Positions 1 through 64,000 of a stretch of 64,000 nucleotides of DNA are shown piece after piece. Made by a program: the position numbers and the translations under genes. The DNA is taken from NCBI RefSeq assembly GCF_004331955.1, contig NZ_CP036532.1, positions 558,001 to 622,000 on the forward strand. The letters run 5' to 3'. The notes beneath the pieces were generated by a model, which was given only the letters and a program-made list of their open reading frames with translations, was not told where the DNA came from and searched no databases. How positions within the stretch are numbered: position 1 is the stretch's first letter; every line of letters begins with the position of its first letter. The stretch is from Roseitalea porphyridii. Lineage in GTDB: Bacteria > Pseudomonadota > Alphaproteobacteria > Rhizobiales > Rhizobiaceae.

Positions 1-1
1 C

Positions 2-994
2 AAGCTCGCATGGCTCTTTGCGGCGGTGCGCGCCGGCCTGCCGTTCGCGGCCGCCAAGCTGCGCATCGTCGACGACCGGCGCGTCGAACGCGCGCTCGAC
101 GAGGCCGGGCCGGTCGACGCCGTCATTATCAACGGCACCGGCATGGGCGGCGCGTTCGAGCGGGTGCTCACCGGCCGGCCCTACCTCTATGTCGCGCACA
201 ATGTCGAGCACGCCACCGCCGCCGAGGCGGCCAGGCACGCGACGGGGCCGTTCGGGCGCGCCATGTATGCGCGCGAGGCAAGGCTTCTGCGGTCTCTGGA
301 GACGCGTCTGGTGCGCGGCGCCGCGCAGACCTTCACGCTGACCGAGGAGGATCGCGCCGAACTCGGCCTTGCGGGCGGCGACCGCGCGCGCGTGCTGCCG
401 CTGGTGATGCCGCGATCCGCCGGGACGCCCGGACCCAGGGTGCCGGCCTTCGATATCGGCATGATCGGCACGTGGACGTGGGCGCCCAACCGGATCGGGC
501 TGGAATGGTTCCTGCAGTCGGTCCTGCCGCAGCTGCCCGAAACCGTCACGGTCGCGATCGCGGGCCAGCTTCCGGCCGGCTTTCCGCGGCGCGACAAGCG
601 CGTGCGGTTCCTGGGGCGGGTGATCGACGCCGCCCAGTTCCTGCGCCAGTGCCGCGTGGTCGCGCTGACCGCGCGCGCCGGCACCGGCGTCCAGCTCAAG
701 ACGATCGAGACCTTCGAGGCGGGCCTTCCCGCCGTCGCCACGCCTTCCTCGGTGCGCGGGATCGCCGACATTCCGGCCAACGCGCGCGTCGTCGACGAGC
801 CCGCCGCGTTCGCGAGAGCACTTGCCGACCATGTCGTGGCGCATCGGACGGGAGCGCTCGCCGATGCCGATGGCGACGCGTTCCGTGCCGGCCAGATGGC
901 GCGGATGGATGCCGCGATCGCCGACGCGCTCGCCGGCATCGGTGCAGCGGTTAACCGCGATGACAATCGTGAGTTTTCCGAGCGGCCCGATTAG
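2..994 (+). CDS. Glycosyltransferase, GT4-like (5' end outside window)
   Basis: The reading frame is open to the left edge, so the true start lies upstream and 330 residues are visible. The protein resembles group 1/GT4 sugar transferases, which move a sugar from a nucleotide donor to a lipid-linked or polysaccharide acceptor at the cytoplasmic face. Visible signs are a VAHNVEHA segment in the N-terminal lobe and a C-terminal lobe with GTGVQLKTIETFEAGLP, where the glutamate of the E-x7-E-like region contacts the donor in this family. A WecG/TagA transferase and a DUF6492 protein follow on the same strand, which points to assembly of an exported polysaccharide. The sugar used cannot be told from the sequence. 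Confidence 0.8.
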   Translation, partial: KLAWLFAAVRAGLPFAAAKLRIVDDRRVERALDEAGPVDAVIINGTGMGGAFERVLTGRPYLYVAHNVEHATAAEAARHATGPFGRAMYAREARLLRSLETRLVRGAAQTFTLTEEDRAELGLAGGDRARVLPLVMPRSAGTPGPRVPAFDIGMIGTWTWAPNRIGLEWFLQSVLPQLPETVTVAIAGQLPAGFPRRDKRVRFLGRVIDAAQFLRQCRVVALTARAGTGVQLKTIETFEAGLPAVATPSSVRGIADIPANARVVDEPAAFARALADHVVAHRTGALADADGDAFRAGQMARMDAAIADALAGIGAAVNRDDNREFSERPD

Positions 995-1021
995 GGCAAA
1001 ACGAAGCAGCGTCAGGACCAT

Positions 1022-1822
1022 ATGACAATGACAGACATCGCTGCTACCGATACGGGCTGCGCCGGCGCCGACAAGCGCGACATTCTCGGTGTCGACGTCT
1101 GCGACATCACGCGCGGCGAGGCGATCGAGCGGCTGCACGGCGAGATCGCCCGGGGCGTGCACCGGCGCGTCGCCTTTCTCAACGCCCACAGTGCCAACAT
1201 CGCCGCCACCGACGCCGAGTTCCGGCGGACGCTGTCGCGTTTCGTCGTCCTGTCGGACGGCATCGGCGTCGATCTGGCGGCCCTGATGCTCTACGGGCGG
1301 CATTTCCGCGCCAATCTGAACGGCACCGATTTTGTGCCGGCGCTGCTGGCCGGCGCATCCGGTCCGCTTCGCGTCGCGCTCTTCGGGGCGACACCGGGCA
1401 CCGCCGAACGGGCGGCCGCCGCCTTCGCCGCGATCGACGACCGGCACGAATACCGCGCGCTGGCGCACGGCTACATCGACGCCCAAGAGCAGGGCCGCAT
1501 GCTCGATGCGCTCGCCGAATGGCGGCCCGACATCCTGCTGGTCGCGCTCGGCGTGCCGGCGCAGGAGAAGTGGATCGTCCGGAACATCGCGCCGAACCAT
1601 TGCACGCTGGCGCTTGGCGTCGGCGCCCTGTTCGACTTCGTTGCGGGCTCGGTGCCGCGCGCGCCCGACTGGGTCCGCCGCGTCCGCATGGAATGGGTCT
1701 ACCGGCTGCTGCTCGAGCCACGCCGGCTGTGGCGACGCTACCTGCTCGGCAACCCGCTCTTCCTGGCCCGGATCGTCCGCCAGAAGGCCGGACACCGGCC
1801 GTGGGACGAGGACCGCGCATGA
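1022..1822 (+). CDS. WecG/TagA/CpsF family glycosyltransferase
   Basis: A 266-residue member of the GT26 family, whose characterised members add N-acetylmannosamine or glucose-type sugars to an undecaprenyl-diphosphate-linked acceptor. The family signature is complete: NAHSANIA and LSDGIGVD near residues 50-85, GTDF, then LGVPAQEKW at about residue 175, and the C-terminal block GALFDFVAGSVPRAP followed by EWVYRLLLEPRRLWRRY. An AGGA ribosome-binding site sits just before the ATG; a second ATG two codons later is also possible. It starts 28 bases after the preceding glycosyltransferase and overlaps the next gene by ATGA, so the three are probably one transcript. The exact sugar is unknown. Confidence 0.88.
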   Translation: MTMTDIAATDTGCAGADKRDILGVDVCDITRGEAIERLHGEIARGVHRRVAFLNAHSANIAATDAEFRRTLSRFVVLSDGIGVDLAALMLYGRHFRANLNGTDFVPALLAGASGPLRVALFGATPGTAERAAAAFAAIDDRHEYRALAHGYIDAQEQGRMLDALAEWRPDILLVALGVPAQEKWIVRNIAPNHCTLALGVGALFDFVAGSVPRAPDWVRRVRMEWVYRLLLEPRRLWRRYLLGNPLFLARIVRQKAGHRPWDEDRA

Positions 1823-2706
1823 CGCCGAAGAACGCGATCGTCACCGCCTCCTACGCGCCCGACTTCGAGCGCTGCGCGATCCTGTGCGAGACGATCGACC
1901 GGCACGTGACCGGCCATTCGTGCCACTATCTGCTCGTCGACACGGTCGACGCGCCCCTGTTCCGCCGGCTGGAGGGGCCCGGTCGACGGGTCATCACCGA
2001 GACCGAGCTGCTGCCGGCCTGGCTCCGCCGCATGCCGACCGCGCTGTCGCCGGGGGGGCGTCGCGTCTGGGTCAGCCCGTTCACGCTGCCGCTGCACGGA
2101 TGGCACGTCCAGCAGATCAAGCGCATCGCGGTCGCCGCCCTGCTCGACGATGACGGCCTGCTGTTCTGCGATTCCGATACCGCCTTCGTGCGCGACTACG
2201 ACCTGTCGGACATGTGGGTCGGCGACCGCGTGCGCCTTTTCCGGCGCGAGCACGGCGCGCGCGAAACACCCGTCGCCGATCACATGCGCTGGGTGGAGCA
2301 CGCCGGCCGCACGCTCGGCATCGCCGAGGCCGACCGCAACGACCATGACTATGTCAGCCAGTTCGTCACCTGGCGCCGCCGCACCGTGCTGGACATGTGC
2401 GACCATATCGAGCGCCTGCACGGCCGGCACTGGGTCTCGGTGCTCGGCCGTTCGCGCAAGTTCTCCGAATGCATGATCTACGGCGCCTATGTGGACTGCA
2501 TCCTGGGCGGCGCCGGCCATGTCGTCGCCGACCGTCCCTATGGCGCGGTGCGCTGGTTCGATCCGGCCCCGACCGACGCCGAACTCGACGCGATGATCGC
2601 CGGCCTCGAGCCCTATCAGGTCGGCATCGGGGTGCAGGCATTCGTCGACATGGAGCCCGAACGGTTCCGCGCCGCCGTGCTCGGAAGGCGCGCCAGGGCC
2701 GCCTGA
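1819..2706 (+). CDS. DUF6492-like putative glycosyltransferase
   Basis: Start chosen at the ATG that overlaps the previous stop codon (ATGA), giving 295 residues. The protein looks like the DUF6492 group: an N-terminal strand-rich region (NAIVTASYAPDFERC), a WHVQQIKRI segment, and a FCDSDTAFVRDYD motif around residue 120, which resembles the metal-binding DxD of GT-A fold transferases. No signal peptide or membrane segment is visible, so it should act in the cytoplasm. Its place in the polysaccharide cluster supports a sugar-transfer role, but no biochemical function is established by the sequence. It ends three bases before the converging flippase gene. Confidence 0.6.
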   Translation: MTPKNAIVTASYAPDFERCAILCETIDRHVTGHSCHYLLVDTVDAPLFRRLEGPGRRVITETELLPAWLRRMPTALSPGGRRVWVSPFTLPLHGWHVQQIKRIAVAALLDDDGLLFCDSDTAFVRDYDLSDMWVGDRVRLFRREHGARETPVADHMRWVEHAGRTLGIAEADRNDHDYVSQFVTWRRRTVLDMCDHIERLHGRHWVSVLGRSRKFSECMIYGAYVDCILGGAGHVVADRPYGAVRWFDPAPTDAELDAMIAGLEPYQVGIGVQAFVDMEPERFRAAVLGRRARAA

Positions 2707-2708
2707 GG

Positions 2709-3995
2709 CTAGACGCGCAGCGCCGGCCGGGCCATCGCCCGATAGGTCACCGCGAACGAGACCGCATAGAGCAGCGCGAAGACCGCATTGACCCAGACGA
2801 ACCAGACCGACGGTTCCAGCCCGCGCGTCAGCAGCACGGCCATCAGGCCGGCCTTGAGCGACCCGATCACGGCGTAAAGGACAAGGCGCGTCACGGTCTG
2901 GCCGCGGCCGTAGAGCAGTTCGGACTGGTATTCGATCAGGTTGCGCAGGGCGGGCACGAACAGCACTGCGATCAGCAATGGCGCGGCCTGGGCGACATTG
3001 TCGCCAAGGATGTCCGGCTTGAACGAGAAGACGACCGCCATCGCGGCCAGGCCGAGCGTCGAGAGCACGAAGATGCCGGCCTCGAAGCCGGCGCGCATGC
3101 GCACGCTGTCGAGCATCTGCGGCCGCCGCATCAGGCGCTGGGCGAGCATCATCGAGAAGGTGCGCACGGGCATCGCCGTGAGGTCGACGAGGCGCATGAC
3201 GATCGCATAGAGGCCGGCCGCCGTCGGGCCGGCGAGCGAGAGCACGATCAGCTTGTCGAGTTCGTTCTGCAGGTAGAACAGGATCTCGGCGCCGCTGACC
3301 GACAGCGCGTCGCGAATGCGCCGGCCGAACAGGCGCAGCGGCAGGCGCAGCCGCAGCCGCGGATAGAACAGGGCCACGGCGACGAGCGCCATCGCGCCCT
3401 GCGAGACGAAGTAGATCTGCGCCCAGCCGGCCAGGTCTGGCGCCGGCGACAGCGCCAGGGCCAGCGCCGCCAGCGCCTTGACCGAAAAGCCGAACACGAT
3501 GATCAGCGAGGCCCGCCCGAACCGCTCAAGCCCCTTGTTGACGTTGATCACCACCTCGAGCGTCCGCCAGAACAGGACCTCGGTGGCGACGATCAGCGCG
3601 AACGCCACAAGCGTCATCGCGTCCGCGAACAGCGCCGCGTGGACCGCCCAGCCGATCAGCGCGACGAGCGGCAGCGACGCGGCGACGGCGGCGATGTAGC
3701 CGCCCGTATAGGCGCCGATCAGGTGCGGCTTGACCGTTGCGATCCGGTAGAGTGGCGACAGGAAACCGAAGCCGGACAGGCGCGACAGCACGATGCCGAC
3801 CGACGAGGCGGTCGCGAACAGGCCGAATTCGGCGATCGTCAGCGTGTTGGCGACGAGGTAGAAATAAAGGAGCTGGATGAACACGCGGGCGCCGTCGCCC
3901 GAAAAGGCGCGCGCATATTTGCCCGCAAGCTGCGCGGCGGTTTCCGGGCTCCGGTGCGCCAGGGTCGGCGCGCTGTTCAGACTGGCCTGTTTCAC
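2709..3995 (-). CDS. Wzx-like polysaccharide flippase (MOP superfamily)
   Basis: A 428-residue polytopic membrane protein with about 12 hydrophobic helices, matching the usual size and layout of Wzx/O-antigen translocases, which flip undecaprenyl-linked repeat units across the inner membrane. The first membrane segment (FIQLLYFYLVANTL) is followed by the FGLFATASSVG stretch typical of the family. The gene is divergent from the chain-length gene at 4146 and convergent with the DUF6492 gene. With the transferases and the Wzz-like protein it makes a plausible Wzx/Wzz-type export route, although no Wzy polymerase, Wza channel or priming transferase lies inside the window. Confidence 0.8.
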   Translation of the reverse strand: MKQASLNSAPTLAHRSPETAAQLAGKYARAFSGDGARVFIQLLYFYLVANTLTIAEFGLFATASSVGIVLSRLSGFGFLSPLYRIATVKPHLIGAYTGGYIAAVAASLPLVALIGWAVHAALFADAMTLVAFALIVATEVLFWRTLEVVINVNKGLERFGRASLIIVFGFSVKALAALALALSPAPDLAGWAQIYFVSQGAMALVAVALFYPRLRLRLPLRLFGRRIRDALSVSGAEILFYLQNELDKLIVLSLAGPTAAGLYAIVMRLVDLTAMPVRTFSMMLAQRLMRRPQMLDSVRMRAGFEAGIFVLSTLGLAAMAVVFSFKPDILGDNVAQAAPLLIAVLFVPALRNLIEYQSELLYGRGQTVTRLVLYAVIGSLKAGLMAVLLTRGLEPSVWFVWVNAVFALLYAVSFAVTYRAMARPALRV

Positions 3996-4145
3996 GCGCC
4001 GATCATGCCTTGCAACGCTTAAGATCGCGTTTTCCGGCGCGCGGAGTCCGGCGCGGCCCTTCGGTTGGGAATTCGGTCTTCCTGACCCCGCGTTAACTTT
4101 TTGTTTCCCACGCCTGTTTAGCGTGCGTTTACGATTTCGGCCGGA

Positions 4146-6563
4146 ATGGGCTGGCCGGAAGATACGCGTGCGGTCCCGATGTTCGATCCTGCCTCATCCG
4201 GCGCCTCGTCCTCCCTCCTGATGCGCGCAAGCGCCCGGGAAGGGGCCGGGTCCGACGATACCGGCCAAGACGGGCGCGACGGCCACCGGTCGGCCCGCGC
4301 GCGCCGCGCCGCACGTCGCCCGAACCCGCTGCTCGCCGCGCTCGGCCGGTCCGACGAGGACACCGCTGACACGCGGCCGGACCCGCCGGCAGAGGAACGG
4401 CCGGCGCGCGACGCACAGCCTTCGACGGACGGCGAAAACCATGCACGGCCGAGCCCGCCCGTTTCGCCGCCGGCACCGCGCGCGGACCCGGCCCAACGCC
4501 GGGATGCACCGGAACCGGGCGCGCCGCTCGTCGATCCGATCGTGATGCTGTCGACGATCTGGCGCTGGCGGTTCGCGATCGCGCTTTGCACCGTGCTCGG
4601 CGGGATCATCGGCGTTCTGGTCGCCCTGTCGATCCCGCACCGCTACACGGCCTATTCGGAGGTGCTGATCGACCCGCGCGAGGTTCAGCTCGTCGGACGC
4701 GATCTGGAGCGCGAGTTCCTGGCCAACGAGGCCGCGCTCGCCATCGTCGACAGCCGACTTTCGCTGGTGCGGTCGCGTCCAGTCCTCGAACGCGTGATCG
4801 AGGCCACCAATCTCGACCAGGACCCCGAATTCAACGGCGCCTCCGAGGGCGGGATCGGCCTGCGCGACGGGCTCGGCGTGATCATGTCGCTGTTCGGAGA
4901 CGAGACCCCCGTCGAGACGTCGGCCCGCACCACGCTCGAGAACCTGCGCGACGCCATCGAGATCGACCGCACCACGCGCACCTTCGTCGTCACCATCGGC
5001 GTCGAGGCCAACGCGCCGCGCAAGGCCGCCATGCTGGCCAACGAGGTCACCCGCGCCTTCGTCGAGGAACAGGGTTCGATCAGCTCGGACAAGGCGCGCG
5101 AGGCCAACACGGCGCTGACCGGCCGGCTCGACGAGTTGCAGGCCAGGGTCGAGCAGGCCGAGCGCAGCATCGAGGAGTTCCGCGTCGAGAACGGGCTGGT
5201 CAGCGCCCAGGGCCGATTGCTCAGCGAGGACGATCTCGCCGCCGCCAGCAACCAGCTCGCCGAGGCCCGCGCGGCGACGATCCGCGCCCGCTCCAAGGCC
5301 GAGGAGGCAAGCGGGATCACCATCGACGACGCGATCGCCGGCTCGGTGCCGATCGACCTGACGACACCGTCGCTGACCACCTTCCGGGCCCAGCATTCGG
5401 CGTTGCGCCAGACCGCCGCGCAACTCGAGGACCAGCTTGGTCCGCGCCATCCGCGCCTGACCGCCGCGCAGGCGGCGACCGAGGCGGCCCGCCAGGACAT
5501 CGCCGCCGAACTCGGCCGCATCGTCCAGGGCGCGCAGTCCGAACTGCGCCGCGCCGTGCAGACCGAACAGGAACTGGCCGCCCAGGTCGCCCGCGCCAAG
5601 GCGGCCAAGAGCGATCAGAGCGAGGCGATGGTCACCCTGCGCGACCTGCAGGCCGAGGCCGAGGCCGCCCGCGCGATCTACAGCAGCGCGCTCCTGCGCG
5701 CCCGCGAGACCGGCGAGATCGGCGCGCTCGGCACGGTCAACGCAGCGATCCTGTCGCCGGCCGAACCGCCGCTGACCGCCTCGTCCATGTCGCGCAAGAC
5801 GATCGCGATCGCCTTCACGATCGCCGGCTTCCTTGTTGGCCTGGGCATCGCCACGCTGGCCGGCCTGAAGAACGCGGTCAGTCTCGAAGCCTTCAACGGC
5901 GCCCGCGCCGCCGCATCCGAACCGCCCGCCGGACCCCGACCCGGCGGTTCATCCCCGACACGCAAAGCCAGTCAGGACACAACCACCATGCATCCCGGCT
6001 ATCCCTACGCGCCCGCCCCGTATCAGCCGCAGCCGTCCGCCCAGCCGACGGGGTACGGACAGCCTCACGCACCGCAGCACCAGCCCGGCAACGGCTGGCC
6101 GCCAGCTTCCCAGCCGTTCGGTCAACCCGCCAGCTGGCCCGGCCAGCCGCAGCCGTCGCCCTATCCGCAAGGGGGATATCCGCAGGCGCCCGCCGGCCAC
6201 GGCGCCCATCCCCAGCCGGCCTACCCGCCGCAGATGCCGATGCCGCCGCAGGCCGGCCATCCGGGCGGCTGGCAGCAGCCGCAGCCAGAGCCCGCCGCGA
6301 TGCACGGCCCCTACGGGGCACCGGGCCATGTCCCGCAGGCCGCGCCGGGCTACCAGCAGGCCCCCTGGCCGCAGCAGCCCGCGCCGATGGCCGCCCCGCA
6401 CTGGCCGGCGCCCACCGCGTCCTATCCGCCCCCCGGCGCCCAGCCCCATGCGCCCGCGCCGGCATCCGACGAGATGGACGAGCTGCGCCGGTCGATCGAC
6501 GATATCCGCGAGGTGGTCGAGGAGCTTGCCGCCCGCCGCGGCAATGTGCGCCGCTTCGCCTGA
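4146..6563 (+). CDS. Wzz/GumC-like chain-length determinant with Pro/Gln-rich tail
   Basis: An 805-residue inner-membrane protein. Residues 1-125 are charged and probably disordered. A first membrane helix lies near residues 140-162 and is followed by the Wzz motif region (PHRYTAYSEVLIDPREV). A long periplasmic coiled-coil region spans roughly 300-480 (EQAERSIEEFRVENGL, QLEDQLGPRHPRLTAAQ), and the second helix lies near 548-572. No C-terminal tyrosine-kinase domain follows. Instead there are about 200 residues rich in Pro, Gln, Gly and Ala, ending in a charged helix (DELRRSIDDIREVVEEL). Family members control polysaccharide chain length and export. ATG at 4179 is an alternative start. An in-frame ATG at 5988 could start the tail on its own. 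Confidence 0.82.
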   Translation: MGWPEDTRAVPMFDPASSGASSSLLMRASAREGAGSDDTGQDGRDGHRSARARRAARRPNPLLAALGRSDEDTADTRPDPPAEERPARDAQPSTDGENHARPSPPVSPPAPRADPAQRRDAPEPGAPLVDPIVMLSTIWRWRFAIALCTVLGGIIGVLVALSIPHRYTAYSEVLIDPREVQLVGRDLEREFLANEAALAIVDSRLSLVRSRPVLERVIEATNLDQDPEFNGASEGGIGLRDGLGVIMSLFGDETPVETSARTTLENLRDAIEIDRTTRTFVVTIGVEANAPRKAAMLANEVTRAFVEEQGSISSDKAREANTALTGRLDELQARVEQAERSIEEFRVENGLVSAQGRLLSEDDLAAASNQLAEARAATIRARSKAEEASGITIDDAIAGSVPIDLTTPSLTTFRAQHSALRQTAAQLEDQLGPRHPRLTAAQAATEAARQDIAAELGRIVQGAQSELRRAVQTEQELAAQVARAKAAKSDQSEAMVTLRDLQAEAEAARAIYSSALLRARETGEIGALGTVNAAILSPAEPPLTASSMSRKTIAIAFTIAGFLVGLGIATLAGLKNAVSLEAFNGARAAASEPPAGPRPGGSSPTRKASQDTTTMHPGYPYAPAPYQPQPSAQPTGYGQPHAPQHQPGNGWPPASQPFGQPASWPGQPQPSPYPQGGYPQAPAGHGAHPQPAYPPQMPMPPQAGHPGGWQQPQPEPAAMHGPYGAPGHVPQAAPGYQQAPWPQQPAPMAAPHWPAPTASYPPPGAQPHAPAPASDEMDELRRSIDDIREVVEELAARRGNVRRFA

Positions 6564-6668
6564 CGGCCCAAAAACGCCAGACCGGGACGCAAAAACGGTG
6601 TCGCGCGCGGCGCCGTTTCTGCTTTAAGGCCCTCACGATCGATCACGGCAGAAATCGGGGGAGCCGGC

Positions 6669-7568
6669 ATGGCGCACATCATCGACGGCAAGGCGGTCGC
6701 CGCCCAGGTCACGGAGAAGGTCACCGAAGCCGCGGACGCGCTGCGCGCCTCAACCGGCGTGCAACCGGGTCTCGCGGTCGTCATCGTCGGCGAGGATCCG
6801 GCCTCCAAGGTCTATGTCGCCAACAAGGGGCGCACGGCGCGCGCCTGCGGCTTCCTGTCGGTCGAGCACACGCTGCCCGAGGACACCGACCAGGCGGCGC
6901 TTCTGGGCCTGATCGAGGAACTGAACACCGATCCGGCGATCCACGGCATTCTGGTGCAGCTCCCGCTGCCCGCCCAGATCGACGCCGGCGCGGTGATCCA
7001 GGCGATCGCCCCGGAAAAGGACGTCGACGGTTTCCACTTCATCAATGTCGGCAAGCTGTCGACCGGCGAGACCGAGACCGCCTTCGTGCCGTGCACGCCG
7101 GCCGGCTCCATGGTGCTGCTGCAGACCGTCATGGAGCGCGACCTGTCCGGGCGCAACGCGGTGGTGATCGGCCGCTCCAACATCGTCGGCAAGCCGATGT
7201 TCAACCTGCTGCTGGCCGCCAACGCGACGGTCACCGTCGCTCATTCGCGCACCGCCGACCTGCCCGCCCTGTGCCGGACGGCCGACATCGTCGTCGCCGC
7301 CGTCGGCCGGCCGCAGATGGTCAAGGGCGACTGGATCAGGCCCGGCGCGACGGTGATCGACGTCGGCATGAACCGCATTCCGGCGCCCGAGCGCGGCGAG
7401 GGCAAGACACGCCTTGTCGGTGATGTCGACTTCGAGGCGGCCGAAAAGGTCGCCGCCGCCATCACGCCGGTGCCCGGCGGGGTCGGCCCGATGACCATCG
7501 CGATGCTGATGGCCAATGCGTGCGTCGCCGCCCATCGCGCCGCCGGCAGGACGCCGCCGCGCTTCTGA
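6669..7568 (+). CDS. folD: Bifunctional methylenetetrahydrofolate dehydrogenase/cyclohydrolase FolD
   Basis: FolD converts 5,10-methylene-THF to 10-formyl-THF using NADP, supplying one-carbon units for purines and formyl-methionine. The 299-residue length is normal. The catalytic lysine sits in [13 protein letters not shown], the substrate loop [14 protein letters not shown] and PCTPAG are present, and the nucleotide-binding turn is [10 protein letters not shown], with [10 protein letters not shown] near the end. A GGGGAG ribosome-binding site precedes the ATG at 6669. It stands between the polysaccharide cluster and the GlxA-type regulator and shows no sign of sharing a pathway with either. 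Confidence 0.97.
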
Positions 7569-7707
7569 CGCACGCGCCCCCGGTGGTCGGCCCCGCCGCC
7601 CCGGGTACCGCAAGCGCGCTTTCAGGGCTTGCGCCGCCCATGGATTGCGGCCAGTGTCGCCGGTTGTCCGACGCCTCGCAATCCACGCCCTGCACAGACC
7701 TGATGTG

Positions 7708-8667
7708 ATGACCACCGACACGCCGACGAGGCACTTCGCCTTCATCCTGGCCGAAGAGTTCTCCATGTTCTGCGTCTCGGCGGTGATCGACGTGCTGCGC
7801 ACGGCCAACATGGTCACGGGCACCGACTATTATCGCTGGTCGACCGTTTCCCATGACGGCGAGCCGGTGCGCGCCTCCAACGGGCTGACGCTCAAGCCGA
7901 TCCACTCGGTCGACGACCTGCCGCCGGCCGACCTGACCTTCATCGTCGCCTCGCTCACGCTCGACTTCCCGGGCCGGCAGAAGATCGTCAACGTGCTGCG
8001 CACGCTCGGGCGACGCGGCGCCAGCCTCGGCGCCCTGTCGGTCGGCAGCCACATCCTCGCCCAGGCCGGCCAGCTCGAGGGCCACCGCTGCACCATCCAC
8101 TGGGAGAACCGGGCCGGCTTCCGCGAGGCGTTCCCGCACATCGAGTGCACCTCCAACGTCTACGAGATCGACCGCAAGCGCTACACGGCCGCCGGCGGCA
8201 CCACGGGCATCGACCTGATGCTGGAGATCGTGCGCGCCGATTTCGGCGCCGAGATCACCAACAAGGTGGCCAACAATTTCCAGTATGAGCGCATCCGCAG
8301 CCACGAGGACCGCCAGCGGGTCGGCCGCGAACCGGACCTGACCGGCAAGTCCGAAAAGCTCAAGCGGCTGACCGAGCTGATGGCCGACAATCTGGAGGAA
8401 CCGCTGTCGGCCGGCGCTCTGGCCCGTTCGGTGGAGCTGTCGGTGCGTCAGGTCGAGCGGCTGTTCCTGAAGCATTTGAACTCGACGCCCGGTCGCTACT
8501 ACATGACCTTGCGGCTGGAGCGGGCACGCCAGCTCCTGCGGCAGACCAACATCCCCATTCTGGAGGTCGCGCTGTCGACCGGCTTCACATCGCACTCCTA
8601 TTTCGCGCAGAGTTACCGCATGCAGTTCGGCCGCGCGCCGAGCGACGAGCGGCGCAAGAGCTTCTGA
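7708..8667 (+). CDS. GlxA-family transcriptional regulator (AraC type with amidase-like domain)
   Basis: A 319-residue regulator with two parts. Residues 1-190 form a class I glutamine-amidotransferase-like (DJ-1/PfpI) sensing domain with GALSVGSHILAQAG and GGTTGIDLMLEIV. Residues 215-319 form the AraC double helix-turn-helix (VELSVRQVERLFLKH, ARQLLRQTNIPILEVAL, FTSHSYFAQSYRMQFG). The start was set at the ATG at 7708 because the protein begins at its usual N-terminus there. Relatives such as GbdR, CdhR and ArgR control use of choline, carnitine or arginine in pseudomonads. The target here cannot be read from the neighbours, which are ribosome-modification genes starting six bases after its stop. 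Confidence 0.87.
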   Translation: MTTDTPTRHFAFILAEEFSMFCVSAVIDVLRTANMVTGTDYYRWSTVSHDGEPVRASNGLTLKPIHSVDDLPPADLTFIVASLTLDFPGRQKIVNVLRTLGRRGASLGALSVGSHILAQAGQLEGHRCTIHWENRAGFREAFPHIECTSNVYEIDRKRYTAAGGTTGIDLMLEIVRADFGAEITNKVANNFQYERIRSHEDRQRVGREPDLTGKSEKLKRLTELMADNLEEPLSAGALARSVELSVRQVERLFLKHLNSTPGRYYMTLRLERARQLLRQTNIPILEVALSTGFTSHSYFAQSYRMQFGRAPSDERRKSF

Positions 8668-8672
8668 AGGAT

Positions 8673-9179
8673 ATGAAACCAAACACGAGCCGGCGCGTTG
8701 AGCGCCATGCACTTGTCGCCCACGGGTTCCAGATCATCGGCTGGCGCGAGCGCGTCGCCCTGCCGGAACTGGGCGTCGACTTGATCCGCGCAAAGATCGA
8801 TACCGGCGCTCTGACGTCGGCCCTTCATGTCGAGGATCTCGCCTATTTCGAGCGCAACGGCCGGCGCTGGGTGCGTTTCCACCCGCCCGGGCCGGACGGC
8901 AGGCCGCTGGCTAAGCCGGCCGAGGCGCGCCTGCGCGATTCGCGCGAGGTGCGTTCGAGCAGCGGTCAGGTCGAGCGCCGCTGCGTCATCGCCACGCCGT
9001 TCGTCATCGGCGCGGAAATGTTCCGCGCCGAGGTGACGCTGACCGACAGGACCGATATGGTCTACAACATGCTGGTCGGGCGCAGCGCGATGCGGATCGG
9101 CAAGCTGATCGTCGATCCGACCCGCTCGTGGATGGCCGGATCGCCCCGCCTCGAACCGCAGGCCAGTGAGTCCCCATGA
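8673..9179 (+). CDS. RimB-like putative ATP-dependent zinc protease
   Basis: A 168-residue member of the Zn_protease/RimB family (PF05618), retropepsin-like proteins usually found beside RimK. The diagnostic [14 protein letters not shown] at about residues 37-50 contains the DTG aspartate of the retropepsin fold, and [12 protein letters not shown] lies near the C-terminus. In Pseudomonas the equivalent protein works with RimK on glutamate tails of ribosomal protein S6; the same role is inferred here. It overlaps rimK by ATGA, indicating translational coupling, and starts six bases after the GlxA-type regulator. Confidence 0.8.
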
Positions 9180-10096
9180 AGATCGTCATGCTCGCCCGCA
9201 ACGCCGACCTTTATTCGCACAGGCGTCTGAAGGAGGTCGCCGAGTCGCGCGGGCACACGTTCGACATCGTCAACACGCTGCACTGCTACATGAACATCAC
9301 GTCGCGGCGGCCTTCGGTCTATTACAATGGCGAGAAGATGACCGGCTACGACGCGATCATCCCGCGCATCGGCGCCTCGATCACCTTCTACGGCATGGCG
9401 GTGCTGCGCCAGTTTGAGATGATGGGCGTCTATCCGCTCAACGAATCGGTCGCCATCGGCCGCTCGCGCGACAAGCTGCGCTCGATGCAGCTTCTCGCCC
9501 GCGACGGGGTCGGCCTGCCAGTCACCGCCTTCGCCTATGATCCCAAGCGCGCCGAGGACATCATCCGCATGACCGGCGGCCCGCCGGTGGTGATCAAGCT
9601 TCTGGAGGGCACGCAGGGCATCGGCGTCGTGCTGGCCGAGACGATGCAGTCGGCCAAGTCGGTGATCGAGGCGTTTCGCGGCGCCAAGGTGCACATCATG
9701 GCGCAGGAGTTCATCCGCGAGGCCGGCGGCACCGACATTCGCGCGCTCGTCGTCGGCGGCAAGGTCGTCGCGACCATGAAACGCTCGGGCAAGGCCGGCG
9801 AGTTCCGCTCCAACCTGCACCGGGGCGGCGCCGCCGAGACCGTGCGCATCACCCCGGTCGAGCGCGCCACCGCCGTGCAGGCGGCCAAGACGATGGGCCT
9901 GAACGTGTGCGGCGTCGACATGCTGCGCTCGAACCACGGCCCGGTCGTCATGGAGGTCAATTCCTCGCCCGGCCTCGAGGGCGTCGAAAAGGCGACCGGC
10001 AAGGACGTCGCCGGGCGCATCATCGACCTTCTGGAAGCCAATGCCGAGCGCGCCAGGGCCAAGCGCGTCAAGTCCAAGACGCGCGGGCAGGGCTGA
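9176..10096 (+). CDS. rimK: RimK, S6 alpha-L-glutamate ligase
   Basis: A 306-residue ATP-grasp ligase that adds glutamates to the C-terminus of ribosomal protein S6. The pre-ATP-grasp region is [16 protein letters not shown]. The ATP-grasp core has [46 protein letters not shown] and the metal-binding block [13 protein letters not shown]. The C-terminus is strongly basic ([13 protein letters not shown]). Start chosen at the ATG overlapping the RimB-like stop. The pairing of RimB and RimK downstream of a regulator suggests controlled tuning of ribosomes, as proposed in pseudomonads. Confidence 0.93.
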
Positions 10097-10170
10097 TCGC
10101 GCCTGCGGTCCGCTGCCGCAGCGCGGAGCGGCCGCTTGCGCGCGCCGCGCTTTCGCGCCAGACAGCCTTC

Positions 10171-10560
10171 ATGAACGCCCGCCATCGCATCGCACGCCCC
10201 GGCACACGCGCCATCGCGGCGCGGCTGGCGCTCGTCATGGCGCTGGTGCTTGCCGCCTTCGCCCACCGGCCCGCCGCCGCGACGCCATCGGGCATGACGG
10301 CGCTGCAGATCGCCCGATACGTGCTGCCGGACGGCTCGCTTCCGGTGCTGTGCCTGCCCGGCCACGAGGGCGTCACCGCCGATGTCTGCGAGTTCTGCCT
10401 GATTGCCGGAAGCGCTGCTCCGCCGGGTCCGGGCGCCTGCCTTCCGGTCCGGCATCGTTGCGTCGCGGGCGCAGTCGGCGCGTTTGCGCAGGCGGGCCCG
10501 CCGGTGGCGGCCACCCATCTTCAGACGGCGCCCTCGCGCGGCCCGCCGCCCGCCGCCTGA
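10171..10560 (+). CDS. Small exported Cys-containing protein, DUF2946-like
   Basis: A predicted 129-residue protein starting at the ATG at 10171. A hydrophobic segment near residues 18-33 (RLALVMALVLAAFAHR) looks like a signal anchor or signal peptide. It is followed by LCLPGHEGVTADVCEFCLIAG, a Cys/His arrangement reminiscent of DUF2946 proteins, which are common beside copper genes. The rest is Pro/Ala rich. It lies 78 bases upstream of a PCu(A)C copper chaperone on the same strand, which supports a copper link. Function and family assignment are tentative; no ribosome-binding site is strong. Confidence 0.5.
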   Translation: MNARHRIARPGTRAIAARLALVMALVLAAFAHRPAAATPSGMTALQIARYVLPDGSLPVLCLPGHEGVTADVCEFCLIAGSAAPPGPGACLPVRHRCVAGAVGAFAQAGPPVAATHLQTAPSRGPPPAA

Positions 10561-10587
10561 CGCGCCTCCGACCCACGATCCCTTTGA

Positions 10588-10613
10588 AGGCCGGCGCCAC
10601 CGAGCGGTGGCCG
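10588..10613. repeat. Inverted repeat upstream of copper chaperone gene
   Basis: GCCACC and GGTGGC pair around a GAGC loop, flanked by GCCGGC on both sides. It sits between the DUF2946-like gene and the PCu(A)C gene. There is no T run, so it is not a clear terminator; it could stabilise or attenuate the transcript. Confidence 0.35.
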
Positions 10614-10638
10614 GCACCTCATCCATGAGAGAACGACC

Positions 10639-11127
10639 ATGAAGAGAACCATACTGACCCTCGCCGCCGCCCTGATGACGATCGGCGCTGCCTTCGCGCA
10701 TGAAGAACACACGGCCGGCGATCTGGTCATCGACCATCCGATCGCGCGCGCGACGCCGGCCGGGGCCCCCGTCTCCGGCGGCTATATGACGATCCGCAAC
10801 ACGGGCGATCAGGCCGACCGGCTGGTCGGCGGCAGCGCCGGTTTCGCCGGCAAGGTGGAGATCCACGAAATGGCCATGGACGGCGACGTCATGAAGATGC
10901 GCGAGATCGAAGGCGGCATCGAAATCCCCGCCGGCGGCGAGATCGTGCTGAAGCCGGGCGGCCTGCACGTGATGTTCATGCAGCTCGGCGAACAGCTCGA
11001 GGAGGGCGCCGAACTGCCGGCGACGCTGACCTTCGAAAGGGCCGGCGATGTCGACGTCGTCTTCAGCGTCGAAAGCCTTGCCACGATCCGTGAGCACATG
11101 GACGGCGGCATGGATGACGCCGACTGA
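10639..11127 (+). CDS. PCu(A)C periplasmic copper chaperone
   Basis: A 162-residue exported protein with a signal peptide ending at FAHEEH (about residue 21). It matches the PCu(A)C/DUF461 family, which binds Cu(I) and delivers it to the CuA or CuB centre of cytochrome oxidase. Metal ligands are visible as HEMAMDGDVMKM and, about 20 residues later, GLHVMFM, the H-M-x10-M-x~20-H-x-M pattern. The C-terminus HMDGGMDD and the N-terminal HEEH could bind extra metal. Its place beside a CDF transporter and MerR regulator makes this a metal-handling locus; a heme-copper oxidase operon lies about 20 kb away. Confidence 0.9.
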   Translation: MKRTILTLAAALMTIGAAFAHEEHTAGDLVIDHPIARATPAGAPVSGGYMTIRNTGDQADRLVGGSAGFAGKVEIHEMAMDGDVMKMREIEGGIEIPAGGEIVLKPGGLHVMFMQLGEQLEEGAELPATLTFERAGDVDVVFSVESLATIREHMDGGMDDAD

Positions 11128-11136
11128 CCGACCGGA

Positions 11137-11173
11137 CCGGCCGTGGCGGCGCCTACTCAGCCGCCACGGCCGG
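11137..11173. terminator. Perfect 14-bp stem between convergent genes
   Basis: CCGGCCGTGGCGGC at 11137-11150 pairs exactly with 11160-11173 around a 9-base loop. It lies between the converging copper chaperone and CDF genes and includes the last codons and stop of the CDF gene. No long T run follows on either strand, so a terminator role is plausible but not proven. Confidence 0.45.
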
Positions 11174-11788
11174 CGTCTCTCGACGCTTTTCGGCGAGCGC
11201 CTGGCGGACGATCTGGAACGCCGAGGACAGAAACAGCGCCGCCATCAGCCCGGCGACGATCAGGTCGGGCCAGCCGGTCGCCGTGCCCCAGACGCCGAGC
11301 GCGGCGACCATGACCGCCACATTGCCGATCGCATCGTTGCGCGAGCACAGCCACACCGAGCGCACATTGGCGTCGCCATCCTTGTAGGCGACCAGCAGCA
11401 GCACCGATGCCAAATTGGCGGCCAGCGCGACGAAGCCGATCGCGCCCATGATCGGCGCCGAGGGCACGCCGGCGACGAACACCTGATGGACCGTCGAGCC
11501 GAACACCCAAAGGCCCATCACGAGCAGGCTGAAGCCCTTGAACAGCGCCGCGTTGGCGCGCACCGACAGCGACGAACCGATCACCGCCAGCGAGATGCCG
11601 TAGGTCAGGGCGTCGCCGAAGAAGTCGAGCGCGTCGGCCTTCAGCGCCTGCGACCCGGCCATGTAGCCCGCGCCCATCTCGACCGCGAACATGGTCGCGT
11701 TGATCGCGATGACGGCCCAAAGGCGCCGCTTGTAGTCGGCCGACATGCCGTCGAACGGTGCGGGATCGTGGTTGCAGCAGCCGGCCAT
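11153..11788 (-). CDS. CDF-family cation efflux protein (short form)
   Basis: A 211-residue membrane protein with about six helices, resembling cation diffusion facilitators that export divalent metals such as Zn or Co by proton antiport. The second helix carries ADALDFFGDALTYG, matching the metal-binding D-x3-D pattern of the family. The C-terminal cytoplasmic domain of most CDFs is absent. The N-terminus MAGCCNHDP offers soft metal ligands. An AAGGAG ribosome-binding site precedes the ATG at 11788. It is divergent from a MerR regulator and is preceded by a promoter with the extended spacer such regulators act on, so metal-inducible expression is likely. Confidence 0.8.
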   Translation of the reverse strand: MAGCCNHDPAPFDGMSADYKRRLWAVIAINATMFAVEMGAGYMAGSQALKADALDFFGDALTYGISLAVIGSSLSVRANAALFKGFSLLVMGLWVFGSTVHQVFVAGVPSAPIMGAIGFVALAANLASVLLLVAYKDGDANVRSVWLCSRNDAIGNVAVMVAALGVWGTATGWPDLIVAGLMAALFLSSAFQIVRQALAEKRRETPAVAAE

Positions 11789-11817
11789 GGAACGCTCCTT
11801 GATTGGCGGTTGCAGCC

Positions 11818-11848
11818 AACCTAATCTCTCTAGCGACTAGAGCTTCAA
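11818..11848 (-). promoter_or_regulatory. MerR-type promoter and operator for the CDF gene
   Basis: On the minus strand TTGAAG (11848-11843) is followed by exactly 19 bases and then TAGGTT (11823-11818). The spacer contains the perfect dyad CTCTAG-TCG-CTAGAG (11842-11828). A 19-20 base spacer with a centred dyad is the hallmark of promoters untwisted by MerR-family activators. It reads toward the CDF transporter, and the regulator gene starts 12 bases away on the other side. Confidence 0.85.
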
Positions 11849-11860
11849 GAGGGTCCTGTC

Positions 11861-12274
11861 ATGTATTCGATCGGTGAACTGTCCCGGCGCACCGGCGTGA
11901 AGGTGCCGACCATCCGCTATTACGAGCAGATGGGACTGCTCGCCGCCGCCGGTCGCACCGAGGGCAACCAGCGCCGGTATGACCGGGCCGGCCTGGAGCG
12001 GCTGAGCTTCATCCGGCACGCGCGCGATCTGGGCCTTTCGATCGAGGCCATTCGCGAACTGGCGGACCTGTCCGCACGGCCCGACGCGCCCTGCGCCGAC
12101 GCGCACCGGATCGCCCGCGCGCACCGGTCGGCGATCCGCGCCCGGATCGACAAGCTGACCCGGCTCGAGGCCGAGCTCGGCCGGATCGAGACGGTGTGCG
12201 ACGCCGACACGGTCGGCGAATGCCGGATCATCGAGGCGCTGGCCGACCATGGCCTGTGCGCGGGAGAGCATTGA
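11861..12274 (+). CDS. MerR-family metal-responsive regulator, ZntR-like
   Basis: A 137-residue regulator. The winged helix-turn-helix is at residues 1-70 (SIGELSRRTGVKVPTIRYYE), the dimerisation helix at about 80-112. Candidate metal ligands Cys78, Cys113, Cys121 and Cys133 fall close to the Zn-binding cysteines of E. coli ZntR (Cys79, Cys115, Cys124), and the segment ECRIIEAL matches the ZntR C-terminal helix. It should activate the divergent CDF gene when metal is bound. Zn(II) is the best guess for the inducer, but Co or Cd cannot be excluded. The start is the ATG at 11861, after an AAGAGGG ribosome-binding site. Confidence 0.87.
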   Translation: MYSIGELSRRTGVKVPTIRYYEQMGLLAAAGRTEGNQRRYDRAGLERLSFIRHARDLGLSIEAIRELADLSARPDAPCADAHRIARAHRSAIRARIDKLTRLEAELGRIETVCDADTVGECRIIEALADHGLCAGEH

Positions 12275-12411
12275 CGCAAGTGTCTCGTGCGGCGGCCCGG
12301 CACCGCCTCTGTCACAGGCGAGGCGACATCTGTACCATGGCGGGACGGCACTGCCGCCTTTGCCTCGCGCTGGCGGGCCCTATCTGTGGTGTCTCAAGGG
12401 AGGAGAAAACC

Positions 12412-12840
12412 ATGATCAAACAGCTCAGTCTCGCCATTCCGCTTGCCGCCGCGTGCCTTGCGCCGGCCTTCGCCCAGCAGACGCCGGCGCCCGAAAACGC
12501 CGAGGTCTATTTCATCGCGCCCGAGGACGGCGCGACGGTGCAGGCCCCGGTGACCGTCCTGTTCGGGTTGCGCAACGCGGGCGTTGCTCCGGCCGGCGTC
12601 GAGATGGAAGGCACGCTCCACCATCATCTGTTCGTCAATCGCGCCCCGTTCGGCGAGGACGACGCGGCGATGAACATTCCGTCCGATGACAATCATCGGC
12701 ACTTCGGCGGCGGACAGACCCAGACCACGCTCGATCTGGAACCGGGAGAGCACACGCTGCAACTCGTCGGCGGCGATCACAACCACATCCCGCACGACCC
12801 GCCGGTCGTCTCGGACGTGATCACGATCACGGTGGAGTAA
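12412..12840 (+). CDS. DUF4399 domain exported protein
   Basis: A predicted 142-residue protein with a signal peptide (LAIPLAAACLAPAFA, cleavage near residue 22). The mature part is a single DUF4399-like beta domain: VYFIAPEDGATVQAPVTV, a His-rich EGTLHHHLFVN, DDNHRHFGGGQTQTTLDL and HTLQLVGGDHNHIPH. Clustered histidines suggest metal or ligand binding, but function is unknown. A strong AGGAGAA ribosome-binding site fixes the start at 12412. It stands alone, separated from the MerR gene by 137 bases in which I see no gene. Confidence 0.8.
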   Translation: MIKQLSLAIPLAAACLAPAFAQQTPAPENAEVYFIAPEDGATVQAPVTVLFGLRNAGVAPAGVEMEGTLHHHLFVNRAPFGEDDAAMNIPSDDNHRHFGGGQTQTTLDLEPGEHTLQLVGGDHNHIPHDPPVVSDVITITVE

Positions 12841-12880
12841 GCCGGCGCGCGGCAGAACCGCGAGCGCCATTGCGCGGGCT

Positions 12881-12901
12881 GTTCCGGCGACCAGCCGGAA
12901 C
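12881..12901. terminator. 8-bp stem-loop after the DUF4399 gene
   Basis: GTTCCGGC and GCCGGAAC pair around a GACCA loop between two convergent units. No T run follows, so a terminator role is only suggested by position. Confidence 0.35.
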
Positions 12902-12929
12902 CCGGAGGCACCTCAAATCGCCTCGCAGT

Positions 12930-13336
12930 TCACGCAGCGGCGTCGAGCAACAGGGTTTCGTGACCGCTTTGCGTCAGGAGCCGGACGGCCTCTCGGTCGA
13001 AGCTGGCGAAGACGGTGCCGCACATTGCCTTGCCCCGGGCCGCGATCGCGCCATCGGCGAAGTCGCCGCCGGCATCGAGCACGGCAAGGCCGGCATTGAC
13101 AGCGGCGCGGTCGACGATGAGCGCATGATCGTCGACAATAGCCGGATCGATGCGGCAATCTGGACACGTGTCTTGCGTTATGCACTGCGGGCAACCCAGA
13201 CGAACTCGCACAGAACCGGGAGCGGGACGAACAGTTCGTCGGCACGCATGATCGTCTCCAGCGCCGCGCGCGCCTGATCGACATCGTCCTGCAAAGCGAC
13301 CCTCAAGAGGACGTTGGTATCGAGCGTCGGTCTCAA
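12930..13336 (-). pseudogene. vapC: Broken VapC-type PIN-domain toxin
   Basis: The minus strand encodes a recognisable PIN toxin in two frames. It begins with a TTG overlapping the antitoxin stop (TTGA) and reads RPTLDTNVLLRVALQDD, with the first catalytic aspartate, then ELFVPLPVLCEFVWVARSA followed by an in-frame TAA near 13188. Homology appears to continue past the stop (RKTRVQIAASIRLL). A one-base shift then moves the rest into another frame: IVDDHALIVDRAAV, LDAGGDFADGAIAARG with the later acidic residues, and TVFASFDREAVRLL. Two independent lesions make a functional ribonuclease unlikely. A TAA sequencing error plus a frameshift error is possible but less likely. Confidence 0.85.
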
Positions 13337-13632
13337 CGCTCGCCGGCCCAGGCACGTTCGGTCGCTTCCTTGATCTCTTCGATCGTCAGCTTGATGCCGT
13401 CGTCGCTCTTCAGCGAGCCGGCGAACTTGCTGATACCCCGCTTGGGCGTGCCTTCCGTCGTGTCGGGCATGAACGATTCGATTTCGGCGTGCTCGTTCGT
13501 GGCCGAGACGAGCGCCACGCCGTCTTCCTCAAGCGACACATCGACCTTGTCGCCGGGCTTGACGCCCAGATGCTTCAGCACTTCCTTCTTGAGCGTGATC
13601 TGGCCCTTGGCCGTGACCGTCAGTTTCGCCAT
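13333..13632 (-). CDS. vapB: AbrB/SpoVT-fold antitoxin, VapB type
   Basis: A 99-residue protein with an N-terminal swapped-hairpin AbrB domain (MAKLTVTAKGQITLKKEVLKH, residues 1-45) that would bind its own promoter. The C-terminal acidic tail (IKLTIEEIKEATERAWAGER) should be the toxin-binding part. The reading frame is intact and an AAGGAG ribosome-binding site precedes the ATG at 13632. Its partner toxin immediately downstream is broken, so it is an orphan antitoxin, perhaps kept as a repressor or as protection against a related toxin elsewhere. Confidence 0.85.
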   Translation of the reverse strand: MAKLTVTAKGQITLKKEVLKHLGVKPGDKVDVSLEEDGVALVSATNEHAEIESFMPDTTEGTPKRGISKFAGSLKSDDGIKLTIEEIKEATERAWAGER

Positions 13633-13690
13633 TACCTTACTCCTTGCGAAAAAGTAAGGCACCCGGCCTGTCTTCGCAAGGCGACGCCGC

Positions 13691-15595
<1,905 letters not shown>

Positions 15596-15636
15596 ATCGG
15601 GTCTCCAGCGAGCGTTTGCGGCAGCCTATCGGGCGC

Positions 15637-16338
15637 TTATGGCGCCCAGAAGACATGGACGGGTGCGGCGCTCTGGTGCAGCACGGCGCGCACGGGCATT
15701 TCGGCCGTTTCGGTCCCCGCCAGCGCGGTTTCGAGCACGCCGCGCTTTTCGTCACCCTCGATATGGAGCGCGACGAAGCGTGCATCGAGGATCGGCCCGA
15801 GCGTCAGGGTCAGGCGCGGCTCGCCGGCCCCTTGCGCGTAGATCGGCAGGACCTTGCGGTGCGACCGGGTGTCGAGCGCCTCGGTCAGAAGATCGCCGCC
15901 GGGAAAGAACGAGGCGGTGTGCCCGTCCGTGCCCATGCCGAGCACGCAGGCATCCAGCCGGTGGCCGTCCTGGGCGAACGCTTCCTCGGACAGGCGGGCG
16001 CACTCGGCCGGCGTGTGCGCGTCCACCACATAGGGCACGAAGCGGGCGTCGGCGGCGCGGTTCTGCAGAAGGTGCCGGCGCACCAGGCCCGCATTGGCGC
16101 GCTCATGGTCCGGCGGCACCAGCCGTTCGTCGACCAGCAGCACCATGACCGAGCCCCAGTCCAGATCGGCCCGCGAGAGCGCCTCGAAGAAGCGCCGGGG
16201 CGTCGAGCCGCCCGAGACGGCAAGCGACGCGTGGCCGCGCGTGGCGAGCCCGCCGGCCAGCTTGGCGGCGACGCCGGCGGCCAGCGCCTCGGCCAGTCTC
16301 TCGCGATCGGCATAGTCGTGGCGGTGGATGTCGGCCAT
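15637..16338 (-). CDS. pgl: 6-phosphogluconolactonase
   Basis: A 233-residue DevB-type lactonase that hydrolyses 6-phosphogluconolactone. The SGGSTPRRFFEAL loop, the VLLVDERLVPPDHERAN block and the catalytic-region motif LGMGTDGHTASFFPG are all present. It starts four bases after the end of zwf, so the two are surely co-transcribed. The length and lack of a signal peptide fit a cytosolic enzyme. Confidence 0.96.
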   Translation of the reverse strand: MADIHRHDYADRERLAEALAAGVAAKLAGGLATRGHASLAVSGGSTPRRFFEALSRADLDWGSVMVLLVDERLVPPDHERANAGLVRRHLLQNRAADARFVPYVVDAHTPAECARLSEEAFAQDGHRLDACVLGMGTDGHTASFFPGGDLLTEALDTRSHRKVLPIYAQGAGEPRLTLTLGPILDARFVALHIEGDEKRGVLETALAGTETAEMPVRAVLHQSAAPVHVFWAP

Positions 16339-16342
16339 CGCC

Positions 16343-17815
16343 TCACACGCTCTCGTGCCAGGTGCGCCCGTCGCGCTCGATCAGCGCGATCGAGGCGGAC
16401 GGGCCCCAGGTGCCGGCGGTGTAGCGCTGGCACTGCTGGCCGGTGTCCTCCCAGGCCGACAGGATCGGGTCGATCCAGCGCCAGGCGGCCTCCACCTCGT
16501 CGCGCCGCATGAACAGCGTCTGATTGCCGCGGATCACGTCCATGATCAGCCGTTCATAGGCGTCCGGATTGCGCACGTTGAAGGCCGACGCGAAGCTCAT
16601 GTCGAGCGGCACGTGCCTGAGGCGCATGCCGCCGGGGCCGGGGTCCTTGATCATGATCCACTGCTTGACGCCCTCGTCGGGCTGCAGGCGGATGACCAGA
16701 TTGTTGGCCAGCAGCCGCCCGGCGCCGTCGCCGAAGATCGAGTGTGGCACCGGCTTGAAGGCGATGACGATCTCGGAGACGCGCGTGGTCATGCGCTTGC
16801 CGGTGCGCAGGTAGAACGGCACGCCGGCCCAGCGCCAGTTGCCGATTTCCGCCTTCACCGCGACGAAGGTCTCGGTGTTGGAAGCCCCGCCCTCGATCTC
16901 GTCGAGATAGCCGGGCACCGGCCCGCCGGCCGAGGCGCCGGGCCCGTACTGGCCGCGCACGGTGAGCTTTTCGACATTGGCCTCGTCGATCGGTTCGAGC
17001 CCGCGCAGCACCTTCAGCTTCTCGTCGCGCACGGCGTTGGCGTCCATCGAGGAGGGCGGCTCCATCGCGACCAGGCACAGAAGCTGCAGCAGATGGTTCT
17101 GCACCATGTCGCGCAGCGCGCCGGCCTTGTCGTAATAGTCCGCCCGGCCCTCGACGCCGACGCCCTCGGCGACAGTGATCTGCACATGGTCGATATGGGC
17201 CGAGTTCCACAGCGGCTCGTAGAGCGTGTTGGCAAAGCGCAGCGCCATCAGGTTCTGCACCGTCTCCTTGCCCAGATAATGGTCGATCCGGAACGTCTGG
17301 TACTCGTCGAACACGCTGCCGAGCGTGTCGTTGAGTTCGCGCGCCGACTTCAGATCGCGGCCGATCGGCTTTTCGACGATGATCCGCGTCTCCGGCGTGA
17401 TCAGGCCGTGATCGCGCAGCCGCGTGGCGATGTCGCCGAACAGCGACGGGCCGACGGCCAGATAGCAGGCGCGCTTCTTGCCGGTATCGGCGCCCAGAAC
17501 CGCGCCGAGCGAATCCCAGCCGCGCTCGGATTTGACGTCGACCGACACATAGTCGAGCTTGCCGAGGAACTTCTCCACCTCGTCACTGTCGAGATCGTCC
17601 TTGACGTGCGTCTTCAGCGCCTCGTGCGCGAAGGCGCGGTATTCGTTCGTCGAAAGGTCCGACCGTGAGGCGCCGATGATGCGCGTCGGCTCGGTCATCT
17701 GGCCGTCCTTCTGACGATGGTAGAGCGCCGGCAGCAGCTTGCGCTCTGCAAGGTCGCCGGTGCCGCCGAAGATGATGCAGTCGAACGGATCGACGGGAAT
17801 GATCTGGCTGGACAT
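16343..17815 (-). CDS. zwf: Glucose-6-phosphate 1-dehydrogenase
   Basis: A 490-residue enzyme that oxidises glucose 6-phosphate with NADP. The N-terminal nucleotide-binding turn is IFGGTGDLAERKLLP and the substrate-binding active site is RIDHYLGKETVQN, followed by FANTLYEPLWN. The start at 17815 (MSSQIIPVDPFD) is preferred to an in-frame ATG at 17851, because the enzyme family begins close to the former and a GGACGGA precedes it. It is the first gene of the zwf-pgl-edd operon; an AT-rich palindromic element lies upstream at 17855-17867. Confidence 0.96.
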   Translation of the reverse strand: MSSQIIPVDPFDCIIFGGTGDLAERKLLPALYHRQKDGQMTEPTRIIGASRSDLSTNEYRAFAHEALKTHVKDDLDSDEVEKFLGKLDYVSVDVKSERGWDSLGAVLGADTGKKRACYLAVGPSLFGDIATRLRDHGLITPETRIIVEKPIGRDLKSARELNDTLGSVFDEYQTFRIDHYLGKETVQNLMALRFANTLYEPLWNSAHIDHVQITVAEGVGVEGRADYYDKAGALRDMVQNHLLQLLCLVAMEPPSSMDANAVRDEKLKVLRGLEPIDEANVEKLTVRGQYGPGASAGGPVPGYLDEIEGGASNTETFVAVKAEIGNWRWAGVPFYLRTGKRMTTRVSEIVIAFKPVPHSIFGDGAGRLLANNLVIRLQPDEGVKQWIMIKDPGPGGMRLRHVPLDMSFASAFNVRNPDAYERLIMDVIRGNQTLFMRRDEVEAAWRWIDPILSAWEDTGQQCQRYTAGTWGPSASIALIERDGRTWHESV

Positions 17816-17854
17816 GGTTCCGTCCGGGGTGCGGGATTTCGGCCCGAGCATAAT

Positions 17855-17867
17855 CTAATCGATTTAG
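17855..17867 (-). promoter_or_regulatory. Candidate operator or -10 region of zwf
   Basis: CTAATCGATTTAG is a near-perfect palindrome centred on AATCGATT, in a short AT-rich island 40 bases upstream of zwf. In this GC-rich context an AT-rich palindrome suggests a repressor site or promoter element. The regulator cannot be named. Confidence 0.35.
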
Positions 17868-17887
17868 TCCGACCAGACCCCGTCACG

Positions 17888-17914
17888 AAAAAAGGCGGGC
17901 CGGAGCCCGCCTTT
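17888..17914 (-). terminator. Rho-independent terminator of the ornithine decarboxylase gene
   Basis: On the minus strand GGCGGGC, a TCCG loop and GCCCGCC are followed by six T residues. It lies 47 bases past the decarboxylase stop and upstream of zwf. The plus-strand reading has only TTT after the stem. Confidence 0.9.
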
Positions 17915-17960
17915 CGTCTGCCGTCTGGTCGGAACGCCCTCCGTCGGGCGCGTCCGCGCC

Positions 17961-19094
17961 TCAGATCACGTAGGTCGCAAGCGGCGAAAAACCGTTGAAC
18001 GCGACAGTCGAATAGGTCGTCGTGTAGGCGCCCGTGCCGTCGATCAGGATCTCGTCGCCGGCGGTCAGCGTGATCGGCAGCGCATAGGGCGTGCGCTCGT
18101 AGAGCACATCCGCGCTGTCGCAGGTCGGCCCGGCGACAATGCACGGCGCGTGCGGGTCGGCGTCCTTTTCCGTCAGCAGCGGGTAACGGATCGCCTCCTC
18201 CATGGTTTCGGCGAGCCCGCCGAACTTGCCGATGTCCAGATAGACCCAGCGCGCCTGATCGGTGTCGGATTTGCGCGAGACCAGCACGATCTCTGCCTTG
18301 ATCGTGCCCGCCGCGCCGACCAGGCCCCGGCCGGGCTCCATGATGGTCTCGGGAATGCGGTTGCCGAAATGCCGGCGCAGGGCGCCCGAAATCGCCTGGC
18401 CGTACTCCCGCGCCGCCGGCACGTCGTTCAGGTACCGGGCCGGAAAGCCGCCGCCCAGATTGACCATCCCGAGTTCGACGCCGCGCCCGGCCATCTCGCC
18501 GAAGATCGCGGCGGCCGAAGCGAGCGCGCTGTCCCAGGCGTCGGGATCGGTCTGCTGCGAGCCGACATGGAACGAGATGCCGTACGGTGTCAGGCCGTGA
18601 TGGCGCGCATATTCGAGCACCGACACGGCCATCGCGGGCTCGCAGCCGAACTTGCGCGACAGCGGCCAGTCGGCGCCGGCGCCGTCGCACAGGATGCGGC
18701 AGAACACGCGCGCGCCCGGTGCGGCACGGCCGAGCTTTTCGACTTCCTCATATGCGTCGACGGCAAACAGGCGTACGCCGAGCGCGAAGGCGCGCGCGAT
18801 GTCGCGTTCCTTCTTGATCGTGTTGCCATAGGAGATGCGGGCCGGCGGGGCACCGGCTGCCAGCGCCATCTCGATCTCCGGCACCGAGGCGCAGTCGAAG
18901 CTCGAGCCCATCGATGCGAGCAGTTCGAGCACTTCCGGCGCCGGGTTGGCCTTTACCGCGTAGAAGATCGCCGTGTCCGGCATCGCCTTGCGGAAGGTCC
19001 GGTAGTTGTCGCGCACGACATCGAGGTCGATGACGAGGCAGGGTCCCTCCGGCCGGCGCTCGGCGAGGAAGGAGCGGATGCGTTGGGTGGTCAT
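17961..19094 (-). CDS. Fold III (alanine-racemase type) ornithine decarboxylase
   Basis: A 377-residue PLP enzyme of the eukaryotic-like ODC family, which makes putrescine from ornithine; some bacterial members also use lysine. PLP would bind Lys48 in IFYAVKANP. Other signatures are SFHVGSQQTDP, VNLGGGFPARY, the phosphate-binding EPGRGLVG and the catalytic Cys325 in GPTCDSADVLY. Start set at the ATG at 19094, which has a GGAGG ribosome-binding site and overlaps the stop of a 52-codon leader frame (ATGA). The ribosome-binding site lies inside a small hairpin, part of a long structured leader, so translation is very likely regulated, probably by polyamines. A strong terminator follows. Confidence 0.92.
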   Translation of the reverse strand: MTTQRIRSFLAERRPEGPCLVIDLDVVRDNYRTFRKAMPDTAIFYAVKANPAPEVLELLASMGSSFDCASVPEIEMALAAGAPPARISYGNTIKKERDIARAFALGVRLFAVDAYEEVEKLGRAAPGARVFCRILCDGAGADWPLSRKFGCEPAMAVSVLEYARHHGLTPYGISFHVGSQQTDPDAWDSALASAAAIFGEMAGRGVELGMVNLGGGFPARYLNDVPAAREYGQAISGALRRHFGNRIPETIMEPGRGLVGAAGTIKAEIVLVSRKSDTDQARWVYLDIGKFGGLAETMEEAIRYPLLTEKDADPHAPCIVAGPTCDSADVLYERTPYALPITLTAGDEILIDGTGAYTTTYSTVAFNGFSPLATYVI

Positions 19095-19249
19095 GGTCGG
19101 TCCTCCGGACCCACGATTGGCGTTACGGGCTCGTGCCGCCGGCGATCGTGATCCTGCGGGTGAACCCCGCGCGGAATCCGATACCGGCGACATCGGGACG
19201 AGCCCCGCGAGCGGGGACCGTCCCTTGCGTCGAATTGCCAATGCGTCAT
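19091..19249 (-). CDS. Putative 52-residue leader peptide upstream of ornithine decarboxylase
   Basis: An open frame from ATG 19249 to a TGA that overlaps the decarboxylase ATG. The peptide starts MTHWQFDARDGPRSRG and is rich in arginine and proline, with RCRRYRIPRG and DRRRHEPVTP further on. The whole frame runs through the structured leader. Enterobacterial speF is controlled by the ornithine-sensing arrest peptide SpeFL; this peptide is not clearly related but could play a comparable part or simply couple translation. The ribosome-binding site is weak, so expression is uncertain. Confidence 0.4.
   Translation of the reverse strand: MTHWQFDARDGPRSRGSSRCRRYRIPRGVHPQDHDRRRHEPVTPIVGPEDRP
19099..19224 (-). 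promoter_or_regulatory. Structured 5' leader of ornithine decarboxylase, speF-leader-like
   Basis: Three stacked stem-loops can be drawn on the minus strand. The first is 19224-19195: GGGACG/CGTCCC outside CCCCGC/GCGGGG with a small internal loop. The second is a long interrupted hairpin, 19191-19135, closed by GTCGCCGG/CCGGCGGC (one G-T pair), continuing through ATCG/CGAT and GAT-CC/GG-ATC, and capped by GCGGG/CCCGC. The third is GGTCC-GGA-GGACC at 19111-19099, which contains the Shine-Dalgarno GGAGG. The position and form fit the speF leader family described upstream of this gene in alphaproteobacteria (Corbino and colleagues; Rfam speF). I could not run a covariance search. Confidence 0.75.
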
Positions 19250-19668
19250 CCGGAGCGAACCGGCCGCTTCACTTGGCAAGACTGTGTGTTGCCTCTTCGA
19301 TCCTGCGCGGTGGAGACGCAGGTCCAGCAAAAGGCCCTCACCGTCGTTGCTTCAAGGCGCCCGGCGGGACATACGACCTTCCCGCCGCAATCCCGGTCAT
19401 CGCCGGGCTTGCTTGTACCTTCGCCTGACATCGCCTCCTGTCCCTCCCCCTCGCCGGAAACCAGCTTTCGGGGGCGACCCACCCGCCTTCGCGGTTGCGA
19501 GGCGGATCGACGAGCCCTGCGTGGGCGCCCATGGGGCACGTGCGACCTTGGGCTGATGCGACAAATGCTCCAGAACGGGCGGAAATTCAAGTCCGCCTTG
19601 CATTGAGCGGGTTGCAAAGCACGCAATTGCGGGCACTGTGGCGCGACCATCACATCGGGAGGTTTTCC
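19250..19668. other. Intergenic stretch without a recognisable gene
   Basis: These bases lie between the decarboxylase leader and the aldehyde dehydrogenase. Short open frames on both strands have no ribosome-binding site and no recognisable protein family. Its edges must hold the divergent promoters. Near the right end TTGCAAAGCACGCAA carries TTGC/GCAA half-sites and could be an operator for the dehydrogenase gene. Confidence 0.5.
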
Positions 19669-21156
19669 ATGCTCGATACAGTCGACCGATCGACGGCCAG
19701 GACCGCCGGCGAGGGCCTTGCGGCCGGCAACGTCATCGACGGACGCACAATCCCGGCGCGTTCGGGCGCGACGATCGATGTCACCTGCCCGTCCGACGGC
19801 GCGGTCTTCGCGACCATCGCGCGCTCGGATGCGGCTGACGTCGACGCAGCCGTCGCCAGCGCCCGCGCCGCCTTCGAGACCGGCCCTTGGGCCCGCATGA
19901 GCGCGCTCGAACGGGGCCGGCTGCTGTTCGCGCTGATGGACCGGATCGAGCAGAACGCGGCAGAACTCGCCGCGCTCGAAAGCCGCGATACCGGCAAGCC
20001 GGTCCGCCAGGGCATCGCGGACGTGAAGGGCGCGATGCGCTATTTCGAGTTCAACGCCGGCGCCGCCGACAAGCTGAACGGCGACCAGATCCCGTTCCTG
20101 GACGGCTACACCGCGCTCGCCCTGCGCGAGCCGCACGGCGTCGTCGCCGGCATCATCCCGTGGAACTACCCCATGCAGATCCTCGGCCGCGTCGCCGGTG
20201 CGGCGCTCGCCATGGGCAACACGCTGGTGATCAAGCCCGCCGAGGACGCCTCGCTGACCACGGTGCGGATCGCCGAACTGGCGCTCGAGGCGGGCTTTCC
20301 GCCAGGCGTCTTCAACGTCGTCACCGGCTACGGGCAGGAGGCCGGCGCGCCGCTGTCGGCCCACCAGGACGTCGATTACGTCACCTTCACCGGCTCGCCC
20401 GTGACCGGCACCGCGATCCAGCAGGCCGCCGCCGTCAACAATCGCGGCGTGACGATGGAGCTGGGCGGCAAGTCCCCGCAGATCGTCTTCGCCGACGCCG
20501 ATCTGGACGCGGCGATGCCGGTTCTGGTCAATGCGATCATCCAGAATGGCGGCCAGACCTGTTCGGCCGGCAGCCGCATCCTGGTCGAACGTCCGCTCCA
20601 TGACGAGGTCGCCGGCCGGCTCGCCGAACGCTTTGCCGGACTGGTCGCCGAGCCGCACTGGGCCGACGGCGATCTGGGCCCGCTCGTCAACGCGACCCAG
20701 GCCGAACGGGTCAACCGCTTCGTCGCCGCGGCGCGCGCGGCCGGAACGCCGGTGCTGGCCGAAGGCCGGATCGCCGACGACGCGCCCGCCGCCGGCCACT
20801 ATGTCGCGCCGGTCCTGTTCGGCGGCGTCGATCCGCAAAGCGATCTGGCGCGCGAGGAGGTGTTCGGCCCGGTCCTGTCGATGCTCGCCTTCGACGACGA
20901 GGCCGAGGCGATCCGGCTAGCCAACGCGACCGATTACGGGCTCGTCGCGGCGGTGTGGACACGCGACGGCGGCCGCCAGTTCCGCGTCGCCCGCGCGATC
21001 CGGTCGGGCCAGGTCTTCGTCAACTGCTTCGGCGCGGGCGGTGGCGTCGAACTGCCGTTCGGCGGGGTCAAGAAGTCGGGCCATGGCCGCGAGAAGGGGC
21101 TCGAGGCCCTGCGCGACATGAGCGCGACCAAGGCGATCGTCTTCAACCACGGATAG
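19669..21156 (+). CDS. NAD(P)-dependent aldehyde dehydrogenase
   Basis: A 495-residue ALDH superfamily enzyme that oxidises an aldehyde to the acid. The cofactor region has IIPWNYPMQILGR and FTGSPVTGTAI, the general base Glu is in MELGGKSPQIVFAD, and the nucleophilic Cys in NGGQTCSAGSRIL; EEVFGPVLSML follows. A GGGAGG ribosome-binding site fixes the ATG at 19669. An SDR and a Gfo/Idh oxidoreductase follow on the same strand, which suggests a small catabolic operon for a sugar, polyol or amine-derived aldehyde. It resembles betaine- or gamma-aminobutyraldehyde dehydrogenases, and the adjacent putrescine-making enzyme is suggestive, but the substrate is not determined. Confidence 0.9.
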   Translation: MLDTVDRSTARTAGEGLAAGNVIDGRTIPARSGATIDVTCPSDGAVFATIARSDAADVDAAVASARAAFETGPWARMSALERGRLLFALMDRIEQNAAELAALESRDTGKPVRQGIADVKGAMRYFEFNAGAADKLNGDQIPFLDGYTALALREPHGVVAGIIPWNYPMQILGRVAGAALAMGNTLVIKPAEDASLTTVRIAELALEAGFPPGVFNVVTGYGQEAGAPLSAHQDVDYVTFTGSPVTGTAIQQAAAVNNRGVTMELGGKSPQIVFADADLDAAMPVLVNAIIQNGGQTCSAGSRILVERPLHDEVAGRLAERFAGLVAEPHWADGDLGPLVNATQAERVNRFVAAARAAGTPVLAEGRIADDAPAAGHYVAPVLFGGVDPQSDLAREEVFGPVLSMLAFDDEAEAIRLANATDYGLVAAVWTRDGGRQFRVARAIRSGQVFVNCFGAGGGVELPFGGVKKSGHGREKGLEALRDMSATKAIVFNHG

Positions 21157-21161
21157 CATGC

Positions 21162-21911
21162 ATGGGAAGACTTGAAGGCAAGGTCGCCATCGTCACCGGC
21201 GGTGCCGGCGGCTTCGGCGAGGGCATGGTGCGGCGCTTTGTCGAGGAGGGCGCGCGGGTGCTGATCGCCGATCTGAACGGCAAGCGGGCCGAAACGCTCG
21301 CCGCCGAACTGGGTTCGGCGACGGTGCCGCTGAAGGTCGATGTCTCGCTCGGTTCGGACATCGCGGCCATGGTCGAGACCGCGCACGACGCCTTCGGCCG
21401 CATCGACATCATGGTCAACAATGCCGGCTACAGCCATCGCAACGGCGATCTGGCCGCCGTCAGCGAGGACGATTTCGATCTCATCTTCGCGGTCAACATG
21501 AAGGCGATCTACCGCTCGACGCTCGCCGTGGTGCCGATCATGGAGGGCCAGGGCGGCGGCGCGATCATCACCACCGCCTCGACCGCCGGGCTCCGGCCGC
21601 GTCCGGGCCTGACCTGGTACAACGCCTCCAAGGGCTGGGCGATCACCGCGACCAAGTCGATGGCCGTCGAGCTTGCGCCCAGGAACATCCGCGTCAACTG
21701 CCTGGCGCCCGTCGCCGGCGAAACCGGCATGCTGGCCACCTTCATGGGCACCGACACGCCCGAAATGCGCGAGAAGTTCAAGTCGGTGATCCCGCTGGGG
21801 CGCTTTTCGACGCCCGCCGACATCGCCAACGCCGCGCTCTATCTGGCCTCGGACGAAGCCGCCTTCATCACCGGCGTGGCGCTGGAGGTCGATGGCGGCC
21901 GCTGCGTCTGA
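21162..21911 (+). CDS. Short-chain dehydrogenase/reductase
   Basis: A 249-residue classical SDR. The cofactor motif is TGGAGGFGEG, the structural motif is NNAGYSHRNGD, and the catalytic triad includes Ser in ASTAGLRPR and Tyr-x3-Lys in TWYNASKGW. The C-terminus EVDGGRCV is typical. It starts six bases after the aldehyde dehydrogenase stop, so an alcohol-to-aldehyde-to-acid sequence with its neighbour is plausible. Substrate and cofactor preference are unknown; an acidic residue after the second strand (LIADLNGKRAE) favours NAD. Confidence 0.9.
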   Translation: MGRLEGKVAIVTGGAGGFGEGMVRRFVEEGARVLIADLNGKRAETLAAELGSATVPLKVDVSLGSDIAAMVETAHDAFGRIDIMVNNAGYSHRNGDLAAVSEDDFDLIFAVNMKAIYRSTLAVVPIMEGQGGGAIITTASTAGLRPRPGLTWYNASKGWAITATKSMAVELAPRNIRVNCLAPVAGETGMLATFMGTDTPEMREKFKSVIPLGRFSTPADIANAALYLASDEAAFITGVALEVDGGRCV

Positions 21912-21965
21912 CCGGGCGGCGGCCTCGTCGCGGGAACCCGGGCCCGCCGGCCGCGTTCTGTCGCA

Positions 21966-22925
21966 ATGCGCGACAAGACCCTCGCCATCGTCGGTGCCGC
22001 CCACGTCCACCTGCCCGATCATGTGCGGGTGGCGGGCGAGGCCGGCTTTGCGATCGGCGCCGTCTTCGACCGGAACGCGGCACGCGCCGAGCACTGGTCC
22101 GGCGAAACCGGCGCCCCCGCCGTCGCCGACCGCGCCGCGATCACGTCTGGCGACATCGCCGGCGCCGTCGTGTGTTCGGAGACCGCCCATCACGAGGCCG
22201 ACATCGCGTTCCTGCTCGAGGCGGGCATTCCGGTCTTCACCGAAAAGCCGCTCGCCGGCGACGCCGCCGCCGCGCGCCGGATCGCCGAGGCGGCCGCGCG
22301 CACCGGCACGCTGCTGCATACCGGCTTCTTCATGCGCACCAATCCGCCTCTCGCCGAACTGCGCGACAGGGTTCGGGGCGGCGAACTGGGCGATGTCGTC
22401 GAAGCGCGCGGGCGCTTCGCCCATGACGGCGCCTACGCCGACTGGCTCGACCTGTCCGGCTGGATGACGACGCCCGATCTGGCCTGCTATGGCGGGTTCG
22501 CCGACGAGGGAGTTCATGTCATCGATCTTCTGATGTGGATGGCCGGGCCGGTCGCCGGCGGCGCGGCATGCCTGGGCCACGCGCGCGGCTTTCCGGTCGA
22601 CGACCATGGCGCGGCCGCGCTGAGCTTCAAGAGCGGCGCAACCGGGGCGGTGCAGGCCGGATGGACGGACCGCACGATGCGGCTCGAGATCGAACTGATC
22701 GGCACCGAGGCCGGCGCGACGGTCGGCGACGGCAAGGTCGCGATCACGGGCAGGGGCGAGGAAACGCCGCACTGGTCCGCCGGGTTGAGCCCGCTCGATG
22801 CGGGCCAGGGCTTGGTGCCCTTTCTCGCCGCCCTCGAGGGCCGTCCAGCCGACGCGCTTGTGACGCCCGACGAGGCGGCCGCCGTCAACGCCGTGCTCGA
22901 CCTGCTCTACGACCGCGAGGCCTGA
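21966..22925 (+). CDS. Gfo/Idh/MocA family oxidoreductase
   Basis: A 319-residue NAD(P)-dependent oxidoreductase. The Rossmann fold is at residues 1-120, with a nonstandard turn (LAIVGAAHVHLPDH) and the family signature FTEKPLAG near residue 92; the C-terminal alpha/beta domain has GGFADEGVHVIDLL near 180, where the His or Asp is catalytic in relatives. It follows the SDR by 54 bases and is probably part of the same catabolic unit acting on a cyclic polyol or sugar. Its last 19 bases overlap the end of ligD, which runs the other way. Confidence 0.85.
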   Translation: MRDKTLAIVGAAHVHLPDHVRVAGEAGFAIGAVFDRNAARAEHWSGETGAPAVADRAAITSGDIAGAVVCSETAHHEADIAFLLEAGIPVFTEKPLAGDAAAARRIAEAAARTGTLLHTGFFMRTNPPLAELRDRVRGGELGDVVEARGRFAHDGAYADWLDLSGWMTTPDLACYGGFADEGVHVIDLLMWMAGPVAGGAACLGHARGFPVDDHGAAALSFKSGATGAVQAGWTDRTMRLEIELIGTEAGATVGDGKVAITGRGEETPHWSAGLSPLDAGQGLVPFLAALEGRPADALVTPDEAAAVNAVLDLLYDREA

Positions 22926-25429
22926 CCGGCCTGCTCTTCCAGTTTCGTGATGATGTCGCGTGTGATCGCCTGATCGGCGTCCGCCGCCTCGAGCGGGCAC
23001 GGCTTCGAAAGCCGCTCTCGGGCGCTTTTCATCGTAAAGGCGTTGGCCGCCTTCAACTGGCCGAGCGCCCGCCAGGTGACGGGCATGGCGACTGGTGCGC
23101 CCGGTCGCGACCGCACCGAATAGGGCGCGATCGCCGTCGATCCCCGCTCGTTGCGCAGCCAGTCGATGAACACCTTGCCCTTGCGCTTGGCCTTGGACAT
23201 CGTGGCGACATAGCGGTCGGGCTCGGCCTCGGCGAAGATCGTCGCGACGGTCCGGGCGAACAGCGTCACGGTCTCCCAGCCGGCCGTGCGGCGCAGCGGC
23301 ACGATGACGTGCACGCCCTTGCCGCCGGTGACCATGGCGACGCTTTCAAGGCCGAGCCCGGACAGGAAATCGCGCACGTCCTTGGCCGCGTGCCTGACCG
23401 CGTCGAAGTCGACGCCGTCGCCCGGATCGAGGTCGAAGACGACCCGGTCGGGCTTTTCGAGATTGTCGGTCCGCGCGCCCCAGACATGGAATTCGATCGC
23501 CCCCATCTGCGCGGCGGCGACGAACCCCTCCGGCCGGTCGATGACCAGATAGTCTTCGGTGTCGCCGGACTTCTCCTCGATCGGCACCGATGCGATCTCG
23601 TCGGGAAAGCCCTTGCCCGCATGCTTCTGGAAGAAGCAGTCCCCCTCGATGCCGCGCGGGCAGCGCACCAGCGAGACAGGACGGCCGCCGGCGAGCGCCA
23701 GCATGCGTTCGGCCACCGCGCCATAGTATCGGGCGACGTCGGCCTTGGTGCAGCCGGCCTCGGGGAAGACCGTGCGGTCGCCGCTCGAAATGGCGATCGA
23801 CCGGACGGTCAGCGTCCCGTCGTCGCCGCCGGCATTGTCCGCTTCGGCCTGCGTGTCGTTGTCCATGCTCACGGTCCCGGCCTCCTTGTCCTCGCGCAGG
23901 CCCTCGAAGCGGCCGTGCCGGATGCGTCCGTCGGCGGTCAGTTCGGCATAGCCGATCTCGGCGACCAGCTTCGGCGTCAGCCAGCGCGCGTCGCGGGCGA
24001 TCTCGCGCGGCACCTCGTCGTCGAACGGCGCGGTCTTGCGTTCGAGCCTTGCGAAACGGCTCTCGAGCCGGTCGAGCGTCGCCGCGTCGTACCCCGTGCC
24101 CACGCGCCCGCGATAGACGAGCCTGCCGTTGTCACGCGTGCCAAGCAGGATCGAGGCGAAGGGCCGCCCCTTTGCTGACGACGGCGTCGTGCCGGCGATC
24201 ACGAACTCACGCCGCCGTTCGGCCTTGACCTTGCGCCACTTGCCCGACCGCTTGCCCGTATAGAGGCTGTCGGCGCGCTTTGAGATGATGCCCTCGGCGC
24301 CGCCGTCCGCAAAGCCAGCAAAGACCTGGCGCCCGCGCCCGCGAATATGGTCGGTATAGCGCACCGGTCCGCCCCCGGGCGCGCTGTCGAGCAGTGCGGC
24401 GAGCTTTTCCTTGCGCTCGGCGAGCGGCGTCTTCTTCAGCGATGCGCCGTCCAGTTCGATCAGGTCGAACGCCATGAACCGCACCGGCCGGCCGGTCTTC
24501 AGATCGGACTGCAGATCGGAAAAGCCCGCCGTCGCCGGATCGCCGGCCTGACCCGAAACCACCTCGCCATCGATCAGCGCGCTGTCGCAGTCGATGAACG
24601 CGAACGCCTCGGCGAGCCCGTGAAACCGGTCGGTCCAGTCCTTGCCCGAGCGCGTGTAAAGGCGCACCCCGCCCGTGCCGAGCGCGGCGAGGCAGCGATA
24701 GCCGTCGAACTTGGGTTCATGCAGCCAGTCGTCGCCCTCGGGCGCCTCGTCGACGAGGACGGCCAGTTCCGGCGCGGTGAATTTCGGCGTCTTCTTGCGG
24801 AAATGCTCGGCCGGATCGGGCGGCTTGCCATGATCGCCGGCGGGGACGTCCTCGGCGATCTCGTCCATCGTCCGGCCGGTCAGCGCGCTGGTGTCGAACG
24901 CCTCGGTCAGGTGATCCTCGTCTTCGGTCGCCGCCGCGTCGCGCTCCTTGATCAGGAGCCAGTTCTCGCGCTTTTCGCCCTTGCGGCGGCGCATCCGCAC
25001 CAGCGCCCAGGCGCCGCTCATCCGCGCGCCGTGCAGGTCGAACCCAAGCTTGCCCTTGTCGAGGCCCTCCTCGACATCGCCGTGCGGCGCCCACCAGCCC
25101 TTGTCCCAGACCATGACGGTGCCCCCGCCATACTCGTCCTTGGGGATGGTGCCCTCGAAGTCCTGATAGTCGAGCGGGTGGTCCTCGGTGCGCACGGCCA
25201 GCCGCTTGACCGACGGATCGTCGCTCGGCCCCTTCGTCACCGCCCAGCTCAGCAGCACGCCGTCCCATTCCAGCCGGAAATCGAAATGCAGGCGGGTCGC
25301 ATCGTGCTTCTGGACGACGAAGACGGGCTTGCCGCGCTTTTTGGGTATCGCTTCCCCGGACGGTTCGCGCGTGACCGAGAAATCGCGCCTGGCCGCATAG
25401 TCGGACAGCCTGTCGGACTTCTGCGCCAT
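22907..25429 (-). CDS. ligD: Multifunctional DNA ligase D (NHEJ)
   Basis: An 840-residue LigD with three domains. The 3'-phosphoesterase comes first (HDATRLHFDFRLEWDG and HPLDYQDFEGTIPKDEYGGG, about residues 20-180). The ATP-dependent ligase core follows, with the adenylated lysine in HEPKFDGYR near residue 240 and ALIDGEVVSGQ. The primase-like polymerase domain is last (from about 550), with FDLDPGD holding catalytic aspartates. The order PE-ligase-polymerase is the Pseudomonas/Agrobacterium type, not the mycobacterial one. With Ku, four bases upstream, it repairs double-strand breaks without a template. It is the last gene of the long minus-strand run. Confidence 0.96.
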   Translation of the reverse strand: MAQKSDRLSDYAARRDFSVTREPSGEAIPKKRGKPVFVVQKHDATRLHFDFRLEWDGVLLSWAVTKGPSDDPSVKRLAVRTEDHPLDYQDFEGTIPKDEYGGGTVMVWDKGWWAPHGDVEEGLDKGKLGFDLHGARMSGAWALVRMRRRKGEKRENWLLIKERDAAATEDEDHLTEAFDTSALTGRTMDEIAEDVPAGDHGKPPDPAEHFRKKTPKFTAPELAVLVDEAPEGDDWLHEPKFDGYRCLAALGTGGVRLYTRSGKDWTDRFHGLAEAFAFIDCDSALIDGEVVSGQAGDPATAGFSDLQSDLKTGRPVRFMAFDLIELDGASLKKTPLAERKEKLAALLDSAPGGGPVRYTDHIRGRGRQVFAGFADGGAEGIISKRADSLYTGKRSGKWRKVKAERRREFVIAGTTPSSAKGRPFASILLGTRDNGRLVYRGRVGTGYDAATLDRLESRFARLERKTAPFDDEVPREIARDARWLTPKLVAEIGYAELTADGRIRHGRFEGLREDKEAGTVSMDNDTQAEADNAGGDDGTLTVRSIAISSGDRTVFPEAGCTKADVARYYGAVAERMLALAGGRPVSLVRCPRGIEGDCFFQKHAGKGFPDEIASVPIEEKSGDTEDYLVIDRPEGFVAAAQMGAIEFHVWGARTDNLEKPDRVVFDLDPGDGVDFDAVRHAAKDVRDFLSGLGLESVAMVTGGKGVHVIVPLRRTAGWETVTLFARTVATIFAEAEPDRYVATMSKAKRKGKVFIDWLRNERGSTAIAPYSVRSRPGAPVAMPVTWRALGQLKAANAFTMKSARERLSKPCPLEAADADQAITRDIITKLEEQAGQASRS

Positions 25430-25432
25430 CGC

Positions 25433-26353
25433 TCAGGCCGATTTCTTCTTCTGCGAGCCCGAAGAGCGCGACGATTTGGTGCCGCCCTTGGACGAGGACT
25501 TCGACCTTGACGACGCTTTGGACGACGAACCGGACGACCGCTTGCCGCGCGCCTTGCCCGGTTCGGCCTCGTCGAGGCTTTCCTTGAGCGCGCTCATCAG
25601 GTCGACCACATTGTCGCCGCGCGGGCGCGGTTCGGCGTCCTCGGATTCGACGCGCCTTGTCGACTTGTTCTTGAGTTTCCGGTCGATCAGCGCCCGCAGC
25701 GCTTCCTCGTAGCTGTTGGTGAAGGCCGACGCGTCGAACGGCGCGGTCTTCCGGTCGATCAGCGAGGTGGCGACGTCGAGCAGTTCGGCGTCCGGCTCGG
25801 CATCGCCGACCGACGAGAACATCGGCTCGGCCTCGCGGATTTCCTCCTCATAGTGCAGCGTCTCCATCAGCAGCCCGTCGCCGCACGGGCGGATCGCCGC
25901 CAGATATTCCTTGCCGCGCATGGTGATCTGGCAAAGGCCGGTCCTGGAACTGTCGCGCAGCGCGTCGCGCACCACGCGGTAGGCGTCCTCGGCGAGCTCG
26001 TCGGCCGGCGTGATGTAGTAGGGCTTGTTGAAGTAGATCGGCGGGATTTCGCCCTGCTCGACGAACTGGACGATCTCCATCGTCTTCTTCGTCTCCAGCT
26101 TGATCGCGTCGATCTCGTCGGGGTCGAGCAGGATGTAGCTGTCGTCGTCATATTCGAAGCCCTTGACGATCTCGTCGCGATCGACGGGCCCCATGCCGGG
26201 CACGGTCTTTTCGTAGCGGATCGGCTTGCCCGACGGCTCGTGGATCTGCCGGAAGCGGATCTTCGCCGACGATTTCGTCGCCGAATAGACCTCGACCGGG
26301 ATCGAGACGAGCGAGAGCCGCAACTGGCCCTTCCAGATCGGCCGCGCCGCCAT
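25433..26353 (-). CDS. ku: Ku homodimeric DNA end-binding protein
   Basis: A 306-residue bacterial Ku. The core (residues 1-200) begins with PIWKGQLRLSLVSIPVEVYSA and includes YVKGFEYDDDSYILL-like residues near 65-80 and MRGKEYLAAIRPCGDGLLME. The C-terminal 50 residues are a Lys/Ser-rich tail (SSKASSRSKSSSKGG), which in other Ku proteins helps DNA binding and LigD recruitment. It starts only six bases after the stop of a dehydrogenase small subunit, and its GAGG ribosome-binding site lies in that gap, so it is probably co-transcribed with the respiratory genes upstream. Confidence 0.96.
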   Translation of the reverse strand: MAARPIWKGQLRLSLVSIPVEVYSATKSSAKIRFRQIHEPSGKPIRYEKTVPGMGPVDRDEIVKGFEYDDDSYILLDPDEIDAIKLETKKTMEIVQFVEQGEIPPIYFNKPYYITPADELAEDAYRVVRDALRDSSRTGLCQITMRGKEYLAAIRPCGDGLLMETLHYEEEIREAEPMFSSVGDAEPDAELLDVATSLIDRKTAPFDASAFTNSYEEALRALIDRKLKNKSTRRVESEDAEPRPRGDNVVDLMSALKESLDEAEPGKARGKRSSGSSSKASSRSKSSSKGGTKSSRSSGSQKKKSA

Positions 26354-26359
26354 GACGCC

Positions 26360-26782
26360 TCAGGCCATTTCCGGCTTCTGCGCCCAGAAGCCTGGCAGGC
26401 CGCCGCAATAGCTCGGCACGTTGATCGTGTCCTCGACGGTCGCATACATCAGCGCGTCGGGATAGGCGATGCGCTCGCCCTCGTCTTCGCCGCGCGGCGT
26501 GTAGACGCCCGTATAGAGCGCGGTGAGCACCCGCTTGCGCAATTCGTCCGGCAGCGCATCGCGCCCGATGATCGCGCGCTTTTCCAGTTCGCTCATCCTG
26601 TCGGCCAGCGCGGCGACCAGCGGCCGGGGCAGGGGATCGAACCCGGAAAGCTCCCTGAGCCGGGCGGCGAACCGTTCGAACTCGGCAAAAGGCTGCGCGC
26701 GCGCGGCGGCGGTCGGCGCCAGCATGGCCGCGGTCGTCAGGAGCGCGAAGCGGCGCCGTGTCAGGGGTGCGATGGTGCTCAT
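26360..26782 (-). CDS. Small subunit of FAD-dependent sugar dehydrogenase, Tat-exported
   Basis: A 140-residue protein with a twin-arginine signal (TRRRFALLTTAAML) at the N-terminus. It resembles the gamma/small subunits of FAD-dependent glucose, fructose and sorbitol dehydrogenases. These travel to the periplasm through Tat, carrying the signal-less catalytic subunit with them. The adjacent GMC subunit indeed lacks a signal peptide. It overlaps the diheme cytochrome stop (ATGA), completing a three-subunit set in the order large-cytochrome-small. The two cysteine-free halves otherwise show no motif; CGGLPGFW near the C-terminus is a notable conserved-looking patch. Confidence 0.8.
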   Translation of the reverse strand: MSTIAPLTRRRFALLTTAAMLAPTAAARAQPFAEFERFAARLRELSGFDPLPRPLVAALADRMSELEKRAIIGRDALPDELRKRVLTALYTGVYTPRGEDEGERIAYPDALMYATVEDTINVPSYCGGLPGFWAQKPEMA

Positions 26783-27429
26783 GGTTCGTCCTCCTGCGAA
26801 CGCCAGGCTCCGTAATAGTCGGCGACCGCGTCGATCTCGGAAGGGGTCAGTTGCGCGGCGAACGCGCGCATCCGGCCCATCGTGTCCGACCGGCGGTCGC
26901 TATCGGCATAGGCGCGCAGTTCGTGCGCCAGATAGGCGGGATCGCGGCCGATCAGGATCGGCGCGAGGCGGCCGGTATCGTCGGCCGAAACCCCGTGGCA
27001 CGAGGCGCAGGGCGGCACGCCGCGCTCCCAGGCGCCGTTGACGACGAGCGACCAGCCGGTCGTGTCGGCCTCTTCGCGCGCGGGCGGACGAAGGTCTGGC
27101 TGCGGCGCGTCGGCATAAAGCCGTGCCATCGCCGCCGCCCCGCCCTCGCCGAGCGCGGTGGCGGTCTTTTCCATCTGGCGATGCTGCCTGAGCCCCTTGC
27201 GGTAGGCTTCGAGCTGATGGGCGATGTAGCGCGCCGGCTGGCCGGACAGGTCCGGGAACGGGCCGGGCACGGAGGGGCGCGCCGGCGTCGAGGCGGTGCT
27301 GTCATGGCAGGCCGAACAGTCGAGCAGCACATCGGCCGACTGGGCGTGTGCGGTGCCGACGGCGGAAAGGGACACCGCGGCGGCGGCAAGGGCGATCGGC
27401 GCAAAACGGGAAGGCAAGCGGCAGGTCAT
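26779..27429 (-). CDS. Diheme cytochrome c, c4-like, of the dehydrogenase complex
   Basis: Start set at the ATG overlapping the GMC gene stop, giving 216 residues with a signal peptide ending in GTAHAQ. Two heme-binding motifs are visible, CSACH at about residue 37 and CASCH near 130, so it should carry two covalent hemes. Spacing and the repeated Y-x-A-H-x-L-x-A-Y stretches resemble cytochrome c4. It would take electrons from the FAD subunit; the known glucose and fructose dehydrogenases use a triheme subunit in this place. The partner oxidase is probably the one encoded upstream in the same run. Confidence 0.85.
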   Translation of the reverse strand: MTCRLPSRFAPIALAAAAVSLSAVGTAHAQSADVLLDCSACHDSTASTPARPSVPGPFPDLSGQPARYIAHQLEAYRKGLRQHRQMEKTATALGEGGAAAMARLYADAPQPDLRPPAREEADTTGWSLVVNGAWERGVPPCASCHGVSADDTGRLAPILIGRDPAYLAHELRAYADSDRRSDTMGRMRAFAAQLTPSEIDAVADYYGAWRSQEDEP

Positions 27430-29048
27430 TGCGTCCGCGCCTCCGCGACGATGTGTGCGGCCATGCGCGTGGCGAGCGCGGCGATGGTCAGCGTCGAATT
27501 GACCGACGAGCCCGACGGGAAGGTGCTGGACGAGGAGATCCACAGGTTCGGGTGATCGTGGGTGCGACAATCGCCGTCGACGACGCTGTCGCGCGGATCA
27601 TCGCCCATGATGGTCGCGCCCATGATGTGGTTGTTGGGATAAAAGCCCTCATTGTGCCGGACGCTTTCGGGCTTGGCACCGAACAGCGGCATCATCGCCT
27701 CGACGCGGCGACGCGTGTCTTCGGCCGCCCGGCGCACATAGTCGTCGATGGCATAGTGAATTTCCGGGCGTGGTATGCCGAGCTTGTCGGTGAGTTTTTC
27801 GGTCGATGGCACGATCCGGTTGGCCGGATCGGGGAGCTGTTCGTTGAACGAATAGATGATCTGCCGGCGCGCGGCGCGATAGCGCACCGCCTCGCGCAGT
27901 TCGTCACCGGTCAGCCCTTCCTCGATGGCCTCGCTGGTGACTTCGCCGACATGGGTCTTGTTGTCGGGCATGAGCTTGCGGGCGGCATGGTCGCGGCGGA
28001 ACTCGCCGTCGCGCAGATTGACGATGCCCGAAAGGATGTTCGGTCCGCGCCCGGGCCACAGCGGCATCTCACTGTCGAACGTGTGGCCGGTGCCGGGGTG
28101 ATCCATCAGGTTGCGGCCCACCATGTCCGACGAGTTGCCCACGCCATCCGGCGCGTTCTCCTGCGTCGACATCAGCATGATCTTCGGTGTCTCTATGCCG
28201 TTGGCCGCCAGGACGAAGCGTTCGGCCTCGATGCGGAACTCCTCGCCGTCGGGCGTCAGGTAGCGGGCGGCGGCGATGCGCCCGTCCTCGCCGACCTCGA
28301 GGAAATGGACGACCGCGTTGACGATCAACTCCGCGCCGGCGGCCTCGGCCTTTTCGACCGACATGTTGCCCGAATATTGCGCCCCGATCGGACAGATCGG
28401 CATGCAGTTGGCGTTGCCGCAGCACGGCGGCCGGCCGTCATAGACCTGCTGGTTGTTGCGGCATTGCGGGGCGGGGATGAGGGTGTATCCGGCCGAGGTC
28501 AGCTTTTCCGCAAAGACCTGGTCGAGATAGGAATAGGGCGCCGGCGGCATCGGATAGGGCTTGGAGCGCGGCGCATCGAACGGCGCGTTCTCCGGACCGG
28601 CGACGCCCAGTTCGACTTCCGCTTCATAGTACCAGGGCTCGATGTCATCGTACGAGATCGGCCAGTCGCGGCCGACGCCGTAGAGCGACTTGATGCGCAT
28701 GTCGTTGGGCAGGTAGCGCCAGGTCGCCGCGCCCCAGTGCCAGGTGGTGCCGCCGACCGCGCGGATATATTGCTGCTCGTAGGGGTCAGGCCCTTTCTGG
28801 ATCAGATAGGCGCCCGGGTCGGACGGGTCAGGCTGCGGTGCGTGATCATTTTCCGGATATGGCGACATCAGGTCCTGGGGGTGGGCCTGCCGGAACCGCT
28901 TGACGAGTTCGGCGCGGTCGAGCCGCGGGCCGCAATCGAGGATCGTCACGCGCATGCCGGCCTCGGCGGCGCGCTTGGCCACCAGCCCGCCGGCGACGCC
29001 CGCGCCGATGACGCACAGTTGCGGGCTTTGCGGCAGTGTCGTGACCAT
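27426..29048 (-). CDS. GMC-family FAD dehydrogenase catalytic subunit, glucose-dehydrogenase type
   Basis: A 540-residue GMC flavoprotein. The FAD-binding turn is CVIGAGVAGGLVAK near the start. Cys209, Cys210, Cys215 and Cys219 (PPCCGNANCMPICPIGA) match the C-C-x4-C-x3-C set that binds a [3Fe-4S] cluster in the Burkholderia FAD glucose dehydrogenase. The catalytic histidine lies in FYPNNHIMG, near residue 474, and the partner Asn in SSVNSTLTI. It oxidises a sugar or polyol; which one is not readable. A GGAGGGAG ribosome-binding site sets the start at 29048. No signal peptide is seen, agreeing with export by the Tat-dependent small subunit. Confidence 0.88.
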   Translation of the reverse strand: MVTTLPQSPQLCVIGAGVAGGLVAKRAAEAGMRVTILDCGPRLDRAELVKRFRQAHPQDLMSPYPENDHAPQPDPSDPGAYLIQKGPDPYEQQYIRAVGGTTWHWGAATWRYLPNDMRIKSLYGVGRDWPISYDDIEPWYYEAEVELGVAGPENAPFDAPRSKPYPMPPAPYSYLDQVFAEKLTSAGYTLIPAPQCRNNQQVYDGRPPCCGNANCMPICPIGAQYSGNMSVEKAEAAGAELIVNAVVHFLEVGEDGRIAAARYLTPDGEEFRIEAERFVLAANGIETPKIMLMSTQENAPDGVGNSSDMVGRNLMDHPGTGHTFDSEMPLWPGRGPNILSGIVNLRDGEFRRDHAARKLMPDNKTHVGEVTSEAIEEGLTGDELREAVRYRAARRQIIYSFNEQLPDPANRIVPSTEKLTDKLGIPRPEIHYAIDDYVRRAAEDTRRRVEAMMPLFGAKPESVRHNEGFYPNNHIMGATIMGDDPRDSVVDGDCRTHDHPNLWISSSSTFPSGSSVNSTLTIAALATRMAAHIVAEARTQ

Positions 29049-29212
29049 CTGATAACTCCCTCCGGCTCCGGTCAAACGCGCGTCGTTCCGTCCGGTTCCC
29101 GGTTCGTCGCCCCATACGCGCGTGCTGGAACCGAATCCGGCCGGTGAAGTTGACGCGGCGCGGTCGTCACGGTCATGGTTGGCGTAAACGAGACGATTGC
29201 CGGCGACGCCCT

Positions 29213-29974
29213 TCACCCGGCGCGGTTGGGGGCGGGGCGGCCATCGCCGTCCTCGGCCTGCACCAGAACCCGTACGATCAGAAGGCCGATCGCGGCGACG
29301 AACACAGCCGCGCCGAACACCCACATCATCCCGCCGGCGAGCGCCTGATCGGTCAGCGCCGTCAGCCCGTAGGGCGGTGTGGTCGCCTCGTGCCACAGGT
29401 GCCAGGGCTCGCCGGAAAAGACCAGCAACGCCGACAGCACCGACATCTGCGTGCCGACCACGATGGCCGACAGGAAGCTCTGGAGCGGCCGAGGTTCCAT
29501 CTGCGTGATGATGGCGGCCCAGTACGCCACCGCCGCGCCGAGAAGGCTCAGATGCATGGCCCAGTAGGTCCAGTCGCTCTCCAGCGTCGCCTGGTACGGC
29601 GTCGGCAGATGCCAGAACCAGAAAAAGCCCGAAAAGACGATCGCGGCCGCCATCGGCGACACGCGGCGGCCGTTGAAGGCGCGGGCAAGCAGCGGCGCGG
29701 CGATCAGCGTCAGCACCAGGTGCTGGCCGACGCGGGCGGAGAACAGCGCCATGGACAGGGCGCAAAGCGGCGAGACGAACATGATCGCGGTGATCGCCAG
29801 CCCGGCGAAGTAGCTCGTGCGGCGCGGGCCCTTGGCCAGGCGCCAGAACCCGAATGCCCATGCGGCGGCGAGGCCGGCCAGCAGGAACGGGTCCAGCGTC
29901 CAGCGCGCCATCAGTTCGGCCGGCACCGGTGGCATGCCGCAGAAGGGAACATAGTCGGGATCGGCGGTGAACAT
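29213..29974 (-). CDS. Caa3-type CtaG-like cytochrome oxidase assembly protein
   Basis: A 253-residue integral membrane protein with about seven helices, resembling the caa3_CtaG family rather than the Cox11-type CtaG. Recognisable pieces are a GMPPVPAELMARWTLDPFLL N-terminus, HLVLTLIAAPLLARAF, and FFWFWHLPTPYQ with SLLGAAVAYWAA. Family members help oxidase maturation, probably copper insertion or structural assembly. It begins two bases after the previous gene's stop and ends the oxidase block; a gap of 164 bases precedes the second dehydrogenase unit. Confidence 0.78.
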   Translation of the reverse strand: MFTADPDYVPFCGMPPVPAELMARWTLDPFLLAGLAAAWAFGFWRLAKGPRRTSYFAGLAITAIMFVSPLCALSMALFSARVGQHLVLTLIAAPLLARAFNGRRVSPMAAAIVFSGFFWFWHLPTPYQATLESDWTYWAMHLSLLGAAVAYWAAIITQMEPRPLQSFLSAIVVGTQMSVLSALLVFSGEPWHLWHEATTPPYGLTALTDQALAGGMMWVFGAAVFVAAIGLLIVRVLVQAEDGDGRPAPNRAG

Positions 29975-29975
29975 G

Positions 29976-30293
29976 TCAGCCTCCGCAGTTGGCAAAGAAG
30001 GGAAAGGCGACCGCATTGAGCACGATGGCGATCACCGCGATGACCGCCGCCAGCCGGATCGCGGTCGCCATGTCGTCGTTCTTGCGGCGCACGGGCACGC
30101 GCACGATCGGCAGGCCCGCGCCGATCAGCGCGATGATCGTGGCGATGAAGCTGAGCGTCTGCATCGTCGCTATCGACATCAGCGCGCGCGGCGAGCAGGC
30201 CGCCGAGACCAGCGCGTAGAGGATGGTGAAATGGATCGCCCACAGCGTGATCGGCGCTGCGAGCGCCAGAACCTGGTTGCGACGTATCGTCAT
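29976..30293 (-). CDS. Small hydrophobic membrane protein of the oxidase operon
   Basis: A predicted 105-residue protein with three membrane helices (WAIHFTILYALVSAA, IATIIALIGAGLPIV, LAAVIAVIAIVLNAVAFPFF). The start ATG overlaps the oxidase subunit I stop (ATGA), indicating coupling. I do not recognise a named family; it may be an accessory or subunit IV-like component of the oxidase, to judge only by its position. Confidence 0.6.
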   Translation of the reverse strand: MTIRRNQVLALAAPITLWAIHFTILYALVSAACSPRALMSIATMQTLSFIATIIALIGAGLPIVRVPVRRKNDDMATAIRLAAVIAVIAIVLNAVAFPFFANCGG

Positions 30294-32806
30294 GGGATCA
30301 CTCCATGGGCGGCCAGCAGCAGCCCGCCGGTGATGACGGCGAACAGCGCGACGCCCTTCGCATAGGGTGAGAGGTTGAAGTCGGCGACGTGCTGGCCGGG
30401 CCGGGTCTGCCCGGTCAGCTTGCGCAGCGCGTTGAACAGCGCCCACCAGACCAGCACGAACACGAGCACGCCGACATAGGCGACGATCGCCCAGGCGGTC
30501 GCGCCGAGCGCGGTCGCCTCGCGGTCGATGTGCGCGATGGCGAGATAGAGAAGCCCGCCCATTGCGCCGCCGAGCGCGGCCGTGACGAGGCCGGACAGCG
30601 CGGCCGGGATGAGGCTGTCGCGCAGCGTCAGGGCCCGGGTCAGCGTGGCAAAGCCGACCATGAAGATCGCCGCGACGATCGCGCCTGCGGCCATCAGCGG
30701 GTCGGGCCGCGCCACTTGGTCGGCGAAGGCCGGGAACGTCAGCCACAGATAAAGAAGGCCAAACACCAGCGAGAAGTAGAGCGCGCCCAGGATCAAGAGC
30801 GTGCCGATCACGGCGATATAGGTGTGGCTGCGCCGGTCCGCCTTGTCGACCGGAAGCCGGTAGCCGAGCCCGGCGTCACGCGTCACGCCGCTGTCGGACG
30901 GCTCCCACGCCCAGGCGGTGAAGCCGGCCATCATGGCGACGAAGCCGGCCGCCGTGACCCAGTAGGCGCTGGCGAGCGTCGCGCCGAACATCACAGCGAC
31001 CGCAAAGGCGGTGAAGAGCGGCACCCATGTCGGGTGTGGCAGGCGGGCGATGTGCAGCGGTTCGCCGGTCAGCGGATCGCAGCCGAGCGTCTCGCGGCGA
31101 TGGTCCGGATAGGCGCGCAGGACACCGTTCACGCGGGCCGGATCGGTGCCGGTCAGCTCGGGCTGGTCCCACAGCGGCTCGCGGCTGGTCACCGGCGGGA
31201 TCGCGCGGAAATTGTAGCCCGGCGCGACGGTCGGATAGAGCCATTCCATCGTGCCGGCACCCCACGGGTTGCGGCCGGCCGGCGCGCCACGCGACAGGTG
31301 GCGGAAGAAGTCGAAGATGAACAGCGCCACGCCGGCGGCGAGAATGTACGAGCCGATCGAGGACAGCATGTTCAGCCGGTCCCAGCCGATGTCCTCGGGA
31401 TAGGTGGCGATGCGGCGTGGCATGCCGCGCAGGCCTGTGACGTGCATCAGGAAGAAGGTGGCGTTGAAGCCGATGAACATCAGCCAGAACACCCATTTGC
31501 CGAGCGCCTCCGACATCATCCGCCCGGTGAAGTGCGGCACCCAGTAGTAGAACGCGCCGAACAGTGGGAACACCATGCCGCCGATCAGCACATAGTGCAG
31601 GTGCGCGACGACGAAATAGCTGTCATGGGCCTGGAAATTGAACGGCACCGAGGCGAGCATGACCCCGGTCAGCCCGCCCAGCACGAAGATGAACAGGAAG
31701 CCGAAGATGAACAGCATCGGCGTGGTGATACGCGGGCGCGCCTGGGCCAGCGTCGCGATGAAACAGAAGATCTGTATCCCGGTCGGGATCGCCACCATGG
31801 TCGATGCGGCCGAAAACAGCGACAGCGATATCGCCGGAATGCCGGTCGTGAACATGTGGTGGGCCCAAAGGCCGAAGCTGATGAAGCCCATGGTGACGAC
31901 GGCCGCGACCGTGAAGCCGTAGCCGAACAGCGGCCGGCCGACGAAGGTCGGCAGCATGGTCGCGACCATGCCGGCGGCGGGCAGGAAGATGATGTAGACT
32001 TCCGGGTGTCCGAAGATCCAGAACAGGTGCTGCCACAGGAGCGGATCGCCGCCGGCGGCCGGATCGAAGAAGGGCAGGCCGAGCAGGCGCTGGCTTTCGA
32101 GCAGGATCGAACCGATGATCAGCGGCGGAAAGCCGATCGCGATCATGAAGGCGGTGATCAGCAGATACCAGGCGAAGATCGGCATCCTCGTCAGGCTCAT
32201 GCCCGGCGCGCGGGCGCACAGGATCGCCGCGATCAGCTCGACCGCCGCGGTCACCGAGGCGATCTCGGCGAACGTGATGCCGATCAGCCAGAAGTCGGCC
32301 GAAAGGCCGGGCGTGTATTCCTTGGTCGAAAGCGGGGTGTACATGAACCAGCCGCCGGCCGGCGCCGCATCGAACAGGAACGACGACAGCACGATGATGC
32401 CGCCGAACAGGTAGCAGAAATAGCCGAATGCCCCCAGACGCGGGAAGATCAGGTCGCGTGCGCCCAGCATCAGCGGCAGGAAGTAGACGCCGAACCCCTC
32501 AAGAATCGGAATCGCGAACAGGAACATCATCAGTGTTCCGTGCATCGTGAAGAACTGGTTGTAGGTCTCGCTGTCCAGGAACGTGTTGCCCGGCACGATG
32601 AGCTGGGTGCGCACGCCGAGCGCCAGAAGCCCGGCGATCAGGAAGAAGATGAAGCCGGTGACGATGAACCGCTTGCCGACGACGCGGTGCGAGACCGAGG
32701 TCAGCGCGCGGATGCCGGAGGGCTGCGCCCAGATCTCCTCGAAGTTCTTGTCCGGCTCGCCCTTGCGCGCGCCGGTATAGTCCTGGCGTTCGGCGCTGGC
32801 GCTCAT
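30290..32806 (-). CDS. ctaD: Cytochrome c oxidase subunit I fused to a subunit III-like domain
   Basis: An 838-residue heme-copper oxidase catalytic subunit. The metal ligands are complete: His89 (MHGTLMMF) and His404 for heme a, His402 for heme a3 and His267, His316 and His317 for CuB, with cross-link Tyr271 and Glu269 in GHPEVY. That makes it an A1-type core. Residues beyond about 560 form an extra domain with roughly seven helices, in the position of subunit III. Two features are odd: PTGIQIF has Gln345 where the K-channel lysine is expected, and ARDLIFPRLGAF keeps the D-channel Asp118 but has Gly125-Ala126 where asparagines are usual. The start overlaps the coxB stop. Confidence 0.92.
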   Translation of the reverse strand: MSASAERQDYTGARKGEPDKNFEEIWAQPSGIRALTSVSHRVVGKRFIVTGFIFFLIAGLLALGVRTQLIVPGNTFLDSETYNQFFTMHGTLMMFLFAIPILEGFGVYFLPLMLGARDLIFPRLGAFGYFCYLFGGIIVLSSFLFDAAPAGGWFMYTPLSTKEYTPGLSADFWLIGITFAEIASVTAAVELIAAILCARAPGMSLTRMPIFAWYLLITAFMIAIGFPPLIIGSILLESQRLLGLPFFDPAAGGDPLLWQHLFWIFGHPEVYIIFLPAAGMVATMLPTFVGRPLFGYGFTVAAVVTMGFISFGLWAHHMFTTGIPAISLSLFSAASTMVAIPTGIQIFCFIATLAQARPRITTPMLFIFGFLFIFVLGGLTGVMLASVPFNFQAHDSYFVVAHLHYVLIGGMVFPLFGAFYYWVPHFTGRMMSEALGKWVFWLMFIGFNATFFLMHVTGLRGMPRRIATYPEDIGWDRLNMLSSIGSYILAAGVALFIFDFFRHLSRGAPAGRNPWGAGTMEWLYPTVAPGYNFRAIPPVTSREPLWDQPELTGTDPARVNGVLRAYPDHRRETLGCDPLTGEPLHIARLPHPTWVPLFTAFAVAVMFGATLASAYWVTAAGFVAMMAGFTAWAWEPSDSGVTRDAGLGYRLPVDKADRRSHTYIAVIGTLLILGALYFSLVFGLLYLWLTFPAFADQVARPDPLMAAGAIVAAIFMVGFATLTRALTLRDSLIPAALSGLVTAALGGAMGGLLYLAIAHIDREATALGATAWAIVAYVGVLVFVLVWWALFNALRKLTGQTRPGQHVADFNLSPYAKGVALFAVITGGLLLAAHGVIP

Positions 32807-33732
32807 TTCAGGCTCTCCAGCCAGGCGGCCAGCGCGCGCAGATCGGGCCCGCTCAGATGGTTGTAGTCGGGCATCTGTGCGCCGGGCTTCATGTCGGAGA
32901 CATCGGCGATCCAGCCGGCGAGATTGCCCTTGTTCATGCGCCACATGCCGGCCCCGAGCGCGGCCCGTCCGCCGACGCGGGTCAGGTCCGGACCGATCCT
33001 GGCGCCCTCGGCGACGCCCCTGATCTGGTGGCAGGCCGCGCAGCCGGCATCGAGGAAGACCTGCTTGCCGTCGAGCAGTTCCGGCCTTGCCGCGTCACGC
33101 GCCTCGCCTTCGAGGCGATCGAGGAAGGCGGCAAAGTCCTCCGGCGGCACGGCGACCACCTCGAACGCCATCTTGGGGTGCGACAGGCCGCAGAACTCGG
33201 CGCACTGGCCACGGAACCGGCCGGCCTCGGACGCGGTCAGCGTGAAGCTGTTCGTGCGGCCGGGGATCATGTCGAGCTTGCCGCCGAGCGAGGGCACCCA
33301 GAACGAGTGGATGACGTCGGCGGTCTTCAGGCGGAAGGTGACGGGCTCGCCGACCGGAACGACGATCTCGTTGGCGTCGCGGATCGCCCGACCGTCCGGA
33401 TCGTAGATCACGTCCCACCAATATTGATGGCCGGTCACCTCGATCACCGTGGCGTCTGGATCGGTGCGTGCGATCGCGCGCAGCGTGATCGACGAGAACA
33501 CGAACAGGGCCAGGATCGTCACCAGCGGAAAGACGAGCCCGCCGCCCCAGATCCACCAGGTGCGCGGCTGGCCGCCGCGCCGCGCCGCCAGCCAGACGAA
33601 CGCCATGACCAGCGCGAAGATGGCAAGCCCGACCGCCGTCATGATGACGGTCAGCAGCAGCGCCGCCTCGGCGTTGGGACCGAAGACACGCAGTGCCGAC
33701 TGCGCGCCGAATTCGCCCAGTTCGGAGGTCAT
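32803..33732 (-). CDS. ctaC: Cytochrome c oxidase subunit II with fused heme c domain
   Basis: A 309-residue subunit with two N-terminal membrane helices (residues 22-49 and 58-82), then a periplasmic cupredoxin domain. CuA ligands are His142, Cys177, Cys181, His185 and Met188 (CAEFCGLSHPKM). A cytochrome c domain follows, with the heme site CAACH at 231-235. Such fused subunits accept electrons directly from soluble cytochromes. The gene overlaps both the preceding cytochrome c gene and the following subunit I gene by four bases. Confidence 0.95.
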   Translation of the reverse strand: MTSELGEFGAQSALRVFGPNAEAALLLTVIMTAVGLAIFALVMAFVWLAARRGGQPRTWWIWGGGLVFPLVTILALFVFSSITLRAIARTDPDATVIEVTGHQYWWDVIYDPDGRAIRDANEIVVPVGEPVTFRLKTADVIHSFWVPSLGGKLDMIPGRTNSFTLTASEAGRFRGQCAEFCGLSHPKMAFEVVAVPPEDFAAFLDRLEGEARDAARPELLDGKQVFLDAGCAACHQIRGVAEGARIGPDLTRVGGRAALGAGMWRMNKGNLAGWIADVSDMKPGAQMPDYNHLSGPDLRALAAWLESLK

Positions 33733-34268
33733 CGGGCGTCACCGAGCGTATAGAGATAGGCCGCCATGTCGCGCGCCTCGTCCTCGGTCAGGCCCAGATC
33801 GGGCATCGCGGTATCGGGCGCGTGGACGGTCGGCTGCACCAGCCAGCTCGTCAGGTCGCCGGGGCGGTTCGGCAGGATGCCGGCGACATAGGCGCGCTCG
33901 GCGAAATCGGTCAGGTTGGGTCCGACGCTGCCTCGGGCGTTGGCCACACCCGGTATGGTGTGGCAGGACCCGCACCCGTTCTCGGCGATCAGTTGCCGGC
34001 CGCGCGCGGGGTCTGCGCCGGGGATGTCGAGGCTCTGCGCCTCCCAGTTCAGCGGCTGTCTGGGCGCGACCGGCCAGTATCGCGCGATGAGCGGAACGAT
34101 ATCGTCGCGCCATGCGGCGTAGACCGGCGCCAGCGGACCGTCGTCGGGATCGGCGAGCGCCCAGATGCCCACGAGCACGGCCACGGCGATGCCGGCCAGC
34201 GCCGTCAACGCCGTGATCGCTGTCGCCCGCCGGCTGCGGTGCGGCCTGTCCTCCACCGCCACGGCCAA
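33729..34268 (-). CDS. Membrane-anchored monoheme cytochrome c
   Basis: A 179-residue protein with one N-terminal membrane helix (ITALTALAGIAVAVLVGIWAL) and a periplasmic c-type domain with the heme motif CGSCH near residue 98. A likely axial methionine lies in DTAMPDLGLTEDEARDMAAYL near the C-terminus. Anchored next to the oxidase, it probably passes electrons from the dehydrogenases to subunit II. It overlaps ctaC by four bases and begins three bases after the diheme cytochrome. Confidence 0.88.
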   Translation of the reverse strand: MAVAVEDRPHRSRRATAITALTALAGIAVAVLVGIWALADPDDGPLAPVYAAWRDDIVPLIARYWPVAPRQPLNWEAQSLDIPGADPARGRQLIAENGCGSCHTIPGVANARGSVGPNLTDFAERAYVAGILPNRPGDLTSWLVQPTVHAPDTAMPDLGLTEDEARDMAAYLYTLGDAR

Positions 34269-34271
34269 GAC

Positions 34272-35072
34272 CTACTCCGCGATCACGATGTCGGGGCGAT
34301 CGTCCTGGACGCGCTCGGCGCGCACGCGGGCGTAATACTCGCTGACCGCGCGCATGTCCTCGCGGGTCATCTTCTGGGCGATGGCCGACATCACGTTGAG
34401 CGGATCGTTGTCGCGGATGCCCTCTTTCCAGAGCTGGAGCTGATACTCCATGTAGCGGGCGTACTGGCCGGCCAGATACGGAACCGACGGCGCAAGGCCG
34501 GTGCCGTTCGGCCCGTGGCAGTTGACGCAGGCCGGAATGCCGGCCTCGGCCGAACCGGCCGCGCCCAGTTGCGCGCCCCATTGCAGCAGTTCGCCGTCGA
34601 TCTGGCCAAGCACCGGCGCGTGCGGCGCTTCGAGCACGGAATAATAGGCGCTGACCGCCTCCATCTCGTATTCGGTCAGGCGCTGGGCGATGCCGGTCAT
34701 GACGCGGTTCGGGCGGTCGCCGGATGCGTAGTCGACAAGCTGCTTGTACATGTACCAGGCCGGTTGGCCCGTCAGGCGCGGAAAGGCGCCGGAGCCGTCG
34801 CCTTCCCCTTGCGCCCCGTGGCAGGTGATGCAGGCCATCCCCGAGCCGCCGTTCTCGGCGCCGCCCATGGCGACCAGCTGCCCTGCCTCCAGAAGATCAT
34901 CGTCGACGGGCTGGTTGACGCGGGCGTTGAACATCGTTTCGTCCGATTGAAGGCTCGCCTCCAGCGTCGCCGCACCGGGCGCTTCCTCGAAGTTCTGCGC
35001 GCTGGCGACCATGGTCAGCCCGATGGCGGCGGCGGCCGTGGTTGCGATCAGTGTCTGGACAAGCGTCCTCAT
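34272..35072 (-). CDS. Diheme cytochrome c4-like protein
   Basis: A 266-residue exported protein with a signal peptide ending near VASAQN. It has two c-type heme sites, CITCH (about residue 94) and CVNCH (about residue 183), each followed by a repeat of the same pattern (LTGQPAWYMYKQLVDYASG and LAGQYARYMEYQLQLWKEG), the two-domain architecture of cytochrome c4. It lies between the first dehydrogenase and the oxidase genes, so it is the natural electron carrier of this module. Confidence 0.9.
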   Translation of the reverse strand: MRTLVQTLIATTAAAAIGLTMVASAQNFEEAPGAATLEASLQSDETMFNARVNQPVDDDLLEAGQLVAMGGAENGGSGMACITCHGAQGEGDGSGAFPRLTGQPAWYMYKQLVDYASGDRPNRVMTGIAQRLTEYEMEAVSAYYSVLEAPHAPVLGQIDGELLQWGAQLGAAGSAEAGIPACVNCHGPNGTGLAPSVPYLAGQYARYMEYQLQLWKEGIRDNDPLNVMSAIAQKMTREDMRAVSEYYARVRAERVQDDRPDIVIAE

Positions 35073-35082
35073 GGCGAACTCC

Positions 35083-36870
35083 TTACGCGTCCATCAGCGG
35101 GCGCGGGTTTTCGAGATAGTCGGTCTTCATGTAATGCAGCGTCCAGTAGGCCAGCCCCATCAGCGGGCCGGTCGGGTTGTAGCCGAGGTTCTGCGGGAAC
35201 AGGCAGGCGCCGAAGACGAAGACGTTGTGGTGGTCCCACATCTGGCCGTAGCGGTTGACGACGCTGGTCGCCGGATCGGTGCCGATCACCGCCCCGCCCG
35301 TGTTGTGCGTGGTCTGGTAGGGCACGATCGAATAGGACTGGCCGGGCGCGGCGCGGTTCCAGTCCGCGATGGTTTCGACATGCCCCATCGCTTCGGCGAT
35401 CTCGCGCGCTCTGGCCTGACCCCACTGGGCCATCCGCCGGTCGTTCTCGGGGAAGTCGAAGGTCATCCGCAACAGCGGCCGGCCGAACGCGTCGACATAG
35501 GTCGGATCGAGGTCGAGATAGTTGTTGGGCGAGGCGACGGACGAGCCGTGCAGCAGCACCCCGCCGCTGCGGGAATAGTATTCGCGCACCGCCCGTTTCC
35601 ACTCGGCGCCGTAGGCGGGCGTGTCCGGCGGTGTCGGCTGGTGGCCGATCGGCCGGCCGTTGGTCTGCGTCGAACCGATATAGCCGCCGCCCACGAAGCC
35701 CAGTTCGGCCGCGTCGTAATTGCCGGTGTTGAACTCGTCGATCGCCATGCCGAGCGCGCCGGCGCCCATGAACGGGTTGGTGATGATCTCCTCGTCGAAC
35801 AGCACGTTCGCACCGGCCAGCGTCTGGTAGGCGTAGTTGCGGCCGACCGTTCCGGTGCGGCTTTGCGGGTCGTACGGCGTGCCAAGGCCCGAAACGAGCA
35901 TCAGGTGCACGTTCCACAGCCCGTAGGCGTTCATGCAGACGATGTCGGCGGGCTGGAAGACCTCGCGGCCGTCCTCGTCCAGATAGGTCACGCCGGTCGC
36001 CGTCTTGCCGTCGGACGATTTATCGACCCGCATGACCCAGGAATTGAACCGGATCTCGAAGTTCTCGTGATCCCTGATGCGGTCGTAGATGCAGATGATC
36101 GGGTCGGCCTTGGCATAGTAGCCGCAGCCGAAGCGCTCGCAGAACCCGCAATAGGTGCACGGGTGAAGCTGCGCGCCATAGGGGTTCTCGTAGGCGCGGG
36201 TCATGTTGGCCGACGGGATCGGGAACGGCTTGTAGCCCAGTTCGGCCGCGCCTTCCGCAAAGAGGGTGGTTGCGACCGGCTGCTTCATCGCCGGGTTCGG
36301 ATAGTCCTCCGAGCGCGGCCCCTCGAACGGGTTGCCGCCGTCGCGGATCTCGCCGTTCAGATTGCCGGCATTGCCGCCGATGCCAGCGACCTTCTCGTAG
36401 AAGTCGAGGAACGGTTCGAGTTCGTCATAGCTGACGCCCCAGTCCTGCACGGTCATGTCGTCATCGTCGAGAAACTGCTCGCCGTAGCGCTCGACATAGT
36501 GGCTGCGCATTTCGAGGTCGGCCGGCAGCGGCCGCCAGCTTTGCCCGTTCCAGTGGATGCCGGCACCGCCAAGTCCCTGGCCGGGCAGGAACGAGCCGAG
36601 CCGCCGCATCGGCAGCGCGGTCTGGTCGGAATTGTTGCGGAAGGTGAGCGTCTGTTCCCTGACGTCCATCATGTGCCCGTACTGGTGGGCGTATTTGAGG
36701 TCGTCATGCTCTTCGGGACCGGCGAAGCTGGTTGCGTCATGGCGCGGCTTGCCGCGTTCGAGGACCACACAGCGCTGGCCGGCCTGGGCCAGTTCGTAGG
36801 CGGCGGCAAGGCCGGTCCAGCCGCTGCCGATGATCACCACGTCGGTCTTTGGCAGTGTGCGCGCGGCCAT
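35083..36870 (-). CDS. GMC-family oxidoreductase, catalytic subunit of the first dehydrogenase module
   Basis: A 595-residue flavoprotein with the FAD turn VVIIGSGWTGLAAAYELA and ERGKPRH. The catalytic His lies in YQTTHNTGGAVIG near residue 525 and the Asn in GYNPTGPLMG. The cysteine cluster differs from that of the second GMC protein: Cys238, Cys241, Cys244 and Cys249 in CTYCGFCERFGCG. The substrate is likely a sugar acid, polyol or alcohol; the small subunit is of the gluconate 2-dehydrogenase type. No signal peptide is visible, so Tat export with the small subunit is expected. It follows that gene with no gap. Confidence 0.85.
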   Translation of the reverse strand: MAARTLPKTDVVIIGSGWTGLAAAYELAQAGQRCVVLERGKPRHDATSFAGPEEHDDLKYAHQYGHMMDVREQTLTFRNNSDQTALPMRRLGSFLPGQGLGGAGIHWNGQSWRPLPADLEMRSHYVERYGEQFLDDDDMTVQDWGVSYDELEPFLDFYEKVAGIGGNAGNLNGEIRDGGNPFEGPRSEDYPNPAMKQPVATTLFAEGAAELGYKPFPIPSANMTRAYENPYGAQLHPCTYCGFCERFGCGYYAKADPIICIYDRIRDHENFEIRFNSWVMRVDKSSDGKTATGVTYLDEDGREVFQPADIVCMNAYGLWNVHLMLVSGLGTPYDPQSRTGTVGRNYAYQTLAGANVLFDEEIITNPFMGAGALGMAIDEFNTGNYDAAELGFVGGGYIGSTQTNGRPIGHQPTPPDTPAYGAEWKRAVREYYSRSGGVLLHGSSVASPNNYLDLDPTYVDAFGRPLLRMTFDFPENDRRMAQWGQARAREIAEAMGHVETIADWNRAAPGQSYSIVPYQTTHNTGGAVIGTDPATSVVNRYGQMWDHHNVFVFGACLFPQNLGYNPTGPLMGLAYWTLHYMKTDYLENPRPLMDA

Positions 36871-37575
36871 TCAGCCCTCCCTTCCGTTCGTGCGCAGGAA
36901 TTGCGCCGGCCCCTGGCCGGGAACGTGCGCGATGCCCTTGGGCGGCATGTCGAAGGGCCGGTTGTGGTCGTCGACGAAGCTCGTGTAGTAGGCGTGCGCC
37001 CCCGGGAACCCGACCATTTCCCAGCCGGCATAGTCCTTGTTGCCGCCATAGATCGGGTCGGCGAAATAGCCCCAGTTCGCCAGCTTCAGCAGTTCCTCGT
37101 AGAACGCGGACTGGAACACGTCCTCGGACTGCGACAGCGAGCCGACGAAGGCGCGCCGCCCTTCCGCGTCGCGATCGACCAGCTTGAGCCCGCCGTCGGC
37201 CTGATCGGTCTCGGCGATGCCCCGGCGGATCAGCGCGGCCGGCACATGTTCGGCCTGATAGCCCTGGGTCGGTTCGCCCTCGCGGAACGGGCCTTCCATG
37301 TAGAGCCCAGCGCCCCGGCCGTAGGGGCCGGCCAGTTGCAGGTCGATGAAGTCGACGACGCCGGCCTGGCTGGCCGACGGAAATTCGTCCTCGGGAATGA
37401 AGATGTCGGTGACGGCGGCGAGATAGCGCGCCTCGTCGTCGGTCAGGAAGAACCAGGGCCGGCCTTCCAGTTCGGCATAGGCGTTCTGGGCGATGGCGCG
37501 GACCGGAAGTGCGGCGCTGACGCCGGCCGCGCCGATATGGGCGAGGATTGCCCGGCGTGAAAACTGCGTGACCAT
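36871..37575 (-). CDS. Gluconate 2-dehydrogenase subunit 3 family protein, Tat-exported
   Basis: Start set at the ATG at 37575, giving 234 residues with a twin-arginine signal (FSRRAILAHIGAAGV). The body matches the gluconate_2-dh3 family: FLTDDEARYLAAVTDIFIPED and GVVDFIDLQLAGPYGRGAG. In known complexes this subunit carries the flavin subunit through the Tat pathway and anchors it to the membrane. It is the first gene of the dehydrogenase-oxidase run; the promoter is probably in the 72 bases between it and trkA. Confidence 0.85.
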   Translation of the reverse strand: MVTQFSRRAILAHIGAAGVSAALPVRAIAQNAYAELEGRPWFFLTDDEARYLAAVTDIFIPEDEFPSASQAGVVDFIDLQLAGPYGRGAGLYMEGPFREGEPTQGYQAEHVPAALIRRGIAETDQADGGLKLVDRDAEGRRAFVGSLSQSEDVFQSAFYEELLKLANWGYFADPIYGGNKDYAGWEMVGFPGAHAYYTSFVDDHNRPFDMPPKGIAHVPGQGPAQFLRTNGREG

Positions 37576-37647
37576 GGATCCCCCGCGACGGTTCGTAGGT
37601 AAGTGTGCGACCAACGCGCGTTCGCCGGCCCGGTTCCATGCAAGGGG

Positions 37648-38307
37648 CTATTCGTCCGTGTCCGGCGCGAGCGCCTTTTCGAGCGCGTCGACCGCCTCGG
37701 TCGCCACCGCGACGATCAGATGGTCGCCCTCCGCGAGCCGGGTCTCGTCGTCGACCAGGCTCTCCTCCTCGCCGTGCGCGCGGGCGATCACGCGGCTCGC
37801 CGCGGGCAGGTCCAGTTCGCCGACGGTCTGGCCGTCATGGGCGGCGGTGATCGCGTAGCCGACCACGCGTATGCCCTTGTGAAGACGAAGGTCCACCGAG
37901 GTGTCGGACTTGTCCTTGAGCGCCTGCACGATCGAGCGGGCCACCGTCGAATGCGGGGTGATGACGTCGTTCAGTTCCAGCTCGTCGCACACCGAAAGGA
38001 GTTCGGCCCTGACGATCTGCGGTATCACCCGTTCGAAGCCGATCGACCGGCCGACCAGCGCTGCGAGGATGTTGACGTCGTCCTCGTTGGTCAGCAGCAC
38101 GAGCGAGTCGGCGTGATCGCCGAACGCGTCGCGCAGCACCGACGGCAGCGTGCCGTCGCCATGGATGAAGCCGCAGTCGAGCTGGTCGGCGAGCTGTTCG
38201 AGCTTGGCCTCGTCGGTGTCGACGATGACGACCTCGTGGCCGTCATCGGTCAGTTCCCGCGCCGTCGCGATGCCGAACCGCGAGGCGCCCACGATTACCG
38301 TGCGCAT
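37648..38307 (-). CDS. trkA: TrkA/KtrA-type potassium channel regulatory protein
   Basis: A 219-residue cytoplasmic protein with an RCK_N Rossmann domain (VIVGASRFGIATARELTDDG, residues 3-22, and acidic residue in VDTDEAKLEQL) followed by an RCK_C domain (from about 140). The nucleotide-binding turn reads GASRFG rather than the usual GxGxxG. With the membrane partner four bases upstream it forms a Trk/Ktr potassium uptake system. Length suits a single-RCK KtrA rather than the doubled E. coli TrkA. Confidence 0.85.
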   Translation of the reverse strand: MRTVIVGASRFGIATARELTDDGHEVVIVDTDEAKLEQLADQLDCGFIHGDGTLPSVLRDAFGDHADSLVLLTNEDDVNILAALVGRSIGFERVIPQIVRAELLSVCDELELNDVITPHSTVARSIVQALKDKSDTSVDLRLHKGIRVVGYAITAAHDGQTVGELDLPAASRVIARAHGEEESLVDDETRLAEGDHLIVAVATEAVDALEKALAPDTDE

Positions 38308-38310
38308 GGT

Positions 38311-39759
38311 CTATGCCCTCCTTTTCCAGGTGGCGGGGAGAATGACGGCGAGCAGGGCGAGAAATTCGAGACGGCCCGCCAGCATCGCCACGATCAGATA
38401 GGCCTTCAGGTGGGCCGGCAGGTCCGGCCCGACGACGCCGGTGCTGAGCCCGACGGTCGACAGCGCCGAGACGATGTCGAACACCGACGCAAGCGGGGCC
38501 AGCCCCGCGGTCAGGAACAGCAGCCAGCCGATCAGGCCGGTCAGCGTGTAGAGCGCAAGGATCGCCGCGATGGAGATGACCCGGTCGGCGGCGACCGTCT
38601 TGCCGTTCGACTCGAGCCGCGTCACCGAGCGGCGCGGCGAACGCAGCCGCAACAGGCTCAGTCCGACCATGCCGCCCAGCGTCATCACGCGGTCGAGCTT
38701 GATGCCGCCGGCGGTCGAGCCGATGCCGCCGCCGACGACCATCGCAAACAGGATCAGCGCGACGAGCGCGTCGGCCTGGGCGATCGGGGCGACGGCGAAG
38801 CCGGCGGTGGTGAAGCCGCTGAGGAAGTTGAGTGCCGTGTCGAGCACGCCCTCGGTTTCCCAGCCGTTCAGCGCCGCCGCCGCAAGCGCGACAAGGGCCG
38901 TGCCGGTGCCGAGCGCGACAAGGACCGCGCCTGCATTGCTGCTTGAGAGCGCGCGCCGCACGCCGGACTGGCGGGCGACGACATAGGCGTAGAGCGAGAC
39001 CGTCGTGGCGACGCACACGGCCATGACCGCCGACTGCGCCAGCGGCGAATAGCTCGCAAGGCTGTCGGCGCGCGGCGTGAAGCCGCCCGTCGATGCGGCG
39101 CTCAGCGCGACGACGACGCCCTCCCACCAGCTTGGCAGCAGCGCGGCGAGAATGGCGATGGCGATCAGCGTGATCACGCAATAGGCCGCCAGCAACTGGC
39201 GCGCCTGGGCGCGGGTCGAGGCGACGAGGTCGCGACCGTTGATGCCCACTTCGCCCATTTCGTGCGAGGCGGCGCCGGGACCGAGGATCAGCGCGACGCC
39301 GGCGACCGCGATCGCGAAACCGCCGGTCCATTGCAGCCAGGCCCTCAGGAAATGGCCGGCGATCGGCCAGTCCATGGTCGCTTCGGCCACCGTCAGACCC
39401 GTGGAGGTGACGCCCGACACGCTCTCGAACAGCGCATCGAGCGGCGTCATGCCGAGGGCGAGAAAACCGGGCGCGGCGAACACGCTGACGATGAGGAAAA
39501 GCGCGACGAAGGCGGCGACCGCCTCGATCTGGCGGACATTGTCCAAGCGCGGGCGATAGTGCGCCACGAGCGCACCGGCCAGACACAGGACGACGGCCGG
39601 CACGAGCGCCAGCGCGAGGTCGGTCGCGCCCTCGAGGGCTGCGACCAGAAGCGGCGGGCCGACGGCGGCGAGCATGATCAGCGAATGGGCCGCCACCGTG
39701 CGCGCGACCACGCCCGGCCGCGCCGTCCAGGCGACACTGGCCTGTCCCCGTGCCGTCAC
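38311..39759 (-). CDS. trkH: TrkH/KtrB-type potassium transporter membrane subunit
   Basis: A predicted 482-residue protein starting at a GTG at 39759; a later ATG would remove the first membrane helix. All four pore loops of the family are visible with their filter glycines: SVSGVTSTGLTV, SAASTGGFTP, FLSGFTTAGFAV and IVSALSTVGLST. It pairs with the regulatory subunit immediately downstream. The gene is divergent from the exported PRC-barrel protein. K+ (or Na+/K+) uptake is the expected activity. Confidence 0.88.
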   Translation of the reverse strand: MTARGQASVAWTARPGVVARTVAAHSLIMLAAVGPPLLVAALEGATDLALALVPAVVLCLAGALVAHYRPRLDNVRQIEAVAAFVALFLIVSVFAAPGFLALGMTPLDALFESVSGVTSTGLTVAEATMDWPIAGHFLRAWLQWTGGFAIAVAGVALILGPGAASHEMGEVGINGRDLVASTRAQARQLLAAYCVITLIAIAILAALLPSWWEGVVVALSAASTGGFTPRADSLASYSPLAQSAVMAVCVATTVSLYAYVVARQSGVRRALSSSNAGAVLVALGTGTALVALAAAALNGWETEGVLDTALNFLSGFTTAGFAVAPIAQADALVALILFAMVVGGGIGSTAGGIKLDRVMTLGGMVGLSLLRLRSPRRSVTRLESNGKTVAADRVISIAAILALYTLTGLIGWLLFLTAGLAPLASVFDIVSALSTVGLSTGVVGPDLPAHLKAYLIVAMLAGRLEFLALLAVILPATWKRRA

Positions 39760-39924
39760 GATGCCTGCCGAACCAATCTCTCGCCCCTGATGCGGTTGAA
39801 ACCCCCTCGATAACGAACGGCGCGGCGCCCGGTTCCGTGCCGGGGCGCCATGCAACTTCGGTCGGTCTTGTCCGTTCTGGCTGCAGCGACATCCGAATTG
39901 GACACCGAGAAGGAGGACCCACAC

Positions 39925-40917
39925 ATGAAACGTCTGCTTGCCACAACCGCACTTTGTTTCGCCATGGCCGTGCCGGCGATGGCCGACAGCCACACCGGCG
40001 GCGCGATGGCGACGCCCGAACAGGTCAATGCGGCCGAATACGGCGCCGGCGACATGACCGTCGGCGTGCCCGACCTGATGGGGCGCACGCTCTACATGTC
40101 CGAGCAGGGTGCCGACGAAGGCCCCTACGAAGAAGCGTCCGACCAGTGGCGCACGATCGGCGAGATCGGCGACGTGCTGATCACGTCCGAAGGCCAGATC
40201 AGCGCCGTCGTGGTCGACGCGGGCGCGGTGATCGGCTCCAACGATGCCCGCAAGCGCATCGCCATCGAAGACCTGAACCTGGTTCCGGACGCCGACGATG
40301 AGGGCGAATTCTTCGCCGTGTTCACCGGCGACCGCAGCCTGCTCGAGGAGGCGCGCACCTTCCTCGACGGCCGGGATGTCTCGGACATCGACCCCGAGGA
40401 GACGGGCTACGCCGAGCTTTCGACGCGCGACACCTATGCCCGCACCGAGGGCGACACGCTCGGCGAGGGCGAGATGACCGGCGACGGTGTCGCCGCCCCG
40501 ACCGCCGACGAAAACACGATGACGGCCGAGAGTGACAACTCCGATGCCGGCAGCAATCCGGACGGCGAGCGTCTCAACGCCGACCAGCAGGTGGCCGAAG
40601 GCGAACGTGGCCGCGAGCCGCAGATGCTCGAGCCGGTCGATATCGCCGACCTGACGGCCGAGGACCTCGAAGGCGTGCGCGTCTTCGGCGCCAACAATGA
40701 CTGGATCGGCGATGTCGGTGAACTGGTGATCTCCGAGGACGGTCGCATCAGCCACGCCATCGTCGATGTCGGCGGCTTTCTCGGCATCGGCGAGAAGCCC
40801 GTCGCGGTCTCGTTCGACGAGGTCGACATCCGCAGCAACGGACGTGCCGGCGGCGTCAGCGTCTATCTCGACGCCACCGAGCAGGAACTCGATGCCATGG
40901 AACGCTGGGACGGCTGA
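39925..40917 (+). CDS. Exported protein with two PRC-barrel domains
   Basis: A 330-residue, strongly acidic protein with a signal peptide (LLATTALCFAMAVPAMA) and a clear AGGAGG ribosome-binding site before the ATG at 39925. Two PRC-barrel domains follow: TIGEIGDVLITSEGQISAVV (about residues 75-140) and DWIGDVGELVISEDGRISHA (about 250-325), joined by an acidic linker rich in Glu, Asp and Asn. PRC-barrels of this exported type are common in rhizobia and of unknown function; roles at the envelope or in stress are suggested. A strong terminator follows, and the gene appears to stand alone. Confidence 0.85.
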   Translation: MKRLLATTALCFAMAVPAMADSHTGGAMATPEQVNAAEYGAGDMTVGVPDLMGRTLYMSEQGADEGPYEEASDQWRTIGEIGDVLITSEGQISAVVVDAGAVIGSNDARKRIAIEDLNLVPDADDEGEFFAVFTGDRSLLEEARTFLDGRDVSDIDPEETGYAELSTRDTYARTEGDTLGEGEMTGDGVAAPTADENTMTAESDNSDAGSNPDGERLNADQQVAEGERGREPQMLEPVDIADLTAEDLEGVRVFGANNDWIGDVGELVISEDGRISHAIVDVGGFLGIGEKPVAVSFDEVDIRSNGRAGGVSVYLDATEQELDAMERWDG

Positions 40918-40936
40918 CCGCCAACTGGCGTCCGCA

Positions 40937-40967
40937 ACGGAGGGGCTTCGGCTCCTCCGTTTTTTTT
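40937..40967 (+). terminator. Rho-independent terminator of the PRC-barrel gene
   Basis: ACGGAGG and CCTCCGT pair around a loop with inner GGC-TTCG-GCT pairing, followed by eight T residues. It ends the gene 20 bases upstream. Confidence 0.93.
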
Positions 40968-41047
40968 GGCCTCGGGCGGATCGGGGGCGGGAACGGTCCG
41001 CAGGGGGTCGCGTTGAGGGCACACTCTGAAAAGGCGGGAGATGATCG

Positions 41048-42655
41048 ATGGAAGAAGCCAGATTTGACCTTCACTGGATCGACTACGCCATTGTCGTCAT
41101 CTACTTCCTCGGCATCGTTGCCCACGGCGTCTATGTCTCGCGCAAGAATTCGGGCGGCGGGTCGGATGGCTATTTCCTGGCTGGCCGCACCATCCCCTGG
41201 TACCTGATCGGCTTCTCGCTGTTTGCGTCCAACATGTCCGGCTCCAGTTTTGTCGGTCTGATGGGCGGCGCCTATGACAACGGCGTCGTCATCTTCAACT
41301 ATGAGTGGACGGCAGCCTTCGTCCTGATCATCTTCGCGGTTTTTGTTCTGCCTTCCTATCTGCGGGCGAAGGTCTCGACGGTTCCCGAGTTCCTCGAAGA
41401 ACGCTACGACGTGCGCTCGCGTCGCGCCTTCTCGGTCTTCACGATCCTCGCCATCATGTTCATCGACACCGCTGGCGCGCTCTATGCGGGCGGGCTGGTG
41501 ATTGCCAACGTCACGGGCTTCCTCAACCTCTGGACGGCGGTGGCGGTGCTGGCGCTGGTCGCCGGGCTCTATACGATCCTGGGCGGACTATCGGCGGTCG
41601 TCGTCACCGACACGGTGCAGGCGATCCTCCTGATCGCCGGCGCGGCGGCGCTGTTCTGGCTCGGGCTCGATGCGGTCGGCGGCTGGGAGGAACTGTTTGT
41701 CGATCTCGACGACAGCAAGACCCATCTGATCCTGCCCGCCAGCAATGATTTTCTTCCCTGGACCGGTCTTTGGGGTGTCGTGCTGCTCGGCTTTTACTAC
41801 TGGACGATCAACCAGTTCGTCGTGCAGCGCACGCTGGGCGCAAAGAACCTCAAGGAAGGCCAGATCGGCGCGATCTTTGCCGGTTTCCTGAAGCTGCCCA
41901 ACCTGTTCCTGATGATTCTGCCCGGCCTGATCGCCCTGAAACTCTATCCCGATCTGGAGACACCCGATCTGGCCTTTCCGACGCTGGCTTTCGAACTGAT
42001 GCCGATCGGCTTGCGCGGCCTGATCATGGCGGCGCTGATTGCCGCGATCATGTCCTCGCTCGACTCCGCGCTCAACTCGGCGGGCACGCTGGTCGTCAAG
42101 GATTTCATCGAGCCGCTCAAGCCCGATCTGAGCGAGGACACGCTGGTCAAGATCGGACGGATCGTCACGGGCATCGCCATGGTGATCGGCGCCGTCTATG
42201 CGCCGATGATCGCCGGCTTCGAGAGCCTGTTCAGCTACTTCCAGTCGTCGCTGTCCTACATCATTCCGACGATCGTCGTGGTTTATATGGCGGGGCTGTT
42301 CGTGCCCTGGCTGAACGGCAACGGCGCATTCTACACGATCCTTCTGGGCCTGGTTGTCGGCATCCCGCTGTTCATCCTCAAGGAAGTCACGGGGATCTGG
42401 GAGAGCTGGGGCCTGCCGGCGATCCACTACACGATCATGTCGACGATCATGATGTTCATCGGCATTGCCACCCATTTCGGCATCAGCGCGGCGACGCGTC
42501 GCAAGGACAAGGAAGGCATCGACAAGCTGGTCTGGTCGGGCGCCGAGGCCAAGCAGGTCTTCACGCAATGGGAAGAACCTATCTGGCTCGACCGGACGCT
42601 TCTGTCGGGTCTGCTGATCGTCTCGATGGTCGGCTTCATCATCTGGTTCTGGTAG
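41048..42655 (+). CDS. Sodium:solute symporter (SSS/SGLT family)
   Basis: A 535-residue membrane protein with about 13-14 helices. The start region (WIDYAIVVIYFLGIVAHGVY), the SDGYFLAGRTIPWYLIGFSLFA loop, GSSFVGLMGGAY and MSSLDSALNSAGTL, which carries the Na2-site serines, mark it as an SGLT-like symporter. Closest relatives move sugars such as glucose or galactose, or other solutes, with Na+. The stop is six bases before an MscS channel, so the two are probably co-transcribed; uptake of a solute with a pressure valve would make sense. Confidence 0.88.
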   Translation: MEEARFDLHWIDYAIVVIYFLGIVAHGVYVSRKNSGGGSDGYFLAGRTIPWYLIGFSLFASNMSGSSFVGLMGGAYDNGVVIFNYEWTAAFVLIIFAVFVLPSYLRAKVSTVPEFLEERYDVRSRRAFSVFTILAIMFIDTAGALYAGGLVIANVTGFLNLWTAVAVLALVAGLYTILGGLSAVVVTDTVQAILLIAGAAALFWLGLDAVGGWEELFVDLDDSKTHLILPASNDFLPWTGLWGVVLLGFYYWTINQFVVQRTLGAKNLKEGQIGAIFAGFLKLPNLFLMILPGLIALKLYPDLETPDLAFPTLAFELMPIGLRGLIMAALIAAIMSSLDSALNSAGTLVVKDFIEPLKPDLSEDTLVKIGRIVTGIAMVIGAVYAPMIAGFESLFSYFQSSLSYIIPTIVVVYMAGLFVPWLNGNGAFYTILLGLVVGIPLFILKEVTGIWESWGLPAIHYTIMSTIMMFIGIATHFGISAATRRKDKEGIDKLVWSGAEAKQVFTQWEEPIWLDRTLLSGLLIVSMVGFIIWFW

Positions 42656-42661
42656 GCGCGC

Positions 42662-43777
42662 ATGGCCGGCCTCGAAGCGGTCATCGCGAGGATCGAGGCG
42701 TTCGCCGGCTCCGTGCCGGCGTTCGCCGTTCCGCCGCTGGTGCTCGTGCTGACGGTGGCCGCCGGGCTCTTCGCCCACTGGCTCACCTTCCGGCTTGCCC
42801 TGCGCTGGGCGGAGGGCCGCACCGGCGCCTGGTCGTCCGTTGTGCGCAAGGCGCGCCGGCCGATGCGGCTGGCGTTCGTGCTGGCCGCGCTGGTGCTGGT
42901 CATGCCGCGCGTGCGGCTGCCCTTCGTCTGGAACGAGACGATCCAGCACGGCGCGCTGATCGTGCTGATCATCCTCGTCGGCTGGACGGTCGTGCTGCTG
43001 ACCGACCATTTCGGCGAACGGGCCGTGCGCCGCTTCCGGATCGACACCGACGACAATCTGGCCGCGCGCAAATACGTCACCCAGGTGCGCGTGCTGCGGC
43101 GTGCGGTCAACATCATCGTCGTCATCGCCACCATCGGCGCGGTGCTGCTGACGTTCGAGAGCGTGCAGCGCTACGGCGTGAGCCTGTTTGCCTCGGCCGG
43201 TGCCGCCGGCCTGATCCTCGGCCTTGCCGCCCGGCCGGTTCTGGCCAATCTGATCGCGGGCATCCAGATCGCCGTGACCCAGCCGATCCGGATCGAGGAC
43301 GTTGTCATCGTCGAAGGCGAGTGGGGCTGGATCGAGGAGATCTTCTCGACCTACGTCGTCGTGCGCCTGTGGGACTGGCGGCGCATGGTCGTGCCGCTGA
43401 GCTATTTTATCGAGGAGCCGTTCCAGAACTGGACGCGCGAAACTGCGTCGATCCTCGGCGCGGTCCACTGGCACGTCGACTACACGGTGCCGGTCGACCG
43501 GGTCCGCGAGAAGATGACCGAACTGGTCGAGAACTCGCCCTACTGGGACGGCCAGGCGGTGGTCCTGCAGGTGACCGACACCGACAAGGACACGATGACC
43601 CTGCGCGGTCTGATGAGTTCGCGCACGGCGCCGCAATCGTGGGACATGCGCTGCGAAATCCGCGAGAAGCTGCTGGCCTGGCTGCAGGCGGAATATCCCC
43701 AGGCGCTGCCGCGCCTGCGCGGTGAACTGCGCCTTCAGAACGACGCGCACACCGGCGCGCGCGACGTTTCGGCCTGA
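42662..43777 (+). CDS. Mechanosensitive ion channel, MscS family
   Basis: A 371-residue protein with about four membrane helices and a C-terminal cytoplasmic vestibule. The pore-lining helix and its exit are recognisable in SAGAAGLILGLAARPVLAN and the beta domain begins IAVTQPIRIEDVVIVEGEWG. It opens on membrane tension to release solutes. The start ATG at 42662 lies six bases after the symporter stop. Confidence 0.9.
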   Translation: MAGLEAVIARIEAFAGSVPAFAVPPLVLVLTVAAGLFAHWLTFRLALRWAEGRTGAWSSVVRKARRPMRLAFVLAALVLVMPRVRLPFVWNETIQHGALIVLIILVGWTVVLLTDHFGERAVRRFRIDTDDNLAARKYVTQVRVLRRAVNIIVVIATIGAVLLTFESVQRYGVSLFASAGAAGLILGLAARPVLANLIAGIQIAVTQPIRIEDVVIVEGEWGWIEEIFSTYVVVRLWDWRRMVVPLSYFIEEPFQNWTRETASILGAVHWHVDYTVPVDRVREKMTELVENSPYWDGQAVVLQVTDTDKDTMTLRGLMSSRTAPQSWDMRCEIREKLLAWLQAEYPQALPRLRGELRLQNDAHTGARDVSA

Positions 43778-43842
43778 CGGTGCTTCGGAACCGGCGCATG
43801 CTGCCTGCGTTGGCCCCGAAACCGCAATCATCGGAGATCATC

Positions 43843-44640
43843 ATGGACATGGGCATCAGCGGCAAGACCGCGCTCGTCACCGGCGGCGCATCGGGTATCG
43901 GCCGGGCTACGGCCCGGGCGCTGCTGGACGAGGGCGCCTCCGTGATCCTGGTCGATCTGAAGGGAGACGCGGTCTCGCGCGCCGCCGACGAACTGGGCGA
44001 CAATTGCCACGGCCTGCAGGCCGACCTGCGCGAGGCCGGCCAGGTCTCGGGCCTCGCCGAGACCGTGCGCGAGCGCTTTGCCATGCCCGACATCGCCGTG
44101 TGCGCGGCCGGCGTGACCGGCGCCAAGGGACATCCGTTGGAGCTCAAGGACGCCGACTGGCAGGAGGCGTGGGAGGCCGACTTCATGTCGGTCGTGCGCA
44201 CCCTGCGGGTCTTCGTGCCCACCATGACGCAGCGCGGCTGGGGCCGGGTGGTCGTCGTCACCAGCGAGAACGCGGTCCAGCCCTATTGGGAGGAGGCGGT
44301 CTACAACGTCGCCAAGGCGGCGCTGCTGAACTTCTCCAAGGGCCTGTCCCGGGTCTGCGCCCGGGACAATGTGCTCGTCAACGCGGTGTCGCCGGCCTTC
44401 ATCGAGACCCCGATGACCGACGCGATGATGAAGAAGAAGGCTGAGAACGAGAATGTCTCGAAGGATGCGGCGATCGCCGACTTCCTCGAAAACGAGCGCC
44501 CGTTCCTCGAGCTGGGCCGGCGCGGCAAGCCCGAGGAGGCGGCCGCCGCGATCGCGTTCCTGTGTTCGGAGAAGGCGAGCTTCGTGGTCGGCGCCAACTA
44601 TCGTGTCGATGGCGGATCCGTCGCGGCGATTGCGACCTGA
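43843..44640 (+). CDS. Short-chain dehydrogenase/reductase
   Basis: A 265-residue SDR. Cofactor turn TGGASGIGRATA and acidic residue in VDLKGD (NAD preference); the usual NNAG is replaced by CAAGVTG; the catalytic Ser is in TSENAVQPYWEE and Tyr-x3-Lys in VYNVAKAAL. The ATG at 43843 is preferred, with GGAGA before it; an ATG two codons later is possible, and the ATG at 43780 has no ribosome-binding site. Its stop abuts the stop of the converging mgtC gene with no gap. Substrate unknown. Confidence 0.85.
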   Translation: MDMGISGKTALVTGGASGIGRATARALLDEGASVILVDLKGDAVSRAADELGDNCHGLQADLREAGQVSGLAETVRERFAMPDIAVCAAGVTGAKGHPLELKDADWQEAWEADFMSVVRTLRVFVPTMTQRGWGRVVVVTSENAVQPYWEEAVYNVAKAALLNFSKGLSRVCARDNVLVNAVSPAFIETPMTDAMMKKKAENENVSKDAAIADFLENERPFLELGRRGKPEEAAAAIAFLCSEKASFVVGANYRVDGGSVAAIAT

Positions 44641-45138
44641 TCAGTCCTCGCCGTCCTTTTCCTTGAAGCCGGCGCGCGCCTCGACGGCGCGGACGACGCG
44701 CATGATCAGCAGCGACAGCAGCGTGGTCAGCGACGCGATCGCCCAAAGGCCGAGACCGCAGGCAAGGCCGACCGACGCCGACAGCCAAAGGCTGGCGCCC
44801 GTGGTCAGGCCGCGCACCTTGCCGCTGGCGAAGATGATCATGCCCGCCGCAAGGAACGCAACGCCGCTCGTCACCGCCTCGATGATGCGCACCGGATCGA
44901 CGCGCACCGGATCGGGATAGTCGGCGGCGCGGTCGAGCAGTTCGAGCATCAACATGCAGTAGACGCTGGCGGCGAGGCCGACCAGCATGTGCGTGCGCAG
45001 GCCCGCCGGCCGGTCCTGGCTCTCGCGCTCGAAGCCGATCAGCCCGCACAGGACCACCGCGCCGCCAAGCCGCACGATCAGCACCGGCCAGGCCTGCGTC
45101 GGCGAATTCGCCAGTTCGTTGAGAAGCGTCTCGAACAC
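44641..45138 (-). CDS. MgtC/SapB family membrane protein
   Basis: A 165-residue protein with about four or five helices. The family pattern is visible in LGGAVVLCGLIGFERE, with the conserved charged residues, RPAGLRTHMLVGLAAS, and SGVAFLAAGMIIF followed by GLTTGASLWLSASVGLACG. The start was set at GTG 45138, behind a strong GGAGGGG, rather than at an upstream ATG that would read through a tRNA gene. Such proteins inhibit ATP synthase or support growth at low Mg2+ in pathogens; the role in free-living bacteria is unclear. Confidence 0.8.
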   Translation of the reverse strand: MFETLLNELANSPTQAWPVLIVRLGGAVVLCGLIGFERESQDRPAGLRTHMLVGLAASVYCMLMLELLDRAADYPDPVRVDPVRIIEAVTSGVAFLAAGMIIFASGKVRGLTTGASLWLSASVGLACGLGLWAIASLTTLLSLLIMRVVRAVEARAGFKEKDGED

Positions 45139-45262
45139 CGGCCCCTCCGTGAAACGATACGGAGAAAACCCGTCCGGCCGGCGTTCGTTCCCGCACGACG
45201 GCTCGCCGCATCCCACAGCAAAGAGGGGCACGAACGGTCGATCGGCAGTGATCGGAGATAGA

Positions 45263-45349
<87 letters not shown>

Positions 45350-45529
45350 ACGAAATCGAGCCGTCACATATGCGGTCGGCCGGGGGCTGTCAACCAAACA
45401 GCGCACGCCCGCCACCGGTTTCCCTTGCCCGGCGCGGGCCGCTTCGCTAACGCCTCCCATCGGGCCATGTCGGGCTGTCGAACGCGCCGGTCGGACGGGC
45501 CGGAAGCCGCAGCGCAGGGGGACGTCGCC

Positions 45530-46426
45530 ATGATCACCATCGCCGGATCGGTCAATCTCGACCTCGTCGCCCGCGTCGAGCGGCTGCCTGGTCCCGGCGA
45601 GACGGTGACGGGCGTCGCCTATGCGGAGGCGCCCGGAGGCAAGGGCGCCAACCAGGCGCTCGCCGCGCGCCGGGCCGGCCACGCGGTCGCCATGGCCGGC
45701 GCGGTCGGCGACGACGCCAACGCCATCGCCGCGCTGTCGCTGCTGCAGGTGGCCGGCGTCGATCTGTCCGGCGTCGAGCGGCTGGCGGCGGTGCCGACCG
45801 GCGTCGCGCTGATCCTGGTCGACGACCGGACCGGCGAGAACCAGATCGCCGTGGTGCCGGGCGCCAACGGGCGAGCGATGGAAAACGGCGCGCCCGAAGC
45901 GCCGGGCGCCGGCGCCTGGCTCCTGCAGATGGAAATCCCGGACCAGGCGATCGCCGCCGCGCTCGATGCGGCGGCCGCGGCGGGGGCGACACGCTATCTG
46001 AACATCGCGCCCTATCGCGCCTCCGCGGGCGAACTCGCCCGCAAGGCGGACGTCGTCATCGCCAACGAGACCGAGTTCGACGCGCTGGCCGCCTCGCTCG
46101 GCATCGAGCCGGGCCGTGTCGAAGACCGCATGGCCGGGGCCGCCAACGCGTTGGGCGTCGTTCTGGTTCTGACGCTGGGCGCTGACGGCGCGCTGGCGGT
46201 GACGGGCGAGGGGATGGTTCGCGCCACGGCGCCGGCGATCGAACCGGTCGATACGGTCGGCGCGGGCGACACTTTCTGCGGCTATCTGGCCGCCGCCCGG
46301 GCCGAGGGCATGGCCTGGCCCGATGCGCTCGATCTGGCCTGCCGCGCCGGCGCGCTCGCCTGCCTGACGCAAGGCGCCCAGCCCTCGATCCCAGAACGCG
46401 CCGCCGTCGACGCGTTCACCGGCTGA
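45530..46426 (+). CDS. rbsK: Ribokinase (PfkB family)
   Basis: A 298-residue sugar kinase. It has the N-terminal GSVNLDLVARVERLP, PGGKGANQALAARR with the substrate-binding region, and the catalytic DTVGAGDTFCGYLAA near residue 245. These are the normal ribokinase signatures. The ATG at 45530 has a GGGGGAC ribosome-binding site. It converges, with six bases between stops, on a nucleoside hydrolase, which would release ribose from nucleosides; the two together make a salvage route. Other PfkB substrates cannot be fully excluded. Confidence 0.88.
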   Translation: MITIAGSVNLDLVARVERLPGPGETVTGVAYAEAPGGKGANQALAARRAGHAVAMAGAVGDDANAIAALSLLQVAGVDLSGVERLAAVPTGVALILVDDRTGENQIAVVPGANGRAMENGAPEAPGAGAWLLQMEIPDQAIAAALDAAAAAGATRYLNIAPYRASAGELARKADVVIANETEFDALAASLGIEPGRVEDRMAGAANALGVVLVLTLGADGALAVTGEGMVRATAPAIEPVDTVGAGDTFCGYLAAARAEGMAWPDALDLACRAGALACLTQGAQPSIPERAAVDAFTG

Positions 46427-46432
46427 CGGGCC

Positions 46433-47374
46433 TTAAAGCCGCGCCAGCCGCTCGGTGATCAGATCGAAGAACCCGGCCGCATCGATATCGCCGAGCACAT
46501 GGGCGTTCGGCGCCTTGCCGGTCACGCCCCACCAGTCGATCACCGTCATGCCGAGCGTCAGCTCCGAGCCGGTCTCGATCGCCACATGGCAGTCGCGGCC
46601 GGTGAACAGCTCCGGCTTGAGAAGGTAAGCGATCACACACGGATCGTGCAGCGGTCCGCCATCGGTGCCGTACTTGTCCTCGTCGAACCGCTCGAAGAAG
46701 TCGATCAGCGACGCCGCCGCATCGCACACCGGCGTGCGCTTGGCGCGCAGCGCGTCGATGCGCGCCTGCGTCGTCAGCGCCTTGTGGGTGACGTCGAGCG
46801 GCGCCATGACGATCGGCACGCCCGAGGTGAAGACCGTGTGCGCCGCCTCGGGGTCGACATAGATGTTGAATTCGGCCGTCGGCGTGACGTTGCCGCCCTC
46901 GAAGAAGCCGCCGCCCATCAGCACGATCCGGTCGATCCTGGCCGCGATGTCGGGCGCCTTGATCAGCGCCAGCGCGATGTTGGTCAGCGGGCCGAGCGGG
47001 CACAGCGTCACCGTTCCCTCCGGGCGGTCGCGGATCGCCTCGATGATGAAGTCCGGTGCGAACTGGTCCTCAAGCGCCATGGTCGGCTCGGGCAGGTCCG
47101 GGCCGTCGAGACCGGTCTTGCCGTGCACATATTCGGCCGTCACCAGCTTGCGCATCAGCGGCCGCTCGGCGCCGGCAAAGACGCGCGTGTCCGGTTTGCC
47201 GGCCAGTTCGCAGATCTTGCGCGCGTTCTTCTCGGTCAGCGCCAGAGGCACGTTGCCGGCGACCGCCGTGACGCCGAGCACGTCCAGTTCGTCGCTGGCG
47301 AGCGCCAGCAAAAGCGCGATCGCATCGTCCTGGCCCGGATCGGTGTCGATGATGATGGCGCGTTTTCCGGTCAT
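46433..47374 (-). CDS. Nucleoside hydrolase (inosine-uridine preferring type)
   Basis: A 313-residue IunH-family enzyme that splits ribonucleosides into base and ribose. The calcium-binding signature DTDPGQDDAIALLLAL is at residues 10-25. GPLTNIALALI, MGGGFFEGGNV and a C-terminal Asp in PLHDPCVIAYLL complete the site. The cytoplasmic form is expected, as there is no signal peptide. It works naturally with the ribokinase converging from the left. Confidence 0.9.
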   Translation of the reverse strand: MTGKRAIIIDTDPGQDDAIALLLALASDELDVLGVTAVAGNVPLALTEKNARKICELAGKPDTRVFAGAERPLMRKLVTAEYVHGKTGLDGPDLPEPTMALEDQFAPDFIIEAIRDRPEGTVTLCPLGPLTNIALALIKAPDIAARIDRIVLMGGGFFEGGNVTPTAEFNIYVDPEAAHTVFTSGVPIVMAPLDVTHKALTTQARIDALRAKRTPVCDAAASLIDFFERFDEDKYGTDGGPLHDPCVIAYLLKPELFTGRDCHVAIETGSELTLGMTVIDWWGVTGKAPNAHVLGDIDAAGFFDLITERLARL

Positions 47375-47527
47375 GCCGCTCCCCCGGGAATTCCTTGATC
47401 AACGGCCGGCGACCCCGCATAACGGGGCCGGCGGATGCCGAACGGGTTCGCCGCGCCGGGCGCCGATTGCAAGCAAAATCGTGTCACCGCGGCAAAGTCG
47501 CTTGATGAGGACGAAAGGGCCGAGCCC

Positions 47528-47947
47528 ATGACCAACTTCTCCAGCCCGCTGCTGGTCGGCTTCGAGACGATCGAGAAATCGCTCGAACGCGTCGCCAAGT
47601 CCGGCGAGGGCTATCCGCCCTACAACATCGAGCGCATCCGCGACCCGGACGGCAAGACCGTCATGCGGATCACGCTGGCCGTCGCCGGCTTTTCCGCCGA
47701 CGATCTCGAGGTCAGCACCGAGGAGAGCCAGCTCGTCATTCGCGGCAAGCGGGCCGAGGCCGACGATCCGGGCCGCGAGTTCCTGCACCGGGGCATCGCC
47801 GCGCGCCAGTTCCAGCGCGCCTTCGTGCTCGCCGACGGCATGCGTGTCATCGGCGCCGATCTGGAGAACGGGCTGCTAATGATCGATCTCGAACGGCCAG
47901 AGCCCGAGCGCCTGGTCCGAAGGATCGCGATCAACGATCGCGGCTGA
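47528..47947 (+). CDS. Hsp20-family small heat-shock protein
   Basis: A 139-residue alpha-crystallin-domain chaperone. Residues about 35-125 form the domain (DGKTVMRITLAVAGFSADDLEV, SQLVIRGKRAE, FVLADGMRVIGADLENGLLMI), with N-terminal MTNFSSPLLVGFETIEKS close to IbpA. The C-terminal I-x-I motif appears only as IAIND. It binds unfolding proteins without ATP. I did not find a convincing thermosensor in the 154 bases upstream. Confidence 0.87.
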   Translation: MTNFSSPLLVGFETIEKSLERVAKSGEGYPPYNIERIRDPDGKTVMRITLAVAGFSADDLEVSTEESQLVIRGKRAEADDPGREFLHRGIAARQFQRAFVLADGMRVIGADLENGLLMIDLERPEPERLVRRIAINDRG

Positions 47948-48051
47948 GCCGCTCGGGTCACTCGTTTGTGAGGGGTGGTGAACAGGGCTTTGTTGACCTT
48001 GCACGCCGGCGCGTGATGTCTTCGCGCACCAGGATCAACGGAGTGACCAGC

Positions 48052-49278
48052 GTGTCCCATTTTCTGCGCGCCACCGCCCTTTCGCTTGCCGTCATGATGC
48101 CCGCCGCGACGGCCCTGGCCGAACCGGATCCGTCCGACTGGCAGGGCGTGCTCGACGCGGCGCGCGGTCAGACGGTCTACTTCAACGCCTGGGGCGGCTC
48201 GACGCAGATCAACGCCTATATCGAATGGGTCGCCGCGACGGTCGGGGAGCGCTTCGGCGTCGAACTCGAGCACGTCAAGCTCGAGGACACGGCCAACGCG
48301 GTCGCCACGGTCGTCGCCGAAAAGGCTGCCGGCCGGGAGACGGGCGGCTCGATCGATCTGATCTGGATCAACGGCGAGAATTTCGCCTCGATGAAGCAGC
48401 AGGACCTGCTTTTTGCGCCCGACTGGACGACGAAGCTGCCCAACTGGGCCTATGTCGATCACGAGACCAAGCCCACCATCACCGTCGATTTCACCCTGCC
48501 GACCGACGGGCTCGAATCGCCCTGGGGCATGGCCAAGCTGGTCTTCTTCTACGACAGCGCGCGCACCGACGCCGCTGATCTGCCGGACAGCGCGTCCGGG
48601 CTTCTTGCGTGGGCCAGCGCCAATCCGGGCCGGTTCTCCTATCCGCAGCCGCCGGACTTCATCGGTTCGAGCTTTCTCAAGCAGGTTCTGATCGAGACGG
48701 TCGACGATCCCTCCGTGCTGCAGGAGCCGGTCGACGAGGCGAGCTTCGAAACGGTCACCGCGCCCCTTTTTGCCTATCTCGACGACCTGCACCCGCATCT
48801 GTGGCGCGGGGCGCGCACCTTCCCGAAGGACTATCCGTCGATGAGCCAGCTTCTGGCCGACGGTGAACTCGACATCACGTTCGCCTTCAACCCGGCCGAA
48901 GCCTCGAACGCGATCGCCAACCAGCTTCTGCCGGACACGGTCCGCTCCTTCACATTCTCGGGCGGCACGCTCGCCAACACGCACTTCGTCGCCATCCCCT
49001 ACAACGCCAACGCCAAGGCCGGCGCGCTGGTCGTCGCCGACTTCCTGATCTCGCCCGAGGCCCAGGCGCGCAAGCAGGACCCGAACGTGTGGGGCGATCC
49101 GACCGTGCTCGCCATGGACAAGTTGTCCGAGGACGACCGGGCGCGGTTCGAGGCGCTTGATCTCGGCGTCGCCACGCTCAGGCCCGACGAACTCGGCCCG
49201 GCGCTCGAAGAGCCGCATCCGAGCTGGATGACCCGGATCGAGCAGAAATGGACCGCCCGCTACGCGGTCGGCAATTGA
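48052..49278 (+). CDS. ABC transporter substrate-binding protein, YnjB-like
   Basis: A 408-residue periplasmic binding protein. A GTG at 48052, eight bases after a GGAG, fits the signal peptide (ALSLAVMMPAATALAEP); an ATG at 48016 is the alternative. The mature protein is of the family that includes thiamine- and iron-type solute receptors (TVYFNAWGGSTQINAYIEWV, SIDLIWINGENFASM, NTHFVAIPYNANAKAGALV). It resembles E. coli YnjB, whose substrate is unknown. A fused permease and an ATPase follow on the same strand. Confidence 0.82.
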   Translation: MSHFLRATALSLAVMMPAATALAEPDPSDWQGVLDAARGQTVYFNAWGGSTQINAYIEWVAATVGERFGVELEHVKLEDTANAVATVVAEKAAGRETGGSIDLIWINGENFASMKQQDLLFAPDWTTKLPNWAYVDHETKPTITVDFTLPTDGLESPWGMAKLVFFYDSARTDAADLPDSASGLLAWASANPGRFSYPQPPDFIGSSFLKQVLIETVDDPSVLQEPVDEASFETVTAPLFAYLDDLHPHLWRGARTFPKDYPSMSQLLADGELDITFAFNPAEASNAIANQLLPDTVRSFTFSGGTLANTHFVAIPYNANAKAGALVVADFLISPEAQARKQDPNVWGDPTVLAMDKLSEDDRARFEALDLGVATLRPDELGPALEEPHPSWMTRIEQKWTARYAVGN

Positions 49279-49362
49279 CGGGCGGCCGGTGACGCCGCGC
49301 CGTGCCGACGCACCTGCCGAGCTTCTTGCTGCCTGGCTTCTTGATGCATTGAGTGCCCGCTG

Positions 49363-51042
49363 ATGCTGCGTCTGGCGCCGCCGCTCGCCCTGTTCGTGCT
49401 GGCGGTGCCGCTCGCCTGCGGCCTGTTCGGCACGATCCTGCCGGCCTTCGGCTTCCTGCCGGCGATCGGCGGCACGACCCTGACGCTCGATCCGTTCGCC
49501 GACCTGTTCGCCCAGCCCGGCATCGCACGCTCGGCCGTCCAGTCCCTGCTGATCGGGCTCGTCACCACGGCGATCTCGCTCGCCATGGTGGCGGGCTTCG
49601 TCTGCGCCTGGTACGGCACCCGCGCCTTCGCGCTGATCCAGCATCTGGTCTCGCCGCTGCTGGCCGTGCCGCACGCGGCCGCCGCCTTCGGCTTTGCCTT
49701 CATGATCGCCCCGTCGGGCTATCTGGCGCGGCTCTTCTCGCCCTGGGCGACCGGCTGGGAACGGCCGCCCGACGCACTGATCGTCAACGATCCGATGGGC
49801 CTGGCGCTGATCGGCGGCCTCGTCATCAAGGAAGTGCCGTTCCTTTTGCTGATCACCCTCGCCGCCCTGCCGCAGGTGCCGGCCATGCGCGCGCTGAACC
49901 TTGGCCAGTCGCTCGGCTATGGCCGGCTGATGGGCTTCATGTTCACAACCTGGCCGGCGCTCTACGGCCAGATCCGGCTCGCCGTCTTCGCCGTGATCGC
50001 CTACGCCTCGGCCAATGTCGACGTCGCCTTCATCCTCGGCCCGACGACGCCGGCCACGCTGCCGGTACGGCTGGTCGACTGGATGAACGATCCCGACCTT
50101 TCCATGCGCTTCATGGCCTGCGCCGGCGCGGTGCTGCAGGTCGCCGTTACGGGCGCGGCGCTTGTGATCTGGGTCGGGCTCGAACGCGTGGTGGGCGCGC
50201 TCGCCGAACGGGTCTGCGAGACCGGACGCCGCTTCCGGCGCGACGGCTGGGCGCGCACGGCCGCCGGCGGCGCGATGACCATCTCGGCGTTGCTCGTGTT
50301 CGGCGGGCTTGCCGTTCTGGCGCTGTGGTCGGTGGCCGGCCTTTGGCAGTTTCCGGACGCGCTGCCGGACGGGCTCTCGCTGCGCGCCTGGATGCGCAGC
50401 GCGCCCGCGCTCGCCGAACCGTTCGCGACGACCGTCATCATCGGGCTGGCGGCGACGCTCATCTCGGTGGCGATCGCGCTCGCCTGCCTGCAGCGCGAGA
50501 ACCAGACCGGCCGCACCGGCGGCAGCCGGGCGCTGGCGCTCGTCTATCTGCCGCTGGTCGTCCCGCAGATCGGCTTCCTGTTCGGCCTGCAACTGCTGCT
50601 GGTCGCCGCCGATGCCGACAAGAGCTGGGCGGCGCTGATCTTCGTGCACACCATCTTCGTGCTGCCTTACGTGTTCCTGTCCCTGTCGGCGCCCTGGCGC
50701 GCCTATGACCGGCGCTACGAGGCGCTCGCCATGGCGCTCGGCGCGGGCGAGGCGCGCACCTTCTGGCGTATCCGCCTGCCGATGCTTACGCGCGCCGTGC
50801 TCGCCGCCGGTGCGGTCGGCTTTGCCGTCTCCGTCGGCCAGTACCTGCCGACCCTGCTGATCGGCGCCGGCCGCTTTCCGACGATCACCACCGAGGCCGT
50901 CGCGCTCGGCTCGGGCGGCGACCGGCGGGTGATCGGCGTCTATGCGTTCCTGCAGATGCTGCTGCCGCTGATCGGCTTTGCCCTCGCCAGCCTCGTGCCG
51001 GCCTTGCTTTTCCGCAATCGCCGGGCAATCAGGGCGATGTGA
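49363..51042 (+). CDS. ABC transporter permease, two fused membrane halves (YnjC-like)
   Basis: A 559-residue protein with about 12 helices, made of two homologous permease halves. Each has a region facing the ATPase: NLGQSLGYGRLMGF in the first half and ALAMALGAGEARTFWRIRLP in the second, the EAA-type loop. The fused design is that of YnjC. It starts 84 bases after the binding protein and its stop overlaps the GTG of the ATPase gene. Substrate unknown. Confidence 0.88.
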   Translation: MLRLAPPLALFVLAVPLACGLFGTILPAFGFLPAIGGTTLTLDPFADLFAQPGIARSAVQSLLIGLVTTAISLAMVAGFVCAWYGTRAFALIQHLVSPLLAVPHAAAAFGFAFMIAPSGYLARLFSPWATGWERPPDALIVNDPMGLALIGGLVIKEVPFLLLITLAALPQVPAMRALNLGQSLGYGRLMGFMFTTWPALYGQIRLAVFAVIAYASANVDVAFILGPTTPATLPVRLVDWMNDPDLSMRFMACAGAVLQVAVTGAALVIWVGLERVVGALAERVCETGRRFRRDGWARTAAGGAMTISALLVFGGLAVLALWSVAGLWQFPDALPDGLSLRAWMRSAPALAEPFATTVIIGLAATLISVAIALACLQRENQTGRTGGSRALALVYLPLVVPQIGFLFGLQLLLVAADADKSWAALIFVHTIFVLPYVFLSLSAPWRAYDRRYEALAMALGAGEARTFWRIRLPMLTRAVLAAGAVGFAVSVGQYLPTLLIGAGRFPTITTEAVALGSGGDRRVIGVYAFLQMLLPLIGFALASLVPALLFRNRRAIRAM

Positions 51043-51737
51043 GAACGCGCCCCATGCCCGATACGCACACCGAGCAAGCCGCCGGCCTCAGGCTCGACGG
51101 GATCGCCATTTCGCTCGATGGCCGCACGCTGGTAGAGGCCGATCACACGATCGGGCCCGGCGAGGTGCTCACCGTTATGGGGCCCTCGGGATCGGGCAAG
51201 TCGACGCTTCTGGCTTTCATCGGCGGCTTTCTCGATCCCGCTTTTGCTGCGTGCGGCCGCGTCATCTGCGAGGGCGTCGACATCACCGACGCGCCGCCGC
51301 AGGAGCGCCATGCCGGCCTCCTGTTCCAGGATCCGCTCCTGTTCCCGCACATGTCGGTCGGCGGCAATCTGGTGTTCGCGGTGCCGCAGACAGTCAGGGG
51401 TCGCGCCGCGCGCCGCGCCGTGGCCGAGGCCGCGCTCGGCGACGTGGAGCTCGAAGGGTTCTTCGACCGCGATCCGGACACGCTGTCGGGCGGCCAGAAG
51501 GCGCGCGTGGCGCTGGCCCGCGTGCTGGTGTCCGAGCCCCGCTTCATGCTGCTGGACGAGCCCTTCTCCAAGCTCGACGCGGGCCTGCGCGATCAGGTGC
51601 GCCGGCTGGTGTTCGAGCGGGCAGGCGTCCGCCGCCTGCCGGTGCTGCTGGTCACCCATGACGAGGCGGACGCCAAGGCGGCCGGCGGCGCGCTGATCGA
51701 GGTCGAACCCGCGCCGGGCCCCGGCAACGGCTCATGA
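51039..51737 (+). CDS. ABC transporter ATP-binding protein (YnjD-like)
   Basis: A 232-residue ATPase. Walker A is GPSGSGKST, the Q-loop is LLFQDPLLFPHM, the signature is LSGGQKARVALARVL, Walker B is FMLLDEPFSKLD and the H-loop is VTHDEADA. The start is a GTG overlapping the permease stop; an ATG at 51054 is the alternative. It completes the ynjBCD-like importer. The C-terminus overlaps the hrpB ATG by four bases, tying the two units in one transcript. Confidence 0.9.
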   Translation: MRTRPMPDTHTEQAAGLRLDGIAISLDGRTLVEADHTIGPGEVLTVMGPSGSGKSTLLAFIGGFLDPAFAACGRVICEGVDITDAPPQERHAGLLFQDPLLFPHMSVGGNLVFAVPQTVRGRAARRAVAEAALGDVELEGFFDRDPDTLSGGQKARVALARVLVSEPRFMLLDEPFSKLDAGLRDQVRRLVFERAGVRRLPVLLVTHDEADAKAAGGALIEVEPAPGPGNGS

Positions 51738-54199
51738 TCGACGCCGCTTCAACCGGCCTGCCCGTCGCCGAGGTGCTCGGCGCGCTGACCGGCGCGCTCG
51801 AAGGGGGCCCGAACGCGGTGCTGGTCGCGCCGCCCGGCGCCGGCAAGACGACGCTCGTCCCGCTGGTGCTGCTTGATGCACCCTGGGTCGAGGGCCGGCG
51901 GATCGTCATGCTCGAACCGCGCCGGCTCGCCGCACGCGCCGCCGCCCGGCGCATGGCCGCCATGCTCGGCGAGACCGTCGGCGAGACGGTCGGCTACCGG
52001 ATGCGGCTCGACAGCAGGGTCGGCCCGGCCACGCGCATCGAAGTGGTCACCGAGGGCGTGTTCGCGCGCATGATCCTCGTCGATCCCGAACTGACCGGCA
52101 TCGCCGCGGTGATCTTCGACGAGTTCCACGAACGCTCGCTCGATGCCGACTTTTCGCTGGCGCTGGCGCTCGACGTGCAGTCTGCGCTGCGCGACGATCT
52201 GCGGCTTGTGGTCATGTCGGCAACGCTCGACGGCGGCCGCGTCGCCGCGCTGATGGACAAGGCGCCGCTCGTCGAAAGCGCCGGCCGGTCCCATCCCGTC
52301 GACATCCGTCATGCCCCGCGCCGGCCCGACCAGCGGATCGAGGATGCCGTGGCCGAGGCGATCCGCGCCGCGCTGCGCGACGAACAGGGCAGCATCCTCG
52401 CCTTCCTGCCCGGACAGGCCGAAATCCGCCGTACCGCCGAGCGGCTCGAGGGCGCGCTGCCGGCCAGCGCCTATCTGGCGCCGCTGTTCGGCGCCATGGA
52501 CATAAGGGACCAGGATGCGGCGATCCTGCCGCCCGAGCCCGGCCGCCGGAAGATCGTGCTGGCGACCGCGATCGCCGAAAGCTCGGTCACCATCGACGGG
52601 GTGCGCGTGGTCGTCGATTCCGGCCTTGCGCGCCAGCCCGCCTTCGAACCCGGCATGGCGATCACCCGGCTTCAGACGGTCCGGGTCAGCCGCGCCTCGG
52701 CCGATCAGCGCGCCGGCCGCGCCGGGCGCACGCAGCCGGGCGTCGCGATCCGCCTGTGGCACGAGGGGCAGACTGCAGCGCTCGAACCGTTCGATCCGCC
52801 CGAGATCGCCCGCACGGACCTGTCACGCCTTCTGCTCGATTGCCTGGCATGGGGCGTTTCCGACCCGCGCACGCTGCGCTTTCTCGACGCGCCGCCCGAG
52901 CCGGCGCTGAACGAGGCGCGCGCGGGGCTCGCCGCGCTCGGCGCCATCGACGGGCAGGGCGGCCGTCTCACCGCAAAGGGCGAGCGCCTGCGCGCCATTC
53001 CATTGCCGGTGCCGCTTGCCGCCATGGTCGCCGAAGCGGGCACGGTCGCCGATGCCGAACGCCGCGCCCGGCTCGCCGTGCTGATCACCGAGCGCGGTCT
53101 TGGCGGGACATCGACCGATCTCGATCGACGCCTTGCGGCATTTGACGCCGACCGGTCGCCGCGCGGCAGGCAAAGCCGCCAACTGGCCGAGCGGATCGCC
53201 GGACAGCTCGACCTGCCGGGCGGCAAGACCGAGGACAACGCGACGGCCGGCAACATGCTGCTCGATGCCTTTCCGGACCGCGTGGCGCGGGCGCGGCCGG
53301 GTCGGCCGGGCCATTTTGTCATGGCCGGCGGGCGCGGCGTCGTCGCCGACGAGGCCGATCCGCTGGCGGGCGCGCCCTTCATCGTCGCCGCCGATGTGTC
53401 CGGCGCGGCCGCGGGCGCACGCCTTCTGGCCGGCGCGGCGATCGCCGAAGCCCAGATCGAGGATCGTCTCGGCGACCGGATCGAAACGCGAACCGAGATG
53501 CGCTTCGACGCGCGCACCGGTCGTCTCGCCGCGCGCCGGGTGCGGACCCTTGGGGCGATCACCCTGTCTTCGGCGCCGCGCCCGGTCGAACCCGGCCCGG
53601 AAGCGGAAGCGGCCCTGCTCGAAGGCGTGCGCGGGCATGGCCTCGGCAGCCTTCCATGGGACAAGGCGACCGAGAGCCTGCGTGCGCGGCTTTCCTTCCT
53701 GCATGCGCGGCTCGGCGATCCGTGGCCCGATGTCGGCGACGAAGCGTTGATGCAAGCGCTCGATGCGTGGCTCGCTCCGTTTCTGCCCGGTCGCACCGGA
53801 CTGGACGATGTGCCGCTGCGCGACGCGCTGATGCTGCGCGCCGGACCCGAGCGGCAAGCCGAACTGGACCGGCTGGCGCCGTCGCACCTGACCGTGCCCA
53901 CGGGGTCGCGCCTTGCGCTGACCTATCCACCGGGCGGCGCGGCGCCCGAACTGGCCGTGCGCGTGCAGGAACTGTTCGGCCTGACCGAGCATCCTGCCGT
54001 GCTCGGCGGCGCTGTGCCGGTCCTGATAGAGCTGCTCTCGCCGGCGCACCGGCCGATCCAGCGCACCGCCGACCTGCCCGCCTTCTGGGCCGGATCGTGG
54101 TCCGAGGTGCGGGCCGAGATGCGCGGCCGCTATCCCAAGCATGTCTGGCCCGACGATCCCGCCAGCGCCGCGCCGACGCGTCGCGCCAAGCCGCGATGA
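51734..54199 (+). CDS. hrpB: ATP-dependent helicase HrpB
   Basis: An 821-residue DEAH-type helicase. Motifs visible are APPGAGKTTLVPL (Walker A), IFDEFHERSLDADF (DEFH box), MSATLDGG, IVLATAIAESSVTI and QRAGRAGRTQPGVAIRLW. The HrpB C-terminal domain follows. Family members act on RNA or in assembly of surface structures, but the bacterial role is not settled. It starts inside the preceding ABC gene (ATGA) and is followed by the RegB kinase 53 bases later. Confidence 0.95.
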   Translation: MIDAASTGLPVAEVLGALTGALEGGPNAVLVAPPGAGKTTLVPLVLLDAPWVEGRRIVMLEPRRLAARAAARRMAAMLGETVGETVGYRMRLDSRVGPATRIEVVTEGVFARMILVDPELTGIAAVIFDEFHERSLDADFSLALALDVQSALRDDLRLVVMSATLDGGRVAALMDKAPLVESAGRSHPVDIRHAPRRPDQRIEDAVAEAIRAALRDEQGSILAFLPGQAEIRRTAERLEGALPASAYLAPLFGAMDIRDQDAAILPPEPGRRKIVLATAIAESSVTIDGVRVVVDSGLARQPAFEPGMAITRLQTVRVSRASADQRAGRAGRTQPGVAIRLWHEGQTAALEPFDPPEIARTDLSRLLLDCLAWGVSDPRTLRFLDAPPEPALNEARAGLAALGAIDGQGGRLTAKGERLRAIPLPVPLAAMVAEAGTVADAERRARLAVLITERGLGGTSTDLDRRLAAFDADRSPRGRQSRQLAERIAGQLDLPGGKTEDNATAGNMLLDAFPDRVARARPGRPGHFVMAGGRGVVADEADPLAGAPFIVAADVSGAAAGARLLAGAAIAEAQIEDRLGDRIETRTEMRFDARTGRLAARRVRTLGAITLSSAPRPVEPGPEAEAALLEGVRGHGLGSLPWDKATESLRARLSFLHARLGDPWPDVGDEALMQALDAWLAPFLPGRTGLDDVPLRDALMLRAGPERQAELDRLAPSHLTVPTGSRLALTYPPGGAAPELAVRVQELFGLTEHPAVLGGAVPVLIELLSPAHRPIQRTADLPAFWAGSWSEVRAEMRGRYPKHVWPDDPASAAPTRRAKPR

Positions 54200-54252
54200 T
54201 TTGAACGATTCCAATCTGGCGAACGGACCCTCGCAGGTCCATATAAGCGGGC

Positions 54253-55578
54253 ATGGATCAGCAGGTCACACGACCGACGGTCGGCGTCGGCGAGCGCTTC
54301 GCGCGCCGTCGCCTGCGCATGTCGACATTGACGAACACGCGCTGGATTGCCGTGTTCGGCCAGAGCGTCGCCGTCGCGGTCGTCTCCGGCTGGCTGGGCT
54401 TTGCCTTCCCGATCGTCGCCTGTTTCGTGCTGATCGCCGCCTCGGCCCTGCTCAACCTGATCCTGACCTGGAATTTTCCGGCCAACCGCCGGCTCGATCC
54501 GCTCGCGGTGTTCGCCGTGCTCGCTTTCGACATCGCCCAGCTCGCCGCGTTGCTGTTCCTGACCGGCGGTCTCGAGAACCCGTTCTCGGTCCTTCTGATC
54601 GTGCCGGTGATCATTTCGGCCGCAACGCTCCCCGCGCTCTACACCGCCGCGCTCGGCGTCGTGGTCGTCGTGGCCGCGACCGTTCTCGTCTTCACCCATC
54701 TGCCGCTGCCCTGGCACCCGGATATCCCGTTCGACATCCCGTTCGTGTTCGTTGCAGGCATGTGGGCGGCGGTCCTGTCATCGGTGGCGTTCACCGCCTT
54801 TTACGTGCACCGCGTCGCCGACGAGGCGCGCAGCCTCGCCGATGCGCTCGCGGCGACCGAACTGGTGCTGCAGCGCGAACAGCACCTGTCGGCGCTCGAC
54901 GGGCTTGCCGCCGCTGCCGCCCATGAATTGGGCACTCCGCTCGCCACGATCTCGCTGGTCTCAAAGGAGATGGATCGCGCCACCACCGAGGCCGATCCCC
55001 TCAAGGAAGACGTGCGGCTGCTGCGGGCCCAGGCCGACCGGTGCCGGGAGATCCTGTCGCGCCTGTCAACGCTCAACACCAGCAGCGAGGAGATGATCTC
55101 GCGCATGTCGCTGCGGGAGATGGTCGAGGAGGTGGCCGACCCGCATCGCGCGTTCGGCGTGGAGATCACGACACGCCACAGCGATGACGGTTCGCCCGAA
55201 CCGGTGCTGCGCCGCAACGACGGCATCATGCACGGGCTCGGCAACCTGGTCGAGAACGCCGTCGACTTCGCGCGCGAGCAGGTGACGATCGATCTGGACT
55301 GGTCGAGCGAGCATGTGCGCATCGCCATCGTCGATGACGGCCCGGGCTTTCCGACCGATCAGCTCGAAAAGCTCGGCGAGCCGGACCTTGGCGCGTCCCG
55401 CTCGATCATACGCAGCCGCAAGGGCGGGCCGGGCCTGGGTCTGGGGATATTCATCGCCAAGACGCTGCTCGAGCGCAGCGGCGCGACCCTGCATTTCCGA
55501 AACGCCGGACGGCCCGATGCCGGCGCGGCCATCACCGTGCGCTGGCCGCGCTCATCCATCGAGGCCAAAGCGGCGTAG
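54253..55578 (+). CDS. regB: RegB/ActS/PrrB redox-sensing histidine kinase
   Basis: A 441-residue membrane kinase with six helices in residues 25-185. It has the quinone-region motif GGLENPFSVLL at 105-115. The phosphorylated His224 lies in AAAHELGTPLATI and the redox-active Cys264 in AQADRCREIL; both match the numbering of the Rhodobacter enzyme (His225, Cys265) almost exactly. The ATPase part has NLVENAVDFA, DDGPGFP and GGPGLGLGIFIAKTLL. It reports the oxidation state of the quinone pool and phosphorylates the regulator 23 bases downstream, controlling respiratory and redox genes. Confidence 0.95.
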   Translation: MDQQVTRPTVGVGERFARRRLRMSTLTNTRWIAVFGQSVAVAVVSGWLGFAFPIVACFVLIAASALLNLILTWNFPANRRLDPLAVFAVLAFDIAQLAALLFLTGGLENPFSVLLIVPVIISAATLPALYTAALGVVVVVAATVLVFTHLPLPWHPDIPFDIPFVFVAGMWAAVLSSVAFTAFYVHRVADEARSLADALAATELVLQREQHLSALDGLAAAAAHELGTPLATISLVSKEMDRATTEADPLKEDVRLLRAQADRCREILSRLSTLNTSSEEMISRMSLREMVEEVADPHRAFGVEITTRHSDDGSPEPVLRRNDGIMHGLGNLVENAVDFAREQVTIDLDWSSEHVRIAIVDDGPGFPTDQLEKLGEPDLGASRSIIRSRKGGPGLGLGIFIAKTLLERSGATLHFRNAGRPDAGAAITVRWPRSSIEAKAA

Positions 55579-55601
55579 AACTGGCAAAGAAAGGTGTGAC
55601 A

Positions 55602-56174
55602 ATGGCACTTCAGGAAACTCTCGCCGATCCGGTGGCCGTCGAGCCCGGGCCGGACGCAACGCTTCTTCTGGTCGATGACGACGTGCCGTTCCTGCGGCGT
55701 CTCGGCCGGGCCATGGAAACCCGCGGGTTCACCGTCGAAATGGCCGAATCGGTCGCCGACGGGCTCGCCAAGGTCGATGCCGAACCGCCGGCCTACGCGG
55801 TGGTCGACATGCGGCTCGACGACGGCAACGGGCTCGAGGTCATCAAGGCGCTGCACGCGCGGCGCCCGGACGCCCGCGCGATCGTTCTGACCGGCTACGG
55901 CAACATCGCCACCGCCGTGAACGCGGTGAAGCTGGGCGCGATCGACTATCTGGCCAAGCCGGCCGATGCCGACGACGTCTACAACGCGCTGACCGTGTCG
56001 CCCGACCAGACGCCGCCGCCGCCGGAAAACCCGATGTCGGCCGATCGCGTGCGCTGGGAACACATTCAGCGCGTCTACGAGATGTGCGACCGCAACGTCT
56101 CCGAGACGGCGCGCCGGCTGAACATGCACCGGCGCACGCTGCAGCGCATCCTCGCCAAGCGCGCCCCGCGCTGA
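55602..56174 (+). CDS. regA: RegA/ActR/PrrA response regulator
   Basis: A 190-residue regulator. The receiver domain has the acidic pocket LLLVDDDVPFL, phospho-acceptor Asp69 in VVDMRLDDGNG and the conserved Lys in DYLAKPAD; a proline linker (TPPPPENP) and a Fis-type helix-turn-helix (VSETARRLNMHRRTLQRIL) follow. ATG 55602 is preferred, with AAGAAAGG before it; a GTG two codons earlier is also in frame. It is the partner of the kinase and probably acts on oxidases, nitrogen and redox genes; the oxidase cluster in this window is a candidate target. Confidence 0.95.
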   Translation: MALQETLADPVAVEPGPDATLLLVDDDVPFLRRLGRAMETRGFTVEMAESVADGLAKVDAEPPAYAVVDMRLDDGNGLEVIKALHARRPDARAIVLTGYGNIATAVNAVKLGAIDYLAKPADADDVYNALTVSPDQTPPPPENPMSADRVRWEHIQRVYEMCDRNVSETARRLNMHRRTLQRILAKRAPR

Positions 56175-56190
56175 CGCGCTTCGGCAGTGG

Positions 56191-56661
56191 TCAGGACGAC
56201 GCCCATTCGGCGACGAGCAGCCGCTCGGCGGCAAAACGCGCGAATCTGAGCGTCATCGCCTTGCGCCGCGCCGGCGCCAGCCTGTGCTCGGGCGGTTCGA
56301 CCAGACAAGCCGCGCCATGCGCGTCGGCGCGGATGAAGCCGCAATCAGCCGGAAACAGCGCCTGCGGCACGTCGGGCAGCGTGGCGAAACACAGCCGGTC
56401 GCAGAACCCGCGATAGTCGGGCCATTTGCGATCGGCGAGCATGTCCTCGGGCGAGGACTTGATCTCGACGATCATGATCGTCCCGTCGCCGCCCAGCGCC
56501 ACCAGATCGGCCCGGCGGCCGTTGGCGAGCGTCATCTCGGGCACGTGCGAAAAGCCCATCTCCGTGAGCATGATCTGAACGCCCCGGCGCACGGCGAGCG
56601 CGCGGTCGGACTGGCGGCCGTCGACGAGCGGATGCGCCGTTGCGGCTGAAACGAGCGGCAT
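56191..56661 (-). CDS. mmcB: MmcB family DNA repair protein
   Basis: A 156-residue member of the MmcB family, first linked to DNA-damage repair in Caulobacter. It looks like a small nuclease-type fold: HVPEMTLANGRRADLVALGGDG, with IVEIKSSPEDMLADRKWPDY carrying the E-x-K. A GGGAGG site fixes the ATG at 56661. It converges on regA with 16 bases between stops, an arrangement common in Hyphomicrobiales. Confidence 0.88.
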   Translation of the reverse strand: MPLVSAATAHPLVDGRQSDRALAVRRGVQIMLTEMGFSHVPEMTLANGRRADLVALGGDGTIMIVEIKSSPEDMLADRKWPDYRGFCDRLCFATLPDVPQALFPADCGFIRADAHGAACLVEPPEHRLAPARRKAMTLRFARFAAERLLVAEWASS

Positions 56662-56835
56662 GGCACCTCCCGGACGCAGGGGAAACTGTGGTTCCTTTGT
56701 GACAGTGTGTGCCAAAGCGCACAGCCACACAAGAACCGGCCCCCTAATCCTTGCGGGTATCGGGGTCCTTCATGTAACGTGGTCTTAACCATGTTTGGGG
56801 CCAATGGGCATGGATTTTTTCGGTTGAGGGGTATC

Positions 56836-57462
56836 ATGCAACGACGCGCATTCCTTGGCGGCATCGCCGCGATCGCCGCCACCGGGCTTGCCGGCTGCTC
56901 GGCGACCACGAATTCGAGCTACTTCGCCAGCGCCTATGCCGGCATGTCGGACGGGGAATACACCCTGCCGAAGATCCCGGTTTCCAAGGTGCCGGCCGAG
57001 TTCCGCCGCCAGGTCGTCGACTACGACACGCCGCACAGGCCGGGCACGATCATCGTCGATACGCCGAACCGGCACCTCTATCTGGTCCAGGAAGACGGCA
57101 AGGCGCTGCGCTATGGCATCGGCGTCGGCCGTGACGGGTTCCGCTGGTCGGGCACCGCGCGCGTCGGCTGGAAGCGCAAATGGCCGACTTGGACGCCGCC
57201 CGAGCCGATGATCCGCCGCCAGCCGGAACTGGCCAAGTATCGTGGCGGCATGGAGCCGGGCCTGCACAATCCGCTCGGCGCCCGCGCGCTCTATCTGATG
57301 CGCGGCGGCCGCGACACCGGCTACCGCCTGCACGGCACGCCGCAATGGCAGTCGATCGGCAAGGCCGTCTCGTCCGGCTGCATCCGCCTGATGAACCAGG
57401 ATGTGGTCGATCTCTACAACCGCGTGGAGCCGGGCGCCAAGGTCGTCGTCCTGCAGGGCTGA
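56836..57462 (+). CDS. Exported L,D-transpeptidase (YkuD domain)
   Basis: A 208-residue protein with a twin-arginine-like N-terminus (MQRRAFLGG) and a lipobox-like LAGC near residue 21, so a lipid anchor or Tat export is likely. The YkuD catalytic signature is HGTPQWQSIGKAVSSGCIRL, with the nucleophilic Cys near residue 183. Such enzymes make 3-3 peptidoglycan crosslinks or attach proteins to peptidoglycan. The start is the ATG at 56836. A strong terminator follows. Confidence 0.9.
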   Translation: MQRRAFLGGIAAIAATGLAGCSATTNSSYFASAYAGMSDGEYTLPKIPVSKVPAEFRRQVVDYDTPHRPGTIIVDTPNRHLYLVQEDGKALRYGIGVGRDGFRWSGTARVGWKRKWPTWTPPEPMIRRQPELAKYRGGMEPGLHNPLGARALYLMRGGRDTGYRLHGTPQWQSIGKAVSSGCIRLMNQDVVDLYNRVEPGAKVVVLQG

Positions 57463-57490
57463 CCGGCCAAAGAATTCGCTGGAAAGACGA

Positions 57491-57521
57491 AAAAAAGCCG
57501 GGCGCTTTGCCCGGCTTTTTT
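57491..57521. terminator. Bidirectional rho-independent terminator
   Basis: GCCGGGC and GCCCGGC pair around GCTTT, flanked by seven A on the left and six T on the right. It can end both the L,D-transpeptidase transcript and the converging nfu transcript. Confidence 0.95.
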
Positions 57522-57555
57522 CGTTTCGGTGGATGGTTGCGCGATCGGGCGCCGG

Positions 57556-58125
57556 TCAGACGGCCTCGACCTGCTCGACCTCGGGAATGAAGTGGCGCAA
57601 CAGGTTCTGGATGCCGTGCTTGAGCGTCGCCGTCGAGGACGGGCAGCCGGCGCAGGCGCCCTTCATGTGCAGGAAGACAACGCCGTCACGGTAGCCCTGG
57701 AAGGTGATGTCGCCGCCATCCTGCGCGACGGCGGGCCGCACGCGGGTCTCGATCAGTTCTTTGATCGTCGCCACGATGCTCTCGTCGCCCGCGTCGAAGA
57801 ATTCCTCGTCGGCAGCCGGGGCCGCGCCATCCTGCTGCTCGGCCATCACCGGCGCGCCGGCCATGAAATGCTCCATGATCGCGGCCAGAACCGCCGGCTT
57901 CATGTGCGGCCATTCCAGCGCATCGTCCTTGGTCACGGTGACGAAGTCGTAGCCGAAAAACACGCCTTTGACGCCGTGGACCTCGAACAGGCGCGCGGCG
58001 AGCGGCGATTTTGCTGCCGCTTCCTGCGGCTCGCGGAAGTCGGCGGTGCCCATATCCATGACCACCTGGCCGGGCAGGAATTTCAGCGTCGCGGGATTGG
58101 GCGTCGTTTCGGTCTGGATGAACAT
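57556..58125 (-). CDS. NfuA/NFU1-type iron-sulfur cluster scaffold
   Basis: Start set at the ATG at 58125 (MFIQTETTPNPATLKF), giving 189 residues. The N-terminal Nfu_N domain covers about 1-90 and the C-terminal NifU domain 110-185, with the cluster-binding CAGCPSS near residue 163. The architecture is that of eukaryotic NFU1 and alphaproteobacterial homologues, which hold and pass on [4Fe-4S] clusters. It has a shared terminator with the L,D-transpeptidase. Confidence 0.93.
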   Translation of the reverse strand: MFIQTETTPNPATLKFLPGQVVMDMGTADFREPQEAAAKSPLAARLFEVHGVKGVFFGYDFVTVTKDDALEWPHMKPAVLAAIMEHFMAGAPVMAEQQDGAAPAADEEFFDAGDESIVATIKELIETRVRPAVAQDGGDITFQGYRDGVVFLHMKGACAGCPSSTATLKHGIQNLLRHFIPEVEQVEAV

Positions 58126-58235
58126 GGCTTGCCTCGGATTGGAATGATTCCAAAATAGGATCAAAACACCGCCCCATCAAGCATGGGGGCGAACACAAAT
58201 CGTCGCGCGTCTGTCACCGGCCCCGGCGGGCCGGG

Positions 58236-58727
58236 TCATGAGAGGCTCTCGATATCCTCGTCGGTCAGGTTGGCGGGAACCACGGTGACGGGGATCGGAA
58301 ACGCCGCTTCGCGCCCGGCGATCGACGAAACCAGCGGTCCGGGGCCTTCCTTGGCGGCGCTGGCGGCGAGAACGAGGATGGCGATGTCCTGGTCCTCCTC
58401 GATCAGCGCATGGATCTGCTCGGCTCCGTTGCCCTCGCGGATGACCGTCTCCGCTTCCACGCTACATTTCTCGCGGGCGAGCGTCGCATATTTCGAGATC
58501 ACCTGTTCGGCGCGCTCGAGCGCCTCCTCGCGCATGACCTGCTCGACGCCGAGCCAGTGCTGGAAGTCGCCCGGCGCGATCACGAACAAAAGGATCAGCC
58601 CGCCATGGGTGTTGGCCGCCCGCCGCGCGGCATAAAGAACCGCGCGCTCGCATTCCGGCGTCTCGTCGATGATCGCCAGGAACTTGCGGCGATGTCCGGC
58701 TTCGCCGGAAAGTCGTCTTGTGACCAT
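58236..58727 (-). CDS. Universal stress protein (UspA family)
   Basis: A 163-residue protein with the UspA fold: FLAIIDETPECERAVLYAARRA at the start and LVLAASAAKEGPGPLVSSI near the end. The usual G-x2-G-x9-G(S/T) ATP motif is incomplete, so ATP binding is uncertain. ATG 58727 is preferred to a TTG two codons upstream. It lies between nfu and trpS, as in many Hyphomicrobiales. Confidence 0.85.
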   Translation of the reverse strand: MVTRRLSGEAGHRRKFLAIIDETPECERAVLYAARRAANTHGGLILLFVIAPGDFQHWLGVEQVMREEALERAEQVISKYATLAREKCSVEAETVIREGNGAEQIHALIEEDQDIAILVLAASAAKEGPGPLVSSIAGREAAFPIPVTVVPANLTDEDIESLS

Positions 58728-58781
58728 GGGCAATGTTTGGCACGGGGCGCTGGCGCCCGCAAGATATCCGCTCGGACCGGT

Positions 58782-59849
58782 TCAGGCGCTCAGACCGACG
58801 ATCCGTTTGACGTCGTCCATCACCGGTCCGGCGATGGCCGTCGCCTTGTCGGCGCCCCCGGCGAGAACCCCGTCGATATAGGCCGGATCGGCGAGCAGAC
58901 GGCGCATCTCGCCGGCCACCGGGTCGAGCGCCTCGACGGCGAGATCGGACAGGGCCGGCTTGAACTCCGAGAACGCCCGGCCGCCGAACTCGGACAGCAC
59001 ATCCTGCCGTGTCCGGCCCGAAAGGGCGGCGAAGATGCCGACGAGGTTGGCCGCCTCGGGTCGGCCCTCGAGCCCGTCCATCTCCGACGGCAGCGGCTCG
59101 GGATCGGTCTTGGCCTTGCGGATCTTCCTGGCGATGTCGTCGGCCGTGTCGGTCAGGTTGATGCGCGACATGTCCGAGGGGTCGGATTTCGACATTTTCT
59201 TGGTGCCGTCGCGCAGGCTCATGATGCGCGTCGCCGGCCCCTCGATCACCGGCTCGGTGAGCGGGAAATATCCGTGCACGCGCTCGCGCCCGACCTCCAT
59301 CGGAACGCCAAGACCGAGCTCGGCGATGCGGTCGGAAAAGTCGTTGTTGAACTTCTGCGCTATGTCGCGGGTCAGTTCCAGATGCTGCTTCTGGTCCTCG
59401 CCCACCGGCACGTGCGTGGCGCGGTAGACGAGGATGTCGGCGGCCATCAGCGCGGGATAGACGAACAGGCCCGCCGAGGCGTTCTCGCGGTCCTTGCCGG
59501 CCTTTTCCTTGAACTGCGTCATCCGGTTCAGCCAGCCCATGCGGGCAACGCAGTTGAACACCCAGGCCAGTTCGGCATGCTGGTGCACGCGCGACTGGTT
59601 GAACACGATATGGCGCGTCGGATCGATGCCCGAGGCCAGGAACGCGGCGGTCACCGAGCGGGTCGCATCGACCAGCGCCTTCGGGTCCTGCGGAAGGGTG
59701 ATCGCGTGCATGTCGACAACGCAGTAGACGCAGTCGTAGCGCTCCTGCATGGCGACGAAGTTCTTGATCGCGCCAAGGTAGTTGCCGAGCGTCAGATTGC
59801 CCGTCGGCTGGACGCCTGAGAAGACGCGTTCGGAAAAGGTGTCGGTCAT
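58782..59849 (-). CDS. trpS: Tryptophanyl-tRNA synthetase
   Basis: A 355-residue class I synthetase that charges tRNA-Trp. The HIGH-type motif appears as [13 protein letters not shown] at residues 16-28, and the KMSKS loop as [12 protein letters not shown] near residue 215. The start at 59849 is followed by the normal N-terminus ([15 protein letters not shown]). Confidence 0.97.
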
Positions 59850-59926
59850 CGGATGGTCCGGTGGGAATGGCCGCTGAAGGCGTCGGCCTTATGCAATGGC
59901 CCGGGCAGGCACGCAAGTGGTGCGGG

Positions 59927-61492
59927 TCAGGCGCGGCCCCTGACCAGCATCGTGCGCAACATGCCGAGCCGCGCAGCGCCGGTCACGTGCGCGAAACCGA
60001 AGAAGCTGACGACGCCGGCGCCCACGACCACGAGCAGCGCGGCGGCGCGGACCGGCAGCGCGATACCGCTTTCGAGCTGGCCCGAGAGCCCTTGCGCGGC
60101 GCCCCACACGCAAAGGCCCATCAGCGCCGCGCTGAGCCCCATCAGCGCCAGCAGCCGTGCCATCGCCGCGTCGATCGTCCACAGGCCGCGCCGGTTCAGG
60201 AGCCAGTAGAGCAGCAGCGCATTGACCCAGCCGGCAAGGCTGGTGGCGATGGCGATGCCGACATGGCCGAAGAACGGGAACAGGGCGAGGCTGGCCGCGA
60301 CGTTCACCGCGACCGCGGCGGCGCCCACCTTCATCGGCGTCACCGTGTCCTCGCGCGCGAAGAAGCCCGGCGAGAACACCTTGACCAGCACGAAGGCGGG
60401 CAGGCCGAAGGCGAAGGCCCGCAGCGCCGCCGCCGTGCCGCGCGCGCTCTCGGCATCGAAGGCCAGCCGTTCGAACAGCACCGAAACCAGTTCGAGCGGG
60501 ATGACGGCGAGCGCCACGGCGGCGGGCAGCGTCAGCATCATCGAAAATTGCAGCGCCTTGGCTTCGACGGCTTTTGCGCGCTCCATGTCGCCGGCCTTCA
60601 GGCGTCGCGACAGTTCGGGCAGCAGCACGACGCCGATCGCGATGCCGACCACGCCGAGCGGGAGCTGATAGAGCCGGTCGGCGAGGTAGAGCATGGTCAC
60701 CGCGCCGGCCTGCATGGAGGCGATGATCGTGCCGACGACGATGTTGATCTGGATGATGCCGCCGGCGATCACACCGGGAATGCCGAGCGTGACCAGCCGC
60801 TTCATCCGCGCGTTCCAGCGCGGCCGCACGAGCGTCAGCGGAAAACCCGCGCGCCGCAGCGCGATCACCACCATGGCAAGCTGCGCCACCCCGCCGACGA
60901 CGACGCCGACCGACAGCCACAGCCCGGCCGCGCGCGTGCCGGCGAGCCCGGAGGCGACGATCCATGCCAGCACGGCGACGAGCACCACGTTCAGCAGCAC
61001 CGGCGCGAAGGCGGCGGCCGCGAACCGGCCAAGCCCGTTCAGAACGCCCGAGACCAGCGCCATCAGCGAAACGAGCACCAGGTAGGGAAAGGTGATCCGC
61101 GTCAGTTCGACCGCCAGGTCGAACTTGTCGCGATCCTCGGCGAAACCGGGCGCCAGGCCGTACATCAGGACCGGCATGGTGACGATCGCGATGACGGTCA
61201 GGATCGCCAGGATGAACAGAAGCCCGGCCATCGCCTCCTGGGCGAAGCGCCGCGCCGCATCGTCGCCCTCGCCCTCGAGCCGTCGCGAGAACAGCGGAAT
61301 GAAGGCCGAGTTGAACGCCCCCTCGGCGAACACACGGCGAAAAAGGTTCGGAAAGCGGAACGCGACCACGAACGCGTCGGCGACCGGGCCGGTGCCGAGC
61401 GCCGCCGCAAGGAAGATGTCGCGCACGAAGCCCAGCACGCGGCTGACCAGCGTCGCGCCGCCGACGGTGGCGAAGTTTCGGGCGAGGCTCAT
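59927..61492 (-). CDS. murJ: MurJ/MviN lipid II flippase
   Basis: A 521-residue membrane protein with about 14 helices, of the MOP superfamily. The start (ARNFATVGGATLVSRVLGFVRD) and the FVVAFRFPNLFRRVFAEGAFN block are diagnostic for MurJ, which moves lipid II across the inner membrane for peptidoglycan synthesis. It begins four bases after glnD and lies 77 bases upstream of trpS; glnD-murJ-trpS is a conserved order in this group. Confidence 0.95.
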   Translation of the reverse strand: MSLARNFATVGGATLVSRVLGFVRDIFLAAALGTGPVADAFVVAFRFPNLFRRVFAEGAFNSAFIPLFSRRLEGEGDDAARRFAQEAMAGLLFILAILTVIAIVTMPVLMYGLAPGFAEDRDKFDLAVELTRITFPYLVLVSLMALVSGVLNGLGRFAAAAFAPVLLNVVLVAVLAWIVASGLAGTRAAGLWLSVGVVVGGVAQLAMVVIALRRAGFPLTLVRPRWNARMKRLVTLGIPGVIAGGIIQINIVVGTIIASMQAGAVTMLYLADRLYQLPLGVVGIAIGVVLLPELSRRLKAGDMERAKAVEAKALQFSMMLTLPAAVALAVIPLELVSVLFERLAFDAESARGTAAALRAFAFGLPAFVLVKVFSPGFFAREDTVTPMKVGAAAVAVNVAASLALFPFFGHVGIAIATSLAGWVNALLLYWLLNRRGLWTIDAAMARLLALMGLSAALMGLCVWGAAQGLSGQLESGIALPVRAAALLVVVGAGVVSFFGFAHVTGAARLGMLRTMLVRGRA

Positions 61493-61495
61493 CGT

Positions 61496-64000
61496 CTAGT
61501 CGGCCGTCGCCGCCGCTGCCCGTTTGGGCTTGTCGGCGTCGTCCTGCCGGAGCACGGCCATCAGCGCCTTGCGGATCCGTCCCTGCCGGCTTGCGTCCTC
61601 GATCTTCTGGCCGATCAGGTCGGTGACGTAGAAGCTGTCGATCACCTTCTCGCCGAACGTGGTGATGTGGGCCGAGCGGATGTCGAGCTTGAGATCGGAG
61701 ATCGCCCCGGTCAGCCGCGATAGCAGCGCCGGTCGGTCGAGCCCCTCCACTTCGATCACGGTGAACCGGTTCGACAGCGTGTTGTTGATCTTGACCGCCG
61801 GTTCGACGTGAAAGGCGCTCAGCGCGCGGGCGCGCTTCTTGGTCGCCTGCACGGCGGGCAGGCTCACCTTGCCGCGCAGCACGTCCTCGATCAGCCGGCC
61901 GATGCGCCGGGCGCGGCGCAATTCGTCCTCGTCCGCCTCGAACTCACGCTCGATCTGGATGACGTCGAGGGCGCGGCCGTCGGTCGTCGTGAAGATGTGG
62001 GCGCCGTCGATCGAGGCGCCGGCGCTCGAACAGGCGGCCGCGATCACCGACAGAAGACGCGGATGGTCCTGCGCCAGGATTGTGATTTCGGTCATCGCCT
62101 GGAACGCGTCGGTGCGCACGGCGCTGGCGAGCGGCCTCGCCTCGGCGTCGGACCGGCGGATGAACTCCGCGTGTCGAACCTGATCCTCCAGATCGGTGGT
62201 CAGAAGATAGTTGTCGTAGTGAAGCCCCAGGATCGCCGCGCGCTCGGCCTCCGGCCAGTCGGCCAGCCGCTCCGAGAGCGCCGCGCGCCGGCTTTCGGCG
62301 CGGCTCTTGCGGCTGGTTTCCGAGAACCCGCCGGTCAGCGCCAGTTCCGCTTCCGCATAGAGCGTGCGCAGAAGCTGGCCCTTCCAGCCGTTCCAGACGC
62401 CCGGTCCGACCCCCCTTATGTCGCACACGGTCAGCACCAGCAGCAGCTTGAGCCGCTTGACGGTCTGCACGCGGGCGACGAAGTCCTCGATCGTCTTGCG
62501 ATCGGACAGATCGCGCCCCTGCGCGGTCATGCTCATCAGCAGATGATCCTCGATCAGCCAGGCGATCGTCGCCGTGTCCTCGGGCGAAAAGCCGAGCCGC
62601 GGGCACAGCTTGCGCGCCACATCGGCGCCGGCGACCGAATGGTCCTCCGGCCGCCCCTTGGCGATGTCGTGCAGGAACAGCGCCACATAGAGGATCGCCC
62701 GGTCGTCGGTGAGCCCGGGCATCAGTTCGGCGGCGAGCGGATGATCCTCGGCCAGATTGCCCTTTTCAATGTCCGCCAGGACGCCGATGGTGCGGATCAG
62801 GTGCTCGTCGACGGTGTAGTGGTGGTACATGTTGAACTGCATCATCGCGACGATGCGGCCGAAGTCGGGCACGAACCGGCCGAGCACGCCGGCCTCGTTC
62901 ATGCGCCGCAGGTTCAGTTCGGGATCGTTGCGCGAGGTCAGGATGCGCACGAACAGCGCATTGGCGTTCACGTCGGTCCGCAGCGTCTTGTCGATAAGCT
63001 TCAGCGACCGCCGCACCAGCTTGAGCGCCTCGGGATGATATTCGAGCCCGTAGCGGTCGGCGAGATAGAACATGCGGATCAGGTTTACCGGATCGCGCGC
63101 GAACACCTCGTCGTCGGCGACGTTGATGCGCTGGCGGTCGATGACGAAATCCTTGATGCCGCGGATGGTCGTCGACCGGCGCGCGAACGGCAGCGCCTGG
63201 ATCAGCCCGGACAGGACCGGGGCGTTCTTGATCTCCTGCTCTTCGAGCGCGGCGCAGAAGATGCGCGTCAGATCGCCCACATCCTTGGCGATCAGGAAAT
63301 AGTGCTTCATGAAGCGCTCAACGTCCTCGAGCCCCGGATGGGACTGGTAGCCGAGACGGTCGGCGAGTTCCCGCTGCAGGTCGAACGACAGCCGTTCCTC
63401 GGCCTTGCCGGTCAGGAAGTGCAGGTGGCAGCGCACCGCCCAGAGGAAGTCCTCGCACTTGACGAACAGGTTGTAGTCACGCCGGGTGAACACGCCCAGC
63501 TTGACCAGTTCGGCCCGCCGCCGCACGCGGTAGACATACTTTGCGATCCAGAACAGCGTGTGCAGGTCTCTCAGGCCGCCCTTGCCGTCCTTGACGTTCG
63601 GCTCGACCACGAACCGCGCCTCGCCCATGCGCTTGTGGCGGGCATCGCGCTCGGCCAGCTTGGCCTGGATGAACTGGCTGGCGGTGCGCGAGACGACATC
63701 CTTGTCGTAGCGCTCCATCAGTTCGTCGAACAGGGCCCTGTTACCGGTCAGGAAACGCGCTTCGAGGATGGTCGTGGCGATGGTGATGTCGGACTTCGAC
63801 AGGCGGACGCAGTCGTCGATGTTGCGGGTGGCGTGGCCCACCTTCAGCCCCATGTCCCACAGCATGTAGAGCATGTATTCGGCGAGCTGCTCGCCGAGCG
63901 GGGTCTGCTTGTAGGGCAGAACGAACAGAAGATCGATGTCCGAACCCGGCGCCAGCGTGCCGCGGCCGTAGCCGCCGACGGCCGCCAGCGCAATGCGCTC
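61496..64000 (-). CDS. glnD: PII uridylyltransferase GlnD (5' end outside window)
   Basis: The frame is open to the right edge, so the N-terminus is missing; 834 residues are visible. The nucleotidyltransferase motif [17 protein letters not shown] begins nine residues in from the edge. An HD domain follows ([17 protein letters not shown] near 400 residues further on), with two ACT domains at the C-terminus ([19 protein letters not shown] and [18 protein letters not shown]). GlnD adds or removes UMP on PII proteins in response to glutamine. Only the last 834 of roughly 900-950 residues are here. Confidence 0.97.

Follow-up and report, generated by a model that had tools for sequence, protein, structure and literature searches.

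A candidate stress-induced respiratory chain in Roseitalea porphyridii that links a GMC dehydrogenase to its own caa3-type oxidase

Glucose, fructose, and 2-ketogluconate dehydrogenases use quinone. On the oxidase side, it is the PQQ dehydrogenases that are described as accompanying COX operon type a-II, in the parts of PMC4013037 and PMC6431628 available to us, and a word search of those texts gave 0 occurrences of "GMC" and "gluconate". A-type oxidases have been linked to starvation: the caa3 oxidase of Pseudomonas aeruginosa is expressed under starvation (PMC5436846), and Shewanella has a starvation-induced A-type oxidase (PMC4728554); the available parts of both papers make no mention of a dehydrogenase in the oxidase operon. 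The EcfG / PhyR-NepR regulon is read from a GGAAC-N16-CGTT promoter, and Ku and PRC-barrel genes rank at the top of the EcfG-dependent set in S. melonis, according to the accessible portions of PMC7083833 and PMC6599016; the words oxidase, cytochrome, and GMC are absent from the main text of both.

The locus studied here lies in a 64,000-nucleotide stretch of R. porphyridii DNA (the window). A preliminary description had proposed a co-directional run of eleven genes (26360-37575), with two dehydrogenases and their own terminal oxidase. We confirmed the gene order and coordinates, all on the minus strand, and the family assignments of all eleven products were upheld by Pfam domains, CXXCH counts, and membrane stretches. 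In order of transcription, the features are:

39812-39836: EcfG-type site upstream of TrkH-TrkA
37648..39759, minus strand: TrkH-TrkA, potassium uptake, the upstream neighbour (TrkH start uncertain)
37613..37637, minus strand: EcfG-type (general stress response) motif GGAAC-N16-CGTT before S1, motif end 37 bp from the S1 ATG
36871..37575, minus strand: S1, small subunit (PF13618 Gluconate_2-dh3, E 5.4e-22), Tat-type N-terminus (SRRAIL)
35083..36870, minus strand: GMC1, GMC-family FAD dehydrogenase (PF05199; match to the fructose dehydrogenase large subunit, E 7e-25)
34272..35072, minus strand: DH1, diheme c4-type cytochrome c (two CXXCH; match to cytochrome c4 6q2u, E 4e-29)
33729..34268, minus strand: MONO, N-terminally anchored monoheme cytochrome c (one CXXCH; TM-like N-terminal stretch; TTG start likely)
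32803..33732, minus strand: CtaC, caa3-type oxidase subunit II (PF00116; CuA motif; C-terminal fused heme c)
30290..32806, minus strand: CtaD, oxidase subunit I (PF00115; 838 aa; putative COX1-COX3 fusion type)
29976..30293, minus strand: MEM, small membrane protein (three TM-like stretches; conserved in the module; no Pfam match)
29213..29974, minus strand: CtaG, Caa3_CtaG assembly factor (PF09678, E 1.6e-29)
29075..29099, minus strand: EcfG-type motif GGAAC-N16-CGTT before GMC2, motif end 26 bp from the ATG
27426..29048, minus strand: GMC2, second GMC dehydrogenase (PF05199/PF00732; glucose dehydrogenase 6a2u, E 3e-181)
26779..27429, minus strand: DH2, diheme cytochrome c (two CXXCH)
26360..26782, minus strand: S2, small subunit (PF12318 FAD-SLDH), Tat-type N-terminus
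25433..26353, minus strand: Ku (NHEJ), outside the respiratory module
22907..25429, minus strand: LigD (NHEJ), 3 bp after Ku

Our main reading, to which we give a probability of roughly 0.68, is that the genes from 36871 down to 29213 would encode a stress-induced periplasmic respiratory chain that bypasses quinone, with GMC2-DH2-S2 as a companion dehydrogenase. S1 would carry GMC1 across the membrane via the Tat pathway, and GMC1 would oxidise a sugar-like or polyol-like alcohol. Electrons would then pass from FAD to an Fe-S site, DH1, MONO, the heme c of CtaC, CuA, and finally the oxygen site of CtaD, skipping both quinone and the bc1 complex, while CtaG and possibly MEM would help to assemble or stabilise the oxidase. 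The genes of the block would be co-transcribed from its EcfG-type promoter within the alphaproteobacterial general stress response, with maintenance respiration during stress or starvation as the predicted use.

At the level of gene layout, the ten junctions from S1 to S2 measure 0, 10, 3, -4, -4, -4, 1, 164, -4, and -4 bp (≤10 bp in nine), and TrkH-TrkA sits 72 bp upstream. The run extends beyond 26360, where the first description had stopped: Ku starts 6 bp past S2 and LigD follows, both co-directional. Since the run extends into these DNA-repair genes, tight spacing alone is weak evidence. Chance does not explain how the first eight genes are ordered, because the same order recurs across genera: the S1-GMC1-DH1-MONO-CtaC-CtaD-MEM-CtaG block is found in other Alphaproteobacteria, including plasmid pDSHI02 of D. 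shibae. Among the best 80 named loci, ten (L124-L130, L132, L133, L135) keep S1, GMC1, DH1, MONO, CtaC, and CtaD in the same order on one strand, and so do G015 and G473. As a point against the main reading, only 2 of 5 genomes of the genus yielded GMC1.

For the dehydrogenase, both GMC1 and GMC2 are GMC-family catalytic subunits with the FAD fold. Inspection of the sequences revealed no signal peptide on either one, and both small subunits, S1 (PF13618) and S2 (PF12318), carry twin-Arg N-termini as judged by eye. Four cysteines of GMC1 (C238, C241, C244, and C249) are invariant in 15/15 aligned rows and occupy the position of the fructose dehydrogenase (FDH) Cys segment with a different spacing, which makes them a candidate Fe-S site. 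The triheme cytochrome c subunit expected of FDH/GDH/GADH-type enzymes is absent, DH1 and DH2 having two CXXCH motifs each. In each of the 15 module loci that extend 1.5 kb or more downstream, GMC1 is followed by a diheme protein, whereas at least 63 of the 85 unpackaged relatives have a triheme cytochrome there. Thus, we find it very improbable that these dehydrogenases are ordinary quinone reducers with an unrelated oxidase beside them. That reading draws on the three-heme subunit of the characterised glucose, fructose, and 2-ketogluconate enzymes, as given in the available part of PMC9727119; it runs against the replacement of this very subunit by a diheme c4-type protein, and in the window the sole hydrophobic stretch of DH1 and DH2 is N-terminal and signal-like.

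The phylogeny bears on whether the dehydrogenase and the oxidase belong together. The 17 module GMC1 rows form one clade (support 100/98), but the 15 module CtaD rows do not (AU p 2.6e-28; four changes). In Sulfitobacter sp. SK025, for example, the module has recruited another oxidase of this kind; MONO is missing there, and two transporter-type genes separate DH1 from CtaC. In Aquabacter (L134), CtaC is retained and no CtaD was found beside it. With a single GMC1 clade and mixed oxidases, the oxidase was exchanged and the pairing retained, which argues for a private chain. The dedicated dehydrogenase-oxidase module of the preliminary description therefore has good support for the first eight genes: the order is kept, a diheme cytochrome replaces the triheme one, and the pairing survives oxidase exchange.

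Alternatively, the dehydrogenase could deliver electrons to the general cytochrome c pool, with the caa3 oxidase as a general auxiliary fed by bc1 and the adjacency due to shared stress regulation only. The same genome also encodes an ordinary aa3 and a cbb3 oxidase, so the CtaCD oxidase is auxiliary, and the pool would have two other outlets. A sister clade (L149, L152, L170, L175, L182, L196) has GMC1 and a DH1-like cytochrome with no type-a oxidase in the fetched stretches, implying another acceptor for DH1 there. Moreover, 11 of the 24 loci without a GMC1-S1 pair (L091-L114, fetched for CtaD) have a DH1-like match near a type-a oxidase; DH1 may thus be an oxidase partner no less than a dehydrogenase subunit. 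However, the dehydrogenases of this clade have retained a COX1-3-branch oxidase next to them despite the exchange of oxidase lineages, and the module genes abut or overlap. Altogether, we consider a general pool unlikely.

Regarding regulation, the window contains six GGAAC-N16/17-CGTT sites against 0.87 expected, a count reached by 0/100 shuffles, and one GGAAC-N16-CGTT site lies in each of the two gaps (37576-37647 and 29049-29212). Upstream of S1, the strict motif also occurs in L124, L126, L128, L129, L219, and L220, and its position is conserved in 7/10 close modules. Before GMC2, it is found in all four homologues with ≥74% identity (the window and L224, L250, and L251, the latter three with the motif 25-29 bp before the start). 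Near called gene starts, the motif appears at 13/193 in 11 module loci vs. 6/995 in 68 other loci, and its reversed form at 0 in both sets. Could the sites be chance in GC-rich DNA, with an unseen housekeeping promoter driving the block? Genome-wide, 66 motifs vs. 36 for the reversed control indicate that many sites are indeed chance, and the strict site precedes the first gene in 10/17 module loci, being absent from seven (L125, L127, L034, L115, L134, L135, L131), of which L127 and L034 have one-base variants and L131 only 75 bp of upstream sequence. Against that, the enrichment in the window and at module gene starts, the conservation before S1 and GMC2, and a search for a sigma-70-like site that found none leave this explanation with very little weight.

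The expected regulators are encoded as well. NepR was detected in 14/14 genomes searched (12 above the cut-off), with matches at C1:832351 and C1:827064 in this genome, where nepR and an adjoining ECF sigma gene (PhyR_sigma2 match, L223:9728-10279) sit in a motif-dense island. Genes neighbouring the modules are of stress type: TrkHA, MscS, Ku-LigD, MgtC, PRC-barrel, and DUF892. The control signals suggest that the general stress response turns the module on and that normal growth does not. The preliminary description had weighed separate promoters with unlinked expression against a single module. Judged from sequence, there are two candidate promoters, site 1 for dehydrogenase 1 together with the oxidase and site 2 for dehydrogenase 2; expression of the two units may still be linked, both sites being of the same stress type.

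CtaD has a long C-terminal membrane extension, with 18 TM-like stretches over 838 aa, and a Pfam search gave no COX3 match in this part. In its PTGIQIF motif, the Q aligns with the K of 6hwh CtaD, at what we take to be the K-channel Lys; Gln occupies this position in 45/48 CtaD sequences. The missing Lys casts doubt on proton uptake by the oxidase, so pumping is not to be assumed. Together with the stress-type neighbours and promoter motifs, this would fit a module that mainly removes oxygen or disposes of electrons under stress (protective respiration) and does not conserve energy. We regard this as an improbable main role, since CtaD retains GHPEVYI, including the conserved Glu, and its sequence shows the histidine ligands of heme and copper.

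GMC2 is of the FAD-glucose dehydrogenase / fructose dehydrogenase type and retains the CC-x4-C-x3-C segment of glucose dehydrogenase, with a putative Fe-S cluster. The earlier claim that both dehydrogenases and the oxidase form one run holds for the window, but the arrangement is not conserved: four relatives have their GMC2 set 6.6 to 22.8 kb away from the module, either upstream or downstream of it and on either strand. Homologues of GMC2 (E ≤1e-90) occur in 7 of the 14 module genomes, the window's genome counted, and on the module's own contig in 5 of those 14. Because of this varied placement and its own EcfG-type site, the GMC2 set is a recurrent companion outside the block, one that would be read from its own promoter within the same stress island and probably feeds the same cytochromes.

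On a broader reading, for which we see about even odds, the alphaproteobacterial general stress response holds a private respiratory chain that bypasses quinone and has two dehydrogenase inputs, carried on chromosomal and plasmid islands. The first input would have arisen stepwise from a quinone-linked sugar dehydrogenase. A diheme c4-type cytochrome would first have replaced its triheme subunit, as is still seen in the sister clade. It would then have captured a COX1-3-branch oxidase lacking the K-channel lysine, later swapped for other members of that branch. GMC2-DH2-S2, also diheme, would be a separate unit travelling in the same islands, which carry osmotic and DNA-repair stress genes alongside.

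If true, a quinone-dependent periplasmic dehydrogenase has been rewired into a self-contained oxidase-linked chain, and a respiratory module is added to the alphaproteobacterial general stress response. The plasmid copy in D. shibae DFL 12 puts a direct test within reach in a marine bacterium that is in culture, and an oxidase branch without the K-channel lysine is a test of the need for this residue in A-type oxidases.

Compared with known systems, the dehydrogenases resemble the three-subunit FAD dehydrogenases in the Tat hitch-hiker small subunit and the cytochrome c subunit, as described in the available part of PMC9727119, and differ in that the cytochrome is diheme c4-type instead of triheme and an oxidase lies in the same run. 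A GMC subunit with a Cys-rich (putative Fe-S) segment is shared with the Burkholderia FAD-glucose dehydrogenase and with fructose and 2-ketogluconate/gluconate dehydrogenases. Relative to the solved three-subunit enzymes, GMC1 is distant (E 7e-25) and GMC2 close (E 3e-181).

Thermus caa3 keeps the K-channel Lys, which is Gln here, and differs also in the dehydrogenase association of our locus. The likeness lies in a subunit II with fused heme c (2yev_B matches CtaC, E 8e-57) and, putatively for our CtaD, in subunits I and III as one chain (2yev_A, by name).

COX operon type a of Alphaproteobacteria, with its COX1-COX3 fusions and Caa3_CtaG (PMC4013037, PMC6431628, as far as available), shares CtaC, the long CtaD, and Caa3_CtaG; unlike the operons in the accessible parts of Degli Esposti 2014 and 2019, a GMC dehydrogenase set plus DH1 and MONO precede them here. 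Finally, the A-type oxidases of P. aeruginosa and Shewanella are likewise auxiliary and starvation-linked in the portions seen of their reports, but they belong to Gammaproteobacteria and answer to other regulators.

At the level of gene layout, coordinates confirmed the eleven minus-strand genes in the order that the preliminary description had claimed, and family scans backed every name but MEM.

Genes of the run in the window, in transcription order
36871-37575, minus strand: S1, small subunit of dehydrogenase 1 (family scan)
35083-36870, minus strand: GMC1, GMC flavoprotein of dehydrogenase 1 (family scan)
34272-35072, minus strand: DH1, diheme cytochrome of dehydrogenase 1 (family scan; two heme c motifs)
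33729-34268, minus strand: MONO, monoheme cytochrome (family scan; one heme c motif)
32803-33732, minus strand: CtaC, caa3-type oxidase gene (family scan; one heme c motif)
30290-32806, minus strand: CtaD, caa3-type oxidase gene (family scan)
29976-30293, minus strand: MEM, 105 aa with three TM-like stretches and no Pfam match
29213-29974, minus strand: CtaG, oxidase gene (family scan)
27426-29048, minus strand: GMC2, GMC flavoprotein of the second dehydrogenase (family scan)
26779-27429, minus strand: DH2, its diheme cytochrome (family scan; two heme c motifs)
26360-26782, minus strand: S2, its small subunit (family scan)

The junctions from S1 to S2 measure 0, 10, 3, -4, -4, -4, 1, 164, -4 and -4 bp. 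The run had been described as 26360-37575: its genes are co-directional as given, and it does not end at 26360, since Ku (6 bp past S2) and LigD (3 bp past Ku) continue it (window 22907-26353). Because Ku-LigD extend the same run, we set co-direction aside as a sign of function. Upstream of S1 lies TrkH-TrkA, with a gap of 72 bp between. No sigma-70 promoters were found, and terminator-like sites (8 vs. 4.9 expected) were uninformative. Matches of the GMC proteins to pyranose oxidase, cholesterol oxidase and mycofactocin families, and of DH1 and DH2 to PdsA, were far under the curated cut-offs, and we made no use of them. MEM may be a COX4-like subunit; its homologues occur in the module of six named genera.

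We compared the window with loci (L numbers) and genomes (G numbers) of relatives. In a sample of the class (n = 385), 15 genomes had a GMC1 match at E 1.2e-161 or better; 20 class loci were fetched, from 14 of these genomes (the window's own excluded) and from six weaker matches, and an oxidase adjoined GMC1 in one of them, G015. Among seven loci fetched from a sample of the order (101 genomes), one (G473) contained the module and two further ones a separate oxidase cluster. A scan of named genomes gave at least 588 GMC1 relatives, and in 10 of the best 80 S1, GMC1, DH1, MONO, CtaC and CtaD were consecutive on one strand: Roseitalea (sp. MMSF_3546, the same genus as the window's organism), Maritimibacter, Hoeflea halophila, Puniceibacterium, Sulfitobacter maritimus, Marivita, three Microvirga, and Bauldia. 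One more locus (L131) reached its contig edge after MONO, and in Aquabacter (L134) CtaC was present and CtaD was not found in the locus.

The ten best GMC1 matches among plasmid records came from D. shibae (three) and Sulfitobacter (seven), and we examined the gene content of two. D. shibae pDSHI02 (strain DFL 12) contained all eight module genes, as DSHI_RS19645-19610; in Sulfitobacter sp. SK025, MONO had no match, and DedA and APC permease genes separated the cytochrome from coxB. A Thermus thermophilus plasmid (pTthSNM7-6b, L221) harbors a GMC1-S1 pair (53 percent identity to GMC1) that is followed by a transposase gene; in such a distant phylum, horizontal transfer is possible. The Dysgonomonadaceae label of another plasmid looks doubtful: CP070278.1 (bacterium zrk40, 246,192 bp) and NZ_CP066788.1 (Martelella lutilitoris, 246,197 bp) have equal GMC1 identity and score. 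Five loci (L117, L118, L138, L161, and L165) presented an unpackaged GMC1-S1 pair and a triheme cytochrome, yet an oxidase of the COX1-3 branch less than 10 kb away, possibly an earlier stage or a case of shared regulation.

For the trees, the module label was fixed beforehand from gene order, but rows were picked by similarity to the window's GMC1 or CtaD, which is a limitation. All 17 module rows fell on one side of a branch in the GMC1 tree of all 104 rows (SH-aLRT 99), and they were again grouped (support 100/98) in a tree of 49 rows, made of these 17 and 32 of the 87 others. For CtaD, 45 rows passed (> 450 bits, > 480 residues), 15 of them module rows, which need four changes. The one-clade hypothesis was rejected (p-AU 2.6e-28), and with it joint inheritance of the module's oxidase lineage and dehydrogenase. 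Nine CtaD rows (window, L034, L124-L129, and L219) form a clade, the Sulfitobacter SK025 oxidase groups with L110 and L160, those of Microvirga and Bauldia sit in another group, and that of G473 lies apart. The dehydrogenase lineage retains an oxidase of the COX1-3 branch alongside it through these exchanges, which argues for a functional coupling of the two.

The cytochrome that follows GMC1 also differs. Glucose, fructose and 2-ketogluconate dehydrogenases feed quinone. Their subunit is of the triheme type, according to the accessible text of PMC9727119. We surveyed 104 rows (GMC1 > 400 bits, > 480 matched residues, window included, near relatives not thinned), counting those with at least 1.5 kb downstream. 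The 85 unpackaged relatives had a triheme cytochrome in 63 cases, a lower bound because the script skips frames opening before GMC1, a diheme one in four, a monoheme one in eight, and none in ten; two loci scored as none (L152 and L175) do have a DH1-like match. The cytochrome was diheme in 15 of 15 module loci, and DH1 matches cytochrome c4 across both domains.

The nearest unpackaged clade (L149, L152, L170, L175, L182, and L196) has a DH1-like cytochrome throughout. Two CXXCH motifs lie in the matched stretch in five of the six; L152 has one, with a match that starts inside the first motif. No type-a oxidase was found in the fetched stretches of these six loci, and L196 has an ordinary CtaD. 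Since this clade, sister to the module GMC1 with modest support (90/76), carries the cytochrome with no type-a oxidase in the stretches fetched, we suggest that a change of cytochrome preceded the arrival of the oxidase. Of the 24 loci fetched by CtaD that lack a GMC1-S1 pair (L091-L114), 11 also have a DH1-like match close to CtaD; thus, DH1 may regularly accompany this oxidase branch, an observation that can be read either way.

At the functional level, electrons would pass from the substrate, inferred from the family to be a sugar or polyol, to the FAD of GMC1, an Fe-S site, DH1, MONO, and the heme c of CtaC, and from there through CuA and heme a to heme a3-CuB. No signal sequence was seen by eye in GMC1, which would be exported as a hitch-hiker on the twin-Arg N-terminus of S1; hitch-hiker export is described for this kind of dehydrogenase in the part of PMC9727119 available to us. 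The oxidase has an oddity. Of 48 distinct subunit I sequences that a motif search picked out of the fetched loci (L034-L220, window included), 45 have Gln in place of the K-channel Lys; the Lys is kept in the ordinary aa3 of this genome (L204) and the ordinary CtaD of L185 and L196. Aligned to the CtaD of 6hwh, the window's CtaD has Q over K, the K-channel lysine. Word searches turned up nothing on the K channel in PMC6431628 or PMC4013037.

Regarding regulation, the preliminary description was incomplete, as it missed a stress-response setting. The conventional promoter of the alphaproteobacterial general stress factor EcfG is GGAAC-N16-CGTT (PMC7083833, in part), and it is enriched within 100 bp of the start (PMC6599016, in part). 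With a spacer of 16 or 17 (strict sites), the window has six, vs. a mean of 0.87 in 100 shuffles, none of which reached six. Each lies, correctly oriented, ahead of a gene; the six genes are a Gfo/Idh gene (21966), GMC2, S1, TrkH, a sodium:solute symporter gene (41048), and an SDR gene. The called start of the latter (43798) overlaps its own site, so its true start is likely later. Genome-wide, there are 66 sites vs. 36 for the reversed pattern, and 14 of the 66 fall within C1:811727-833512 (L222 and L223; C1 is the window's contig), an island with both NepR genes and an ECF sigma gene. The island also has a ferritin-like (Dps-type) gene and an HWE histidine kinase.

A strict site precedes S1 in seven of ten close modules (window, L124, L126, L128, L129, L219, and L220); in L127 and L034 the site differs by one base, and L125 lacks it. 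The site precedes an extra first DH1 gene in the three Microvirga modules and, overall, the first module gene in 10 of 17 module loci. With a simple purpose-made gene caller, on which both counts rest, a site lay within 150 bp upstream of 13/193 gene starts for 11 named module loci, a count that includes the module genes, vs. 6/995 for 68 non-module loci, with a reversed control of 0 in both sets. A separate script placed a site within 250 bp of S1 in 4/14 module loci and 10/89 others (reversed control, 0); judging from the latter, stress regulation may extend to some unpackaged dehydrogenases. All 14 genomes searched had a NepR match, above the cut-off in 12. However, PhyR of R. sphaeroides is reported without a major role in general stress (PMC5830050, accessible portion), which counts against the stress reading.

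A dedicated module in one locus with both dehydrogenases, the second being the GMC2-DH2-S2 set, had been proposed. Gene-order comparison across relatives upheld it for the eight genes from S1 to CtaG, whose order recurs, and only in part for the joining of the GMC2 set. A conserved two-dehydrogenase operon was rejected, as GMC2 homologues lie at varying places and orientations. The 80 named loci (best 80 of at least 588) contained no separate GMC2 or S2 match within short flanks, the full-length ones spanning only about 4 kb past CtaG and about 9 kb before S1. Seven of 14 module genomes (the window's included) had a GMC2 homologue with an E-value of 1e-90 or better, and none reached that value in the other seven. 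With contigs paired by identical length, the homologue was on the module contig in five: the window and the four listed here.

GMC2 homologues on module contigs of relatives
Roseitalea: 6.6 kb downstream of the module, same strand
Maritimibacter: 12.5 kb upstream, other strand
Marivita: 22.8 kb upstream, other strand
Microvirga arabica: 12.9 kb upstream, same strand, 55% identity

In Microvirga arvi and Hoeflea halophila, the homologue was on a contig other than the module's. Between module and GMC2 set, Roseitalea has an AcrB-type gene (other strand) and a DUF892 gene. The GMC2-DH2-S2 order and the diheme nature of DH2 are retained in the three close homologues (74-76 percent), whose GMC2 is preceded at 25 to 29 bp by a strict EcfG-type site (26 bp in the window). 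In the Microvirga relatives, the cytochrome comes first, then S2 and GMC2, and the stretch fetched showed no strict site; in Hoeflea, an EcfG-type site precedes an S2-like gene. Given these varied distances and orientations, the two dehydrogenases are recurrent neighbors, and only locally do they stand side by side in one run. Promoter motifs point to GMC2-DH2-S2 as a separately promoted companion.

The window's genome (3.54 Mb, single contig) also encodes an ordinary aa3 oxidase (COX1 adjoining COX2 with its TM domain) and a COX1-FixO pair of the cbb3 type; therefore, the oxidase of the window is a third, auxiliary one. Around the module, an SSS symporter, MscS channel, SDR, TrkH-TrkA, MgtC, PRC-barrel, DUF892, and Ku-LigD occur in varying combinations, together with a trehalose-phosphate-synthase-type gene (PF00982). 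In S. melonis, Ku and PRC-barrel genes rank near the top of those that depend on EcfG (PMC6599016, accessible part). GMC1 and Ku co-occur in the same two of five genomes of the genus, the sister species' Ku being on a separate contig. Maritimibacter (L125) has Ku-LigD near its module too. By Pfam, glucose-6-phosphate dehydrogenase, 6-phosphogluconolactonase-type and 6-phosphogluconate dehydratase-type genes lie in one run at window 13691-17851, an Entner-Doudoroff entry set near the dehydrogenases.

Among the matches listed, by title and abstract start, no paper on this gene set was found in the open-licence PMC full text, where subscription journals are mostly absent and whose scope excludes preprints. 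The parts are known; the packaging is new, with evidence of rewiring and partner exchange. As for known systems, the caa3 of P. aeruginosa is an A-type oxidase expressed in starvation, where it gives fitness (PMC5436846, in the text available), and it is thus a precedent for a starvation-expressed oxidase of this type.
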